From Agarophyton chilense (Eukaryota; Rhodophyta; Florideophyceae; Gracilariales; Gracilariaceae): DNA of 64,000 nucleotides. Positions 1 to 64,000 of this stretch are shown piece by piece. Position numbers and translations under genes: made by a program. The stretch spans positions 248,001 through 312,000 of the forward strand of contig JARGXX010000115.1 of NCBI GenBank assembly GCA_030374765.1, written 5' to 3'. Under the pieces are notes generated by a model. That model was not told the DNA's origin, searched no databases, and was given only the letters and a program-made list of their open reading frames with translations. Positions within the stretch are counted from its first letter, which is position 1. Every line of letters starts with the position of its first letter.

Positions 1-322
1 TCCGCGCTTGGTCGACCAACCGCGGAGGCGGAGAAATCACCGTTGCGACGGTCGTTAACCCGGAATCGGGCTGCGGGTCTTCAGTGCCGGTGACCGGTAT
101 CTCCCGGGAATGGGGTGTTGGAGCCAGGGCCTGTGGAACATCAGTGCCCCTGGCATCACCGCTTTGGCGGGAACGGCTGCGTGTTGCAGGAGGCTCCATG
201 CTAGGCGGTTTCCTCGGCATTGGCCACACCGTCTCGACGGAAGAATAGAAAGCAAACCGGTGAGACCGGAGAAACCCCGTTAAACGGAAAACAACCTCAG
301 AGAGGACACAAGCGGTCTTGAC

Positions 323-340
323 TTCTAAGTCGGGAGACCA
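323..340 (-). promoter_or_regulatory. Primer-binding site of element D
   Basis: The minus strand reads TGGTCTCCCGACTTAGAA, 3 nt after the LTR end. The same 18-mer occurs after the 5' LTRs of A (10745-10762) and C (40046-40063), and with one change in B (29820-29837). Its complement ends in CCA, preceded by a discriminator A and a 7-nt acceptor strand, as a tRNA 3' end would. I could not assign the tRNA. Confidence 0.75.
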
Positions 341-343
341 ATT

Positions 344-1183
344 TGTAGGACAATGCCCACAAGGGGGAAAACCTACGAAGACGTCCGGATCTTCCTCTCA
401 CGAGGTAACCGGCGCGGTAGAGACCTCCCAGGGATCGGCGCGCAATGCCGGGTGTAAGCCGGAGCCGAACCGTCGCGACGGGTGCAGGGAGGCTGAAAGA
501 AGCCGAGAATATCCGCCGAAGCGGTGCTTGCGTATCCTCTGAGGAGGCAAAACCCACGAGAGTGGCGAGCACGACAGGTTTCAGTGCGAGCCGCAAGAGC
601 GGGAATTTCCCAATGAAGGGGAGGAAATGGGAAGGAAATGGGAACGGAGGCAAGAGGGCGAGGTTGACCACGAGTCGCAAGAGGGGACTCGGGAATAGCC
701 GGCACTGCCGGGTGTAGCAAACCGTATACACGGGCGGAACCACGGAAGTGGGAATAGATACCCAACACACGAAGGCTGCTTGAACGTCCAAGGGGGTTGG
801 GAGGCCGTGCACCACGGGAAATCCCTCCGTAAGGAGTTGTATATCCGCGCAGGCGGTTCGACCCAGAGCCAAGATCTGGGAGACCAAGATCACCCTTGTT
901 GGGGAGACTTTACTGGACCGGCGGCCGCGAGGCCGGCGGCCTAAGTACTGTAGTCACCGTAGAATAGAATAAATAAAGTCTATCCTAAATAGCTAAATGT
1001 CCGTCTAACAAAAGGGGCCAATCTGGCGGCCACGTGTATGGCACCTGGTCCCGCCGGTGCATCACCGGCGTTCCGGCCATCGCCGTAAAAACGGATTACT
1101 CCTAATCATAACGAGGTTGCACGCCGGAGGCTCCGGAAAAAACTTAAGTCCCCAAAAACCTCCCTGGAGGACGTTGCTCTTCA
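344..1183 (-). repeat. 5' LTR of element D (840 bp)
   Basis: In element orientation it begins TGAAGAGCAACG at 1183 and ends CATTGTCCTACA at 344, so it has canonical TG...CA ends. The ends are imperfect inverted repeats of each other over about 12 bp. The start resembles the B LTR (TGTAGAGCAACG) and the end resembles the A LTR. It is followed directly by a primer-binding site, which fixes its orientation and role as a 5' LTR. Confidence 0.75.
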
Positions 1184-1569
1184 TTTTGTACATATTAGTA
1201 AGCAGAAAAGCAGACAGGCGAGCAAGTATGTAGAGAGGACTGTGATGGGCATCCTTATGGGCTACGTCAACGGCCAATTATACAAGGTTTTCTATACGGG
1301 GAAGCAAGATCCAACGTCTCAATAGACGTACGGTTCAATGAAAATCTGATAAGATGGTACAAAGCGACAGGGGATAGTGTTGACAATCATGTATCGCCTA
1401 AAGCGCGGAATGTCTCGCGCAGTGTAGAAAAAGTTCAGAACATTGTCGAGAAGCAATAGCAGGCCACCAAAGCCTCTGTAGTCGTCAAGTCGGAACCGGA
1501 AGAGATGTTTGAATATACGATATCTGAGTATAGCTACAATCCAGAGATGTTGACATAAATCTCACCTGA
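1184..1569 (+). pseudogene. Copia integrase C-terminal/linker relic (element L)
   Basis: Conceptual translation around 1250-1420 gives a broken version of the region after the copia integrase core: a GILMGYVNGQLYKVF-like stretch, then, after a frame change, NVSIDVRFNENL. This matches the usual copia pattern of a 'GY...YrV' strand followed by 'DVxFdE'. It runs on as a low-complexity linker with stops to about 1560. Nothing else of this element is visible. Element D was inserted at its left edge and LTR J at its right. The call rests on one short motif pair, so it is moderate. Confidence 0.45.
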
Positions 1570-1786
1570 TGTAGCATTCTGCACTGTCGGAATACAGATG
1601 GAAGATTTATTGGCTAAGTATGATGATACTCATAAGTGAGTGCAACGGCTAGGATGAACTTAGGAAGCGGCACCGCGAAGATGGTCCGTGAGGTGGTATG
1701 TTACACGTGGAATTTCGTTCTGCCACGGCGCATCTGATTCGACTCTTTGTGGGGAAAACCCGGATTGACAATGGCGCATATACTGT
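1570..1786 (+). repeat. LTR J, left part (C-family LTR split by element A)
   Basis: It starts TGTAGCATTCTGCACTGTCGG and aligns to the first third of the element C LTR (39390 onward), including a CTCATAAGTGAGTG stretch. It is cut at 1786 by element A and resumes at 11636 after A's target duplication ACTGT (1782-1786 and 11631-11635). Total about 617 bp against 654 bp for C. It is diverged from the C LTRs, so it is an older family member. Confidence 0.75.
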
Positions 1787-2651
1787 TGTAGGACAATGCT
1801 TGGAGCGGAAATACCACGAAGATGTTCGGGATCTTCTTCTTTTGAGAGACACGCCTCAGGCGGAGGAGACGCGTCCCAGCAGAGCATAGAAACAGAGCCA
1901 CTCTGGAAAGGCACAACGGAGTCGGGTGTAAGACCAAGGCCAATCCGGCGGGATATACGTAGAGTGTTTAGGTGAGCACGGCACAGTCCGGGGTGTGACC
2001 AGTCCTAGGCGGAGCGGTATCACGTCGATTGTCGGAAAAGGAGGGAAGAAACACTCGTATGAGGTGGACGAGCGAGGTGAGTGAGGCGGCCACTCACGAG
2101 AGCCAAAAGGGAGAGCAAAAGGAAAACGGGAGCAAACCCCTAAACAGGGGCGAGACTACGACAAGTGTCGGCGATTAAATATGAACCCACGGTTGTGGTA
2201 GCACTCTGCTCGACAGAGGGGTGGATGAACTAACGTGCGACGGGCCCTCACGCAGTATGCGGTGAAGACTCGCCGAAGGCGAAGAGTTTAGAGCCAAGAC
2301 TCCTTCCTTGGTCTCCCAAGAGGGTGTTGACTGGGGAGCAGTGCTCAACCTCCTAAGTAGTGTGGCGCGCGCCCGAAAAATAGACACTAAATAGCGATAG
2401 CGTAGCTAAATAAATACTAAAAATTACTAAATAATACTAACCATTAGGTAGAATCCGGGCCACGTGTGGCACGCCTCGCACTCAAGCGTCTGCATCCGTG
2501 CAGTCCACGTGTTCCACCAGTGTGCACTTCCGGTCCTAACAGGCCGTCAGCACGCAATAGCGGTATAGCTTGTCATAGCCCAGGCTATTCCTCAAGCGAG
2601 CGAACTCTCTAAGTCCTGCGAAGAAACCCCCTTGAAGGGCATTGTCCTTCA
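1787..2651 (-). repeat. 3' LTR of element A (865 bp)
   Basis: On the plus strand it starts TGTAGGACAATGC and ends GGCATTGTCCTTCA, near-perfect inverted termini of about 13 bp. It is collinear with 10766-11630 at a constant offset of 8979. By eye the two copies differ at about five positions within the first 30 bases and agree afterwards. In element orientation those differences are at the U5 end. Confidence 0.88.
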
Positions 2652-2653
2652 TA

Positions 2654-2664
2654 TCCCCCTCCTT
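2654..2664 (-). promoter_or_regulatory. Polypurine tract of element A
   Basis: Minus strand AAGGAGGGGGA immediately before the 3' LTR. The same AAGGAGGGGGA precedes the 3' LTR of B, which supports it as the plus-strand primer. It also lies just upstream of the antisense gene on the plus strand. Confidence 0.75.
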
Positions 2665-2686
2665 AGGTGACGAACACCCCGTCGAC

Positions 2687-4555
2687 ATGGCGGGGATGCA
2701 ACGGTCCAACCGGCATAAGAGCGAGCCGCGTAACGCGTCCAGCGACCACTCGACTGTCGAAGGCAGAGCTGTACAACCCAATGACAAACGCACCAACGCG
2801 GTAACCACTCCTCGAACTTCGAGCGCTCTTCCGCATCGTACGCCAACTTCCCGCGACCACATCCCAATACCTGGGCGACCAGTACTCCCGATGAACGGTG
2901 GTAACAATCCCCGCCGCGGTTACTTCTCCGGTTTCCATTCGGCTCCCCTTCCGCGGGGGAGTGCCTCGTCAACCGCGCCGAGCCGATCCCAGGGTCCCGT
3001 TGAAGCTTCAAGCCACATAACACCTGCGGAGGACACCTGGCCCAGTTATGACGAACTCGTCGGGTTAAACCCGCGTCAACATGCGGCGATTCTCCGGAGA
3101 GCTCCGTGGTTCCATCCGACAGCGGTCTTCGACGAAGAACTCGTGGCCGCGTATGCTGATGCCAATGCGCGTCTCCCGGGCAAGCTGCGGGCTTTGATCA
3201 CCACTTCGTGGGACTGGCAACGCCGTGTGGCGGTTCCCATTCACGCGATTCTGCAGCGAAGGCGCGAGTCGGCGGAAAAGGCGCATTGTATATTCGCCCG
3301 CATCGGTTACTCACGGATCAGCCGGGCGAACTTCCAATACCGCGTCCCCGACGAATTCGGCTTCGACCTACGGATGTATTGGACTCAGGGTGAGATCGGC
3401 TATTGTGACCGCCTTGCGGCGTTCGAAACTTACGCATGGCGCGGTCAACCGCGAGCGCGTCTAGAAGCGATCTGCTGGGTCCGTCCGATCATTCGTGCCG
3501 AGTTCCGTCACCTTCGTCGTGAGTCCCGATATCGGTGGTTACAGAACTTCATCCGCGAGCAGCGTCGGGGCAGATCCCGCTTTGGGTTACTTGTCCCTTA
3601 TCACAACACGGAGATAAACCGGATTAGTCCCTTCGATCAGTTCGGGCGATAAGTTCTACTGCCTGCGTGGTGGTCCTCCGTCGAGGTGTGCCGGGGATGA
3701 TACGTGGAGTGGCCTCCAGTCGTCTCCTATCTGGGCTCGTACCTCATCGAGGATCCACACTCCGGCTTATGGTCCGTGGTCCTAGCCGAATGGGCAGCCC
3801 GCGCCGCGGCGTACATCTTGTGGGAAGCCTACGACCAGTATCGACTGTGGTATCTTCCTCCGCGTTTGCGTGGTTACATCCGGCAGCTGGACCTTCAACT
3901 CCCTCTTGGAGGTGTCAATAACGCTGATGAAGCTCAGGAGCTCATCGACATCATTGGGCGTGTCGACTGGGCTGTTGTGCCTGTCCGGCAGAGCGGCCGT
4001 GGTCAAGAAGCCGGTGGGGCTGATCGGTCTCTGGGGCGTCGCACGCCGTTGGCGGGAGATTTCATCTTCTTTAACCCATGGGAGCAGCAAGAGATCTCCG
4101 AGGCGGAGGCGTCAGCACTCCGGATGGCTCGGCGAGGCATAGCATACGGGCACCCCGTGGGGTTTGTCAACTCGGATGACTTCTACTACGCCTATGGCGG
4201 TGATGATCTCCCGGAGGAGGAGGGCGAATACCGTGGCGACGAGGTCATGGAAGACGTTGGAGATCCCGATGGAGCCGATACTACGGCGCAGCCAGCGCAG
4301 GGAGCGACTCACGAAGGTGCGGTCATCGATCCAGTGGCGGCGGCGTTGCCGGACGAACTGGAAGTTATCGAGGTTCCCATACGCCCAGAGGCGGTCGTGA
4401 TCTCCCAGTTCTTTCGGGGTGTTGGACTGAACGCGCAAGCGGCGAGCGGCGACATCGGTGCTATGAGAGACGCCCTCGTGGCACGCCTGACCGGCGGGAG
4501 TAACTCCGGTAGCGACCCGGTTGGCGCGCACGGCAATCCGGGTTCTTCCAACTAA
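2687..4555 (+). pseudogene. Antisense accessory gene of element A (aORF family, two in-frame stops)
   Basis: A single frame of about 623 codons runs on the strand opposite to gag-pol, from the first ATG at 2687, only 35 bp from the 3' LTR, to a stop at 4553-4555. It is interrupted only by TAA at 3650 and TGA at 3698. At those places the homologue in B has Phe and Cys, so they look like point mutations. The N-terminal ~100 residues are low-complexity. The core contains APWFHPTAV, RAEFRxLRR, RGRSRFGLLVPY, DPHSGLWSVV, AEWAARAAAY and LWEAYDQYRLWYLPP, all matched in B and C. A GDFIFFNPW motif, an acidic stretch and a short C-terminal tail follow. I see no signal peptide, membrane segment, zinc finger or known enzyme motif. 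Function unknown; it is not an obvious env. Confidence 0.8.
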
Positions 4556-4689
4556 TCCCTTGTGATCTTGGTCAGTATATCCCGCTGTGCGGTAGTGTGT
4601 GCAGCTACTTCGAAAATAGTAAACTGCTTACGTCTATGACCAGCGCCACGGGCGGTGGGATACGGGACAGTACCAACGCTAAGGGCGTT

Positions 4690-7600
4690 AATCCAGTTGT
4701 CCTGTGCCCCTACGTATTGTACGCAAAGGTGAGCGCATCAGTGAACAAGTCCCAATCTTTGGGGTGGTCTGCAACGTATGAACGGAGTGTCGCAAGTAAT
4801 GTCCGGTTGAACCGTTCGGCCTGCCCATTAGTTTGGGGGTGGTAAGTGGTCGTGAACAGGTTCTTAATGTCCAAGATGCGACATACATCCTCGAATAAAC
4901 GAGAGGCGAACTGTCTCCCGTTATCGGAGAGGAGGTTGACCGGAGGGCCGTAGACGAAGACCCAGTGTAGGACGAAGGCTTGAGCCACGCTCATAGCGGA
5001 GATCTTTCGTAACGGTACGGTCCGGACCAGCTTGGATAAGCTATCCGTAATTACGAGTAAGAACTTGTAATTCCGCTTAGTGGTAAGGAAGGGACCGAGT
5101 ATAACGATGGCCAAAAACTCCAATGGAGCGCGAGCTGGAAACAGCTTCAACTTCGTCGCATGACGGCGGAGTTTGACACGGTTCCGAGCGCAATCGGTAC
5201 AAAACCGCACCGTTGCGTAGCAGTCCACTGCCATGGCAGGCCAGTAGAAGTTACGGCGTAGGGTGAGGTAAAGTTTCCGTCCCCCGACGTGGCCACTCAG
5301 TTTGGAGTAGTGCGACATCCGCAATACTTTCGACTGGAGGTTATGTGGTACCACAATTTGTGGGTGCTATCCGACGGTCCGTACAAGGTATTCGGCGTCA
5401 TTACCTGAAAGGGGAGAGTACCTCCTCCATTCAGTTGAGCGCGGACCTTCGCGCAGAACGGGTCAGCGAATTGCTCCCGTATCATCTCCTCTGGAGTAAT
5501 AGGCACGAAGTTCCCTGGTAAGGGTTTCTCGGAATCTTTCGAGAGAAGAAAGTCGTCCAATTTGGAACCGGAATCTGAAGAGTCCGTGTCTCGTTCCTGG
5601 TCCTCGATGGTAGCGTCGTCGCCATTCACTGCAAAGCAGGGTATTTCATCGTCTTTGACGGGTAGTACTTCGCCAGTAGTGGCCAGGCGGGAGGGAGCAT
5701 CGGCTTGGGTGTTGAACGATCCTTTTCGGTACTGCACGTCAAAATCAAATTCCGCTAGACGGAGACGCCAACGCATCAAGTGGCCTGAAGGCTCCGAGAT
5801 GGAGAGTAGCCATCGAAGTGATGCGTGGTCCGTAAAAACGGTGAAATGATTACCCATGAGATAGGGGCGCAACGTTTGTAATGCCCACACTACTGCAAGG
5901 CATTCCTTCTCCGAGACAGAGTAGTTCTTCTCGTGGACGTTGAGCGATCGGGACCAGTACCCTACGGGGCGTCTTTCCCCATTGGGTGCAGTTTGAAACA
6001 GTGCACAACCTACTTGGTAGTCGCTGGCGTCCGTATCTACGATGAAGGGCCTTTCAGGCTTGGGCAACGAGAGGATCGGGGCGGAGACGACAGAATTTTT
6101 AAGAGAGTTGAAAGATTCCGTTTGAACGGGGGTTAAGGGGTCCAGTTTTGGTGGTTTGCCTTTCCGCAAAAGCGCGTTTAACGGTGCAGCCTTGTCCGTT
6201 AAGTGCGGGATGAATCGTCGGTAGACGTTTGCGAGTCCCAGAAAGGAACGAAGCTCGGTTTGCGTCCTCTGTTTTTTAGCCTCTTTGAGTGACTTAACAC
6301 GAGTCTCCTCGATTGTAACACGTCCTGGACGGATAACATGTCCGAGATACTTCACGGTGTCCGTGAAGAAGTCACATTTCTTCAACTTAAGAGTGACACC
6401 CGCATCTCGAAGCATGGTCATGATATCCCTCGCATGAGTGAGATGTTTTTCCAGATTATCTGAGAAGACGATTATGTCATCCAGGTAAACCGGGCAGGTA
6501 CGCCATTTGAAGCGGACCAATAGGATGTCGATGGCTCGCTGGAAAGTAGCGGGGGCGTTGGTAAGACCAACAGGCATCCGTTTGAGACGGTAGAGACCGG
6601 AGTGTCACGCGAAAGCGGTTTTATCCTGGTCTTGCTTCGTTACCGGAACTTTCCAGTATCCCCAATTGGCGTCCAGGGTTTTAAAGACGGTGGCGGTGCC
6701 CAGCGAGTCAATGTACTCGTCCATTCTTGGGATTGGATACACGTCCTTGACGGTGACGGCATTTAACCGACGGTAGTCGACTCAAAACCTCCAGGAACCA
6801 TCCTGCATTGGAGCCAGTACTACTGGAGAAGCCCACGGCGACTGAGCCGGTTCAATGACTCCTGCTCGATGCATTTTATTCACTTGTGCCTTTTCCTCCG
6901 CGCGTGCGGCGGGTCCGGCACGGTATGGGTGCTGAGAGATGGGTCGGGTGTCCGGTAGCAAATCAATCTGGTGTTCCGTAGTGGCAATCTCACCAAGGGA
7001 GCCGTCCCACATAGTGGTGAAGTCCCTTAAAAGTTCTCGCAATCGATGGAGGTATGACTCCGGGACGTGGCTGAGATCCAGGTCCTCGAGTTCTTGGACT
7101 GGATCGGGGCGGTCACCACTCGTTGAAACGGGCTACGTCCCTGATGTTACAGGTTGAACCCCGGATACCGGTGATGAAACGGGTTGCGGCGATGAAACGG
7201 GTTCCGGGCTTTCCCCCTCCTTAGAGTGAAAGACTCCGAGAACGTCAGCTGCGGTCAGCTTTGCCGGCACCATAACGATGGGGTGCGGCATGACTGACCC
7301 TATCACTTGGTTCTTCACCAGATACTGGGATACAGTCCTTAGATTGGCGATCAGCACGTGAAACGGTTGGTTGTGCTCCACATGGACGATTCCATTCGCA
7401 ATTGCGGGGCTGTTCCTGTCATACAGTGACGACAATGGTTGCAAGACCCGGAGTCCGTGTTGACGGGAGGTTACTTTCACCATCATTTGGGACTCAGGCG
7501 GGACGCACAACGACTCTGCGACGTGGAGCTTATTATATTCACGGTTATGCGGTCCAGATTTCTATGCTGCCAGTAGCGGGACATGCTTCTTCGTGGCACG

Positions 7601-8193
7601 CCTAAGCGGACGACGAACGATCGGAGTGGACGATCCATCCTCCATCTCGACACGCTGTTGGCGGGGGAAGATCGCTTCGACGAAGCGGTCGCAAAAGTCG
7701 CAAACAATGATGACTGGGGCGGATAATTTCCGACATACGACGAAGTCGAGTTTCACCACGCAAGCGCCAACGCGGACTACCAGTTCTATGAACCCCACCG
7801 TATTCAACGGTTTGTTGTTCGCGTCAGCGACCTCCGGGACGTGGTCGCGGCGGATCCTATACTACAATGCAGGCGGTAACACTTCCTCCACGACAAAGTT
7901 CGGACCGGCACCGGTGTCTAAGACGGTAAGGTGTCGCACCGTAAACTGGGGTGAAAAGCCAAGGTCAGCATAGACCTTGTAGTTTCTCTTGGCCATCACC
8001 AGAACTCTATCCGGGAACCGGTTGTGGGAAACACGTTTCCACGGACGACGCAGAACACTAAAGTGTTCCGAGTTCACGTCATTGACGACCACTTTCCTTG
8101 AAAGGATTTTGACCGGGGAGCGAGGCTTGGACGCCTCGGGCGCCGTCGACCTCGACTCTGAGGGCGCCCCTCCTTGAGAGGAGACTCCCACAT
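4690..8193 (-). pseudogene. pol of element A: protease, RT, RNase H, integrase (broken)
   Basis: The frame follows gag in the -1 phase. Protease has the active-site LDTGAGPNF (about 7880-7930). RT (7040 to about 6000) includes VYLDDIIVFS, with stops replacing Cys in 'F*VDYR' and 'FA*HSG'. RNase H (about 6000-5700) has FIVDTDASDYQVG and VFTDHASLRWLL. Integrase (5350-4710) keeps the zinc finger HYSKLSGH...C..C and the catalytic LLSDNGRQF and QAERFNRT. The first catalytic Asp is Val (AIVILG where C has SIDILG). The reading is broken by several frameshifts. The integrase C-terminal domain and chromodomain found in C are missing, and translation decays into the antisense gene's 3' end near 4600. 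Confidence 0.85.
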
Positions 8194-8203
8194 TTAGTTT
8201 TTC
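8155..8203 (-). promoter_or_regulatory. Candidate -1 frameshift signal between gag and pol, element A
   Basis: Minus strand G AAA AAC TAA at the gag stop, with pol open in the -1 phase across it. About 13 nt downstream, CTCC and GGAG can pair around a 6-nt loop. B and C have an equivalent arrangement with different stem bases. No folding program or reporter was used, so this is inference. Confidence 0.45.
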
Positions 8204-10690
8204 TGGGCCTGCTCCGCCGGAGTCGGCTGCTCAGGACGTTGAGCAGGCAACGCCGGGGCATCAGGTCCAGAAGGTACCGCAGAAGTGGTGCGGTGACCAA
8301 CCACGTGGGTGACACGGGATTCCGGTGCAGTTACCACCCGAGCTCGGGGAAGCGACACGTGACGTGTAACATCCGTTCGAGCACGGATATACGATGAAAT
8401 CGGAGGAGCTGCTTTGTCCTCCGGGGATAGGGCCTCGTAATTGACTACGACTTGTGCCCATTCTCGGAGAGACAACACACATTGTGGAGAAGTATGGCCT
8501 GGTTTGTAGCAGAGATGACAAATCAGACCAGAAGCCGGCGTTGGGTGGCGAGGCTTGGCGAACTTCACGGCGGGGGGGTATCTCTCCAACCAGGACGCGA
8601 AAAGCGGACATTACCACTCTCGTGTGGGACGCGTGGCGCACGGAGGCGACCATTATCCGCATAGAGTAGCGTGTCATTCCCAATCAGGTATTGTGACTCG
8701 TCCAAGGTTGAGGGTCACTCCGTTGTCGGGATAGAATGAACGTCGCTATTGGCTAGCTGCACGTTATCATAATCCCTTCGAGAGGCCTGTTCGTCAATCA
8801 TCGAAGCTGACGGGGTACCCTATTGTAACATCAACTCTTTTGCGGACCTACCCCTGGAGCCAGGATTGCGTGCGCGCAGAGCTTCACCTTCTGCACGAGC
8901 GAACTGCACTAATTCCAAATACGAGGCTTTAGGTCTATCTTCTCGACGTCGAGCAACAAGAGTCCGGATCGCCGGGTCCAAACCATCGACAAACATGGTA
9001 CAACGCTCTTCAGCGGGGTCAAAATTGCCACAGCCGTGGAAGGCCTTGTTAAGGCGCGACGAATAATCGGTTTCCGACTCGCCTGGGCGTTGGCGAGTGT
9101 CCCGCAGGGCTAGTATAGCCTGCTGAATGGCGGAATTAGTAGCCTACGACCTCGGCAGGTATTGAACTGCTTCAGGCCAGCATGTGACCCCTCCTTCGGA
9201 GGCGCTTGACGAACCTCTGACAGAGTGATACTGGTCTTCTGCAAGCCCGCGTAAGAAGTACGGTAAGGCAATGTAGGCCTGTCCCTCGTTTATTCCAAGC
9301 ATGTCAGCTTCCGCGACAAAGCGTGCCAAGAAATCCAACACCAATATTGGGTCTTCTCCAGAAAACAACTGCTTTCGTAGTGAGAGCTGCATTCGCTTAA
9401 TGCAGTCCTTCACTCTTCCCGTACCACGGGGTGTACGATCCAAAGAGAAGTCGTCCAAACGGTTGTACGGGTATGATAAGAGCTTCTTAAAGAGCGAATT
9501 GGTCGGTTTCAGCTCCTTAAAACATGTGTGCTTCCTTCCCTTTGTGCGGGCGCGGATCACACCATGGGTGGCTGTTGACCGCTTAGAGCGTGAGGAACGC
9601 TCACGGCGGGCTACTTCAACCGATGAATCTGAAGAGTCGGACTCTGTTGTTGAGTGTAGCGGATTAAGGTTGCACGAAGGTTGAACGAAGGTTTCACGAA
9701 GGTTGAGTGACTGAGGTGACTAGAGAAGAGAGGTAGAAGAGCAGAGCGAGTTGAGCGGGCACACCCAAGAATCCGACGATCGATATCCTCATTCCCTCGT
9801 CAGAGGTCCGGCGAGTCCCGGTCCTCCTTTTATCTGGGACCAAGTCAGGGTGTGCCCGGCGAAGCCGTAGTCATCCAAACTATAGTACTGACTACGTCGG
9901 GACTCAAAGTAAAATAACTAGAACGGTTACAGTCAGTACGTAAACATCAATTCAGAAGATATAAAAAACCCTAAGTAGAAAGTATGTACAACAGGATCCA
10001 AGTAAAAAAGATGCACACCCTTGACCACTCACAGCTCGATACTTAAAGGCAGTACGTAACGGTCATTGGAAAGCGAGTCGACCTGCTGTCCAGCACAGAA
10101 CTGTAAAGGATGACTTCATATTGCCAGTACCACAGGAACTGTAAACAGACTCCGAGGATGAGGAATCTGACGGTTCGGACAAAGGCCGAGGGTCCACCAA
10201 GGGACTCTAGAATCGAGTTCACATCCGCACGGAGGACACGGAGGTCCTCAGAAAAATCCTGCGTAGATATGGCATCCACCTTCTTGCGAAGGGAATCAAA
10301 CTCCTCTGCAAGGATGACTTGAGCTTCCCGCAAAGAGCGGAGTTGCTCTTCCACAGCTACAAAGCTGGGATGGAGAGTGACCTCCCTAGCAGGGGAGAGC
10401 ATCTGGGCGGCGACAGACGCCCGTCCTGCTCCACTTGCTGGGGATGTCGAATCAGAGACAGGAGGTCTCGAGGCTTTTCCACCTGGCACGCCAGTCGATC
10501 CACCGGTATGAGACCGTGACCGGACCGGGATACGGGATGGTTGCGAGCGTCCCGGTGCACCGGTTTGACTCCGCGTCCTCGGACGGTCTTTGAACGACAC
10601 GAGATCAGAATCTGTTACAAGTGAGTATCCAAACCCGATCGGCTCGTGGGGCCAAGAAACTTCCTCAAAGAGGGCAACTGAGATCAACCT
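8194..10690 (-). pseudogene. gag of element A (split by solo LTR K)
   Basis: Read on the minus strand: an N-terminal Arg/Ser/Pro-rich region, a coiled-coil-like stretch (10350-10210), a Ser/Asp/Glu-rich segment where LTR K is inserted, then the capsid-like domain (ILVLDFLARFVAEADMLG, SASEGGVTCWPEAVQYL). The zinc knuckle CHLCYKPGHTSPQC at about 8500 has CX2CX4HX4C spacing. The frame ends AAA AAC TAA at 8194. Relative to B, part of the coiled coil is deleted before the Ser-rich region. Frameshifts separate the pieces, and no ATG is clear for the N-terminus. It is homologous to the gags of B and C throughout the capsid and knuckle. Confidence 0.8.
9645..10147. mobile_element. Solo LTR K (503 bp) inserted in gag of element A
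   Basis: It has TG...CA ends (plus strand TGTTGTTGAGTG...GAACTGTAAACA) and is flanked by the 5-bp duplication GACTC (9640-9644 and 10148-10152). Both flanks are the Ser/Asp-rich part of A's gag. It has no coding capacity. The plus strand has a TATAAAAAACC at about 9960 and GAAGGTTG short repeats near its left end. No second copy of this LTR exists in the window, so the family is unknown. Confidence 0.75.
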
Positions 10691-10744
10691 CAATTTGTGA
10701 GTCCTCTTTCCAATTAATCGTAACTGAGTGTGCCCGACTCAAAC

Positions 10745-10762
10745 TTCTAAGTCGGGAGACCA
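10745..10762 (-). promoter_or_regulatory. Primer-binding site of element A
   Basis: Minus strand TGGTCTCCCGACTTAGAA, 3 nt inside the 5' LTR, identical to D and C. It marks the start of minus-strand DNA synthesis. Confidence 0.75.
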
Positions 10763-10765
10763 GTT

Positions 10766-11630
10766 TGTAGGACAACGCTTGGTGCGAAGACACCACGAAG
10801 ATGTTCGGGATCTTCTTCTTTTGAGAGACACGCCTCAGGCGGAGGAGACGCGTCCCAGCAGAGCATAGAAACAGAGCCACTCTGGAAAGGCACAACGGAG
10901 TCGGGTGTAAGACCAAGGCCAATCCGGCGGGATATACGTAGAGTGTTTAGGTGAGCACGGCACAGTCCGGGGTGTGACCAGTCCTAGGCGGAGCGGTATC
11001 ACGTCGATTGTCGGAAAAGGAGGGAAGAAACACTCGTATGAGGTGGACGAGCGAGGTGAGTGAGGCGGCCACTCACGAGAGCCAAAAGGGAGAGCAAAAG
11101 GAAAACGGGAGCAAACCCCTAAACAGGGGCGAGACTACGACAAGTGTCGGCGATTAAATATGAACCCACGGTTGTGGTAGCACTCTGCTCGACAGAGGGG
11201 TGGATGAACTAACGTGCGACGGGCCCTCACGCAGTATGCGGTGAAGACTCGCCGAAGGCGAAGAGTTTAGAGCCAAGACTCCTTCCTTGGTCTCCCAAGA
11301 GGGTGTTGACTGGGGAGCAGTGCTCAACCTCCTAAGTAGTGTGGCGCGCGCCCGAAAAATAGACACTAAATAGCGATAGCGTAGCTAAATAAATACTAAA
11401 AATTACTAAATAATACTAACCATTAGGTAGAATCCGGGCCACGTGTGGCACGCCTCGCACTCAAGCGTCTGCATCCGTGCAGTCCACGTGTTCCACCAGT
11501 GTGCACTTCCGGTCCTAACAGGCCGTCAGCACGCAATAGCGGTATAGCTTGTCATAGCCCAGGCTATTCCTCAAGCGAGCGAACTCTCTAAGTCCTGCGA
11601 AGAAACCCCCTTGAAGGGCATTGTCCTTCA
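10766..11630 (-). repeat. 5' LTR of element A (865 bp)
   Basis: Partner of 1787-2651. On the plus strand it begins TGTAGGACAACGC and ends TTGTCCTTCA at 11630. The minus-strand sequence after its U5 end is a 3-nt spacer and the lineage primer-binding site (10745-10762), which identifies it as the 5' LTR. Confidence 0.88.
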
Positions 11631-11635
11631 ACTGT

Positions 11636-12035
11636 AGTGAGTAGCCACGTGGTAACCATTATCCCGTACTGTAGAAAGGTTAATCGGCTAACCAAGTTTA
11701 TATCTAGATATTATTCTGTTCGGCGCTCACCCCTGTGCACCGTACTTAAGGCACAGAGGAGAGCGCCGACTCCAAAGTAAAGGAGACAACAAACCGGTTC
11801 ACAACTCACTTGTTCTTTGTTCATGATTCCGTAATCGGAGATCCGGACAAGCTACAACAAGTAGTTTTCCGTTCCATAGTACCAACTACCCTCATTGGCG
11901 AGTGGCTCCTTACAAGCCCCATTCTAGCTCTCTAGTGTTTTGCCCTAACACACCTTCCCCTTAGCCGCAAGCACCCATTCGTCAGTCCCGAACACTCTCG
12001 CAGGTGTCTTGTATCTCTGTAGAGCGGATACTACA
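11636..12035 (+). repeat. LTR J, right part (C-family LTR)
   Basis: This is the continuation of LTR J after element A. It aligns with the C LTR over GAGCGCCGACTCCAAAGTAA, GGAGATCCGGAC, TGGCGAGT and the terminal GAGCGGATACTACA, ending at 12035. Neither a primer-binding site nor a polypurine tract adjoins it. The flanking pentamers (cctga before 1570, gtcgg after 12035) do not match. It is therefore either a solo LTR with eroded flanks or a product of recombination between two elements. Confidence 0.75.
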
Positions 12036-13970
12036 GTCGGTGTCAACGACATCGATCCAAAAGGAGTCGATTGCGTTTGCGGGTAAGGGTAATCTGACGT
12101 GCAGCTGCCCTAAGCTGTTGCGATTCCCGTCGCCGAATTTGAATGCATACGGTTACGGACACAGTTCAAAGATTGTGCCGAAAGTCTGGCAGTAGGCCTT
12201 GGCTTGAGCCAGTTCGCAAACTGATATGTGTGCTCCTGGGCCAATACAGCCACCTTTGAATTTGCTGGGGGAATATGGTACTCTGCGCTTCGGGGTTATG
12301 CGCAGGTTCAGTACTCCCTTAACGATCCTGTGGGCAAAGATAAGGGTGTATTTTGGATAAGAGAGACAGGAGTGGGCGACAAAACCAGCAGGGGAGCATT
12401 GCGATAGCAGCGACGTGTACGATGGTATGAGTTTACGGATATGTGGCGGTTCCTTGGGCCTTTCATCGGAGACCGTGCGGCCGACTCAATCTCCATCAAA
12501 AGCTTCATCCGAGCTGCATGGCATGTCGTTTACGTGCAGGAGTGGCCAAGTGGTTGGGGTTGGGAGCTCACGATGCGTAAGCGTGTTGGATATATAAGCT
12601 GCCCTTGAGTCGGCATTTGCTGTGTCTTGATTAATCCCAGCTTCACCGATTGGGGTTTGTTCTAGGTCGGGTGATTGATTCTGAGCAAGGAGCGATTCTG
12701 TCATCTGTTTGACTGCTATATAGGCGTCATCGTCGGGTTCAGTGAAGTTGATTCTCTTGGACCAAATTTTTTTGTACCACTGTTTCGCTAGCTGTTTGTT
12801 TTGGTGAATACGGGCTTCATTGCGGGGTTTGGGACACGTGAAAGGGCTGCAACATTTCTTCTGACAGTTCCCACAGACCTTGAGAATCATGAGAACATTG
12901 TTGTGTTGCGGCTGGACTCTTCTTGGGCTGTAAGTCCTAGTTTCAAACCTCGGAGGTTTGAATGTTGAATGACTGGTCGGTGGTGTGTCGTACCGACCTT
13001 GTCCGGCAAAGTAAACTGAATGATCAAAATCTGGTGGTCCTTCGACTACATTCGCAGTGGCAAGAGATGGGCGGAAGGCAATATCAGCCGAAGATGCCCC
13101 TTGCGTCTTCTGGGCTGTTTGCGCACGGTTTTGTCCTGCCATGATCTGGCGTTGGTTTCTTTCGGCACTGAATAACGCCGACATCAATTTTTTGTATGAT
13201 ATCTGATTGGCATTGAATTGTGATAAGATGTTTTTGGTCCATTAAATGCCTTGGACTGTGCCATAAAGAAAATTGCGCTTTCGTCTGCCTGTTCTGTCTT
13301 CCTGGGGGGCCATTGGTGCAAGGCGATCAATTTTTTTCACGAGAAGGTCCAAATCTTCACGTTCAGCAACATTTTCTGTGAAGAAGTCCATTAGATGGAG
13401 GTCTTCTAACTTTGCAGACATATCTTCCCTGGTCTTCTCCGAAGCGTAGCGAGCATTGAATACTGCCACAAAAGCGCCCCAGTTTTGAATCAAGCCCTTT
13501 ACTTCTCCCTAGAAAAAGTGCAGCGCGTCTCCTGTGAGAGAAGAATGCAGGTTCTGAATTTTTAAATCACCGGTAATATTCTGCTGATTACAGTGGTCCA
13601 TGAAGGAAGAAACATGATCATTCCAATCTTCTTCAGGATCGCCTTTGAATTTGTCGCGCTTACCTCTGTAACGGCTAGTGAAAAACGTTACCTTCTTCTC
13701 ATACTCCTCATCTGCTACTCCCACATTTTGGGATGTAGCACCTCTATCGGCATTGATAGGTTGTGGAACTTGAAGCCGGAACGGTGTTTGTGCTACTGAA
13801 GGTGAACCGCTTCCTCCAGGTGAGTAAATAATTACATCTCTGTTTTGAACGGCTTTTAAGTAGTCCATAGCACGTTTACGTTGCACGGCAAACTCCTCAC
13901 CATTCCAAATGGCTGTTAGAACTCTTTTGGCAATCAACTTTCTAGTATCAGCTGTCTGAAGAACATCCAT
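12036..13970 (-). pseudogene. gag and aspartic-protease relic of an LTR element (M)
   Basis: On the minus strand an ATG at 13970 opens a gag-like frame containing KFKGDPEEDWNDHVSSF, then LTGDALHFF interrupted by a stop near 13510. A Cys-rich CGNCQKKCCSPFTC segment follows at about 12870. Below 12420, conceptual translation gives a fragment like a retropepsin-type domain of gag-protease proteins (a VCELAQAKAYC stretch, then YAFKFGDGNRNSLG and WIDVVDTD). LTR J cuts it at 12035. Frameshifts and stops separate the parts. It lies 3' of relic G on the same strand, so it is probably a different element. I am fairly sure it is a retroelement gag but less sure of the family. Confidence 0.6.
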
Positions 13971-14263
13971 GTTTCTTTGCTACAAGAACACACGAAATCG
14001 TTTGCAGGTTTCTTAGGTTCTAACTATATCCGGGTTGACAAGTTGTCTGGATCCCATATCTTCACAAATTGCTTCAAGAAGATTTTCACCGCTCAGCGGA
14101 GAAACAGTCTGCATGGAGCTTAAGAACGAGTTCTCAAGACCTCTTTGCAAGTTGTTGTGGTGGGAAATTGTCCCCCACGGTTTTGCAGGGTCGGCGGACA
14201 TGATGATTGATGCAGTTTGTTTTAATTCTCGAATGTCGACAAACTCAGGGGGGAAGGGGGGGC

Positions 14264-14282
14264 GGGGGGGGGGGGGGGGGGG
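14264..14282 (+). repeat. Homopolymer G19 within a 35-bp G-rich run
   Basis: Nineteen consecutive G, preceded by GGGGGGAAGGGGGGGC from 14248. It has strong potential for G-quadruplex formation on the plus strand. It lies upstream, in minus-strand terms, of the gag relic M. It could also be inflated or compressed by assembly error. Confidence 0.8.
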
Positions 14283-14559
14283 TCGTTTATGTGCCTTCGG
14301 AAGAACGCAGGTTCTTTGGGTGTCCGCGGAGACAGGGGAAGAGGACTGAGCGCTAGCGTACTGACCCTGGCCTATAGCGTAAACAGTTTAATGTCGCGAA
14401 AAACATATCCTGCCGATTAGAAGAAAGAACTATGACTTGTCCTATCAGTCATAAGTAGAAAAGATGCTGCGTAGACGAATGGGCGTATCGGTAGTCTAGT
14501 TCATGGACTAAAGGACGTATCGATAGTGTAGTGGTACAAGTCATCGATATAAGGCTTTC

Positions 14560-16310
14560 GATAACAAAAACCCAGAAACTTACTCTCATCTTTCTCGATT
14601 CGTAGATCGGGATGCGGACTGAGCTGTTACACAAAGATCTTCAAGGCATCTTCCGATTTGCCAGCAATGAGAACGTCATCAACGTAGACCACAACTATCA
14701 TCATTCCCCCGTTTCTGATTTTCTCAATCTGCAAAGTATACAAAGAAGGATCGGCACAAGAGGCTGTTGCCCCTCGGCGGACGAGGATAGGGTGCAAGAG
14801 CTTTCAAAAAGTTCTTGACGCTTGTTTCAAACCATAAATCGCTTTCATCAATGAATAAACGAGATGCTTGCGGTCTTGCTCTTCAAATCCAAGAGGCTGT
14901 TCCATGTATATTTCTTCAGCTAGGGTTCCGTACAAGAATGCAGCTTTGATATCCGGGCCTAATGAAATTCAATCTCTGATCAAAAATAAGAACAAGTACT
15001 GTGCGGAGTGTGGTATACCTGACCACAGGAGAAAAGACTTCCGAATAGTCTACTTCTTACTGCTGCATGAAACTTTTCCCCACAATTCCGGCTCTGTCCC
15101 TTGTCAAATGACCAGAAATAATTCTCTTACGGTCATGAACCCATATACAAGATATCGGACCAAAACCGGCAGGCAACTGAATGAGCTTTATAACTCCTAT
15201 TCGGTGCAGATTTTTCATCTCAGACTTAATTGCTTGAAACCAATGCACACGCTCATTCGTAGACATGGCTTCTTGATAGGTGTGAGGGATGTCAAGACCA
15301 CTGATCTCCATGAAACATCGCAGTTGTAGTGCTTACATGGCATCAGGGGTGAATCTCTCTGGAGCTGTACGCTATCTGCTTGGTCTTCGTGGCCCTGGCG
15401 GATAATGGGTTACCAGTTCAGGGTAAACGTTTCCGACTTCATCCAAGAACTCAAAAGTCATCGGTTCACCTTCGATTTTACAGGTATTCCCTCCACTTGC
15501 AGTCGCAAAGTCTTCAACTTGATTGGAGTCATCTTCAATGGCATCTACCTCTTTATGATGATCTACACCACCAAAGAGATCTGAGATGCCAGCGTTCTCT
15601 TCTAAAGAGGTGCTTGTCAGCCATCCAAGGATAGATTCATCAAATTCCACATCATGAGACACCGAAAAAGTACCACTGTAGGGATAGTAGATTCTGCACG
15701 AGTTCTCTCGTTGAAATCCAACAAGTATACCTTTCCTTCCCCTAGAACAGAACTTTCCGTCTCGCTTTTCCATCGGGATGTGCACGTACGCTAATGCACC
15801 AAAGATCCTAATGTGTGGTAGATTAGGACGAGTTTTGAACACCGCCTCATTCGGAGTACACTGTTCACTCGGAGGAAGTAGTGTACATGACATTCCTGAT
15901 ATAATTTACAGAGTGGACAGAATCTGCCCGAAGCTTGTTTCTTCCGGCAAACGATGAGAGAGACAGTATCATAGTCCTCGCCGCACCATTCAGAGTCCGA
16001 ATTTAGCCTTTCAGCTTTTCCATTCGACCCAGGACCATACGGTGCCACCGGCTCACTCCTGGTTCTACAATCTGAGAGCCACTTCTGCATTTTCTTCGAA
16101 AGATATTCCTTTGCATTGTAGAACCTAATGGCCTTTACACACTTCTCAATGAAGGTTTTTGTTGACTTGCTACCTGATGGGCATTGGAGCCGCACGCTGT
16201 ACAATCTGGAACGATATTATAACGACCACCGAACAGGAATAACTTGCCATTGTCTGATCCATTCTTTACAGAAGGCTATATCTGGAAGTACAGTGCTCTC
16301 ACATTCATAC
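14560..16310 (-). pseudogene. Copia integrase and RT relic (G)
   Basis: Minus-strand pieces follow pol order. The integrase core with GPGSNGKAERLN (catalytic Glu) is near 16030. The post-core region IRIFGALAYVHIP...GILVGFQRE...SVSHDVEFDE spans 15870-15640. The RT beginning, with EAMSTNERVHWFQAIKSEM, is at about 15280. Further RT segments include MEQPLGFEEQD and a VVVYVDDVLIAG-like catalytic box near 14690. Frameshifts and stops break every join. No LTR could be paired with it. Identification as Ty1/copia is secure from the integrase and RT motifs; integrity is nil. Confidence 0.8.
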
Positions 16311-16379
16311 TAACCATCACAAAATACGCTAGATACTCAATATAGCAAACTCATCCGGACGGCTAGCTCGATTGAGACA

Positions 16380-18250
16380 CCGCCTGATGAAATAGGACTT
16401 CGAAGTGGTCCTTCGACCTGAGATGAACCACTACGCGGCGGATACACTATCGCGTATCCCTACGGAAGGATATAATTCAACCCCGTTGAACGACGATGTG
16501 CGCTTTTCTACCATGATAGAAAGGATGGGTCACGAGCCCGAGGCGGTTTAAAACGTCGTTAAAAATGGACCGATACATATCGATTTGGTTCTGGACTGAT
16601 TGCAACCCAAGAGGAATGCCCCTGCGATCCCCACGGTCTTGTTTATCTCCTCGCAGACGAAGGACATTACACCGGTCATTGTTGGGAAGTTTATGGAAGC
16701 TCAAAATTTAGAATCCTTCTTCGCAGCAACTGGGAGAACAATCGGTGAGAGACCTTCCGCCTTCGGTTCTAATTAGAATCTTATGCTACTACGCCGTGCC
16801 TGTTTGAATGGCTCCTTGCAAAAAGTGGTTTCGAGCTCTCTACGGTCAAGGGTTTTTCACCGAGAGCATTATACGCGTTTGATGAGTCACTCCGGTACCA
16901 TTGGGATGTATCAGTCTCGACAGTGAATTCGTAGTTCCCCCATATGGCCAACAAAACTTTTCAAACCGTTTGGATTTTAAGCTCTTGTGCCAACGCGCAG
17001 AGCACCCACTATCGTTCGCAAAAGTACCTTATGCTGTTCTCTGCAGCGGAACACCTTGAGTCGTCGTTATGGACATCGTAGGTCCCTTCTTCAAGTCCAT
17101 AAAGAGCTTTCATAACATACTAATAATCATCGATCAGTTCAATAAGATATGCTGTGCTATCCCACTTCGATCCACGACCGTACTAGATGTCGCCAAGCCT
17201 TCAGAAAGTACCAGATCTACCTGTACGGTATCCCAAGTTTCTTGCTGGTTTATAACGGTACTAAGCTCGTCTCAAAGTCCTTGAAGTCTATTTGCACTGC
17301 ATTCGGCGAAGAAAAACGTCATCAACACGGCGTACAAACCTTAAACGAACGCACAAGCCAAACTGTTCGACAAGATCTCAACGAAATGCCTGCGACACTA
17401 CGTGGCGGACCATCAACTAAACTGGCACGCGTACGTTAAACCGCTGTCGTATGGCTACAAATTGCAGACGCACCCATCGGTTGGGACGTCACCATTCGAT
17501 CTAGTCCTGAGACACACTCCGCCAGGCATAATCTTGGATGAGGACAGGTCAGCTCTGGATTCAGTAACCCCAGCAAAGCCGACAGCTGGACAGACGAAGC
17601 GGTTTTCTTTAAGAGTTTTCAGAGCTGCGGTCCAGACTAACTGCAGTTAACTTATTGACGAGCAACACCGCTACAAGGAGAACTTCGACAGATTTATACA
17701 TTATAAACTACGACTGGAGACCAGAGACAAGGGATTCTTTGACCATGTCAACTACGGCGCAAGCAGTGAGAACCTTACCAACAGGGAAAAACCTTCCTAA
17801 AACTGCTTTCCAATGACGGTGAGAACCTTAAAGTTTGTTTCTGCTACGAAGATTACAGTAACGATCACTGAATAACGTATTCAAAATACCGTCATCATTG
17901 ACCGTTTTACCAATGCCCCACGGCCTCAAGCACCCTCCGCTTCTGTCGTTCAACATTTCACGGCCTCCGTTTCTTCTCAACCTGAGAGATGCGCCTCGGA
18001 TGATACTGATTAACAGCCCACAAACAATCTGTTCCCATCGCCAGCCAACGGGCCAACTTCTTCTTTTTCCCGCAACAACCCCGCTCGGGACTACTATCGG
18101 TTTTATCAAAAAGCTCTTTCCTACACCAGCAACCCGAAAGGTAAGCCATACCTCAACCGGTGGCATGAATACAAACGCGCTGAGAACACCCACCCCCGAA
18201 CCCCCCCCCCCCCCCCCCCCCCCGAACATTCTCCAAGGTTCTGTTCACTG
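16380..18250 (+). pseudogene. Ty3/gypsy RNase H end and integrase relic (H)
   Basis: The end of an RNase H domain (DFEVVLRPEMNHYAADTLSR) is at about 16400-16460. Decayed integrase zinc-finger sequence follows, then the core MDIVGPFFKSIKSFHNILI from 17069 and the remainder to about 17560 (YGYKLQTHPSVGTSPFDL). Fragments of the integrase C-terminal region (RYKENFDRF) run to about 17880. A further gypsy-like piece, NTVIIDRFTNAPRPQAP, lies near 17900, and the run-out contains the C23 tract. Several frameshifts are needed. No LTR was found. It differs from elements A-D in sequence and looks much older. Confidence 0.65.
18201..18223 (+). repeat. Homopolymer C23
   Basis: Twenty-three consecutive C following CACCCCCGAA, in the tail of gypsy relic H. 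In one frame it would encode poly-Pro and on the other strand poly-Gly, so ORFs crossing it are spurious. It is the strand complement of the G19 tract about 3.9 kb to the left. Confidence 0.8.
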
Positions 18251-19098
18251 CCATTGGCGGTGACAGCACCGTTCGGGAAATAAGCAGCCATAAGTAGAAA
18301 GGGAAAGTACGTAGTTGTTCACTGGCCAGCAGACGCATTGCCATGAAAATACTCACGTGATCGATTTACGCACCCACTGATTGAGCGCTTTCCGGTAACA
18401 GTGCATTGCAAAACCACTCCGACTGGCTCATGCACTTTTGAAACCCGCCCATTTCACGGTCCCGCCTAACCATCGGCTCGTAAACACAAGGAAAAAACTT
18501 TAAATAATCATTCTAAAGTACTCCAAACGGCGAATGTCGGATCTTACCAAGCCTCCAAATTATGTCGCCAACGGGAGAGGTTTCTACTACAAAAAAGGGA
18601 TGTCCTCAAAGATCTAAAGCCCACTTGCACATTTGAGGTCAAGTACCCGACCGCGCCCATGCGTGATAGAGAACATGCTGCGGCCGAACAGAATCAAATT
18701 ACCTCGAAGTTCAAAGAAGATCGTGTGAGCCGGTACACATGCCGCCACAGCTGGCTTAATTTCTTCCATAACCTGACCAGTGAAATCTACGATCTTCTTG
18801 TAGACTTTGAGATGCACTTTGAATCGAATAATCGAAAAGTATCGAAGTTGAAAAATGACAATTGTAAGCTATTCTTGGTACTGCACTCGGTAAGGAGATA
18901 TTATGAGAGATATAATTCATCGAAAAATTAAAAATTAGGATTAATTTAGCAGCAGTGTACTACTGTTGTGGGATCTGCAGATGTAAGCGCCATGATATAT
19001 CTACTACGTGGAACAGTGTCGGCACAAGCCGCAAGAATACCTTCAGGATCCTTTTATTCGTCTTTTTCTCTCCTCTCTCCCCCTCCGGGATATCTCTC
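18251..19098. other. Unassigned sequence between relic H and element I
   Basis: No gene supported. A plus-strand frame around 18600-18930 gives a short hydrophilic product with no recognisable motif. The stretch just before 19099 is CT-rich. It is likely further decayed repeat. Confidence 0.4.
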
Positions 19099-19103
19099 GT
19101 CCC

Positions 19104-19351
19104 TCTCAGTGAACTTGAATGTTTGTATCATCGTCAATTTATTCTTGTATTGCTTGCGTGACTTTCGTTTGATTTTGTATTTGTATTTGTTTACGAGAGC
19201 ATACACTTCGTAGTTTATTGCTCTCGTATTCGTCTGTTGAGTATAAAGGAAGGACTGCTGATCTTACTGTTTGTGTCAGCAGTCCTCAACTCCTATCGTC
19301 TTGTTTTCACCTAACTAGCCTCTCCTACGCTCATTTGCACTCGACCTGAGA
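19104..19351 (+). repeat. 5' LTR of element I (248 bp)
   Basis: Begins TCTCAGTGAACTTG and ends CGACCTGAGA. The six terminal bases are perfect inverted repeats of each other. It is collinear with 23626-23873. Confidence 0.88.
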
Positions 19352-19363
19352 GGTTATGGGCCC
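19352..19363 (+). promoter_or_regulatory. Primer-binding site of element I (half tRNA-iMet type)
   Basis: GGTTATGGGCCC lies directly after the LTR. It is complementary to the anticodon stem-loop region (GGGCCCATAACC) typical of eukaryotic initiator tRNA-Met, the priming mode known for Drosophila copia. Element E has the same site. Confidence 0.75.
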
Positions 19364-19481
19364 AGGTTACGTCAGTCTGCAACATTTGTTCTTTTGCTTA
19401 CAGAGTTGTTGTTGTTAATTGTCTCTCTTCTGTCTTTCTTATTTGAATCTTCTACACTGTACTCTCGGTTTCTGTCTCACC

Positions 19482-22400
19482 ATGGATTCTGATGGATTGA
19501 AAGTTCGAATTATGCCTTTTGATGAGAAGCATGACTACAAGCTCTGGAGAATACGAATTGATGCCGCATGTAATGCCAAAAGCATTGGAGAAGTTTTGAG
19601 TCAGGCTCGAAATCCCTTCAGCTCTGATGAAGAGAAGAAAGCCGAATGGGAGTTCAGTAAGAAGAAAGCAAGCGGACTTATTGTTTCTGCTCTTTCTGAT
19701 GAGGCTCTGCGTGTAGTACAGAGCGACATTGGAAACCCATGTAAAATGCTGAAAAGATTGGAGGAGCGTTTTGCATCCACGTCAACAGCATCCCGCATTG
19801 TCAAAATGAGTGAGTTGATAAACATGAGGTATTCCAACATCAACCAAAACATGGGTTTTCATATTGACAAGATGGCCAGTGTCATAGAACAACTAACAGC
19901 CATGGAAACAAAACTACCTGAAGAGCTCACTGTTGCTCTTTTAGTGTCTTCGGTTACTGCAATGGAACTTAATCCTGTTTGTGCTTCCATCAAAACCCTT
20001 TCAACTGAGAAAAACACCTGGGATGTTGTTTCGATTCGTCTGCTTGATGAAGTGCGAACACTCGGAAGTCAATTCTCAGAACGAGCTGCGGCAGCCAGAC
20101 CAAAATGTGGAATATGCAACAAGGAAAACCATACAACCAATCGCTGTTATCTAAATCCCTTGAACCCAAAGAACAAACTGAAAATCCCTACTGAATCAAC
20201 CACAGCGCTATTGGGTCAGAAGTCTACAGAATCGACGGAGAAGCCCGATAAACTGACTGACATTGGTTCAAGCTCTAGTAAAACAACCAACCGCGTAGCA
20301 GTCACACATCCCCAAGCCATGGCTGCACGCACTAAAGAAGACAACTTTTTAATGTTGGACTCTGGTTCTACTGCCCACCTGACATCCTCCGCAAAGTATT
20401 TATATCGGAGCTATAAGTGAAATGTTCCAATTGCATTGGGAGACAACTCGGAAATTGTAGCCACAGAAACAGGTGTAAGAGACGTTACCTGGTCTTATGG
20501 AGGAACTGACACAACGGTTTCGCTCAGCAACACGCTGGTTTCTAGTAATATTGTCATGAGTCTGCTCTCTATCCCAGCTCTTACTGCCAAAAATCTCGCT
20601 GTACTCTTTCTTCCAGCGGTAGCCTACATCATTGATCTGGATGACAACCTGCAGATCATTGGCAGCGCTTCTAAAAACCCTGATGGACTATATTACATTC
20701 CTGGACACTGCTCCTCCTCCTCACATCCAGTCAATTTTAGCTCAAACCCCCAAACGATGGCTATGATGGCTCGTGTTTCCAGCACTGATGATGCAATGAA
20801 GGCCTCTACAGTAGCTGTGGAAGAAATGACGATGAAGGCGTCCACAGTAGCTGTGGAAGAAATTGACTTAACTTCCAAGAATACTTCGCTGTGGCACAAC
20901 CGACTTGGTCATACTGCAACGATGGCAGAGGTCAGGACTCTACTTCAAAGACATGTGCTATCTAAATCTGGCAAATCAACAATGGATTGCATTCCGTGCG
21001 TTCGTGGAAAAATTCGGCGTAGCTTCCGGGGTTCCTCAACATCCGCCGGTAGACCTGGTCACCTCCACACTGACATTACCTTTGTCGGCACTGAATCCGA
21101 AGGTGGTCACGTTTACTACATAATCATTGTCGATGAATACACTCGGTATCTATTCGCAGCCGCACTCCTCCGCAAATCCGAAGCATCTGATATACTGTTG
21201 GAGTACGTAAATTGGTTCGAGCGCCAATCTAGCCAACGTGTCCTTTCGCTTCACTCAGACGGTGGTTCAGAGTTCTTCAAGGCGCAAAAGTCCTTGAAGC
21301 GCAGTGGCGTCGCCATTACTAAAACTTCTGCCTACACACCATCATCGAATGGTCTTGCTGAACGTAACATTGCTGTCCCTATGGGACCCATACGAGCCTG
21401 TCTGGAACAGGCTCATCTGCCGCTCTCTTTCTGGAAAGATGCTCTTCATCATGTAGTTTTCTGCAAAAATGTCGGCATCCACCGCAGTACAGCTCGCATA
21501 CCCTTGGTCCACTTACTTCAGGAGCTTCCTCACGATGTAAAGCATCTTCGAAGTTTTGGGTGCCGTGCCCTTGTGGAGGAAAACCCCAAAGATCGTAAGA
21601 AGATGCAACCCCGACTTGTGGAAGGCCTCAATCTTGGACACATCCGTGGTGGCATGTACAAAATCTAAACCAGCATCGGTGTTACCATAACCAAGCATGT
21701 CAGATTTCTTGAAAATGAGTTTCCTGGTCTTTCCCTCATTAATGGGTCTGCTTCCCCTATACCTCCAACCGCATCAGACTGTTCTTCCTATTGCCCTTCA
21801 AAAGGCTATGCTTCCAGTGATGATGACGATGACACTCCCCCCGGTTCCAATCATATCACCCCCTCACCCTCGTCTCATGCAGACGAAACTGAATCCCTCA
21901 GTTTATCCCACAGTGACAGTAGCTCCGGACTGACTCATTATCCAGAGAAACCGTCAACCTACGATCCAGACCTTGGCGGGTATGCATCTGACTTTGAGAC
22001 AGAGGTTGCAAATGCAGTACGGACACTTCCTGAAGAAATCAGCACATCTGATGAACCTACACTACGTCACGCTCTCTCATCTCCTGAAGCTACCCACTGG
22101 AAGGATGCTATCCGTACTGAATTCGAAACTATTCGCAATCTCGGTACCTACGAGGATGCCACCTCTGACCATGGCCAGCCAATTCCTTCCGGATTTATTT
22201 TCCGTCTTAAACGAGATCACAACGGTAAGCCCTTACGTTTCAAAGCTCGATTGGTTGCACGAGGAAATTTCCAGACCGTCTCTGATAAAGACAGTCTTTA
22301 CGCACCGGTACTCAACTTTGAAATATTTCGCGTCATGATGATTCTCTCCACTACTATGAAATGGGATCGTCAGCACATTGATGTGAAAGGAGCATTTTTA

Positions 22401-23634
22401 CATGCTAATACATGCTAATATGCCTACGGAGAGTCCCATTTGGATTAAGCTACCGAAAATTAAGGACGTAAGTGAAGCAGATGGCCGTGTTGTGAAGCTT
22501 GTGAAATCATTGTATGGCACTCGGGAAGCGCCGAGACTCTGGTTCGAAGACATTTTTTCTTATCTATCCTCCATCGGTTTCAAACCGCTCCAATCTGCTC
22601 CTTGTGTCTTTCTATTCGGAACTGGAACGAATAAGGTTATCGTTCTGGCCTATGTGGATGATCTCAGCATTTTCGGACCGGCTCATATGACTACATGGGT
22701 AAAGGAAAAACTCTGCACTAAGTATGATATTTCTGATCTCGGTCGAACTGATTTATATCTTGGTGTTTTTATTAATGAGAACCACAGCGGAATTCTGCTT
22801 CACCAACGGCCGCTCATTGAGAAGATCATCAAAATGTGTCATATGGATACTGCAACACCCGTCACTGCTCCTCGTCCTCAAACACATTGTCTGTATGACG
22901 CATTGACAGTTCCCAGTGACTCTTAATGTTCGGCTATGATGAATGTGCCATACAAGGAGGTTCTTGGATCGCTACTTTTTCTAAGTACTCGCACCCGACC
23001 GGATTTGTCCACAGCGTTGTCCATGCTTGGAAAGTTTGCATCTAATCCTTCACCTGAACATTGGCAATGCATGAAGAAGGTCGTACGTTACTTGCTTGCG
23101 ACAAAGCATTACGGCTTGGAAATACCATACAGCGTCTCTTCTTCTGTCGCGTCTTGGTCCAATGCCGATTGGGGCCGTGATCTGGATAAACGTCGATCGA
23201 GGGGGGGTCATGTAATCACTATTGGTGACGTTCCTGTGATTTGGAGTTCGAAGCTCCAGAAATCAACGGCCCTATCGACAACAGAAGCTGAGTTCTATGC
23301 TATCTCGGAATGCATTAAACAACTCACTTGGATCAGGAACGTTCTAAATGAACTGGGGTTTGCACTGGACTACCCGATTCCTTTGTTTCAGGACAATCTT
23401 GGTGCACTTACATGGACGAAAACCGAATTTGGCATGCGAAAAGTGAAGCACATTGAACAAAGGCATCATCTCGTATTGGATGCTGTCAATCAAGGACTTA
23501 TAGCGATTCATCACGTTCCGTCTGAGAAAAATCGAGCAGATATATTCACAAAGTTTCTGATTGGAGAACTGTTTGCACTGCATCGAACAGCTCTCCATGT
23601 TTCACCCGTACCGGTCGAGGGGGGATCTCAGTGA
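19482..23634 (+). pseudogene. gag-pol polyprotein of copia element I (three stops, one frameshift)
   Basis: The ATG at 19482 sits in a CACCATGG context. Order of domains: gag with YKLWRIRIDAACN; zinc knuckle CGICNKENHTTNRC (about 20106-20147); protease LMLDSGSTAHLTS; integrase zinc finger H-H-C-C (LWHNRLGH...CIPC) and catalytic HTDITF, HSDGGSEF, SNGLAERN; RT with FKARLVARG, HIDVKGAFL and AYVDDLSIFG; RNase H with STTEAEFYA and KNRADIFTK. In-frame stops are TGA at 20418, TAA at 21666 and TAA at 22924. A duplicated 10-mer at 22401-22420 shifts the RT frame. The terminal stop at 23632 lies inside the 3' LTR. All catalytic residues I checked are present, so the damage is confined to a few lesions. 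Confidence 0.9.
22401..22420 (+). repeat. 10-bp tandem duplication that breaks the RT frame
   Basis: CATGCTAATA is present twice in tandem just after the GAFLHAN motif. One copy would keep the RT frame open; two shift it by one base. Confidence 0.85.
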
Positions 23635-23873
23635 ACTTGAATGTTTGTATCATCGTCGATTTATTCTTGTATTGCTTACGTGACTTTCGTTTGATTTTGC
23701 ATTTGTATTTGTTTACGAGAGCATACACTTCGTAGTTTATTGCTCTCGTATTCGTCTGTTGAGTATAAAGGAAGGACTGCTGATCTTACTGTTTGTATCA
23801 GCAGTTTTCAACACTTATCGTCTTGTTTTCACCTAACTAGCCTCTCCTACGCTCATTTGCACTCGACCTGAGA
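23626..23873 (+). repeat. 3' LTR of element I (248 bp)
   Basis: Begins TCTCAGTGAACTTG after a GAGGGGGGA purine tract and ends CCTGAGA, followed by the target duplication GTCCC. About eight substitutions separate it from the 5' copy. Confidence 0.88.
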
Positions 23874-23878
23874 GTCCC

Positions 23879-24925
23879 TCCTTTTCTCTCTCCTTTTATA
23901 CTCATTCTCTGGTCTCTCTATTACCCTTGTCCTTTGGTTTTTATTCTCTCCAATCGCCTGCCGTATTGTTGCATTGTTCTAATGCTAAAGCCGCCTACAC
24001 GTCCTGACCTCCATCTTTCCTGCCGCCCTCAGTGCCCATGGTTTCGTTTTGTGGCCCCTTCCCTTCCCGGCATGTCTTCATCATTGAGCATTCTGCTCTC
24101 GTTCTCTTGCACCAGACTTCAATCGTCTTTCCGCTAGTCTGCGTGTTACTTCGCCGTGCTCGTTACTCTAGCTGTATTCTCCTCTTCGCCAGTCTCCTCT
24201 CTTTCCTCCCCTCGCTCTTCCGTGCTATGTTTTGCACTCTGTATATTATTCCATTGTAACCTTTTCCTTGCACCTTCATTCGCTCTTGTCAATTCTTCAT
24301 ATCCGCTGACATCATGGCGCGCTTGCTACCATTTCTTTTCAATGCAGAGTCAAACATGTCACAATTGTACACTTATACCGTGTTAGCACCAAATATTTCA
24401 TTCGTCTATTGTAGAATAATGATCTTACGGAAAATGAAAATCTACAAATTACAATGAAGTAGCATTTTTGTCTCCTGGCACCGTAAAAGATATTTGACCT
24501 CGAATCAGGAAGGCAAAGACCATCTACCAACCAATCTATCACCATCGTGGTTTTATCTAAAAATTCTAAAGTCGCGATCGACTAAAAGGCAACTATAGCC
24601 TCTGCAATAATCGTATTTGAACAAAAGCTCTCGTCTTGAGGATAGTTTTTCCTTTTGCTCTGTTAAGCGCTTCTACTTTGTTTGTTTCGTGTAATTTTTG
24701 TTTTTTTGGTGTTTTTTGTAAAGTGCACATGGGGTTTCGAGACAATCTCATGGTTTTTACGTACCGCCAGATCTGTAATATTATCTCGTGTCTACAAGCA
24801 TCGTTTCTTTTCCTAAACTCTCGTGTTCATCTCTTTTCACACACTTTCTTTCGTGGACAGTCCCTTCCAAGGCGACGCTAGCTTTCTGCGGTGTTTTAAT
24901 TGTGAATGTTCACCTGGTACTGAGT
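23879..24925. other. Pyrimidine-rich spacer between elements I and E
   Basis: CT-rich on the plus strand, with no coding frame I can support. Its last part (24880-24925) may be the far side of the decayed gene split by element E: the minus-strand frame at 56663-56760 stays open into it for some 30 codons if E is removed. Confidence 0.4.
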
Positions 24926-24930
24926 ACGCT

Positions 24931-25290
24931 TATGGAATGCTAGTGCTTGAATGCGATGCATATATCTAATGCAACTGTAGAAGTCAAGTTCAAAAGTAGA
25001 TTGTTGCATTAGCGATGCATAACTTGAATGCAGACATTCAATGCAAGCCTCACAGTGCTTGTTGGGTTGCGTTAGATGATTTACTGCGTCGGAGAGGCTC
25101 ATTGCGTGTAACAGTTGCGTGGCAGTTGTATTAGGTGGAACGTATCCAGATTCCTACAAAAGCCCGAAACACTTGGTTATCAGCATTGATGTTCCGGAAG
25201 GCACAAGCAACCATCCGCAAAAAGATTAGAAATTAGAACAACAAAGTGTGCTTCACGTTTAAGGATATAAAACCGCCCCCTCTGTTTTTT
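24931..25290 (+). repeat. 5' LTR of element E (360 bp)
   Basis: Begins TATGGAATGCTAGTGC directly after ACGCT and ends CTGTTTTTTA directly before the primer-binding site. It matches 50716-50832 plus 56412-56657. It contains GATATAAAACCG near its 3' end and repeated GATGCAT/AATGCA motifs near 24955-25045. Confidence 0.85.
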
Positions 25291-25301
25291 AGTTATGGGC
25301 C
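25291..25301 (+). promoter_or_regulatory. Primer-binding site of element E (half tRNA-iMet type), overlapping the gag start
   Basis: GTTATGGGCCC abuts the LTR. The ATG inside it (25295) is the likely gag start, so primer site and initiation codon overlap. Confidence 0.75.
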
Positions 25302-26850
25302 CTGAAAACCTTAACAGCTTACCGTCGAGACCTCGGTTTTCTTGGGACATTCGATCCATACCGTGGACTGATGGGCGTGGAAACCAGGAACAGTACGCAG
25401 AATTTGTTTCTCTATGGCATGCGTTTAAGGATACTCTTGCTGACTCGAACAGAAACAAAGTAGCCAAGGAGGCTCAAGGAATTATGCTGCAGTCGCAGTT
25501 GCATGGACGAGCAAGAGATCCGTGCAAGGCTATCCTGGACAGTACGATACGATCAGCAACAGGTGCAGTGGCAATTGTGAAGGCACTGTACAAGAGAGAT
25601 CCGTTGGCTGTGGTTTCAGATGTCTTTCAGGACTTTCTTTCAGTGGTCAACGCCAAGAGGAACCACAACGAGAGCTTCAAGAATATTGAATCCAAGTTTC
25701 AGGCACAAGTTTCGAGGCTCAACGCACATGGCTCGGAGGCAAGGCTTTCGGACGCACTTGTGGCTTTCGCTCTACTTGAAAATGCAGATGTTGACAACAA
25801 CCAAAAGGGTGCCAGTGTTGGCAAACGGGGCTCCGAGGGACTCTAATCTTTCTTTGATGTCAACTACCAACGAATATCTCAAGGCTGTTTCGTACGATTC
25901 TATCGAATCTGTGCTTAGGAAGTGTGATCGGATGAAGAATTCGGGAGGAGACTCATCGACAAGGGTTCTTTCCAGTAACGCAGCGCATCACTCGCCATAT
26001 GACCACAAACCGTTCTCTGGTTCGAACAACCGGAGGAATGGTCAGAGATCGCGCAGAACGCCTGAGCAAGTGGCGAAGCTCAAGAGCAGGACGAAGCGTC
26101 ATCAATGTGAGTTATATGGACACTGGAAAGACGATCACAATGAAGATGGAACCCTTAACACCGGGGTTAAAGCTCTTCACGCTCCCACAACTGGCGACAA
26201 CTCAAACAAGCAGGTCTTAACCTTCAATATGGCTACAAAAACGGCCATGAACTCCACCACTGTTCCCATAGACAACCGTACCGGACCACTACTCGACGAT
26301 GGAGCACCGTACAGTGGTATTGGATACTCAGAGTGGAAGCTCATAACCAAACTGGTTTGTCCTGATTGGAATCCGGAGCTCGATCCGATACCCGAATCCG
26401 TTGCAGACCGGCCGTGCTGGCAGTATGGCAGAGGAGAGCACAGAAGCACGGCAAAGAAGATATTTGGATCAGTGGTGTTCAAGGCACGAACCGACCAGGG
26501 GACGATCGTGCATGTCAGGCATTTGGTTATCGACTGTTCGTCTCAGTGGGTCGTCGGACGCAACGTAACCGACTACTGTGACATACTGCACATCAACCAG
26601 AACACGTTGGTACTACCGCCCGATGCCAGTGGGCAATCTCAAGAAACCATCGCGTTAGTGGATAAGGATATGCACACCTATATTCCCCATTCGGTTTTCA
26701 CATTCCGTGCGGACAATATGACGAGCGAAAACGACACTAAATTGTTCTGCGTTTCGCCGCATATTGATAGAGACCTAGAAAATAGGCCCTGGAAGAATTT
26801 GAAGGAGACTGTGGACAAGGTCCATAAGAACGTCTGCGGACATTCAACCT
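25295..26850 (+). pseudogene. gag and protease of copia element E (one frameshift)
   Basis: From the ATG at 25295 (MGPENLNSLPSRPRFSWD) the gag reads through a capsid-like region (GIMLQSQLHGRARDPC, ALYKRDPLAVVSDVF). It loses frame near 25800 and continues in another phase. A defective zinc knuckle follows at about 26100 (CELYGHWKDDHNEDG, one Cys missing). A protease-like segment has LLDDGAPYSGIG, where DDGA stands in for the usual D(S/T)GA, and then VVGRNVTDYCDIL. The second phase runs open to a stop at 26850 at the integrase zinc finger. Inactivation looks old. Confidence 0.8.
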
Positions 26851-28079
26851 AATCAGACTTCAAGCTTCTTTCGGCAAGGAACATGCTGTGCAATACACAA
26901 GTAGAAAAGTATCTACAGAGCACCCTTGAGAGATGTAACGCGTGTCGAACTACAGCGAAGCCCAAAGCAAACAGGAAGGTTTCGTTCAGTGCAATGACTA
27001 GATCCTTCAACGAACTCGTGTCTGTAGACCACATGTTTATCGAAAAGTAATGTGTGATGCACGTTATGGACGGTGCCTCGCGTTAATCGGTATGATCAGT
27101 CGTGGAAGACACATCTATGCACCAGGCGATTCTTGTGTTTGACTCACAGTGGCTAACTCCGTTTTGGACACCACAAGTTGTTGCGTACGACAGCGAATTC
27201 AACAACAGCATCTTCGAAAAGTATCTTCAGGACCAGGACATTGAGTCTAGACCTCTACGGCCGCGTAGACATAATAAGAACGTACTGGAGTCGAAGTACA
27301 GGATCATTCGAGATGTTTATTTACGTCTGAATGAGTCGAGCACTGAAGGAAGAGAGGATTGGACCACGCATTTGCGCATTCAACAAGCCATTACGACATC
27401 AAATAATCTATACGGTAGTGAAATCCTTTCCGCTCAGAAACTGGCAAAAGGGTACGCTAGACCGATTGAGGCTAGATTTATCCCAAGGGTACTGTCTCAG
27501 GAGATCATGGATGCCTATCAAACTATCCTGGCCAAGCGTAAGCTCACACTGATTCTCAGGTCCGAGACATTTGAGGAGACTCCCATTGCTGCAGGAGACT
27601 TGATACAAGTGTTCGTCAAGCAGCAACACGACAAGAGGGGGAAGTGGTCCCAGAACAAGCCAATTCTGGCGTTCGATGTCACCGCCCGAACAATTACAGT
27701 ACCGGGAGCTAAGGGAAAGAGCGTTCGTGCAGTCATTGAAGATGCGAGGCCTGCAATTTGCGACAACGAGCTTGCTGCTGCTGTGCAGGAGGCTAGAGAC
27801 GAGCTAGATAGAAACCAAGACGAAGTTGTAGGTAATGTAGAAGAAAAACCACGGTGTCTGGAATCAGCCGCAAAACTAGACGATGGCAAACCAGACAGCG
27901 ACGAGGAACCCGATTGCATTGGACAGAATCTACCGAAAGTGGGAGACAGGATTGAAGTCTACTGGCCACTTGACAAGAAGTTCTACGAAGGCACTGTGCA
28001 GAACCATGAGGAGAATACCGGGGAGTATTCTATACACTATTCTCATGGAGATAAGGAGCAACTGCATCTAAAGGACTAA
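26790..28079 (+). pseudogene. Integrase of copia element E
   Basis: The zinc finger VHKNVCGH...CNAC lies near 26820-26950, interrupted by stops at 26850 and 27048. Catalytic positions are recognisable: VDHMFIE (27025), VAYDSEFNN (27185) and NKNVLESKYRIIRDVYL (27275). A long post-core region follows, with QVFVKQQHDKRGKW at about 27600 and a chromo/Tudor-like VGDRIEVYWPLDKKFYEGTV segment near 27945 before the stop at 28077. That last segment resembles small domains that bind histone tails. I infer this only from the pattern of aromatic and acidic residues. Confidence 0.75.
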
Positions 28080-28903
28080 GTCTGGAACTATGTTAAGGAT
28101 ACACAAACTGTAGAGCACCCAAGCGACGCCGAAGTGGAATCGGAGAGTCGTGTCAAGGCAGGCGAAGTACAGTTGTCACCCGGACAGGAGCTGAAAAGTT
28201 TAGAGAAAGAACTTATCGAGAGTCACCATCAGCCGTTTTGTTAACACTGAGTTCATGATACACCAGGCTCAGGGGCTACCACCGTATGCGACCCAGAATG
28301 CCTATGGAAAGGAAGAACGATCATTCAAGAAGATTATGAGAGACGTGGCAGTGTGTATAATACCAAAGAACTCAAACATCGTAATCAGCCACGTATTCTA
28401 CAAGGTGAAGCGATGCAACGACAACACCCTCACTCTGAAGGGGCGAATTGCCGTTCATCGGAATAATGACCGCGACAAGGACGTTCTGAAGACTGATTCC
28501 GCAACTTTCCCACCTGTAGGTATCCGCATATTGCTCTTGCTCGCGACCATCTTTCGCCGGACGTTATCCAAGATCGACTTCCAAAGCGCATTTCTTCAAA
28601 CGGAAGCCGAAAGGGACGTGTACATGGTGCCACTACGCGAGTGTAAGACACGGTACCAGCGTTATTAGCTACTTCCATCGGCTGCTTATGGACTTCCAAA
28701 CGCTGGAGCCAAGTGGGAACAGCTAAGTGACCAAGTGCTTCGTGGATTTGGCTTCACCCAGCTTGTGTATGTCCCACAATTATTCTATCAGAACATAGAT
28801 GGCAAGACTGCAATCGTTGCTTTGAAAGTGGTGGATGGCCTCCTGTTCGGTGGAGTTAAGACAAAGGTGTCCGAAGTGATCGAGAAGATAAAGAAGAACT
28901 ATA
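28080..28903 (+). pseudogene. RT of copia element E, part 1 (cut by element B)
   Basis: Linker, then RT with KGRIAVHRNNDRDKD (about 28440), SKIDFQSAFLQTEAERDVY, a stop at 28666, AYGLPNAGAKWEQLSDQV and KVVDGLLFGG (about 28830). The last corresponds to the catalytic (Y/V)VDD box. Its second Asp is Gly, so this copy would be catalytically dead even without the insertions. The sequence stops at 28903, where element B begins. Confidence 0.8.
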
Positions 28904-29817
28904 TGTAGAGCAACGCCCAGTTAGGGGATACTTGAAGATGCAACTCATAGAATGAGGATTGAACCCTCCGAGGGTTATGATTATGATCCCCTCTATGCTG
29001 TGCTGAGGTGGCACTGTTTTCTGGTTATATTTCGCCTATAAGGGAAAATTCGGATGGCCCATGGTTGGATTGGCCCCGTGATACACGTGGCTTAATTTTG
29101 GCACCGAATTTCGGATATTTGTTAGAACGTTGGATTTTTGGGCCCTGGCAGTGGGATCTCCACGTGTATGGCCCTGAGCAGGTGTGCACTGCTGTAGAGT
29201 TTAGTTAGTGGGCCCTACTTAGGGAGGCGAGATCTGACAGTCCGAGCTCAGAGTAAATGACAACCAAGGTTGGTCTTCGATACCTTTAGAGGTTCTTCGT
29301 CGCCATCGTTTCGGCCTTACAACCCAGAACGGGCTCTGGTTAGCAACGCCTGCGTAGGGACACGACTCCACTTGGAGAATGCCCACGTTTGAGTTCCGTG
29401 CAACCACCCCCTTGGGACCGCTCAGACGACCTGCGTGCACGATACCCCGTGGGGGTTCTGCTTACTTGTTGCGTGTTTTTTGTGTTTCCTTTCGAGGACA
29501 GGTTTTCGCCCCTGTATTGGGTTTCTTTTGTTGTTTCGCCCCTTTTCTGGTTCTCGGGTCCGGTGCCTGTTAGTGCCCGACCCTCGCCCCTTTTTTCCTC
29601 TTCGCCGGATTTTCCCCCATTCTTTGGGATACCCATTCCCATTCCCGATCCAACGGTTTCTACCCCTCACCTCCGTCGGTACTGCCGGAATCCCCCGTGG
29701 GAGTTACACCCCACACTACGGGTGGAACGGAGGGCTCTGTCTCTGAGTCTGCCTCCCCCAGTGAGCAAGGCTTCGAACACCTTGAGAGCACTTCCCGTCG
29801 CCGGGTTTTGCTCCACA
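28904..29817 (+). repeat. 5' LTR of element B (914 bp)
   Basis: Begins TGTAGAGCAACGCCC and ends GTTTTGCTCCACA. The ends form a 10-bp imperfect inverted repeat. Several ORFs within it recur unchanged in the 3' copy and are not genes. Confidence 0.9.
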
Positions 29818-29819
29818 AG

Positions 29820-29837
29820 TGGTCTCCCGACTTTGAA
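29820..29837 (+). promoter_or_regulatory. Primer-binding site of element B
   Basis: TGGTCTCCCGACTTTGAA, 2 nt after the LTR. One base differs from A, C and D. Confidence 0.75.
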
Positions 29838-30044
29838 TCCGTTCTCGGACTTTTGGGTTGTTCATCCACGTGTTGGAATATCTCTTGGAAGAGGAAGCAC
29901 CGTCGTGAAGATTTGTTGTAGTGGTCCCCTTTGGAAAGGGTGGAATTGGTTTTTATTTTTGTTTTGTGTTACGTCATCTGTTCTCCGGGAATGTCGTGAT
30001 CGAATTTCATCGTTACCCCGAATCGTCGGTGTCGTGTCTGCAGC

Positions 30045-32075
30045 ATGACCCCGCCTACCCGTGGTTCCAGGACTGGATCGAACCGTCAAGCGGATTCAGT
30101 GCCCCCGGCCCCGCCTAGGTCGAGGAGCTCTTTTCCCAAAGGTGGGAACGATTCCGGTATCGATCCGGACACTTGGAGAGCACCCTCAGTGGTTTCAGGT
30201 CCTCGAGAGGTCGTGGCTGTGGGCCCAGCTCCAGTGGTGGAGACCCCCTCAGCAGCACCCCGAAGTCGGGCCGACCCTGAATTACAGCGCCTGGAGACTC
30301 GAATTGATATCACCAACGCGGCTCATATCGAGCTCCTTCAGGAGGTTACTATCCTCCGCCTCAAGGTGGAGGACGCCCAGGTGCGGGGAGTCGCCGATGA
30401 CCTTCGTACCCTGAAAAGGGAAGTGAACTCCCTTTTGGAAAGCTTTGGTACCCCTGGGGTCTTTATCCAGGAGTACCGGAGCCTCGTGGAGGAACACCGC
30501 GTGCAAGCGGAACGCTTCCGAGCTCGGCTGGACACCCTCGAGGACATTATCCGTATGGACGGAGACGCAGAAGCCTCGAAGGATAAACCCGACGTTTCGG
30601 AAGACGAAGAACACCGCTCCGCTAAACGGGACCGCCGCAAGTCCAAGAAGAGGGTTCACCTCCAAGAGGATTTATCGGATTCCGATCCCAATCGCTCGCC
30701 ATCGAGTTCGTCCTCCGAATCTTCGGATAGTGAAGATGAACGCCGGTCATCCCGGGCGACTCGGTCGAAGGCTACTTACACCTCTCAAGGGGCAATCCGT
30801 ACCCGGAAGAAGGGTAGGAAACACCTTGGATTAAGTGAGCTGAAGCCGACGAATCCTCTCTATCGGAAGCTGCTATCGTACCGCTATTACCGGTTGGATA
30901 ACCCTTCGGGAGATCGAACATCCCGCGGAACGGGTAAGGTCAAGGACTACATCAAAAGGCTGAGCATCACCCTACAGAAGAGGGAGTTCACAGGAACAGA
31001 CGCAATTATGGTGCTCGATTTCCTTGCGAGGTTCGTCCAGGAGGCTGACATCCTCGGTATGAGTGAAGCGCAAGCGTATCTTGCATTACCCTATTTTTTA
31101 AAGGGGATGGCTGAAGACCAGTTCAACTCCGTCCATGGATCATCCTGAGCCTCGGAAGGGGGAGTCACGTGCTGGCCCGAAGCGGTGCAGTACCTCTTGA
31201 GGTCATACGCTACTGGAAATGCGATTCAGAAAGCAATCCTTGCATTAAGGGATACGCGGCAGAAGCCGATGGAAACCGAAACGGTGTATTCAACTCGCTT
31301 GAATAAAGCGTTTCACCGATGCGGGAATGTATTCCCCGCCTACGAGAGATGCTCCATGTTTGTGGATGGTTTGGACCCCTCGATAAGGGCATTGGTTGCC
31401 CGACATCGGGAAGAAAAGCGCAAGATGACCTACTTGGAATTGGTTCAGTACGCCCAGGCTGAGGGGGATACTCTCCGTGCCCGGCAGAACCGAAAGAGTC
31501 GGCCGACACGTGCACTCCTCGCCGATGGAGGTAACTCGTCTTTGTCACTCGCAGGAGGCTCTGCCCCTGTGGGGGTCAATGATAACATTCACTTCATGGG
31601 AAGTAACCCCGAATCTATGGGTACGTCTGAGTTGCCGTCGACATCCGCTCCGACTACGGATGAAGACCCTGCGCTCTCTACCCAAGGACGGAGGGTGCCA
31701 GCCGCATCGCTACCTTTTGCGAATACCGCTGCTCGGTTCTCTCGCCCCGGATAGAGGGATACAGCACCACCCCGCGTGGATTCACGTCCACAACCGAACC
31801 CGGCAGAGCTGATTTGCTATTTTTGTTACCTCCATGGTCACAAAGCACCAGACTGCACATTTCCCCTGCGGGAGGGTTCACGAGTTATCGCTCACTACGA
31901 GGCTCTGACCCCTGAGGAGAAAGCTCGAGTCCCGAGTAGGTCCTATGAGGAACAAAGGATACTCCGAGCTCACCTTGCTGACAGGGATACAGAACTTGTA
32001 CCGGCGAACGGGGAACAACCGGTCCCCTTCGAGGCAGCTGCACCGAATTCGGTGGGGTCCGCTTCGAAAAACTAA
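30045..32075 (+). pseudogene. gag of element B (two in-frame stops)
   Basis: The ATG at 30045 opens one 677-codon frame to TAA at 32073, broken only by TGA at 31146 (where A has Ser) and TAG at 31752. The N-terminus is Pro/Arg/Ser-rich. Residues ~85-190 are predicted coiled coil by heptad-like spacing. A Ser/Asp/Glu-rich then basic stretch follows. The capsid-like domain (LDFLARFVQEADILGMSEA, MFVDGLDPSIRALVARH) matches A and C. The CX2CX4HX4C zinc knuckle CYFCYLHGHKAPDC is at about 31816. The frame ends TCG AAA AAC TAA, with pol in the -1 phase. Confidence 0.88.
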
Positions 32076-32106
32076 ACTTGGGAGTCTCCCCTGCGGGAGG
32101 GGCGTC
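32066..32106 (+). promoter_or_regulatory. Candidate -1 frameshift signal between gag and pol, element B
   Basis: G AAA AAC TAA at the gag stop, with the -1 frame open across it (codons CTA AAC TTG GGA). The hairpin CTCCC-CTGC-GGGAG starts about 14 nt further on. The equivalents in A and C keep the pairing with other bases. Confidence 0.45.
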
Positions 32107-35100
32107 TTCTAAGCCGGAGTTGAAGACGCCCGAGGCGCTCCAGCTTCGCTCCCCAGCTGTGACTATCCTTTCAAGGAAAACGGCTGACACCGACGTTAAC
32201 TCGGGATACTTTAGTGTCCTCCGTCGCCCGTGGATACGGTCCCGTAATCTCCGTATTCCGGATCGAGTTATGGTAATGGCCAAGCGGAATTATAAGGTAT
32301 TCGCCGACTTCGGCCTGTCCAACCAGTTTATGGTTCGTCAAATATCTGTCCTGGATACAGGAGCCGCTCCTAACTTAATTCATGTTGAATTGTTACCCCC
32401 GCTGCTGCGGGTTCAAGTTCGTACCGGTCCACGTTTGGATATCGCCGATGCGAACAACCACCCGCTACGGACACTGGGTACAATTTCCCCCATGGTGAGG
32501 TTAGGCTCCTATCTCGTTCAACTGGAGTTTATTGTATGCAAGTCACTTGCAGCACCAGTCATACTGGGTTGTGACTTTTGCGACCGCTTTGTGGAAGCCA
32601 TCCGTCCTCGGAATAGAACTGTGGAACTCGAAGACGGGTCTACGATCCCAATCGTTTGTAAACCCTTACAGGGAGCAGCGCGAACACGCGTTCCTCTCCC
32701 CGTCGCGCAGGAATCTGTGAAGAAGGACCCGGTGTCTACACGGGTAAAGGTTGCTAAGTCAGTGGCTATCCCGCCAGAAACCCAGGTTTGGGTCACAGTT
32801 GTTACCAAGCAAATTGGGGTGCATGTGGTACAACCGAACCCGTCTCTGTATACGCGGCGTCAACTCGCCCTTGCGAATGGGGTTGTCTCCGTGGAACCGG
32901 ATAAACCTTTCAAGGTTTTGGTAGCCAACTTTGGAAAGACAACGCAGCATTTGGTCAAACACCAGATCCTGCGTTCTGTTCTTCCACACCCGCATGCGGT
33001 CGTACCTACAAAGATCTCTATCGCAGAGGTCCTTGGTGTGGCGGACCCTAAGGAGGGGGAGGACACTGCCGAAATCGCGGAAGACGGTGAGCATACGACT
33101 GCAGCTCCACACGCTGAACACTTTAAACCTCAGAAGGTTACGGCCCCTATCACTGGAGCAGACCAGACGGATCCTGTTCAGGAATTGGAGAAATGGGATC
33201 TCAACCATGTACCCGCATCTAATCGGGAGAAGCTGAGGCACATGCTTCGTGAATTTACCCCCATGTGGGATGGTTCCCTTGGAACTATTGGGATTACAGA
33301 ACACCGCATCGACTTGTTACCGAACACTCGGCCTATTGCCCAACACCCTTACAGGGCTGGACCGAAAGCTCGGGAAGAGGAGAAATTTCAGGTGGAGAAG
33401 ATGCTTAAAGCGGGCGTAATTGAACCTGCCCAGTCCGCTTGGGCCTCACCAGTGGTGTAAGTTCCGAAACCGGATGGATCGTGGCGTTTTTGCATCCATT
33501 ACAGACGCCTGAACGAGGTAACCATTAAGGATGTGTACCCGATCCCTCGGATGGACGAATACATCGACTCCCTTGGGAGCGCTACTGTTTTCTCTACCCT
33601 CGACGCCAATTTGGGCTACTGGCAAGTCCCTATTAGGGAGGAAGATCGAGGCAAAACGGCTTTCGTGTGTCATCAAGGACTTTTCCGATTCCGGAGGATG
33701 CCTTTTGGGTTGACAAATGCCCCCGCAACGTTTCAACGGGCGATAGACATTCTGTTGGCTCCCTTCAAGTGGAGAACGTGTCTAGTGTATTTAGACGACA
33801 TTATTGTCTTCTCTAACAACCTGGATGACCACCTCGAACACGTCAGGGACGTAATGAAGATACTCCGCGACGCGGGAATCACCTTGAAACTCAAGAAGTG
33901 CGAGTTTTTCACCGATACGGTTAAGTATCTGGGTCATATCATCCGTCCCGGACAGCTTTCAATCGATGAAGTACGAGTGAAATCCTTGAAGGAAGCAAAA
34001 CACCCGAAAACTCAAACGGAGTTGCGATCCTTCTTAGGTCTGTGTAACGTGTATCGCCGATTCGTCCCGAACTTTGCGGATATTGCCACCCCCCTCAACA
34101 GGCTCCTGACGAAGGGACAACCAGTTGAACTGGAACCTTTTGGCGACGCGGAAGCGTCTGCCTTCACGGCACTGGTGAATGCCGTAACATCACCACCAAT
34201 CTTGGCTCTACCCAATCCTGGGCTCCCTTACGAAGTGGACACCGATGCTAGTGCAAACCAAGTAGGGTGTGCACTGTTCCAATCCTCTGAGGATGGTGAA
34301 CGTCACCCTATTGGGTACTGGTCACGTTCCCTGAATGTCCATGAAAGGAACTACTCGGTCTCCGAGAAAGAATGTTTAGCCGTCGTGTGGGCCTTAGCTA
34401 CACTTCGCCCCTATCTGATGGGTACTCGTTTCAAAGTCCATACGGACCACGCATGCTTGCGTTGGCTCCTGAAGATCTCCGAACCCTCGCGCCGCCTTAT
34501 GCGCTGGCGTCTCCGACTGTCGGAATTCGACTTTGAGATCCTGTACAAGAAAAGGAAGCTGAACACTCAGGCTGATGCACTATCCCGCTTGGGAACAACA
34601 GCGGAAACGGAACCCTACGAGGACGATGACATCCCATGCTTTATGGTATCGGACCTCGAGGGAGGAGCTCAACCGCTGACGGATGATGTTTGTGACGATA
34701 TACTCGTCAACGAGAGTCGGGATTCGCCGACCGGCTCTTTAACTTCGGATACTCCCGAACCTGGGCCCGCTCCCTCAAGGGCCCAGTCAACTAACTCTTA
34801 CAGAGTTACTCCCCCACCGGAGGTAATCAAGCCTCCTGACTCTCCGCCTAAGGAGGGGGAGGAGGACTTAGTTCCTTCGCAGGACGATGTTTCGGCGTCA
34901 GCCAATCGCCCTAACAGGGAATCTAGTTCTCACAGTGAGACGGCGAGCCCGACCGAGCCAGCGACAGAGAAGTCACAACCCCAGCGTATGGGTAACGACA
35001 TCACCGCCGACCCAGCCGAGCACGACGTCAGAAAAGATGACGAAAACCCGCCTAGGGAGAGTCGTGTGGAGAACTCCGCACCCGGAACGCCTATAGAGCC

Positions 35101-35251
35101 GACGATAACCCGCCGCCGCGGAAGAGACACTGAGGTGTCGCACACTCAAACCCCGCTTTCTCGGGAACGAGCTGTGTCAGCGGACCCGCACGGGGAAGAT
35201 CTCGACGACGAGGTTGACCAAATTTGGCTCTCCGTCATGGAATGGGAATAG
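32072..35251 (+). pseudogene. pol of element B: protease, RT, RNase H, low-complexity tail; no integrase core
   Basis: Protease VLDTGAAPNL (about 32350) and ILGCDFCDRF. RT from GVIEPAQSAWASPVV, with TAA at 33458 where Leu is expected. The RT continues with HYRRLNEVTIKDVYPIPRM, RRMPFGLTNAPATFQRA, VYLDDIIVFS and YLGHIIRPG. RNase H has YEVDTDASANQVGCALF, SVSEKECLAVVWAL, VHTDHACLRWLL and QADALSR. After RNase H the frame enters a 200-residue Pro/Ser/Asp/Glu-rich segment and stops at 35249. Neither the integrase HHCC finger nor the D-D-E core found in A and C is present. A faint remnant of the integrase C-terminal region (VDVEVLPP, NTVVIG in other phases) may lie at 35380-35620. Confidence 0.88.
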
Positions 35252-35829
35252 GAACTCCTATGGAGACACTGGAACCCTCAGGAATGGGAAAGAAATGAGT
35301 GAGACCCGTCGGGGACAGCTCAGGAGAGTGCTAGCGCGTGCCGAAAGCGCCACCTCACATCCGCTTGCGGAGTGGCAATCGGCGCCCGCGCATTTATGTG
35401 GCACACGTCGAATGGCACCGAGCCAATCAAAAGGCTCTGACGACCAACCGTCGCGCAAACCGCCTCCGTCGCACGGCGCGTTGCACCAGAGCAACCTTCG
35501 TCCCCGTAGCTCGGGTTGACGTTGAAGTCTTACCCCCCTGAGATTGGAGACGCTACCGCGTCGCGGTTTCTCAACCGTCACGTAATCTAAGAACACCGTT
35601 GTTATCGGGAAGATCTCAGCTTTAAGAAGAACCCAAAACTTGGCCGTTTTGACTCCGTAGACGGAAGTTACAACGTAGCCCACAGGCCACTCGGCGCCAT
35701 TTGGACGAAGTGCTGAGACCCGCTTGCAACACGGAAAAGAACCCACAGGGGTATGTCTAGACCCTACGTTAACACCCTCAAGGGAACTTGAGCGTTCCAA
35801 GATGGAATAGAAGCCCGAACAGGGAAAAG

Positions 35830-36040
35830 TGTACCCGCAGGAATTCGTTATCGATCGCATCGTGCGTCACATCTACACCCCGAGGGAGAAGTTCGCTACC
35901 AAGTCCGATGGTACGGATTCTCGCCTGAGGAGGATACAGTGGAACCCATTGAGCACCTTCCGAGGTCTAAGGTTTTATCCTATCACCGACGCGCTCGGGT
36001 AACCTTGCCCCCAAATCTGGATCGTGCCCAAGTCGGGTAA
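35830..36040 (+). pseudogene. Chromodomain remnant at the end of element B pol
   Basis: The same phase as pol gives VRYQVRWYGFSPEED, then EPIEHLPRSKVLSYHRR, ending at TAA 36038. This is the chromodomain-like C-terminus of gypsy integrases, with Y...VRWYGF...ED..EP spacing. C has the corresponding RIRWYGFPPEADTWEP. The Trp of DTWEP is Val here. Upstream, a YPQEFVIDRIVRH start survives in another phase, showing a frameshift. Stops separate it from the RNase H tail. Confidence 0.7.
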
Positions 36041-36214
36041 GCCACCACGGGAACTGGTGTGAATGGGACCTCGAAGTGAGGAAGATGTTGGACCTCTGAA
36101 GAGGAATTGAGGAGAGTATCCCGAAGAACACGTATTGAGAGGGAATGTTTACAGGCCCTCGGCCTAGCGCCGTTAACCGGGGAACACAGCACCGGTTATC
36201 GGGACAGTTTATGA

Positions 36215-36376
36215 TGAAAAAGGAAAAGAAGACCCACGAAGTGGAGAAGAAGATTAAGAAGAAGATTGGACCCTAAGAAGGGAAGAAGATGAAGACGAAG
36301 ATGAAGAAGATCCTAGGGAGGAAGAAGAAAAGAAGTAGAAGTTAAGATCCTAGGAAGGAAGAAGAAAAGAAGTTAT
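36215..36376 (+). repeat. GA-rich purine tract between pol and the antisense gene, element B
   Basis: About 160 bases almost free of pyrimidines, built on GAAGAA and GGAAGAAGAAAAGAAG units with an AAGATCCTAGG motif repeated. It lies where plus-strand pol and the minus-strand antisense gene converge. C has a GA-rich tandem repeat at the same place. Confidence 0.75.
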
Positions 36377-36439
36377 GCAAATATCAGAAGTTTACTATTG
36401 TCGCCAAGCTATGGACTCCACAATTACCCGAAGGTGGAA

Positions 36440-38296
36440 CTACGGAAAGCCCGAGGAGGGACCCGCCCCACCGTTGGGATTCTGACCCTGATGGTACGCC
36501 GAGGCGAAAGCCAACATCTGGCTCACATCCGTCATACCCGGGGGAATCGGAATGCCCGCGTTCACGAGGCCTTGTCGCACACTATCCGCTTGCGGAGTGG
36601 CAACCGGCGCCTGCGCAAGGGTGTTCACACCCCACCCGGCGGGAGCAGATGGACCGCCACCGGATGCATTCGCCGCCGCAGCTGAGGTCGTTCCCACTGG
36701 TTGGAAGGGTGCAGATGGCTCCACAGGGAGTACTCCACTAGGAGCTGGCATGTCATTATCAAATGCTGGATCGTCCAGGTCTACTGGAGGCTCGTACTCG
36801 TAATCGTCAGTATGAATGAACCCCGTCGGGTGTCCCACCGGCATCGGTCGAGGCGAGTCAATCAGCGCCCGTGCTTGCGCCGCGCTGATGCGAACCCCTT
36901 CGAAGGGATTGTAATAGACCCAGTTACCGGAGCCCGGATCGTACCGTCCAGGAGACTTGTCTCGCGCGGATCCTTCCCCTGCGGGCTGATTTGCCACTGG
37001 AACTCGATTTCATTGGGTGTTGTCGATCACGTCCAAGACTGGATACAGGTCCTGCACGCTGCTGGCCGAACCCAACGCTGGGACAAGGTCGATTTGACAC
37101 ATGATGGTCCGTAGCATCGGAGGAATATACCAGATACGGAAATGGTCATGAGCATCCCAGAGGAGGTGCGCCGCTACGCGGGCTGCCCACTCGGCTGCAA
37201 CGAGGGCCCAGTATCCCGAGTTCGGGTCGTGCATCAAACGAGACCCGATATAGTAGATACATGGGGGCAGTTCAGCAAAGCACCCTCGGGGGACCCCGAC
37301 CTTACTCCACCAAGCTGGAAGGAGCACGAATCGCCCAACCTTCGCCGTGTTACGGATACGCTCCAGTTCCACGTGAGGATACTGGACAAGGAACCCGAAA
37401 CGGGAGCGCGAGCGGCGCTCGAAGCGCACGCGTCGATCGAACCCATATTGGGTAAACTGCCGCTGAAGGTACCTGAATTCAGCCCGAAGGATGGGACGAC
37501 TCCATTGGAGCATATCTTCTCGGAGAGGAAAACCCGGTCCGCGGAACTCGGCTGCGGGAAAGGATGCCAAGTTATCCCCGTAGGAGACCTCACCGTACGT
37601 GCGGTAATAGGCGACATCGAACCCGTACTCCGGGGGAACCAGATGGTCAAAGCGTGACCTCTCCAATCGCTGGTAGGCCAGAGCCGCCATCGCTGCGCGG
37701 GCCTTGTCCAGGGACTCCCCGCGACTGCGGTATAGATACTGAGGCTCTATGGCTACCCGCGCCCTCCAATCGGGAGAACGTACAACCTCAACAGGTAGGC
37801 CACCCGGCAATAAGCCGTCCTCCACGTAGGAGTCGATGAGCTCATCGTCGCGAACCGCTGTTGGATGGAACCACGGAGCGCGGGAATATATCACCGGATC
37901 GGTAAGGGGACTCCACCTTCGAAAGGATTCGTTTGAGATCCAACCTCTGGAGTTTGCTACCAAGGGCATCGCATGAGCGGAGTTCCACGCCACCGCGGTG
38001 ATGTCCAAATCCTCCTGAGGATGTCGGTTGACCGCCGAGGCGGAAGGTTCGGTACCTGACGGAGCCGCATCCAAACAGGAGAAATATCCACCCTGCTGGG
38101 GAGCTTCGTTGTCCGCCGGCGCGGAGGCTGATGGCCCCGAGAGTGGGTTGATGACGTATGGGTTCATTCCCTTGAGAGGGCTAGTCGAAACCGCTGCTGC
38201 GAGAAGTTGCGTATCGCCGAAAGTCGGAGGAGTAGAAGAAAGTTGTACCGATGTGCCGGTTTTGTGGCGATCCTCAGAAGTGGTGAAGGACCCCAT
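36440..38296 (-). pseudogene. Antisense accessory gene of element B (aORF family, one in-frame stop)
   Basis: The first minus-strand ATG is at 38296, 82 bp from the 3' LTR. The same frame is open further up, to about 38335. It stays open to 36440, about 619 codons, with a single stop: TGA near 37008, where A and C have Trp (VDW). The first ~140 residues are Ser/Pro/Asn-rich. The core has RAPWFHPTAVRDDELID, PILRAEFRYLQRQ, RRSRSRFGFLVQYPHVE, DPNSGYWALV, AEWAARVAAHLLWDAHDHF and RIWYIPPMLR. Then come GNWVYYNPFEGV, MPVGHPTGFIHTDDY, an acidic stretch and a Gly/Asn/Ser-rich end. The gene order, length and core match A and C. Convergent to pol. No known family recognised. Confidence 0.82.
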
Positions 38297-38364
38297 TGGG
38301 AGATTAGTATGTATAGTGTTCGGAAAGTTAGACACCCGCGGCTTGAAATGTTCTTCCTCGTCTT

Positions 38365-38377
38365 AAGGAGGGGGAGA
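38365..38377 (+). promoter_or_regulatory. Polypurine tract of element B
   Basis: AAGGAGGGGGAGA directly before the 3' LTR, sharing AAGGAGGGGGA with A. The antisense gene starts on the other side of it. Confidence 0.8.
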
Positions 38378-39291
38378 TGTAGAGCAACGCCCAGTTAGGG
38401 GATACTTGAAGATGCAACTCATAGAATGAGGATTGAACCCTCCGAGGGTTATGATTATGATCCCCTCTATGCTGTGCTGAGGTGGCACTGTTTTCTGGTT
38501 ATATTTCGCCTATAAGGGAAAATTCGGATGGCCCATGGTTGGATTGGCCCCGTGATACACGTGGCTTAATTTTGGCACCGAATTTCGGATATTTGTTAGA
38601 ACGTTGGATTTTTGGGCCCTGGCAGTGGGATCTCCACGTGTATGGCCCTGAGCAGGTGTGCACTGCTGTAGAGTTTAGTTAGTGGGCCCTACTTAGGGAG
38701 GCGAGATCTGACAGTCCGAGCTCAGAGTAAATGACAACCAAGGTTGGTCTTCGATACCTTTAGAGGTTCTTCGTCGCCATCGTTTCGGCCTTACAACCCA
38801 GAACGGGCTCTGGTTAGCAACGCCTGCGTAGGGACACGACTCCACTTGGAGAATGCCCACGTTTGAGTTCCGTGCAACCACCCCCTTGGGACCGCTCAGA
38901 CGACCTGCGTGCACGATACCCCGTGGGGGTTCTGCTTACTTGTTGCGTGTTTTTTGTGTTTCCTTTCGAGGACAGGTTTTCGCCCCTGTATTGGGTTTCT
39001 TTTGTTGTTTCGCCCCTTTTCTGGTTCTCGGGTCCGGTGCCTGTTAGTGCCCGACCCTCGCCCCTTTTTTCCTCTTCGCCGGATTTTCCCCCATTCTTTG
39101 GGATACCCATTCCCATTCCCGATCCAACGGTTTCTACCCCTCACCTCCGTCGGTACTGCCGGAATCCCCCGTGGGAGTTACACCCCACACTACGGGTGGA
39201 ACGGAGGGCTCTGTCTCTGAGTCTGCCTCCCCCAGTGAGCAAGGCTTCGAACACCTTGAGAGCACTTCCCGTCGCCGGGTTTTGCTCCACA
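38378..39291 (+). repeat. 3' LTR of element B (914 bp)
   Basis: Begins TGTAGAGCAACGCCC and ends TTTTGCTCCACA, followed by CTATA. No mismatch with the 5' LTR was found by eye. Confidence 0.9.
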
Positions 39292-39296
39292 CTATA

Positions 39297-39389
39297 CACT
39301 TGGTACGATAGTGCAAGGACCTGGAAAGATACATTTCTATGGATTGATGGTCACGCAGCATGACAACATGACCATTTCCATTGACGGAG
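39297..39389 (+). pseudogene. RT of copia element E, 93-bp bridge between elements B and C
   Basis: This short island, right of B's duplication CTATA and left of C, reads in E's RT frame (GPGKIHFYGLMVTQHD, then ISIDG). It matches the usual thumb-region pattern of copia RTs. It shows that B and C inserted independently into the same gene less than 100 bp apart. Confidence 0.85.
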
Positions 39390-40043
39390 TGTAGTATTCT
39401 ACTATGTCGGGGAATCCGATAGGATGATTTTTTCGCGAAGTCGCGGTTGGAACTCATAAGTGAGTGATGTCATCAAACTTGTGATATGAAACGGCACACC
39501 ACGTAGGATGCCAGGAGGCAGGGTACATTAGTGGAACACGTGGTATGACGAGTGGACTGGCTTGCAACGGCGCATGTAGTGGCGATCCACGTGGCTGGTT
39601 TTACTACCCTTTGTAGCTAGACGTCCATTAAGGACCGTACCCATACAGTGGTTTGGCTAAGTGGCTGACCACTGGGTATTATTTATATATTTACTTGGGC
39701 ACTCACCCTGGAACACAGTATATAGTGTACCAAAGGTGAGCGCCGACTCCAAGTAAAGGAGACAACATGGGCATCATGACTATTCTGTTCCTCGCTTAGG
39801 ATTCCTTAACCGGAGATCCGGACGAGCTATAATAGATAGTCAGCCCCAAACCACTTCACGAGCCGCCCATCAACGTTTTACAGTTGCATTGTTCACCCTC
39901 GCTGGCGAGTAGTGGCCTTACACCCCACTTCCAGCTCTCTGGTGTTGTAGCTCTACCACCCCCTTTACTTCGCCACAAGCGACCCATCGGCAGTACGATC
40001 GCTGTCGCAGGTGTCTGCTCTCTCCGTTAGAGCGGATACTACA
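39390..40043 (+). repeat. 5' LTR of element C (654 bp)
   Basis: Begins TGTAGTATTCTACTATG and ends GAGCGGATACTACA, with an 8-bp perfect terminal inverted repeat (TGTAGTAT/ATACTACA). LTR J (1570-1786, 11636-12035) is a diverged relative. Confidence 0.9.
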
Positions 40044-40045
40044 AG

Positions 40046-40063
40046 TGGTCTCCCGACTTAGAA
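40046..40063 (+). promoter_or_regulatory. Primer-binding site of element C
   Basis: TGGTCTCCCGACTTAGAA, 2 nt after the LTR, identical to A and D. Confidence 0.75.
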
Positions 40064-40255
40064 CCACTGTGGTCAGCTGCACTGAATACTTCGTTCCTGG
40101 AACGTGGAATCAATATCGATACCTGGAACAAGTGGAATCACTACAGTTATTGGTTATCAAACCACCTCTGGCAATTGCGGAATTCATCCTGGTTGACCAC
40201 GTGGTCGAGAAGTCGAAGACACCATTTGGTTCGCACCCGGACTCAGGTTTGGTCT

Positions 40256-42411
40256 ATGATGCCGAAGACCCGAATCCAGTCGAGTACTGGTCGCTTCGGT
40301 CCTGCGGGACCACCCCCGAGACCGGGGCTCGCCTCATCTGTTGAAGCCGGAGAGCGGCTGTATCGTCAAACGATGTCGCGCTCACGCTGGGTGAATGATG
40401 AACGAGATCTCTCGGATGTACCGGCCCCTGTGGCAGCTGCAGTCAAGCCCACCACTGAAGCCGTAGTTGACCCTGAGGTCGTCGGACCTCAAGAAGAGGA
40501 TGATTTGCGCAGGGAAATGCGTCGTCTCAAGTCTGAGTCAAGCGCTTCGCGTGTGCGCATGGTTGCGTTGGAATTGCAGATCGCTGCTCTTATCGCTGAT
40601 GTAGAACGATTACGCAGTGCGCATCAAGCACTCGTTCGTCAAGACGATGGGAAGCAGGTCTCTGCATCAGTGAAAACACTACGTGAGGATTTGATCCATC
40701 TACTGGAGAGGTACGGGAATACGCCCAATGCGCTACCCGGCTTAACCGTGGATGTCGAGGAAGTCCTCACTCGAGTTAACCCTCGTTTAGAACGCCTGGA
40801 GGCGGCAGTTCATGCCCAGACTGCTGCTAAACCAGTCGTGCTGGAAGAGGAATGAGCTCCTTTGAAGGAAGCTCGTTCGAAGAAGTCGATGTCACGACGT
40901 AAGAAGTGGAAGTCCGCACGTGATTCGAGTGATGAATCGTCAAGTACGGAGGGTTTCAGTTCCAGTACTGATGATTCTGATGATTCAGATACGTCAGATG
41001 AAGACGACAGTGATGATGGTCATCGAAGGTCCCGATCTCGGAAGAAGAACACGTCTTCGTGGTTAATGAGAAAAAAGGATCACCTTACAGAGGATTGAAG
41101 GTGCTCCCATGCACGAATCCGCTTTATCGAAAGGTCCTGAATTACAGGTACTACCGTCTGAAGGTGAAGAGCAAGAAGTGCTCAGGACGCGAAACCGCGA
41201 AGGTGAAGGATCACATCAAACGATTGAAGATCGGCCTTAATGATTTAACATTTGATGGGAAAACCCCCATTCTTGTTATCGAGTTTCTCACTCGATTCGT
41301 TGCCGAAGCAGACACTCTAGAGATGAGTGAACCACAGGCATTTGTGTCTTTACCACACTTCCTGAAGGGTTTTGCTTTAGAGAAATATCATCCCGTATGC
41401 GGATCATTGACAGCCGATGAAGGCGGCGTTATCTTATGGCCAGAGGCGGTGCAGTATTTGCTGCGCAGTTACGCGACTTCAAACGCGATACGTCAGGCGA
41501 TCCTGGACCTAAGGGATGTGACACAAAAGCCTTAGGAGGGCGAAGCTGAGTACAGCTCAAGGCTTAACAAAGCTTCAGTTCGCTGTGGAAACGTCCACTC
41601 GACGGAGGACAAGATTACCTTGTACATCGACGGTGTGGACCCGAGCATCAAGTCGTTGGTAGCTCGATATCGAGAGAAGCATGGACGAGTCTCCTTTTTG
41701 GAGTTAGTTCAGTTTGCGAAAGCTGAAGGAGACGCGGCCAGAGCGCGTGGTAGCTCCCGTCGTTCAATGTCTTTTGGAACCTCAATGGGTAAGGAGAAGA
41801 TCTCCGCCAGAGTTAATCAGCGTAGCAAACTGCTACACCTGGAATCTCCAGTAGACTCACGAGATTCGTCGGTGGCACCCAAAGGGGGTGACTTGCATGA
41901 GGAGGCGGTTCATTTAATGGAATATACGGACTCTTCTGTACCTACAGTGGATCCCCCACACTCAGAGTCTCAAGACGAGGAAGCCCTAATGGCTATGGAG
42001 GGCCGTCGCCCTATGTACTGTCCCTACATGGTGCCTCCAAAAGGAGGTTTTAAGAACGGGAAACCCGGATGGGTGGATACTCGTACGGCATACCGTTCAC
42101 AACCTATGTTGACCAACCGTCCTGACGGTTTGATATGTTATTTATGTTATGGAAAACGCCATTTAAGTGCAGAATGCACGCTTCCTGCACAAGATCTGAG
42201 TCGTATCATGGCGAATTATGAAGCACTCTCAGAAGAGGAAAGGAGCCGCGTACCGGCGGGCATGTATTTGAAAGCCAAAAGTTGGTTTTCTCGGACACCA
42301 ATGCGCCGGACGGACAAGCCGGTTGCTCAGAATGCTGAAGTGTTACAACCCGGAACCCCGGTAGGAAGAGGCGCCTTTGAGGCGAATAAGCCGGTGCAAC
42401 CGGAAAACTAA
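40256..42411 (+). pseudogene. gag of element C (two stops, one frameshift)
   Basis: Possible ATGs lie at 40256 and 40373. A coiled-coil-like region (LRREMRRLKSESSASRVRM to about 40830) is followed by a stop at 40853. A Ser/Asp-rich then basic segment follows, a frameshift at the A-run near 41070, the capsid-like domain (NPLYRKVLNYRYYRL, VIEFLTRFVAEADTLEMSEP), a stop at 41531 and the zinc knuckle CYLCYGKRHLSAEC (CX2CX4HX4C) at about 42140. The frame ends CCG GAA AAC TAA at 42409. Homology with A and B covers capsid and knuckle; the N-terminus is more diverged. Confidence 0.85.
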
Positions 42412-42442
42412 GTGAGGGATCCCCTAAGGGGTCGGCACTAGT
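42402..42442 (+). promoter_or_regulatory. Candidate -1 frameshift signal between gag and pol, element C
   Basis: G GAA AAC TAA at the gag stop, with pol open in the -1 phase (CTA AGT GAG GGA). CCCC-TAA-GGGG can pair about 12 nt downstream. The stem differs in sequence from A and B but lies in the same place. Confidence 0.45.
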
Positions 42443-45400
42443 CGATCCCGTAGTGCTGACCAGGGAGAGCTCGCCTCCCTGCTCCCGCGCTTGGAGGCCC
42501 AAGATTCTCTTGAGGCCTCCCAAATTTCCGCCGTACGGAATCCATTCGCCGGACGGAAAGCGAGTACAGTTTGACTGTGAGTTACATCGTCCTTGGAGAC
42601 GTTATACTTGCCCGTCAAAACGAGAAAGTTACCTCATGGTAGTTTCTAAAAGAAACTATAAGGTCTTTGCCGACATCGGCTCTGACAGGAATCTGTTCTC
42701 TCGTCGATTGGCTATCCTGGACACAGGTACTGGTCCGAACTTTATACAGGAATCGGAGCTCGCTCCTGCTGACTTAGAACGTATTCGATACGGTCCTTTA
42801 CCGGACATCCGGGATGCCAACAAAAATGCTGTGAAGACACTGGGAACAGTTCGACTCGTGGTGCGTTTGGGACGCTTTGTAGTCCTAGTCGACTTCATCG
42901 TCTGTAAGAAGTTAGCTGCACCAGTGATACTGGGATGTAATTATTGCGACAAGTTTGTCGAAGCCATTCGCCCGCGAAGAAAACTAGTGGAACTAGATGA
43001 TGGATCAATGGTACCAATTGTTCGCAAGCCAATGCTTCGTTGCCCCGAAGCACCTCCACTTCCACCATCTATGGAATACGGGAAATCCCAATGACGTGTC
43101 TCGCCAAGGATTCGAGTAGCGAAGAGTGCCATGCTGAAGGCGCAAACCCCAACTTGGGTTCAAGTAAGAACAGAACGACACGGACTCGTGGTAATTCAAC
43201 CGAATACTCGGATGTACGAATCCCGTGGATTGCTAGTCGCTAACGGCATTGTTCAGGTTGATCCTGGTAGCCCCTTTTGAATACTAGTGAGTAACTTCAC
43301 CGAAAACGATTATCAGATACCGAAGAATCAGGTTGTTGCAACAGCTTTGCCTCATCCCACAGTGGTGGTACCTACTCAAGGCTCTCTGGATCCTTTGCCG
43401 TTTGCAAAGGATCCAGAGAGCCTGGTCGATGAGATAGACTTGGCACATGTGTCGGAACACTACAGAACGAAGATCAGGTCTATGCTGAAGAAGTATAAAT
43501 CCATGTGAAGTGGAAAACTAGGAGAGATCTCCGCTACGGAACACCACATTGATTTGGTCCCAGGGTCACGACCCATCTCCCAACCACCCTACAGAGCGGG
43601 ACCGCGAACTCGCCAAATCGAGGAGGAGAATGTCAGCAAAATTCTGGAAGAAGGAGTAATAGAAGCAGCTCAATCTGCTTGGCCCTCACCAGTGGTGCTG
43701 GTTCCAAAACCTAATGGTTCTTTACGATTCTGTATCGATTATCGAAAACTGAACGCAGTTACAGTTCGAGATACATACCCGTTGCCTCGAATGGACGAAT
43801 ATATTGACAGCTTAGGAGAAGCGAACATGTTCACCACGTTGCACGCCACCTCTGGCTATTGGCAGGTGCCTGTAGCGGAAGAAGACCAAGATAAAACCGC
43901 ATTTGCGTGTCACGCCGGTCTCTACCGTTTCAAAAGGATGCTCTTTGGCTTAACGAATGCACCGGCTACTTTCCAGCGTACTCTGGACATCTTGCTCTCA
44001 AGATACAAGTGGAAGACTTGTTTAGTCTATTTGGACGATGTGATCATCTTTTCCCAGGATGTGGAAAGCCATTTACGGCATGTCGAGGAGATCCTCAAAG
44101 CACTACAGAGCGCAGGTATCACCTTGAAGTTCAAGAAATGCGAATGGTTCGCTGGCACCGTCCGCTACTTATGACATGTGATCAAGCCGGGACAGATTGC
44201 AATTCAAGAGGCATAAACAGCAGCTCTCCGCGAAGTACAAGCTCCGTCGACACAGAAGCAATTGCGTTCTTTCCTCGGCATGTGCAACGTCTACCGACGA
44301 TTCGTGCCGCGATACTCGCATATAGCGGCACCGCTCAACGCAAAGCTGCGTAAAGGACAACCAGTACAGCTGGAACAATTCAGACAAGCTGAAGCGGAAG
44401 CGTTCGACACGCTGGAGACAAAGATTATTACAGCCCCAGTCATGGCGCTGCCCATCCCCAACCTGCCGTACTCAGTGGATGCCGACTCTAGCGAGTACCA
44501 AGTAGGGTGTGCCCTTTTTAAAACACACCCTGATGGTGAACGCAAACCCATTGGTTACTGGTCAAGATCGCTGAACGCAGCTGAGAAGAAGTATTCAGTT
44601 TCAGAAAAGGAATGCCTTGAAGTCGTTTGGGCTCTAACCACATTGCGACCGTATCTCCAAATAGAACGTTTTACCGTCAACACGGATCATTCGTCTCTAC
44701 GATGGTTGCTGTCCATTACAGACCCGTCTGGTCGTCTCACACGATGGCGCTTACGTTTTTCTGAATTCGATTTCGAAGTGAATTATAAGAAGGGCTTGGC
44801 CAATGTCCAAGCTGACGCGCTATCGCGACTCAAAACACTGGGCGAAACCCAAGGCGAAATCGATGAAGAGATAACTTGCTTCTAAATGGAGACCCATTCA
44901 CCATCTTTTGGAGAAGAGGAACAAGAGACCCTTGATGATTATTCGGATGCAGACCCGTTCCTTGCATTAGCAGATACTGACCCTTCAGTTCAACTCGAGC
45001 GAATCTCGCGCACTGAGCTCCTCAATGAGCAATACGCCGATACGTTTTGGGCGTCGATACGCTCTCGTCTTAACAGGGGGAAGGAGCTCTCCTTTTCACT
45101 CGATTCACGAGGAATACTGTTAAGACATGTCGAAAAGCATGATCAAATCGTGATTGCACACGTCTTGAAGGGTCGTGTACTCCATCTGGCACACTACAGC
45201 AGGCTGTCCGGTCATCCAGGAGGAACGAAGTTGTTCATGACTCTAAGAAGAGATTTTTACTGGCCTACTTTGGCAATGGACTGCCATGCTACAGTGAGGT
45301 TGTGTACAACATGTGCGAAGAATCGCGTGAAGGTTTACAGGAAGCGGAAACCGATGACGTTATTCCAGGCGAAAGCGCCTTTACAATACGTCAGTATCGA

Positions 45401-47167
45401 CATCCTAGGGGATTGATTCGCTCAAGGCGAGGTTATCGCCACCTGTTGGTAATCACCGACCGCTTCTTGAAGCAAGTGCGGACTGTGCCGGTGAAGCGGA
45501 TAACCGCAACCGTAATCGCACAGGCGTTTATCAAACACTGGGTATTTATATACGGACCACCAAAAGTTCTGTTATCAGAAAATAGGAAGCAATTCGTTGC
45601 GAAGTTCTTTCAGAATGTTTGCCGCATTATGGGCATTCGAAACGTGTTTACCACGACCTATCCTCCGCAATGCAACAGTCAGGTGGAGCGTTTCAACCGC
45701 ACGCTGATAGCAGCATTACGACACTACATCGCGGACCACCCGAAAGAATGGGACATGTTTACAGATACTCTGTGCTACGCGTACAATACGCAAGTGCATA
45801 CCTCTACAAAGACGGCACCGTTCGACCTCGTGCTCTCATGTAACCCTCCGGCTTTACCGGTTGCGCTCGACGGCGAGACAGAATTGGACGCGCCGACCCC
45901 GGCTAAGTACCATCTGAAATGGAGGAATGACCTGAAGGCCAGAGCGGAAGAAGCCGCTAAAGAGTTATCAAAGACGCAAGCTCGCTATAAGAGAAACTAT
46001 GACGCCAGAAGGCGAAGAGGAAATCCGGCAATCCGAGTAGGAGGTCACGTCTTCGTGCGAATCGAAATACCTGACAAACAGGAAGAATCTTGTCATAAAT
46101 TGTTGCCGATAGCGGCTGGACCCTTCAAAGTGGTGGACCTTGATGAAGACACAGTGGTCATCAAGACAGGTGAGGACGTTGAACGTGTATCGCGCGATCG
46201 CGTTGAAGTCGCGCCTGAACCGCAAGTGGAAGTCCAGGTATCTGGTAAAACTAAGGAGGCAAGTGCGACGGAACGTCAAGGCAAAAGCCCAAGTGACTCT
46301 GGAGAGAGTGAACCGCCACCAATAGCTTGAGCGGAGGAGAAAGCTCCTGATCTCCCACCGCCGGCGGTTGCGTAGGCCAATCACGGACAGCTTCCGAAAT
46401 ATCAGGATATGCCCCGTGGCACGCACACATCCGTAAGTACAGAAATGGAACCTGAAAGCAGGAAAGATGTTTTGGAATTTGGCTTCAAAGACTTGGAAAC
46501 GAGTGCACGCGAAAACGCGCCGTTGTTGCTTCAGGCTGAACCGTCAGGTGAAGCGCCACTCGCTGTTCCGCCGATATCGGCTCCCATCCCTTGTGGGCAG
46601 GAAGAAGAAGAGGTATCGCCTCCTGTCGTGGTGCGAGCACCATCATCCACCAAACAGCGGTCAGAATCGGATAAACCAAAGGAAGTTCATCCACGAATGG
46701 AATTGAGCAGTAGCAAGAAGTACGCTTCTATGGAACCTGGAAAACAGGGTAGCTATTTATCTGAGAAAGGTTCTCAAGGAATGAGTACACTGCCCCTGCG
46801 GGCAGAACGACAGTTAGTCGACGAGCGAACGCTTAGCGACGTTGAGACTGCTAACAAAGAGACGCTTGGGTCAGCTTTAAGGCATTTCAAACCTGTTAAC
46901 AGGAATCTCGCGCCAATAGCGAAAGCATTGGGAAACGCCCAAGAATATGTTATGGATCGCATATGTGAACATGGCGAGCATGAAGATAGCAGATAATTAC
47001 TGTATCGAATCCGTTGGTACGGTTTTCCTCCGGAAGCGGATACGTGGGAACCTATAGCTCATATCCCCCGTTCGCAGCTCGTGCGATATCATCGAGGCAT
47101 GCGATTACCACTCCGCAGGGAGATCGACTCCTCGATAGTACGGCTCATGGGCACATCCCATTTCTAA
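42410..47167 (+). pseudogene. pol of element C: protease, RT, RNase H, integrase, chromodomain (broken)
   Basis: Protease ILDTGTGPNF (about 42716). RT has RFCIDYRKLNAVTVRD, RMLFGLTNAPATFQR and VYLDDVIIFS. RNase H has YSVDADSSEYQVGCALF and VNTDHSSLRWLL. The integrase zinc finger is HYSRLSGHPGG...CTTC (45190-45320). The core has SIDILG, then LLSENRKQF, where the second catalytic Asp (Asp in A) is Glu, and SQVERFNRTL. A GPFKVV segment and a charged linker precede the C-terminal chromodomain RIRWYGFPPEADTWEP, ending at 47165. Stops occur at 43092, 43276, 43506, 44172, 44214, 44883, 46328, 46372 and 46994. The phase changes near 45410. Confidence 0.88.
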
Positions 47168-47190
47168 GTATGGGCTACAAAGGTAGTAAA

Positions 47191-47275
47191 AACTCGAGAA
47201 GCGAGAAGAAGGATTGAAGAACTCGAGAAGCGAGAAGAGATGATTGAAGAACTCGAGAAGCGAGAAGAGATGAAG
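47191..47275 (+). repeat. GA-rich tandem repeat, three ~29-bp units, element C
   Basis: Units start at 47191, 47220 and 47250 (AACTCGAGAAGCGAGAAGA...). It sits between convergent pol and the antisense gene, like the purine tract of B. Confidence 0.88.
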
Positions 47276-47378
47276 ACTAGAAGATAAGAAGGGAACGTGA
47301 AGACACGAAGTCACCGGAGTTTTATTGGTATCAAGATACCACCGCAAGGGTGTTGACTAGGAGTCTTTTCTAGGATCA

Positions 47379-49205
47379 TCAAAGAGTCGTGCGAGCACGC
47401 AGGTTCGCTAGAAGCTGTGCGCGATCACCCTCAACTTGGTCCACGGGAAAGCCCGCATCTAAGAGGAACTGCCTCAGCGGATCCAAGCCTGGATCTTCAA
47501 CCGGCACTGCACTCGGTTGTTGGGTAAACTCATGATAGTACTCTTGAGCAACTCCCGCCGTTGCGGATTGATAGACGGAAGTCGCTACGCCTGCCAGCTC
47601 TGGCTCGTCCTCGTAACCGAGTTCAGCCTCAGTTCCTGGCGCTTCCTCATACGGTTCCTCTCCGTTCTCGGATGGAGTAGCATCGTACACGTATCCAGTA
47701 CGCTGGTTAGGTGGCATGTCACGCGGGTTCTCCCGAAGAAAGCGACCCTGCTCGGAGGTGATCAACTGGCGCGTCCAGGGGTCGTACCAAACGAAATCTC
47801 CAGCACTTGCTGTTCGTCCAGGAGAATGGTCGTGGTGTCTTGCACGGGTTCCGCGAGCGGATTGATCAGCTGGCACTCCAGACCAATCGACACTGTCGAT
47901 CAAATCAAGAAGATGGAGGAAGTCGGCATGGTTCACTGGGGATCCCAGGACAAGGGAAAGATCGAGTTCTCTCGCATACTTTCGCGCTGTGGGCGACATG
48001 TACCAAACTCTAAAGGTATCAAAAGCATCCCATAGGAGGAAGACGGCCATCTTGGCGATAAACTCGGTATAAACCACCGTCCAATATCCCGAGAACGGGT
48101 CGTTAACCAACGCGGACCTGATGTAGGAGATCGCCGGTTGGAGCTCCACAGGGCAACCACGAGGACTCTCGATCGCCGCCCAATGCTCCGGAATACCGAT
48201 GTAGCGCCCGAAGCGCGCGTTCCGCCGGATGCGGTCAATCTCGATCATTTGATACGGCACAAAATAGCCCAAACGTGATCGAGTACGACGTTCCCAACGG
48301 GGATAATCTCAATAGAGAATGTAACGCTTTCGAAGGAAGTGGAACTCCGCACGGAGAAGAGGTTGCTGAAAGCAGAGAGCTGCATCACGCACACCGCGCA
48401 CACCGCGCCAACCGCTAATATCGACTTCAACGAGTGTCTCGATATACGAGCAACCTTCACCGTCGGTACGGGCTTTCCAGGTATCTAGTTCCCAGTTCTG
48501 CGGGAGGAGAACCGTACTGATGAATCGGTGAAGACGCTGGTAAATCTGCTTGGTGAACGGCGTACAGGCGTCGGACAAGGTTTCCGCTGAATATCGCGCA
48601 ATCGCGTTGTCTGGCAAAGCAATATGGCTCGCCCAGTCGTCCATATGAATCGCGTGTTCCGGAATACCGTCAGGGAAGTACCCACCGTGTACATACTGTT
48701 GTATCAACGCGTCATCGCGGATAGCAACTGGATCAAACCAAAGCGCTTGCGCGAAAAGTTCAACGTTGTCGAGAGGACCTCGTCCATAGAAATCCGCAGG
48801 GTGCGGGTAGCTCCGCTGAGCACGACGGGAAGGAGCTCGAATCACACCTGCAGAGGCGAGGTAAGCCGCATTCGGCATCGGAGCCACGGTTGGCTGAGGT
48901 AGCGGTACCGACCGGAATCCGGTGTACGGTGTGGGGAACGAACGGTATAGATCGAGTTAAGCAGTAGGCTGCGACGCATAACCAGCAGTGTTGGACGGAG
49001 CCCCAGAAGGCACATCCTCAGAGGAGGGCTGAAACGGATTGGACCCGGCGTTCGGATCCATCGCGACAGATCGAGCTGAACAGCCGTGAGGAACAGAATG
49101 CTGTTGAACACTGTAAGAGTTGGTCGGGCGGCGAGGAATTCGTGATGACGATGAGTACCTGGAACACCGGTCCGACTGCGTATAAACGCTTCTTGCGTCC
49201 CCCAT
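47379..49205 (-). pseudogene. Antisense accessory gene of element C (aORF family, two in-frame stops)
   Basis: The minus-strand ATG at 49205 (MGDARSVYTQSDRC) is 25 bp from the 3' LTR. One frame of about 609 codons runs to 47379, with stops only near 48957 and 48309. The core matches A and B: ALWFDPVAIRDDALIQQYV, PLLRAEFHFLRKR, RTRSRLGYFVPYQMIE, DPFSGYWTVV, LLWDAFDTFRVWYMSP, VDWSGVP, GDFVWYDPW and an acidic Glu-rich stretch. It ends in DRAQLLANLRARTTL, comparable to DALVARLTGG in A. Charged, no membrane span, no zinc ligands. The three proteins clearly differ in sequence but keep length and motif order. Confidence 0.82.
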
Positions 49206-49220
49206 GGCTCGCGCTTAACG

Positions 49221-49229
49221 AGGGGGGTA
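49221..49229 (+). promoter_or_regulatory. Polypurine tract of element C
   Basis: AGGGGGGTA immediately before the 3' LTR, shorter than in A and B. Confidence 0.65.
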
Positions 49230-49882
49230 TTTAGTATTCTACTATGTCGGGGAATCCGATAGGATGATTTTTCGCGAAGTCGCAGTTGGAACTCATAAGT
49301 GAGTGATGTCATCAAACTTGTGATATGAAACGGCACACCGCGTAGGATGCCAGGAGGCAGGGTACATTAGTGGAAAACGTGGTATGACGAGTGGACTGGC
49401 TTGCAACGGCGCATGTAGTGGCGATCCACGTGGCTGGTTTTACTACCCTTTGTAGCTAGACGTCCATTAAGGACCGTACCCATACAGTGGTTTGGCTAAG
49501 TGGCTGACCACTGGGTATTACTTATATATTTACTTGGGCACTCACCCTGGAACACAGTATATAGTGTACCAAAGGTGAGCGCCGACTCCAAGTAAAGGAG
49601 ACAACATGGGCATCATGACTATTCTGTTCCTCGCTTAGGATTCCTTAACCGGAGATCCGGACGAGCTATAATAGATAGTCAGCCCCCAACCACTTCACGA
49701 GCCGCCCATCAACGTTTTACAGTTGCATTGTTCACCCTCGCTGGCGAGTAGTGGCCTTACACCCCACTTCCAGCTCGCTGGTGTTGTAGCTCTACCACCC
49801 CCTTTACTTCGCCACAAGCGACCCATCGGCAGTACGATCGCTGTCGCAGGTGTCTGCTCTCTCCGTTAGAGCGGATACTACA
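49230..49882 (+). repeat. 3' LTR of element C (653 bp)
   Basis: Collinear with 39390-40043. It starts TTTAGTATTC, so the second base of the terminal TG is mutated. One T is missing from a T-run, and about six more substitutions are seen. Confidence 0.9.
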
Positions 49883-49887
49883 CGGAG

Positions 49888-50694
49888 ACGAGAATATGCC
49901 AGGTTACCAGCCCCCGACAATCAGCCCCATGAGAAGAAAGGAACAAGACAGTGAACTAAATAGCATAGAGGTCGCGTCGTTCAGGTCTCTAAACAGTTGC
50001 ATTGGGTGGCTTGGCGTCGCGGCATCTCTATTATGCGCCTTTGTTGCAAGCTACGTACAGCGAAAAGGGCCCACTACATGTGTGAAAGACATGGTCACCC
50101 AGATAAATCTACTAAAGAGTTTAAAGAAGAGAGGGACGTCGATACCGTTTGTGAGGCGAGATGATAGAAGTGAATATCAAGCATCACTGGTGGTGTTCTC
50201 TGATGCGAGCTGCACAACGGATTATGGACAGCTGGGGTTTGTGGCAGGCCTTCTATTCGGAGAGCTGCAGGAGGAATCGATTTTTCATGTAGTGTCCCGG
50301 AGTTTGCAAAAATCTCATAGGCCAGTTAAGTCGATTGGATCCGCAGAAACATTGGCTGCAGGCGAAGCCATCGACGAAGGAAAGGTGTTAACTAAGGCAT
50401 TCCAGACTCTACTCGGCATTTATGTGTAACTTTGGATTGTCGTTGACTCTAAGGACCTCTACGGGACGCTTTCGACGTGTAGAAACGCGGCATATCGATC
50501 TATTCGCTACGAGTTTGAAACGCGAAGTATTGACCGCATGATTTGGATCCGCGGAAAATTCAACTACTCTGGTCCTTTAATCAAGACCGACAGTCCCATG
50601 TCTACGGGTCTAGAATTGATTCTGTTTAACGGGAAATTGTCTTTGGACTTTGGTCAGGCAGTCTCCAACAGTTCGTACAAGTCTACGGGATGAT
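49888..50694 (+). pseudogene. RT end and RNase H of copia element E
   Basis: It continues in frame after C's second CGGAG (49883-49887): MPGYQPPTISPM, then YVQRKGPTTCVKDMVTQINL, then RNase H with LVVFSDASCTTDYGQLG (first catalytic Asp) and SIGSAETLAAGEAIDEG (Glu). After a stop at 50427 it continues with VDSKDLYGTLST and ends at TGA 50692-50694. Apart from that stop the frame is open. The 3' LTR begins 21 bp later. Confidence 0.85.
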
Positions 50695-50715
50695 ACCAAC
50701 TCATGGATGTATGAG

Positions 50716-50832
50716 TATGGAATGGTAGTGCTGGAATTCGATGCATATATCTAATGCGACTGTAGAAGTCAAGCTCAAAAGTAGATTGTTGCATTAGCGA
50801 TGCATAACTTGAATGCAGTCATTTAATGCAAG
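50716..50832 (+). repeat. 3' LTR of element E, left part (117 bp)
   Basis: Begins TATGGAATGGTAGTGC and matches the first third of 24931-25290. It ends with GCAAG (50828-50832), the duplicated target of element F. Confidence 0.85.
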
Positions 50833-51045
50833 TGTAGGAGAGAAGAGATAATGAGGACTGAACTTCAAGTTTACTCACTGCAACGATGAATCCTCCTGCT
50901 TTTCTCGTTGCGGCACAAATCATGTAGCTTATATAGACATGTTTGTAACCGCTTATATGTTTGAATCCGATTCAAACATATGAATTTGTAATAAGCGGTT
51001 GCTACGTTATAACAGTAAATGGATGTCACGTAATACTATATTACA
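50833..51045 (-). repeat. 3' LTR of element F (213 bp)
   Basis: On the plus strand TGTAGGAGAGAAG...CTATATTACA. It contains the inverted pair GTTTGAATCC/GGATTCAAAC-like sequence around ATATGTTTGAAT...ATTCAAACATAT (50957-50981). Confidence 0.88.
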
Positions 51046-54000
51046 TTCACCCTCTCTTTGGAATCGGACGTTTTCGTCGATTCTTCGTATGCGCAGATGC
51101 GATCTTTGCAGTTGCTTAATTCGCTTTTCGACATCCAAATAACGTCTTCCGGTGTATCGTTCTCAAATTGGACCAGGTAGTAGACCTTTTGACATGACTT
51201 TTTACTATCCAAGATTTTCTTGACTTCCTGTTCGACGATACCTTCGGCATCAATCACTACAGAAAGTGTAGTTTTGTCAATTTCTGGCCTCAAGTACTTC
51301 TTAAGCTTCGAAAAGTGAAAAACATTGTGAGCACGTTTCATCGTTGGAGGGAGCTCTATCTTGTACGTGACCGGGCCCATGATTTCAGTAATTGCTAGAG
51401 GACCAACAAACTTCGGTCTCCATTTCTTCGGTAGATCTGCGCGAGATGACATTCCCGTACCAACAGGATTCAACACCACCAAGTCTCCAACATTGAAGCA
51501 TTCGTGTTTTCTCTTCTCATTGGCGTAGTATATTTGTTGTGCTTGTACCACCTCAAGGTTATCACGCGCCATTGCTTTAAACAGCTTTTGCCGTTCGAGC
51601 GTGTTCACTGCTGCCTGGAAATTCGAAGCAGTACGTGATTCTCTTGTCAATTGAGAGTGGGGTACGTATCCCAGATCGATTTCGGGCGGAGTCAGCCCTG
51701 TGCTCTTTTGCTTTGATGAGTTGTATTCCAACTCAAGATCGCTCAGGAATAAGTCCCGATCCATCAGCTTCTCCTTGTTAATGTGGCAAAGCATCTGACT
51801 AAGTGTCCGAATAGTATTCTCGCTTTGCTCATCAGTCTGCGGGTGTCCTTTTTTGCCATATTTTTTGCAATGTTCAGCGTGTCTGTGATTCCTTCGAAGT
51901 ACTTCGATGTGAATAGAGGATTCCTGTCCAAGATGATGCTATCCGCCATACCATGCTTAGAAAACACAAAGTCAAACAACAACTGAACAACATCAGAAGA
52001 TGTAATACTCTTGTTTGTTGGGATAAACAGACCACGTTTCGACAGTTTCTCTACAATGACAAACACAGAGTCATTTCCTTTCTCGGGTATGGGGAATTCT
52101 GAAAGAATATCCGTCGTCACTAGCTCCCAACAACTCTTTGGAATTCTATGTGGTCGTAGCAGTCCCTTGTCCTTGGCCCGTTCTTCCTTGCTATGTTGAC
52201 AGGTGAGACACGAGCCAACTTGTTTTGCAACATCATTGTACACACCCTTCCAGTAGAACGACCTCGCGCACTGGTAAAAGGTTTTCTCCACTCCAAAATG
52301 GGGGCAAGTGTGTACTTCGGCGATGAATTCCTTTCTTAGATCTCCTAATTGTGGCACATAGAGCCTTCGCATGTCTGCTCCTTTCCAGTAGATATTCTTA
52401 CCATCCATTGTGTAGTTGAATGCATACATACGGAGTTTCTTAGAGTGTTGCGCCTCCTCGTTCGAAAACCACGCAATGATTTCCTTCGACCATTTGTCAG
52501 TACCATAACATTTTTGAATTCTCTGTACTAGAGTGTTGTCTTTCAGACCTAGTGCATTCAAAATCACGGAACTTGCGACGTTCCTACTTAGTGCATCAGC
52601 AACACAATTCTTCGACCCCGGAATATGCTCCACTATAAAATTGTAGTTTTGCAGCTCATCGATCGATCGCGTCTGTCTTCCAGTCAACTTTGTCTTCGAA
52701 TGTAGATATTTGATTGGCTCATGGTCTGTATTCAAAATGAAGGGTCTGTCTCTGAGGTAAACCGCCCATGATCTTAATGAAATCATCACTGCCAAAAATT
52801 CCTGGTCTCCAGTATCCCATCTCGTTTCGGTATCTTTCAGTCGATGAGATAAATACGCGACGGGGTGAGCATTTTGGTCAAAAGTTGCTCCCACGGCAAA
52901 TTTAGACGCATCTGTCGTGAGCACGAAGGTTTCAGTCGAAGAAAGATGTCTGAGAAGCGGTGCATTTGTGAGCTTCTGCTTTACTTCCTCGAACGCATTT
53001 CTTTCTCCTTTACTCCATATTAAATCCTTTCTTCGGACCAAATTTGTCAATGGCAACACCATACCAGAGTAGTTCTTCATGAATCGTCGGTAGAAATTTG
53101 CCAGGCCTAAGAACCTCTGCACTTCCTTGACATTCTTTGGTGTAGGCCACTCTTGAACTGCATTAATCAATCTCCTCTGCGTCCTTATTCTTTCAGAACT
53201 AACCTTGTAACCTAGGTAATCGACTTCTTCAAGTCCAAAATCACATTGGCTTGGTCGTAGGTACAGCTTATACTTACGCAACACTTCAAACACATGCCTC
53301 AGGTGTTTTCGGTGCTCTTCCAGAGACTTACTGTATATTAATATATCTTCAAGGTACAATACCATATATTCCCCAAGAAGGTCCTGGAACAAAGTGGCGA
53401 GGGGGCGGGAGAACGCTGCCGGAGCGTTTGTCAATCCGAAATATAAGACCCGCCACTCGAAAGAACCTAATCGGGTTCTTATCGCCGTTTTGTGACAGTC
53501 TTCGTCCTTCAATCTCATCTGATGATACCCCAAAATGAGGTCAAGCTGAGAAAAAACGGTTGCACCAGCTACCTGGTCGATCGTCTCGTCGATTAGTGGG
53601 ATCAGGCTAGAATCAGGAATCGTGATCTTGTTTAAAGCTCTGTAGTCGCAAACCATACGTAAATCACCGTTCTTCTTCTTCACGAAGAATAATGGTGCGC
53701 CATATGGCGATGAGGATGGTCGAAGCAATCCCCTGTCGAGGTACTTCTGCAATTGTAGCTTCAGCTCTTTCAACTCTTTTGGGGATAATCGGATAAATGG
53801 TCTTACTGGAGGGGGTGCTCCGGGTTTGAGGTTAATCGTAAACTACATTCCACGTGTTGGGGGTAGTTCTTCCGGCAATTCTTCCCGAAAAATGTCTTCA
53901 TAGTCGGTAAGTATATCCTTGAAGCTATTCTTTGTCATCACATTTTCTAAGTGAGAAGCCCCACGTTCTGTAATTCGAGCCATGTACAACTCACAGTTGT

Positions 54001-54335
54001 CTTTCTTCAGTACCCGCGTCAGTTTCTTGAATGACATTCTTTTCAACATTTTCGTGTTGCAGGAGTTCTTAATCGTCCTTGGAAGAACCTTTACCGTTGT
54101 CCCATCAGATCTTGTCGAAAATAACGCGTTACTAGCCCAATTGATACCCCGATTTTGATTTCTCAACCAAGATCGTTCTAGTATGAGAACTGGTGGATCT
54201 TCTTCACTATTCAGTTCGATGAGGAAGACACTCTCAGTAGACCAATATCCGTTGACATTCAACACTGAAGTGAGTTTATCAATGACTGGTGTCGTATAGT
54301 GGCAGAAGGTTTGACCTTTGAGATTGTCGATATAC
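51036..54335 (-). pseudogene. RT, RNase H, integrase and chromodomain of element F
   Basis: The pre-RT segment has VLILERSWLRNQNRGINW, then a stop at 53843 shortly before RT. RT has VCDYRALNKITIPD, YFGLTNAPAAFSR and VLYLEDILIYS, where the catalytic YxDD box reads YLED. RNase H has VLTTDASKFAVGATF and LNTDHEPIKYL. The integrase zinc finger is HTCPHFGVEK...CLTC, with the core VTTDIL and ILDRNPLFTSKYF, and a frameshift near 51840. The C-terminal part has KFVGPLAITEIMGP (GPY/F-like) and a chromodomain, VEQEVKKILDSKK...YYLVQF...DVIW. The length and order fit a chromovirus pol. Confidence 0.88.
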
Positions 54336-54837
54336 TACACTGCCCTTATAGGTGATGTATGCGAGGGATCATCGGCCACGCAACTCCGGGCGAGCTACCA
54401 TCTAGGTGTTGTCAGCCACATGCAGTGTTGACATGTACGTTCTGGTTGAGTGATTGTTAGTAATTGTAATTGTAATTATATATTTTTTAGTACAGTAGTG
54501 GAGTGGCCACCTGGCACTGTAGCCAGTGCTGGCCAGGTCTCTGACACTAGGTCAGAGACCGTGCCTTGCTGGCACCTCCCGGGTGATCTGGAGAGTGCAG
54601 TCCACTGCACATAGGGAACTACACCTCCTCCACCCTAGTCTGATAAAGACAGGCACCACTGGGGTCACAACTATACATTTTGGTTCATTGTTTCTCAACT
54701 ACGACATAGGTTTTACCGCGCGTCGACGCCTACCATCGTTCACCTACACGGTATAGGCTAGTTGCCCCGCCGTTTGCCCCTGCCGGTTTTCACGGTGCCC
54801 TGTTACCATCGATGTTTATCACGTCTACCTTCTAAGA
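54336..54837. other. About 500-bp non-coding interruption between protease and RT of element F
   Basis: F's coding sequence resumes at about 54335 (KGQTFCHYTTPVIDKL in minus-strand frame). In between there is AT-rich sequence (TAATTGTAATTGTAATTATA near 54460), a self-complementary GGTCTCTGACACTAGGTCAGAGACC at 54536-54560, and no coding sense. It may be a further inserted element. I could not define clean ends or a convincing duplication, although ACCTT occurs at both edges. Confidence 0.5.
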
Positions 54838-55143
54838 TTAAGCGTCACCACGCTCCCGAGACAGGACAGTAGCAGACCCCAGAAGTGATTGTACGACAAC
54901 TGGTCTTGCTGTATTGTCTCCAAGTTCAACTTCGACGCCAGCTGTATCGTATACATCAAGACCAAACTTCTGAGCCGTTTTAATTCCCATGAAGTTATGG
55001 GAAGCAAAGAAATCAACAACCACGCCAATAGGATGTCCGCTAAACGTTGCGTCGTACATCCAGTTCTCTTCCTCTGCCATATTCATGGCAGAAAGGCGAG
55101 GCATTTCCATGATTTCTTCACGAGCCGCAATGCCCTGCGGCAT
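54838..55143 (-). pseudogene. Protease region of element F
   Basis: VVVDFFASHNFMG corresponds to the retropepsin active site, usually IDSGASHNFI. The catalytic Asp remains but the Ser-Gly after it is Phe-Phe, so it is inactive. The frame ends in a stop at 54838, where a non-coding interruption begins. Confidence 0.7.
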
Positions 55144-55149
55144 TACTCG

Positions 55150-56198
55150 TTTTTTGAGTTCGTGTTCGTTTGTCTTTTCCCGTCTTCACGACAAAGATGG
55201 TCAGGGTCACTCCAGCCCTTGCGTCTACACTTAAAACATCGGTCGTGTTTCCTGTGCAGGGTATTTTCTCCTCTCCTAGCCGGACCTCAGCTGACAGTGT
55301 TATCGTCCTTTCGGTTAGGCTTCGCGTCATTTTTGGAGTTGGAGAACGTGTTTCCTCTCTTGTTTTTCTTATTTTCGAACCCTCTTTTGTCCTCGTTTGT
55401 ATTCTTCTGAAACTCACCACTTAATTTCATTGAGAGCTCCAATGTTCTGGAGTAGTCGTATGCTACGTAAATATTTGTACGACATGTACGGTTAAGGGGT
55501 TGGGAATCAGGGAAGCGTTTTGAAAACTTTCCCTTGCAGGACTTGGGTAGGCTGTTAAAAAAATAAATGTAAGCCTCGTTCGTGGGAGTACCACACAACG
55601 TAACCAAGTCTTCAAAAGATGCTATATGCTCGTTCAAATCGTTTCAATGTTTGAGCTTAATTTCCATCAGCTGCACACGAGCGGCGGCTTTCTCGTTTGT
55701 AGGAACAAATTCATGATTCATCTCACGCTTCAAATCTTCAAGAGTCTGATGTTTCTGCTTTTCGCGTACTAAACGAAGAATCCACGATGCTATGCGGTCT
55801 TGAAAGTGATATTCGGCCAAAGTCACCACTTTTTCTTCAGAGTAGTTATATAAGGTTCTATACTTTTCGATTGAGTAAAAGAAACTTTTTAATCGCTCAG
55901 ACTTGCTGTGGGCAGTAGTCCCTTTAGAAAGCGGAACTGGCGGAGACTTGAAAGCATTGGCACCAGTACTACTCTGGTTTCAGATAGTATTTTGACCATT
56001 GTTTAGCTGCGCTTGAGGAGTCTTGATGAGATCAGCCTTCTGCTGCACTGTCGTTTGCAAGACAGTCAGTTGTTGCTGGAACTGTGAAGCATCAGCTTGA
56101 TCCACATCTTGGTTGTCGTCATTGTTCCTACGGCTGTGCGTAACTGCGCTCATTTCTGCCCAGGTGTTCCTCAAATCGTTAGATGGTACCAAATGCAA
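55150..56198 (-). pseudogene. gag of element F
   Basis: The frame begins at an ATG overlapping the LTR end (MHLVPSNDLRNTWAEMSA) and continues in pieces. There is a Gln-rich stretch, a capsid-like region with YHFQDRIASWILRLV and MNHEFVPTNEKAAARVQL, and FEDLVTLCGTPTNEAYIYF. A Lys/Asn-rich basic segment follows, then a zinc knuckle with DRCFKCRREGWSDPDHLC near 55240. Stops near 55980 and 55645 and a phase change near 55300 break it. Confidence 0.7.
56174..56191 (-). promoter_or_regulatory. Primer-binding site of element F
   Basis: Minus strand TGGTACCATCTAACGATT, 2 nt after the 5' LTR. It is unlike the A-D site. tRNA not assigned. It overlaps the start of the gag frame. Confidence 0.5.
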
Positions 56199-56406
56199 GA
56201 GAAGAGAGATAATGAGGACTGAACTTCAAGTTTACTCACTGCAACGATGAATCCTCCTGCTTCTATTGTTGTGGCACAAATCATGTAGCTTATATAGACA
56301 TGTTTGTGACTGCTTATATGTTTGAACCGGATTCAAACATATGAATTTGTAATAAGTGGTTGCTACGTAATAACAATAAATGGATGTCACGTAATATTAT
56401 ATTACA
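56194..56406 (-). repeat. 5' LTR of element F (213 bp)
   Basis: Plus strand TGCAAGAGAAGAG...TTATATTACA. Followed on the minus strand by TT and the primer-binding site. Confidence 0.88.
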
Positions 56407-56411
56407 GCAAG

Positions 56412-56657
56412 CCCCACAGTGATTGTTGGGTTGCGTTAGATGATTTACTGCGTCGGAGAGGCTCATTGCGTGTAACAGTTGCGTGGCAGTTGTATTAGGT
56501 GGAACGTATCCAGAGTGCTACAAAAGCCCGAAACACTTGCCTATCAGCATTGATGTTCCGGAAGGCACAAGCAACCATCCGCAAAAAGATTAGAAACTAG
56601 AACAACAAAGTGTGCTTCACGTTTAAATATCTAAAACCGCCCCTCTCTGTTTTATAA
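56412..56657 (+). repeat. 3' LTR of element E, right part (246 bp)
   Basis: It resumes after F's second GCAAG (56407-56411), matches the rest of the 5' LTR (GTTGGGTTGCGTTAGATG, TTCCGGAAGGCACAAGC), ends CTGTTTTATA and is followed by the element's duplication ACGCT (56658-56662). Confidence 0.85.
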
Positions 56658-56662
56658 CGCTA

Positions 56663-57800
56663 CAGTCTGTTGTGGAATACCATGCTGCTGAACGCCAAGC
56701 GAGATCGTGAACAGACCTGGGCTATCGCTCCATCCCACGTCACAGAACTGCCTCGGCTCCCCAGCAGGATTATCGAACACCGACTGCCTCTCTACACCGA
56801 CCACAGCGCTAGCGTTCACTGCAACGGCATGAGCGATACTAGTGGGAAACTGTGCTGGGTCTTAACCAAAGTTCTGCAGCATTTTCGCGGTATTTGCCTT
56901 CATCGAATGGATGATGTCTTACTCCGCCCAGTCGAACTACACGTTTTCATCATCAGATATAGATGGCACCTCCTGTGCCGAAGCCTCAGCCAGGGCCTCA
57001 AGATCGATAGGCGCTCACAAGAATTCCCCTTCACTAGTGTTAGGAAACTGAAATGACCTCGAGTCATGCGCTTCAACACGCTCTCGACGATAAGCATACG
57101 GCCTAACCATGTGCTAGCAACTGCCGGCCCCTGAGACACGAAGTCAGGCTGAGCTTCACCGAGCAGCACGAACGACGCCCTTGGAGTACCCAGCTCCTCT
57201 TACCGACCAGTTGTCTTCGTCTTGGTTCCTACCTCCATAGTTTTAATCACCTTTGCGGATAGAGAAGCCGAAGTGGATGCGGGAGCCGCAGCGGGAACCG
57301 TAGCGTACAGGGAGACCGGCTCAATTTCTTGCTCAGTGATTTCAACGGGGTAGAAGTCCGGTTTTAGCTCAAACGGCCACCGCGGGCGACCGATCGTTTT
57401 TGCTGCTTTGGATGACTGGGTCTTCGGCGAAACGGAGTTTTCATATTAGCCATACCACAAAGACCCCTGTGTCTGGGCCCAGTAGATTTCCAAAACGTAC
57501 TTCAACAGAGTCTCTGCATCGTTTGGCGGGAACGAACTACTGCGTAGGATGTTCTCCAAACCCATGTCATCCAGGATGCAAACCACTGGGTATGAAAACG
57601 GCAACAACCTATCGTACTTGGACTCTTCTCCACCCACGGCATGGTGAAGGCGGGCGTCAGCGGAGTGAGTAAACGTGACGACTTTGTCATGGGCCGCCTG
57701 GGAGAAGTCCATGAAGGCAAATAGCACACGATCGGCATACAGGACTATCATCGCCTTCTGCTTGAACGGATATATCACCGGCAGCTCATTGGTGAAACTA
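56663..57800 (-). pseudogene. Unidentified decayed coding region split by element E
   Basis: On the minus strand an open stretch (57778-57449: VVCILDDMGLENILRSSSF, ETLLKYVLEIYWAQ) continues through stops at 57446 and 57196. After a phase change near 57060 it goes on as RSFQFPNTSEGEF, IDLEALAEASAQEVPSISDD and IPQQTV, up to the ACGCT target of element E. Amino-acid composition looks protein-like in each segment, and the frame appears to run on into 24925-24830 on E's other side. No family recognised. It could be a host gene remnant or part of another transposon. Confidence 0.4.
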
Positions 57801-60800
57801 CTTAAATTTTTGGCTTTGTACCAACTGCGATTAAGAATTTAATGTTCCTGTGCGTAGCAAGCAATGATAACCTCTGCTAAATGAAACGACCGCGCGGAGT
57901 GGAGGCGACTTGAATTTGGCCGAAAACCCGTTCGGTATCAAGGAGAGATGTAGCGACCTCTGTACCTCTGACATATGACATCCTGTGGTCCTCGACATTT
58001 ACTGGAACGTCCGCGAAAAACCCCGCGGCTCAACATACACAAACAAAAATGCTATCCAAACGGGCCAGGAGTACAAAGGCTCGGTCCCGTTTCTTCGGCC
58101 AAACATCAAGGACAACTTCGCGAAATCGGTGAGTGTTAGATTCTTAGAACGCAAATTCGCTATTCTAAAAGGGTGCGGACCGAGCGCAATATGTTTAAAT
58201 AGCCGGGAGAGCCCGCCAGAATAAAGAGAAAACGAAAATGGACTTGGTGGTCCTTTCTCTCCTTTGTTCTTCCTAGTCTGCTTTCGCTATTCCCGTGAGT
58301 TGCCACAGAGGTATTCCGCGGCGGTTCGGGCGCCCTCCAACGTCACATTGTTATCACCAGTTGGCTGTTTTGGATCTCTCGCACTTCGCCGACTCCAGCG
58401 GATTGGGACACTCCATGCGGAATGCAGCGTCGGGGCTACTTTAAGTGCTTCATGTCAGACTAACAGAAACTTCTACTTGCTGAGCCTATCGAAGTTATGC
58501 ATTTCTAGTCAAGCGAATAATTGTTTTTGCGATTCGTAGTATATATTACGGCGCGAGCTACATAACAGCTCTATTTGGTCCCCTAATGAATACATATGAG
58601 ACATGGCAAGAAGAGCTATGAAAACAAAGCCCTCAACTCCATTTTGTCCTCAGAAGAGGACCAAGCGCGATCCAAGGCCAGCCTTTACCTTAATAAAAAA
58701 AACGCACCCACAGTTGCGAGCATTCGAGCGCTTCATTACATAGAGAATAGCAGGAAATTGGATATTGCTGTCGACTTTTTATTAGTTTGTCTCAGAAGAC
58801 TGGCATTGTGGTGTGAGTAAGTATATTTGAGTAGCGAGGAGAGAAACAAAACTGGGCAGTCAAAGATGAACGGATGCAGCTCAGATGAAGGGCAACGGCA
58901 TGTGCAACGTGAAGTTGCATGCAGCATATCTACAAGCGACGCTAGAACGGTGGTCTGGGGGGGGTGGGGCTAAATCAATCTTGCCCCTGGGTTCAACGTT
59001 TCGCTCGCCTTCAAGTTGAACCTAAAGAGGCATGAACTCCGAGGGTATTATCTCATCATTTTGAAACTAAAAAGTCCCACGTTTAAGTACGACGGTACAC
59101 GTACCTTTGTAGCACGCCACTTCTCAGAATTTCCGTCTGGTTTTTGCTCAATTATGCCTCCCTCGCAAAAGCTGCCGATTATCTTTGTTCTCAAGGGAAT
59201 ATATCGTTGTGGTCTGAAAACTTGTGTTAGAACGCATGTGACATCAACCAGACAAGAAGAGGTGATGCGATCCCGCGCGGTGACAACTGTCTCGCAGGGT
59301 GCGGTTTGCCCCACTGTATGGCGGGACTGGTATGTACACCTTGGTGAGGTGACCTGTGGCCGACATACGCGGCATTCACCAGAAAAGGTGAAAACCCTTC
59401 ACCCGTGATAACTGGGCTGTGAAAGATTCTTTTTGAACGGGAATTCTATTGCGTGGTGCCAAGCAGCAAGGCTACAAGCATGCTTTTTTCAAACAGATCC
59501 TCAACATGCCATTAGCTTTCATTTTGCCCACTTCTTTTTTCCTCGAACAGAACAACCATGAAGGATATGTTGGGTTTCATTAGAAGGTATATATTATTCT
59601 GTAGCAAAGCGTCTCGAACATATTTAGTGCATCATTATTTGAAGTGCGGATATGAATTCTTCCAAGGGATTTGCTTTAAATGTGGCTTTGGATCCTTGAG
59701 ATAACCTCTGGTGTATGGAGAGAACTAATGGAAATTCAGCGGATGTAGCTGGGCTATAGAGGTGCATTTCATCAATATGTTGCTACAGATGTTCGTATTT
59801 GGCGAGCCTTGTTTTATTACTTACCTCACTCTCCAGGGAAAAGCATGTCGAAAAGGACTGCAGAATGTAAAATATATTCTATTGTAAGGAGTTATGCACT
59901 AGGGTATCATGAGCAACACGTGGTCCAGATTTTTCTATTTGAAAATGGCTAACAAATTTTTCAAACTGGGGGGTGACGAGAACTCTTTATTTTCCTATTC
60001 ACTAGCTGCAGAATGACCTCGAGTAAAAACAATTGAAAACCCTATAACTTACAACCGCTAAGAGGGGTCAAAACCCCTGAATGACCCCTACTCTACGTAG
60101 ATGCTACAACTGTAAAAGGAGTCAAACAGCCAAATAATGGGATTTCAAGGCACGTAGTGGATTTATTTTGGATCTACAATGGCGGACTGATAGATCTACC
60201 CGATCGCATCTCCTCCCAGCCGTCGTTCTGATCAGCCTCCTTTTGTCGTGTCAGCCTACTTCTGTGGGGTTAGCCTCCCCTCGTCCCAGGGATCGCGTCG
60301 AACCTTTGATCGTGTCGCGGCCGAGTGCCACCCTATCCCGTTGTCATGCCCCCTATTCCGTTTGAAACCCACACCACCCATCCTCGTGGCTGTGAAGTCT
60401 CTCTGAGACTCACTGAACGCGTAAGGTTCTACCCTACGGTGCAGCAGATCGCGATGGGCTTGTGCCTCTTCGGTGTCTTCTACTCTCCCTAACCATAAAC
60501 ATCTGCAATAGCAAATAACAGAGAAACAAGTAATCCTACATTTATACAAAAGCGACATATCTGAGAGAAATTCTCGTTCAGACAGACATGTTACGGGTTT
60601 TATGGAATCTGGGTTGTTGCATCTCCTGTACTCCAAATTGTACCGCAACGCACTCACCATGCTTGTAAGTCGTAATACAGGGTATAGCAAAGCGCCCATC
60701 TGTGGTGGCTGATTAATTCGAATAATCAGTCCATATTCTCCAGATTCTTCAATTTCATACCTTTTGCAACTCTTTTTTTAATGCATTCGGTATTCAATTG

Positions 60801-61090
60801 GGTATCTTTCGTTTTATACACATGGTAAAGGGCAGAAAAAAAGAGGAGATTGGTCATTTATCTAAGCTTTATAATTGTGTGTGCCGTGGTGAACGGATTT
60901 ATACGCATGGCCACAATCCAAAACATGCAGCCAAGTAGACGCGGAGTGCGACCGAACGTAGAAAAGCTGAGTCATAGTGATTCACTCGCGCGGGGCTGCT
61001 GAGGGATATTGCTCATCGCAGAGCTCACCACAAAAAGTGAAGACTTTTCGCACAATATTGTAAACCCCAAAGCCCCATCGGTCCATACTA
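57801..61090. other. Long stretch without a supportable gene
   Basis: Short ORFs exist (for example 58596-58820 plus, 59016-59408 plus, 60256-60699 minus) but none has a recognisable motif, codon-usage contrast or homologue within the window. A short hairpin, GGGGTCAAAACCCC, occurs at about 60064. A G8 run lies near 58958. I see no LTR pair here. Confidence 0.4.
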
Positions 61091-61096
61091 TCTTTT

Positions 61097-61104
61097 TATA
61101 TAAA
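61097..61104 (+). promoter_or_regulatory. TATA box of the secreted-protein gene
   Basis: TATATAAA, 122 bp before the ATG at 61226. It is placed well for a start site near 61130 and a roughly 95-base 5' leader. Confidence 0.55.
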
Positions 61105-61225
61105 GTGGCTCTGGACATCGGCAGCATCCAGATTCGCTCACACCCTCGCTGCCCCCAACGCCTCCCCAGGAATCCTGAACTATTGAGGAAATTCACGATC
61201 ACTTGCTTTTGATAGCTCAGACACA

Positions 61226-61819
61226 ATGAAGTTCACCGTCTTCCTCGCTGCCGTCTTGGCCGCTGCCGCTTCTGCCGTTCCAATCACTCTTGGACCATTA
61301 CCATTGGTATTTCCCCCCGAGATTTCATTCTTATCGTCGTTACTTCCCTCTGAAATTTCAGACATTTTTCCTCCTTCTTTCTTTGAATCTGTTACGGCCC
61401 TTACTTCTACCACATCCGCCCCTACCACCACTTCACCTTCGTCGGGCGCAGCAGCGGCGGCGGCTGCCCCGGTTAGTGCAGCTAGTTCTGACGGTGATCT
61501 TGGAATAGCATCCACTGCGGGTGGCTTTGGGCCCGCAGATACTGCGCCTGCCGCAGCTGCGATGCCTGCCGCAGCTGCGATGCCTGCCGCGTCGACAGTG
61601 GTCGCTCCTGGAGGTGCGCCAGGGGCAGACGGAAGTGGTGGTGAGGGTGGCGTAGCCATCACGGAATCCATGTCTTCTACTGGGGAAGGAGACGTCACTG
61701 TTGTAACAGGGGGCTTTGGTATGGACGGGGAGGACGGTGAAGATGGGCTGAGTTTCAATGGCCCTGCGGGAAGTTTAGATGGAGCACCTGGAGCTAGCGC
61801 TGTGTTCTCTTCTTTATAG
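61226..61819 (+). CDS. Predicted secreted Ala/Gly/Ser-rich protein, 197 aa
   Basis: The ATG lies in a CACAATGA context behind a TATA box. The protein starts MKFTVFLAAVLAAAASA, a classic signal peptide with cleavage likely after residue 17 (ASA-VP). The mature ~180 residues are low in complexity: a hydrophobic, Pro-rich part (residues 20-55), a Thr/Ser run, an Ala-rich segment with two AAAAMP-type repeats at about residues 110-125, then a Gly/Asp/Glu-rich acidic tail. It has no cysteines. It is the only intact, non-transposon gene candidate in the window. Possible roles include cell-wall or extracellular matrix protein; this is only a guess from composition. The antisense ORF over the same bases is a shadow of its Ala-rich codons. 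Confidence 0.65.
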   Translation: MKFTVFLAAVLAAAASAVPITLGPLPLVFPPEISFLSSLLPSEISDIFPPSFFESVTALTSTTSAPTTTSPSSGAAAAAAAPVSAASSDGDLGIASTAGGFGPADTAPAAAAMPAAAAMPAASTVVAPGGAPGADGSGGEGGVAITESMSSTGEGDVTVVTGGFGMDGEDGEDGLSFNGPAGSLDGAPGASAVFSSL

Positions 61820-64000
61820 ATAATTAAAAAGAATGCTGGTCATTGACTTTTTTCTTTGGCCTCTGCGAAACGGGAGCAAATTCGTGAGGGATAGTATCGT
61901 TTTGGAATAAGTTCTGCGAGAGCAAATCAGTTAAAAAGATTCCGTACCGCCGTGAGTAAAACATGTATGATTTTAGGGTAAGTAGGTGGTACATTGATGC
62001 GCCGGAGAAATATTCCCATATGGTAATGCGGCGGTTATTGCATCATTGAAGATTAGGCGAACATACCGCTTTATTTTTCAGGGAGATGACTGCTAGTCGT
62101 TGACGATGCGATGGAGAGTGCTACTATGTCAATATCATAGCCCACAACGCTCTCTAACGTGTGGTTTCTTCACATACGACGAGCGCTATGACATCGAATT
62201 TGATTATCCTAGATGAGTTTGGACGCATCTGCTCACTTGATCACTGTGGTCTTTGTCCATCATAGTGTTCCATAGCCATGGACGTATAAAAATCAGTTGG
62301 AATCAGTGGAACAAACACATGGTTAAAGATGCCTAACAAATCACTACGAGGTATGACAAAGCGTTCTATGTAAGGCTACGGAGAGGTGCTCAGGAGGTGC
62401 ACGGAGAATTTGCTGTATACCGAATTACATCTGCTCGAAAAGGGGTTTGATTTAATGAAAAGATATCAAATTCGTGAGCCCCTGCTGAGCAGAGGGTGAA
62501 CAACATTCAGGTTACTCATGTGTTTCAAAACAACACTCAAAAAGCCACATGTCGGGCTTTTGGCAGCAGATGGGATGCACAAAGTTTCAAAGGCTTTGTA
62601 CAATAATTGACCTTCTTCGCTCCGCGGAAGCCACAGAAGGTTGCTTGGAAAATGGACGGGTGCCAGTGACCTCTCATGACAACGTGATGACTGTATGATC
62701 AAGAATATCGATGTTTGGAAGCGACGACCGTTGTTAATCGAGCTCTTTTACTTCATCGATTAATCGAAATTTTTGATTTTTGGATGGTTGGTTCCCATAA
62801 AACGAATACATACTAGGCCGAACTCCACATGCGCCCTATGGACAAAGTTTGACGTTTTGGGATCCGATATCGAAAGAGGATAACCTTATCCACACAACTG
62901 GCTGGTTCTACTGTAGGACTGCAGGAGCAAATCAACAAGTTGTACTCCAAGAAAAACCTTCTTTTCATATCACTTGTTGATGAACGGCACTCGCTGACTT
63001 ACAAAAGTGAGAGCTAGTTAGCATTCTCAACCCAAAGCACTCGCAGGAAGAACGCCGATCTCTAGATCCATGCGTAGTCTTACAGTTCGAGGCCCAGTGA
63101 AGAAAACGGTCCACATACAGTGGATGAGAGCGTCGTATCTTGTAGATGAGAAGGGTAGCAATTGCAAACTCTAGCTAGTTCCGGCAGAATAGCCGTCCTT
63201 CCCGAGAAGACAATTCATCATGGGCTAATAAATGTGGGGCCCTTTTTGACGAGGTGGCGGGCCCCCCGGTACGCCTACACTCTAGCTAGTAGCTTCGGGA
63301 CTGTGCTGTAAGCCTTGAAGTCATGCCCGGCATTTCGCCTAACTGTAAACTGCCCATAGCTCCATTGTTTGTGTCGTGGGCTGCTTTGGTGCCGAATGCC
63401 TTCTTGGGTTTGCCACATCCCAGTGGCGCCTCCAGGAGCAAGCGATAGAAGACGTAGGTAGGATGGGAGAAAGAATTGTAGTTGTTGAGAAAGATGTTTT
63501 GAGCTTTTGCCGCAATCCGACGGCGATGTTGAGCAGCGTCGACACAGACGGTGGTGCAAGCAGCGCTTGACTAATTTTGACCAACTACTATGTAATAAAA
63601 TAGTTCTCTATGCAAATTTTAAAACATCCCCGGACGCATGTCCTTGTACCCGTGGCATTAGGAGATCGCTCTTATTCAACAGAACAGTTTGGTCAGTGAC
63701 AACAAAGTCATGGCCTTCTGCCAGAAACTGCGCCGGCGCCCGAAGCGTTTAGCCGTACAACTATAAAAAAAAGTGTTTTTGAAGTGTGATGCATGTTTAA
63801 TATTGTCTAATTTCTTTCCACAAATTTTACTGCCTCATATAAAACCGGGAAATTATCAAACTTTACGCATAATATAAAATGTACTGTGTTCATGACTGTC
63901 AGATCGCATTACAAAAGAACATAAGTGCTTTCTTCACAGGTTACAGCATATTGCTGATCAGTAAAAACAAGCACTTTCAACACGCCAATACGGCCTCAAC
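61820..64000. other. No supportable gene
   Basis: The sequence after the secreted-protein gene is mixed-composition and partly AT-rich (62740-62800, 63760-63960). Short ORFs near 62466-62702 and 63275-63584 on the minus strand have no recognisable features. No LTR ends or duplications were found. Confidence 0.4.

Follow-up and report, generated by a model that had tools for sequence, protein, structure and literature searches.

We report an antisense protein gene, here termed aORF, that is carried by three families of Ty3/gypsy retrotransposons in the red alga Agarophyton chilense. Purifying selection acts on the gene, whose start codon keeps an almost constant position beside the long terminal repeat (LTR); all three families retain the gene, and homologues occur in at least one other red alga. 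That the aORF is a real gene under selection we regard as practically certain. The explanation that we favour, with reasonable if not high confidence, is that it constitutes an accessory gene of a chromodomain Ty3/gypsy lineage in florideophyte red algae, transcribed from the 3' LTR, and that its product would regulate the element.

Antisense frames and their copies in the genome

The analysis followed up a preliminary description of a 64,000-nucleotide stretch of A. chilense DNA (the window), which contains one copy of each family, designated elements A, B and C (Table 1). The window is part of a 79.76-Mb assembly of 135 contigs, which was searched for further copies; a published G. chilensis assembly is given as 76.07 Mb in 138 contigs, with 48.9% GC and 66.2% repeats (PMC10388701). 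The 18S gene, a cox1 in which TGA reads as tryptophan, the mitochondrial gene order rps3-rpl16-trnD-cox1-cox2-cox3 and the presence of cox1 copies 27 kb apart on a single contig are consistent with a florideophyte red alga. In all three elements the aORF is read in the direction opposite to gag-pol and occupies the interval that separates pol from the 3' LTR, just inside the latter. This placement had been claimed beforehand and was seen in each element, and the claimed lengths and numbers of internal stops were recovered exactly.

Table 1. Coordinates of the aORF and associated features of elements A, B and C in the window
Feature	Position	Strand	Remarks
aORF, element A	2687..4555	+	623 codons, two internal stops
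aORF, element B	36440..38296	-	619 codons, one internal stop
aORF, element C	47379..49205	-	609 codons, two internal stops
3' LTR, element A	1786..2651	-	LTR pair 99.4% identical
5' LTR, element A	10765..11630	-	LTR pair 99.4% identical
gag-pol part, element A	4617..10693	-	integrase at 4710-5354
5' LTR, element B	28903..29817	+	100% identical to 38377-39291
3' LTR, element B	38377..39291	+	putative source of antisense transcript
gag-pol part, element B, several frames	30045..35251	+	reverse transcriptase (RT) and RNase H at 33533-35251; no integrase found
chromodomain-like pol end, element B	35792..36037	+	Chromo E 4.8e-5, 23.6 bits, cut-off 25.1
5' LTR, element C	39392..40043	+	LTR pair 98.9% identical
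3' LTR, element C	49232..49882	+	LTR pair 98.9% identical
gag-pol part, element C	40175..46996	+	integrase at 44886-46330
purine-rich 30-bp tandem array, element C, between pol and aORF	47191..47273	+	

Stops were counted by frame in 66 aligned copies (28 A, 8 B and 30 C, window copies included), two of the 29 other A loci (L029 and L030) being excluded for short coverage. The aORF frame contains on average 1.7 (A), 0.9 (B) and 1.5 (C) stops per copy and is open in 6 of 28 A, 2 of 8 B and 7 of 30 C copies, so that it is broken in most aligned copies of A (22 of 28) and C (23 of 30). Mean values for the remaining five frames range from 8.9 to 30.7 stops per copy, with 21 to 31 in the mirror frame, and none of these frames is open in any of the 66 copies. 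Sense coding opposite the aORF is ruled out by the many stops found in all other frames of every aligned copy, and no Env-like sense ORF follows pol, all sense frames carrying many stops in each aligned copy. The preliminary description had considered that the frame might stand open only through codon bias on the opposite strand. Such a shadow of a sense gene is ruled out as well, no aligned copy being open in any other frame: with the opposite strand closed in all 66 copies, there is no sense gene whose codon bias could account for the aORF. In codon-position base composition, the aORF resembles pol.

All three families proved to be large in the genome-wide search, in which scoring covered the matches closest to the window copies, not a random sample. 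The B core has at least 95 scored places, all at 93% identity or more, from 1772 first-look candidates, and the A and C searches yielded at least 120 scored places of 1399 candidates and at least 132 of 1526, respectively. Among the 95 scored B matches, 60 are stop-free over 441 amino acids and 45 combine the absence of stops with a full-length frame (639 codons or more), so that, in departure from the preliminary description, intact frames do exist.

Start codons were surveyed at 65 loci other than those in the window (29 A, 7 B and 29 C). The aORF is conserved at all 65, although these loci were picked by aORF similarity, so that copies lacking it would be missed; at every one of them the start codon is closely preceded by an antisense LTR edge, and the ATG is kept at 63. 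The distance between start codon and LTR is 36 bp in 29 of 29 other A copies, 81 bp in 7 of 7 other B copies and 27 bp in 27 of 29 other C copies (16 and 26 bp in the remaining two). Because only 27 to 81 bp, with a polypurine tract between, separate the start codon from the LTR edge, the aORF mRNA would have to start in the 3' LTR or farther out, and transcription from a putative promoter within the 3' LTR is probable. Inspection for a TATA box near the aORF start gave none, and for other promoter motifs none that was convincing.

Selection on the aORF and properties of its product

The aORF proteins of A, B and C align along their whole length, in agreement with the preliminary description, and identity to the B protein over the whole alignment is 36% for A and 32% for C. 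When the families are compared frame by frame with BLASTP, similarity is highest in the aORF frame (271 bits for A-B, 241 for A-C and 259 for B-C), followed by the mirror frame (124, 82 and 102 bits, respectively). The LTRs of the three elements, which had been noted as dissimilar, gave no cross-match in a self-comparison at E 1e-10. The accompanying claim of an old lineage applies to the three families and not to the window copies, which are young by their LTRs.

Mean pairwise dN/dS (Nei-Gojobori) was computed on the copies nearest the window copies, yielding 0.66 (A, 28 copies), 0.43 (B, 8 copies) and 0.68 (C, 30 copies) for the aORF frame, and 0.77-0.97 (A), 0.46-1.14 (B) and 0.71-1.14 (C) for the other frames. 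The lowest value outside the aORF frame belongs in all three families to the mirror frame, the third positions of which coincide with those of the aORF. Because the mirror frame is nearly as low in B (0.46 vs 0.43) and C (0.71 vs 0.68), mean dN/dS alone does not pick out the aORF frame, whereas stops do. Variants were also analyzed by frequency, contrasting singletons with variants present in three or more copies, omitting two-copy variants and deriving the expectation from the same mutation spectrum. Shared variants have a pN/pS of 0.49 (A) and 0.54 (C), as against 0.96 (A) and 0.89 (C) for singletons, and singleton stops occur at the neutral rate (0.041 vs 0.043 expected in A; 0.044 vs 0.046 in C). 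Fisher tests of shared versus singleton variants give an odds ratio (OR) of 0.48 (p 3e-4) for A and 0.57 (p 0.03) for C, uncorrected for multiple tests; p falls below 0.05 in 2 of 15 control frames (A mirror, OR 0.62, p 0.02; B frame 3, OR 0.19, p 0.04). Single-copy variants are mostly newer than the insertion. Since pN/pS is low in shared and near neutral in private variants of A and C, selection has acted on active lineages; the coincidence of both patterns in two families of one genome is that expected of a gene used by active copies. In B the whole frame yields no more than 7 shared variants (p 0.71), and the singletons have a pN/pS of 0.69, which is not neutral. When nine parts of the aORF were tested separately, significance at the 0.05 level was confined to the three cores (p 0.008 in A, 0.048 in B and 0.035 in C), with none of the six end parts reaching it.

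As a yardstick we used the sense stretch after integrase in 26 C copies, which lies in the integrase's frame without a Pfam match and was taken as the pol tail. It has a dN/dS of 0.71 and an OR of 0.24 (p 4e-4), and the C aORF core a dN/dS of 0.68 and an OR of 0.50 (p 0.035). The constraint on the aORF is hence real but, by the shared/singleton split, not stronger than that on pol. The preliminary description had argued for selection on the protein, and this is borne out by the purifying pattern in older variants of A and C; together with the 45 intact frames among 95 scored B matches, the same pattern runs counter to the outcome that it had named as adverse, a dN/dS near 1 with no intact copy anywhere. 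The window B copy has identical LTRs, yet its aORF is broken, meaning either that the stop arose after insertion or that a copy can also obtain this product in trans.

Homologues of the aORF at 30-67% identity were retrieved from a large protein set, in which only the best candidates by shared words were scored (7994, 7996 and 7994). The records returned comprise P0001 (E 4e-167), P0003, which is hypothetical protein BWQ96_10156 of Gracilariopsis chorda, a series of unnamed records from the sources 'ena' and 'lgn' (P0004-P0007, P0009 and P0010) and three unnamed-protein fragments of A. chilense itself (P0008, P0011 and P0012), 86-95% identical to the B protein. The initial characterization of the gene as unrecognised is therefore accurate for its function but not for its sequence, relatives of which had already been deposited as BWQ96_10156 and the A. 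chilense fragments. Its assignment to no known family stands, as Pfam, PDB-sequence and fold searches all lacked a significant match. Pfam was searched with aORF pieces and nine family members, for which hmmscan at E up to 1 reported only DUF3905 (0.12) and E3_binding (0.24), both below the cut-off; the nine members also lack a bZIP match, as had been claimed. The PDB sequences contain no significant match to the protein, and neither did Foldseek find one for the whole core against PDB and viral models or for a 197-residue part against PDB only. Viral contigs returned 13 pattern matches and no relatives of the aORF protein, in which no nucleic-acid-binding or other domain was recognised. AlphaFold2, run on the core from 18 rows, predicted a mostly helical fold (mean pLDDT 80.5, pTM 0.82), and the product is accordingly modelled as a mostly helical core with low-complexity ends. 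The core spans about 370 residues and contains invariant Arg and Glu.

Candidate roles and known parallels

A regulatory role has been proposed for plant antisense ORFs (PMC11963269, PMC7264820), and a nuclear location is reported for gene23 of Grande (PMC7264820). By analogy with these ORFs and with HBZ of HTLV-1, which regulates that virus, the likeliest role of the aORF product would be to regulate the element, most likely in the nucleus, at the level of transcription, silencing or copy number. It may be seen as acting for the element because selection keeps the gene in active lineages while dead copies decay. Its designation as a nuclear regulator draws on analogy, since no nucleic-acid-binding or other domain was recognised, and we advance that part tentatively. 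It is unlikely, in our assessment, that the protein is instead an anti-silencing factor, countering the host's silencing and not acting on transcription of its own element. The aORF does diverge more than RT among A, B and C (32-41% pairwise local identity vs 54-66% for RT pieces), which is common for proteins in contest with a host, and the families are large, as counted above; yet fast divergence could equally mean loose constraint, the shared variants are purifying with no sign of positive selection, and a recognised domain is again wanting. We also deem improbable a structural or enzymatic role in replication, whether in the particle, in the integration complex or in choosing targets, even though the folded core with its invariant Arg and Glu and the retention of the aORF in the integrase-free B family would both suit it. 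This role is weighed lower because a chromodomain, found at the pol end of A and near the cut-off in B, is already a candidate for target choice; moreover, the fold searches gave no significant match, and a particle protein made from an antisense transcript is unlikely on general grounds.

Two further explanations concern what the frame is and where it came from. Non-coding antisense transcripts are described in other LTR elements (PMC7264820), and the antisense RNA could in principle be the functional product here, with the frame arising incidentally from base composition or from a sense gene. The depletion of amino-acid changes among older variants, the peak of between-family similarity in the aORF frame and the lack of an open sense frame opposite it speak against an RNA-only function, which is strongly disfavoured and which we consider highly improbable. 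Capture of a host gene, or of a nested second element, in one ancestor would fit with the annotation of the Gracilariopsis chorda relative as an ordinary hypothetical protein, but the aORF has the same place and orientation in three families, at 65 of 65 loci, and belongs to no known family. We hold such an origin to be rather doubtful, and it would account for how the gene arose, not for its present function. Our preference thus stays with an accessory gene whose product would regulate the element.

The preliminary description had drawn parallels with HTLV-1 HBZ and with plant antisense ORFs, and these hold for the layout and for nothing beyond it. HBZ is likewise an antisense gene near a 3' LTR, but the aORF protein has no bZIP match and is about three times longer than HBZ, and element and host are unrelated. 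In HTLV, an antisense promoter is reported to lie inside the 3' LTR (PMC7264820). Among plant elements, Grande (gene23), RIRE2 and PvRetro13 are described as having antisense ORFs in the same layout, with no known function (PMC7264820); the aORF differs in that it has no SMC domain match. Retand-lineage elements of flowering plants carry TRP28 antisense ORFs, are described as a non-chromovirus lineage and have tandem arrays between pol and the 3' LTR in about half of the elements (PMC11963269). Tandem repeats occupy the same interval in our C family, with a period of 29-31, but the TRP28 domain (PF04195) has no match in nine aORF family members, the red-algal elements carry chromodomains, and the host is a red alga instead of a flowering plant. 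A case outside plants is brtn of the Boty element of Botrytis cinerea (PMC7264820, PMC8365987), which is, like the aORF, an additional antisense gene in a Ty3/gypsy element, the likeness drawn here being one of layout.

Antisense genes of LTR elements have thus been reported mainly as ORFs of little-known role, in flowering plants and one fungus, and a search of the open-licence literature, judged by titles and the beginnings of abstracts, found none that described antisense ORFs in elements of red algae. The arrangement itself has precedents in plants (Grande, RIRE2, Retand and PvRetro13) and in a fungus (Boty brtn), whereas the aORF protein family and the host group appear to be new. The present case adds red algae and chromoviruses to its range, with a protein that is related to no catalogued family. 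A broader scenario, which we offer with some reserve, is that a regulatory gene transcribed antisense from the 3' LTR arose in red-algal chromoviruses separately from those of plants, fungi and retroviruses, that its product has a new fold, and that one family shed its integrase and kept the gene. If so, the aORF would be less dispensable to a copy than integrase, and antisense accessory genes would be a repeated solution of LTR elements. With LTRs up to 100% identical, the elements have moved recently, and the role of the gene could therefore be tested in living algae.

Organisation of the host elements and their neighbours

Pfam identifies RT in all three elements, RNase H in A and B, and integrase in A and C. 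A chromodomain is encoded on the sense strand beside the aORF, at the pol end, in all three A loci scanned (L011, L023 and L028; 27.9 to 31.1 bits against a cut-off of 25.1; E 2e-7 to 2e-6), the B match falls just below that cut-off, and C has a chromodomain-like stretch that, judged by eye, contains a stop. On the basis of these sequence matches, A, B and C are classed as chromovirus-type, chromodomain-bearing Ty3/gypsy elements. From 4640 onward, the window A copy lacks a stretch, at least 500 bp long and containing the chromodomain, that follows the aORF in other A copies (L011-L039). In 25 of these 29 the match to the window copy ends at 4640, and the other 4 do not match it there at all; the missing stretch is an internal deletion or rearrangement.

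Integrase was sought in element B with the integrase proteins of A and C, which match nothing inside it, and none was found in the B RT frame. In a second B copy (L071) the RT region continues, at 90-98% identity, into the same integrase-free stretch. Because integrase is missing in both B copies examined (window 34850-36440; L071), the B family, which keeps the aORF, is probably non-autonomous and mobilised by the integrase of another family; B copies could borrow that enzyme while retaining the aORF frame. The starts of the A and B LTRs are alike over some 15 bases by eye, a likeness that would suit an A-type helper for B. Despite the missing integrase, copies of the B family are numerous, and the two LTRs of the one in the window are identical. 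An integrase-free family that keeps the aORF provides a natural test of what an element can dispense with.

The sequence GGTCTCCCGACTT follows the 5' LTR in A, B and C (window 10735-10775, 29790-29840 and 40030-40075, respectively), though their LTRs differ, and is likely to be a shared primer-binding site. The tandem array of C has units of 29-31 bp, repeated about 2.6 to 8.6 times depending on the C locus (L040-L069); B has short 12-bp runs only, and A loci have no tandem array past the aORF, where the sequence extends about 500 bp.

Other elements are also present in the window. A copia-type element occupies 19104-23874, with 249-bp terminal repeats that are 97% identical. Another chromodomain element, at 50709-56656, has 217-bp terminal repeats (50829-51045 and 56190-56406) and is nested in a copy of the 24924-25291 sequence, its flanks overlapping by 5 bp in a way that resembles a target-site duplication. 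Adjoining a repeated stretch, the region 25295-28079 contains open frames that weakly match DUF1759 and Tudor-like domains (E about 1e-4, below the cut-off) and is perhaps another retroelement.
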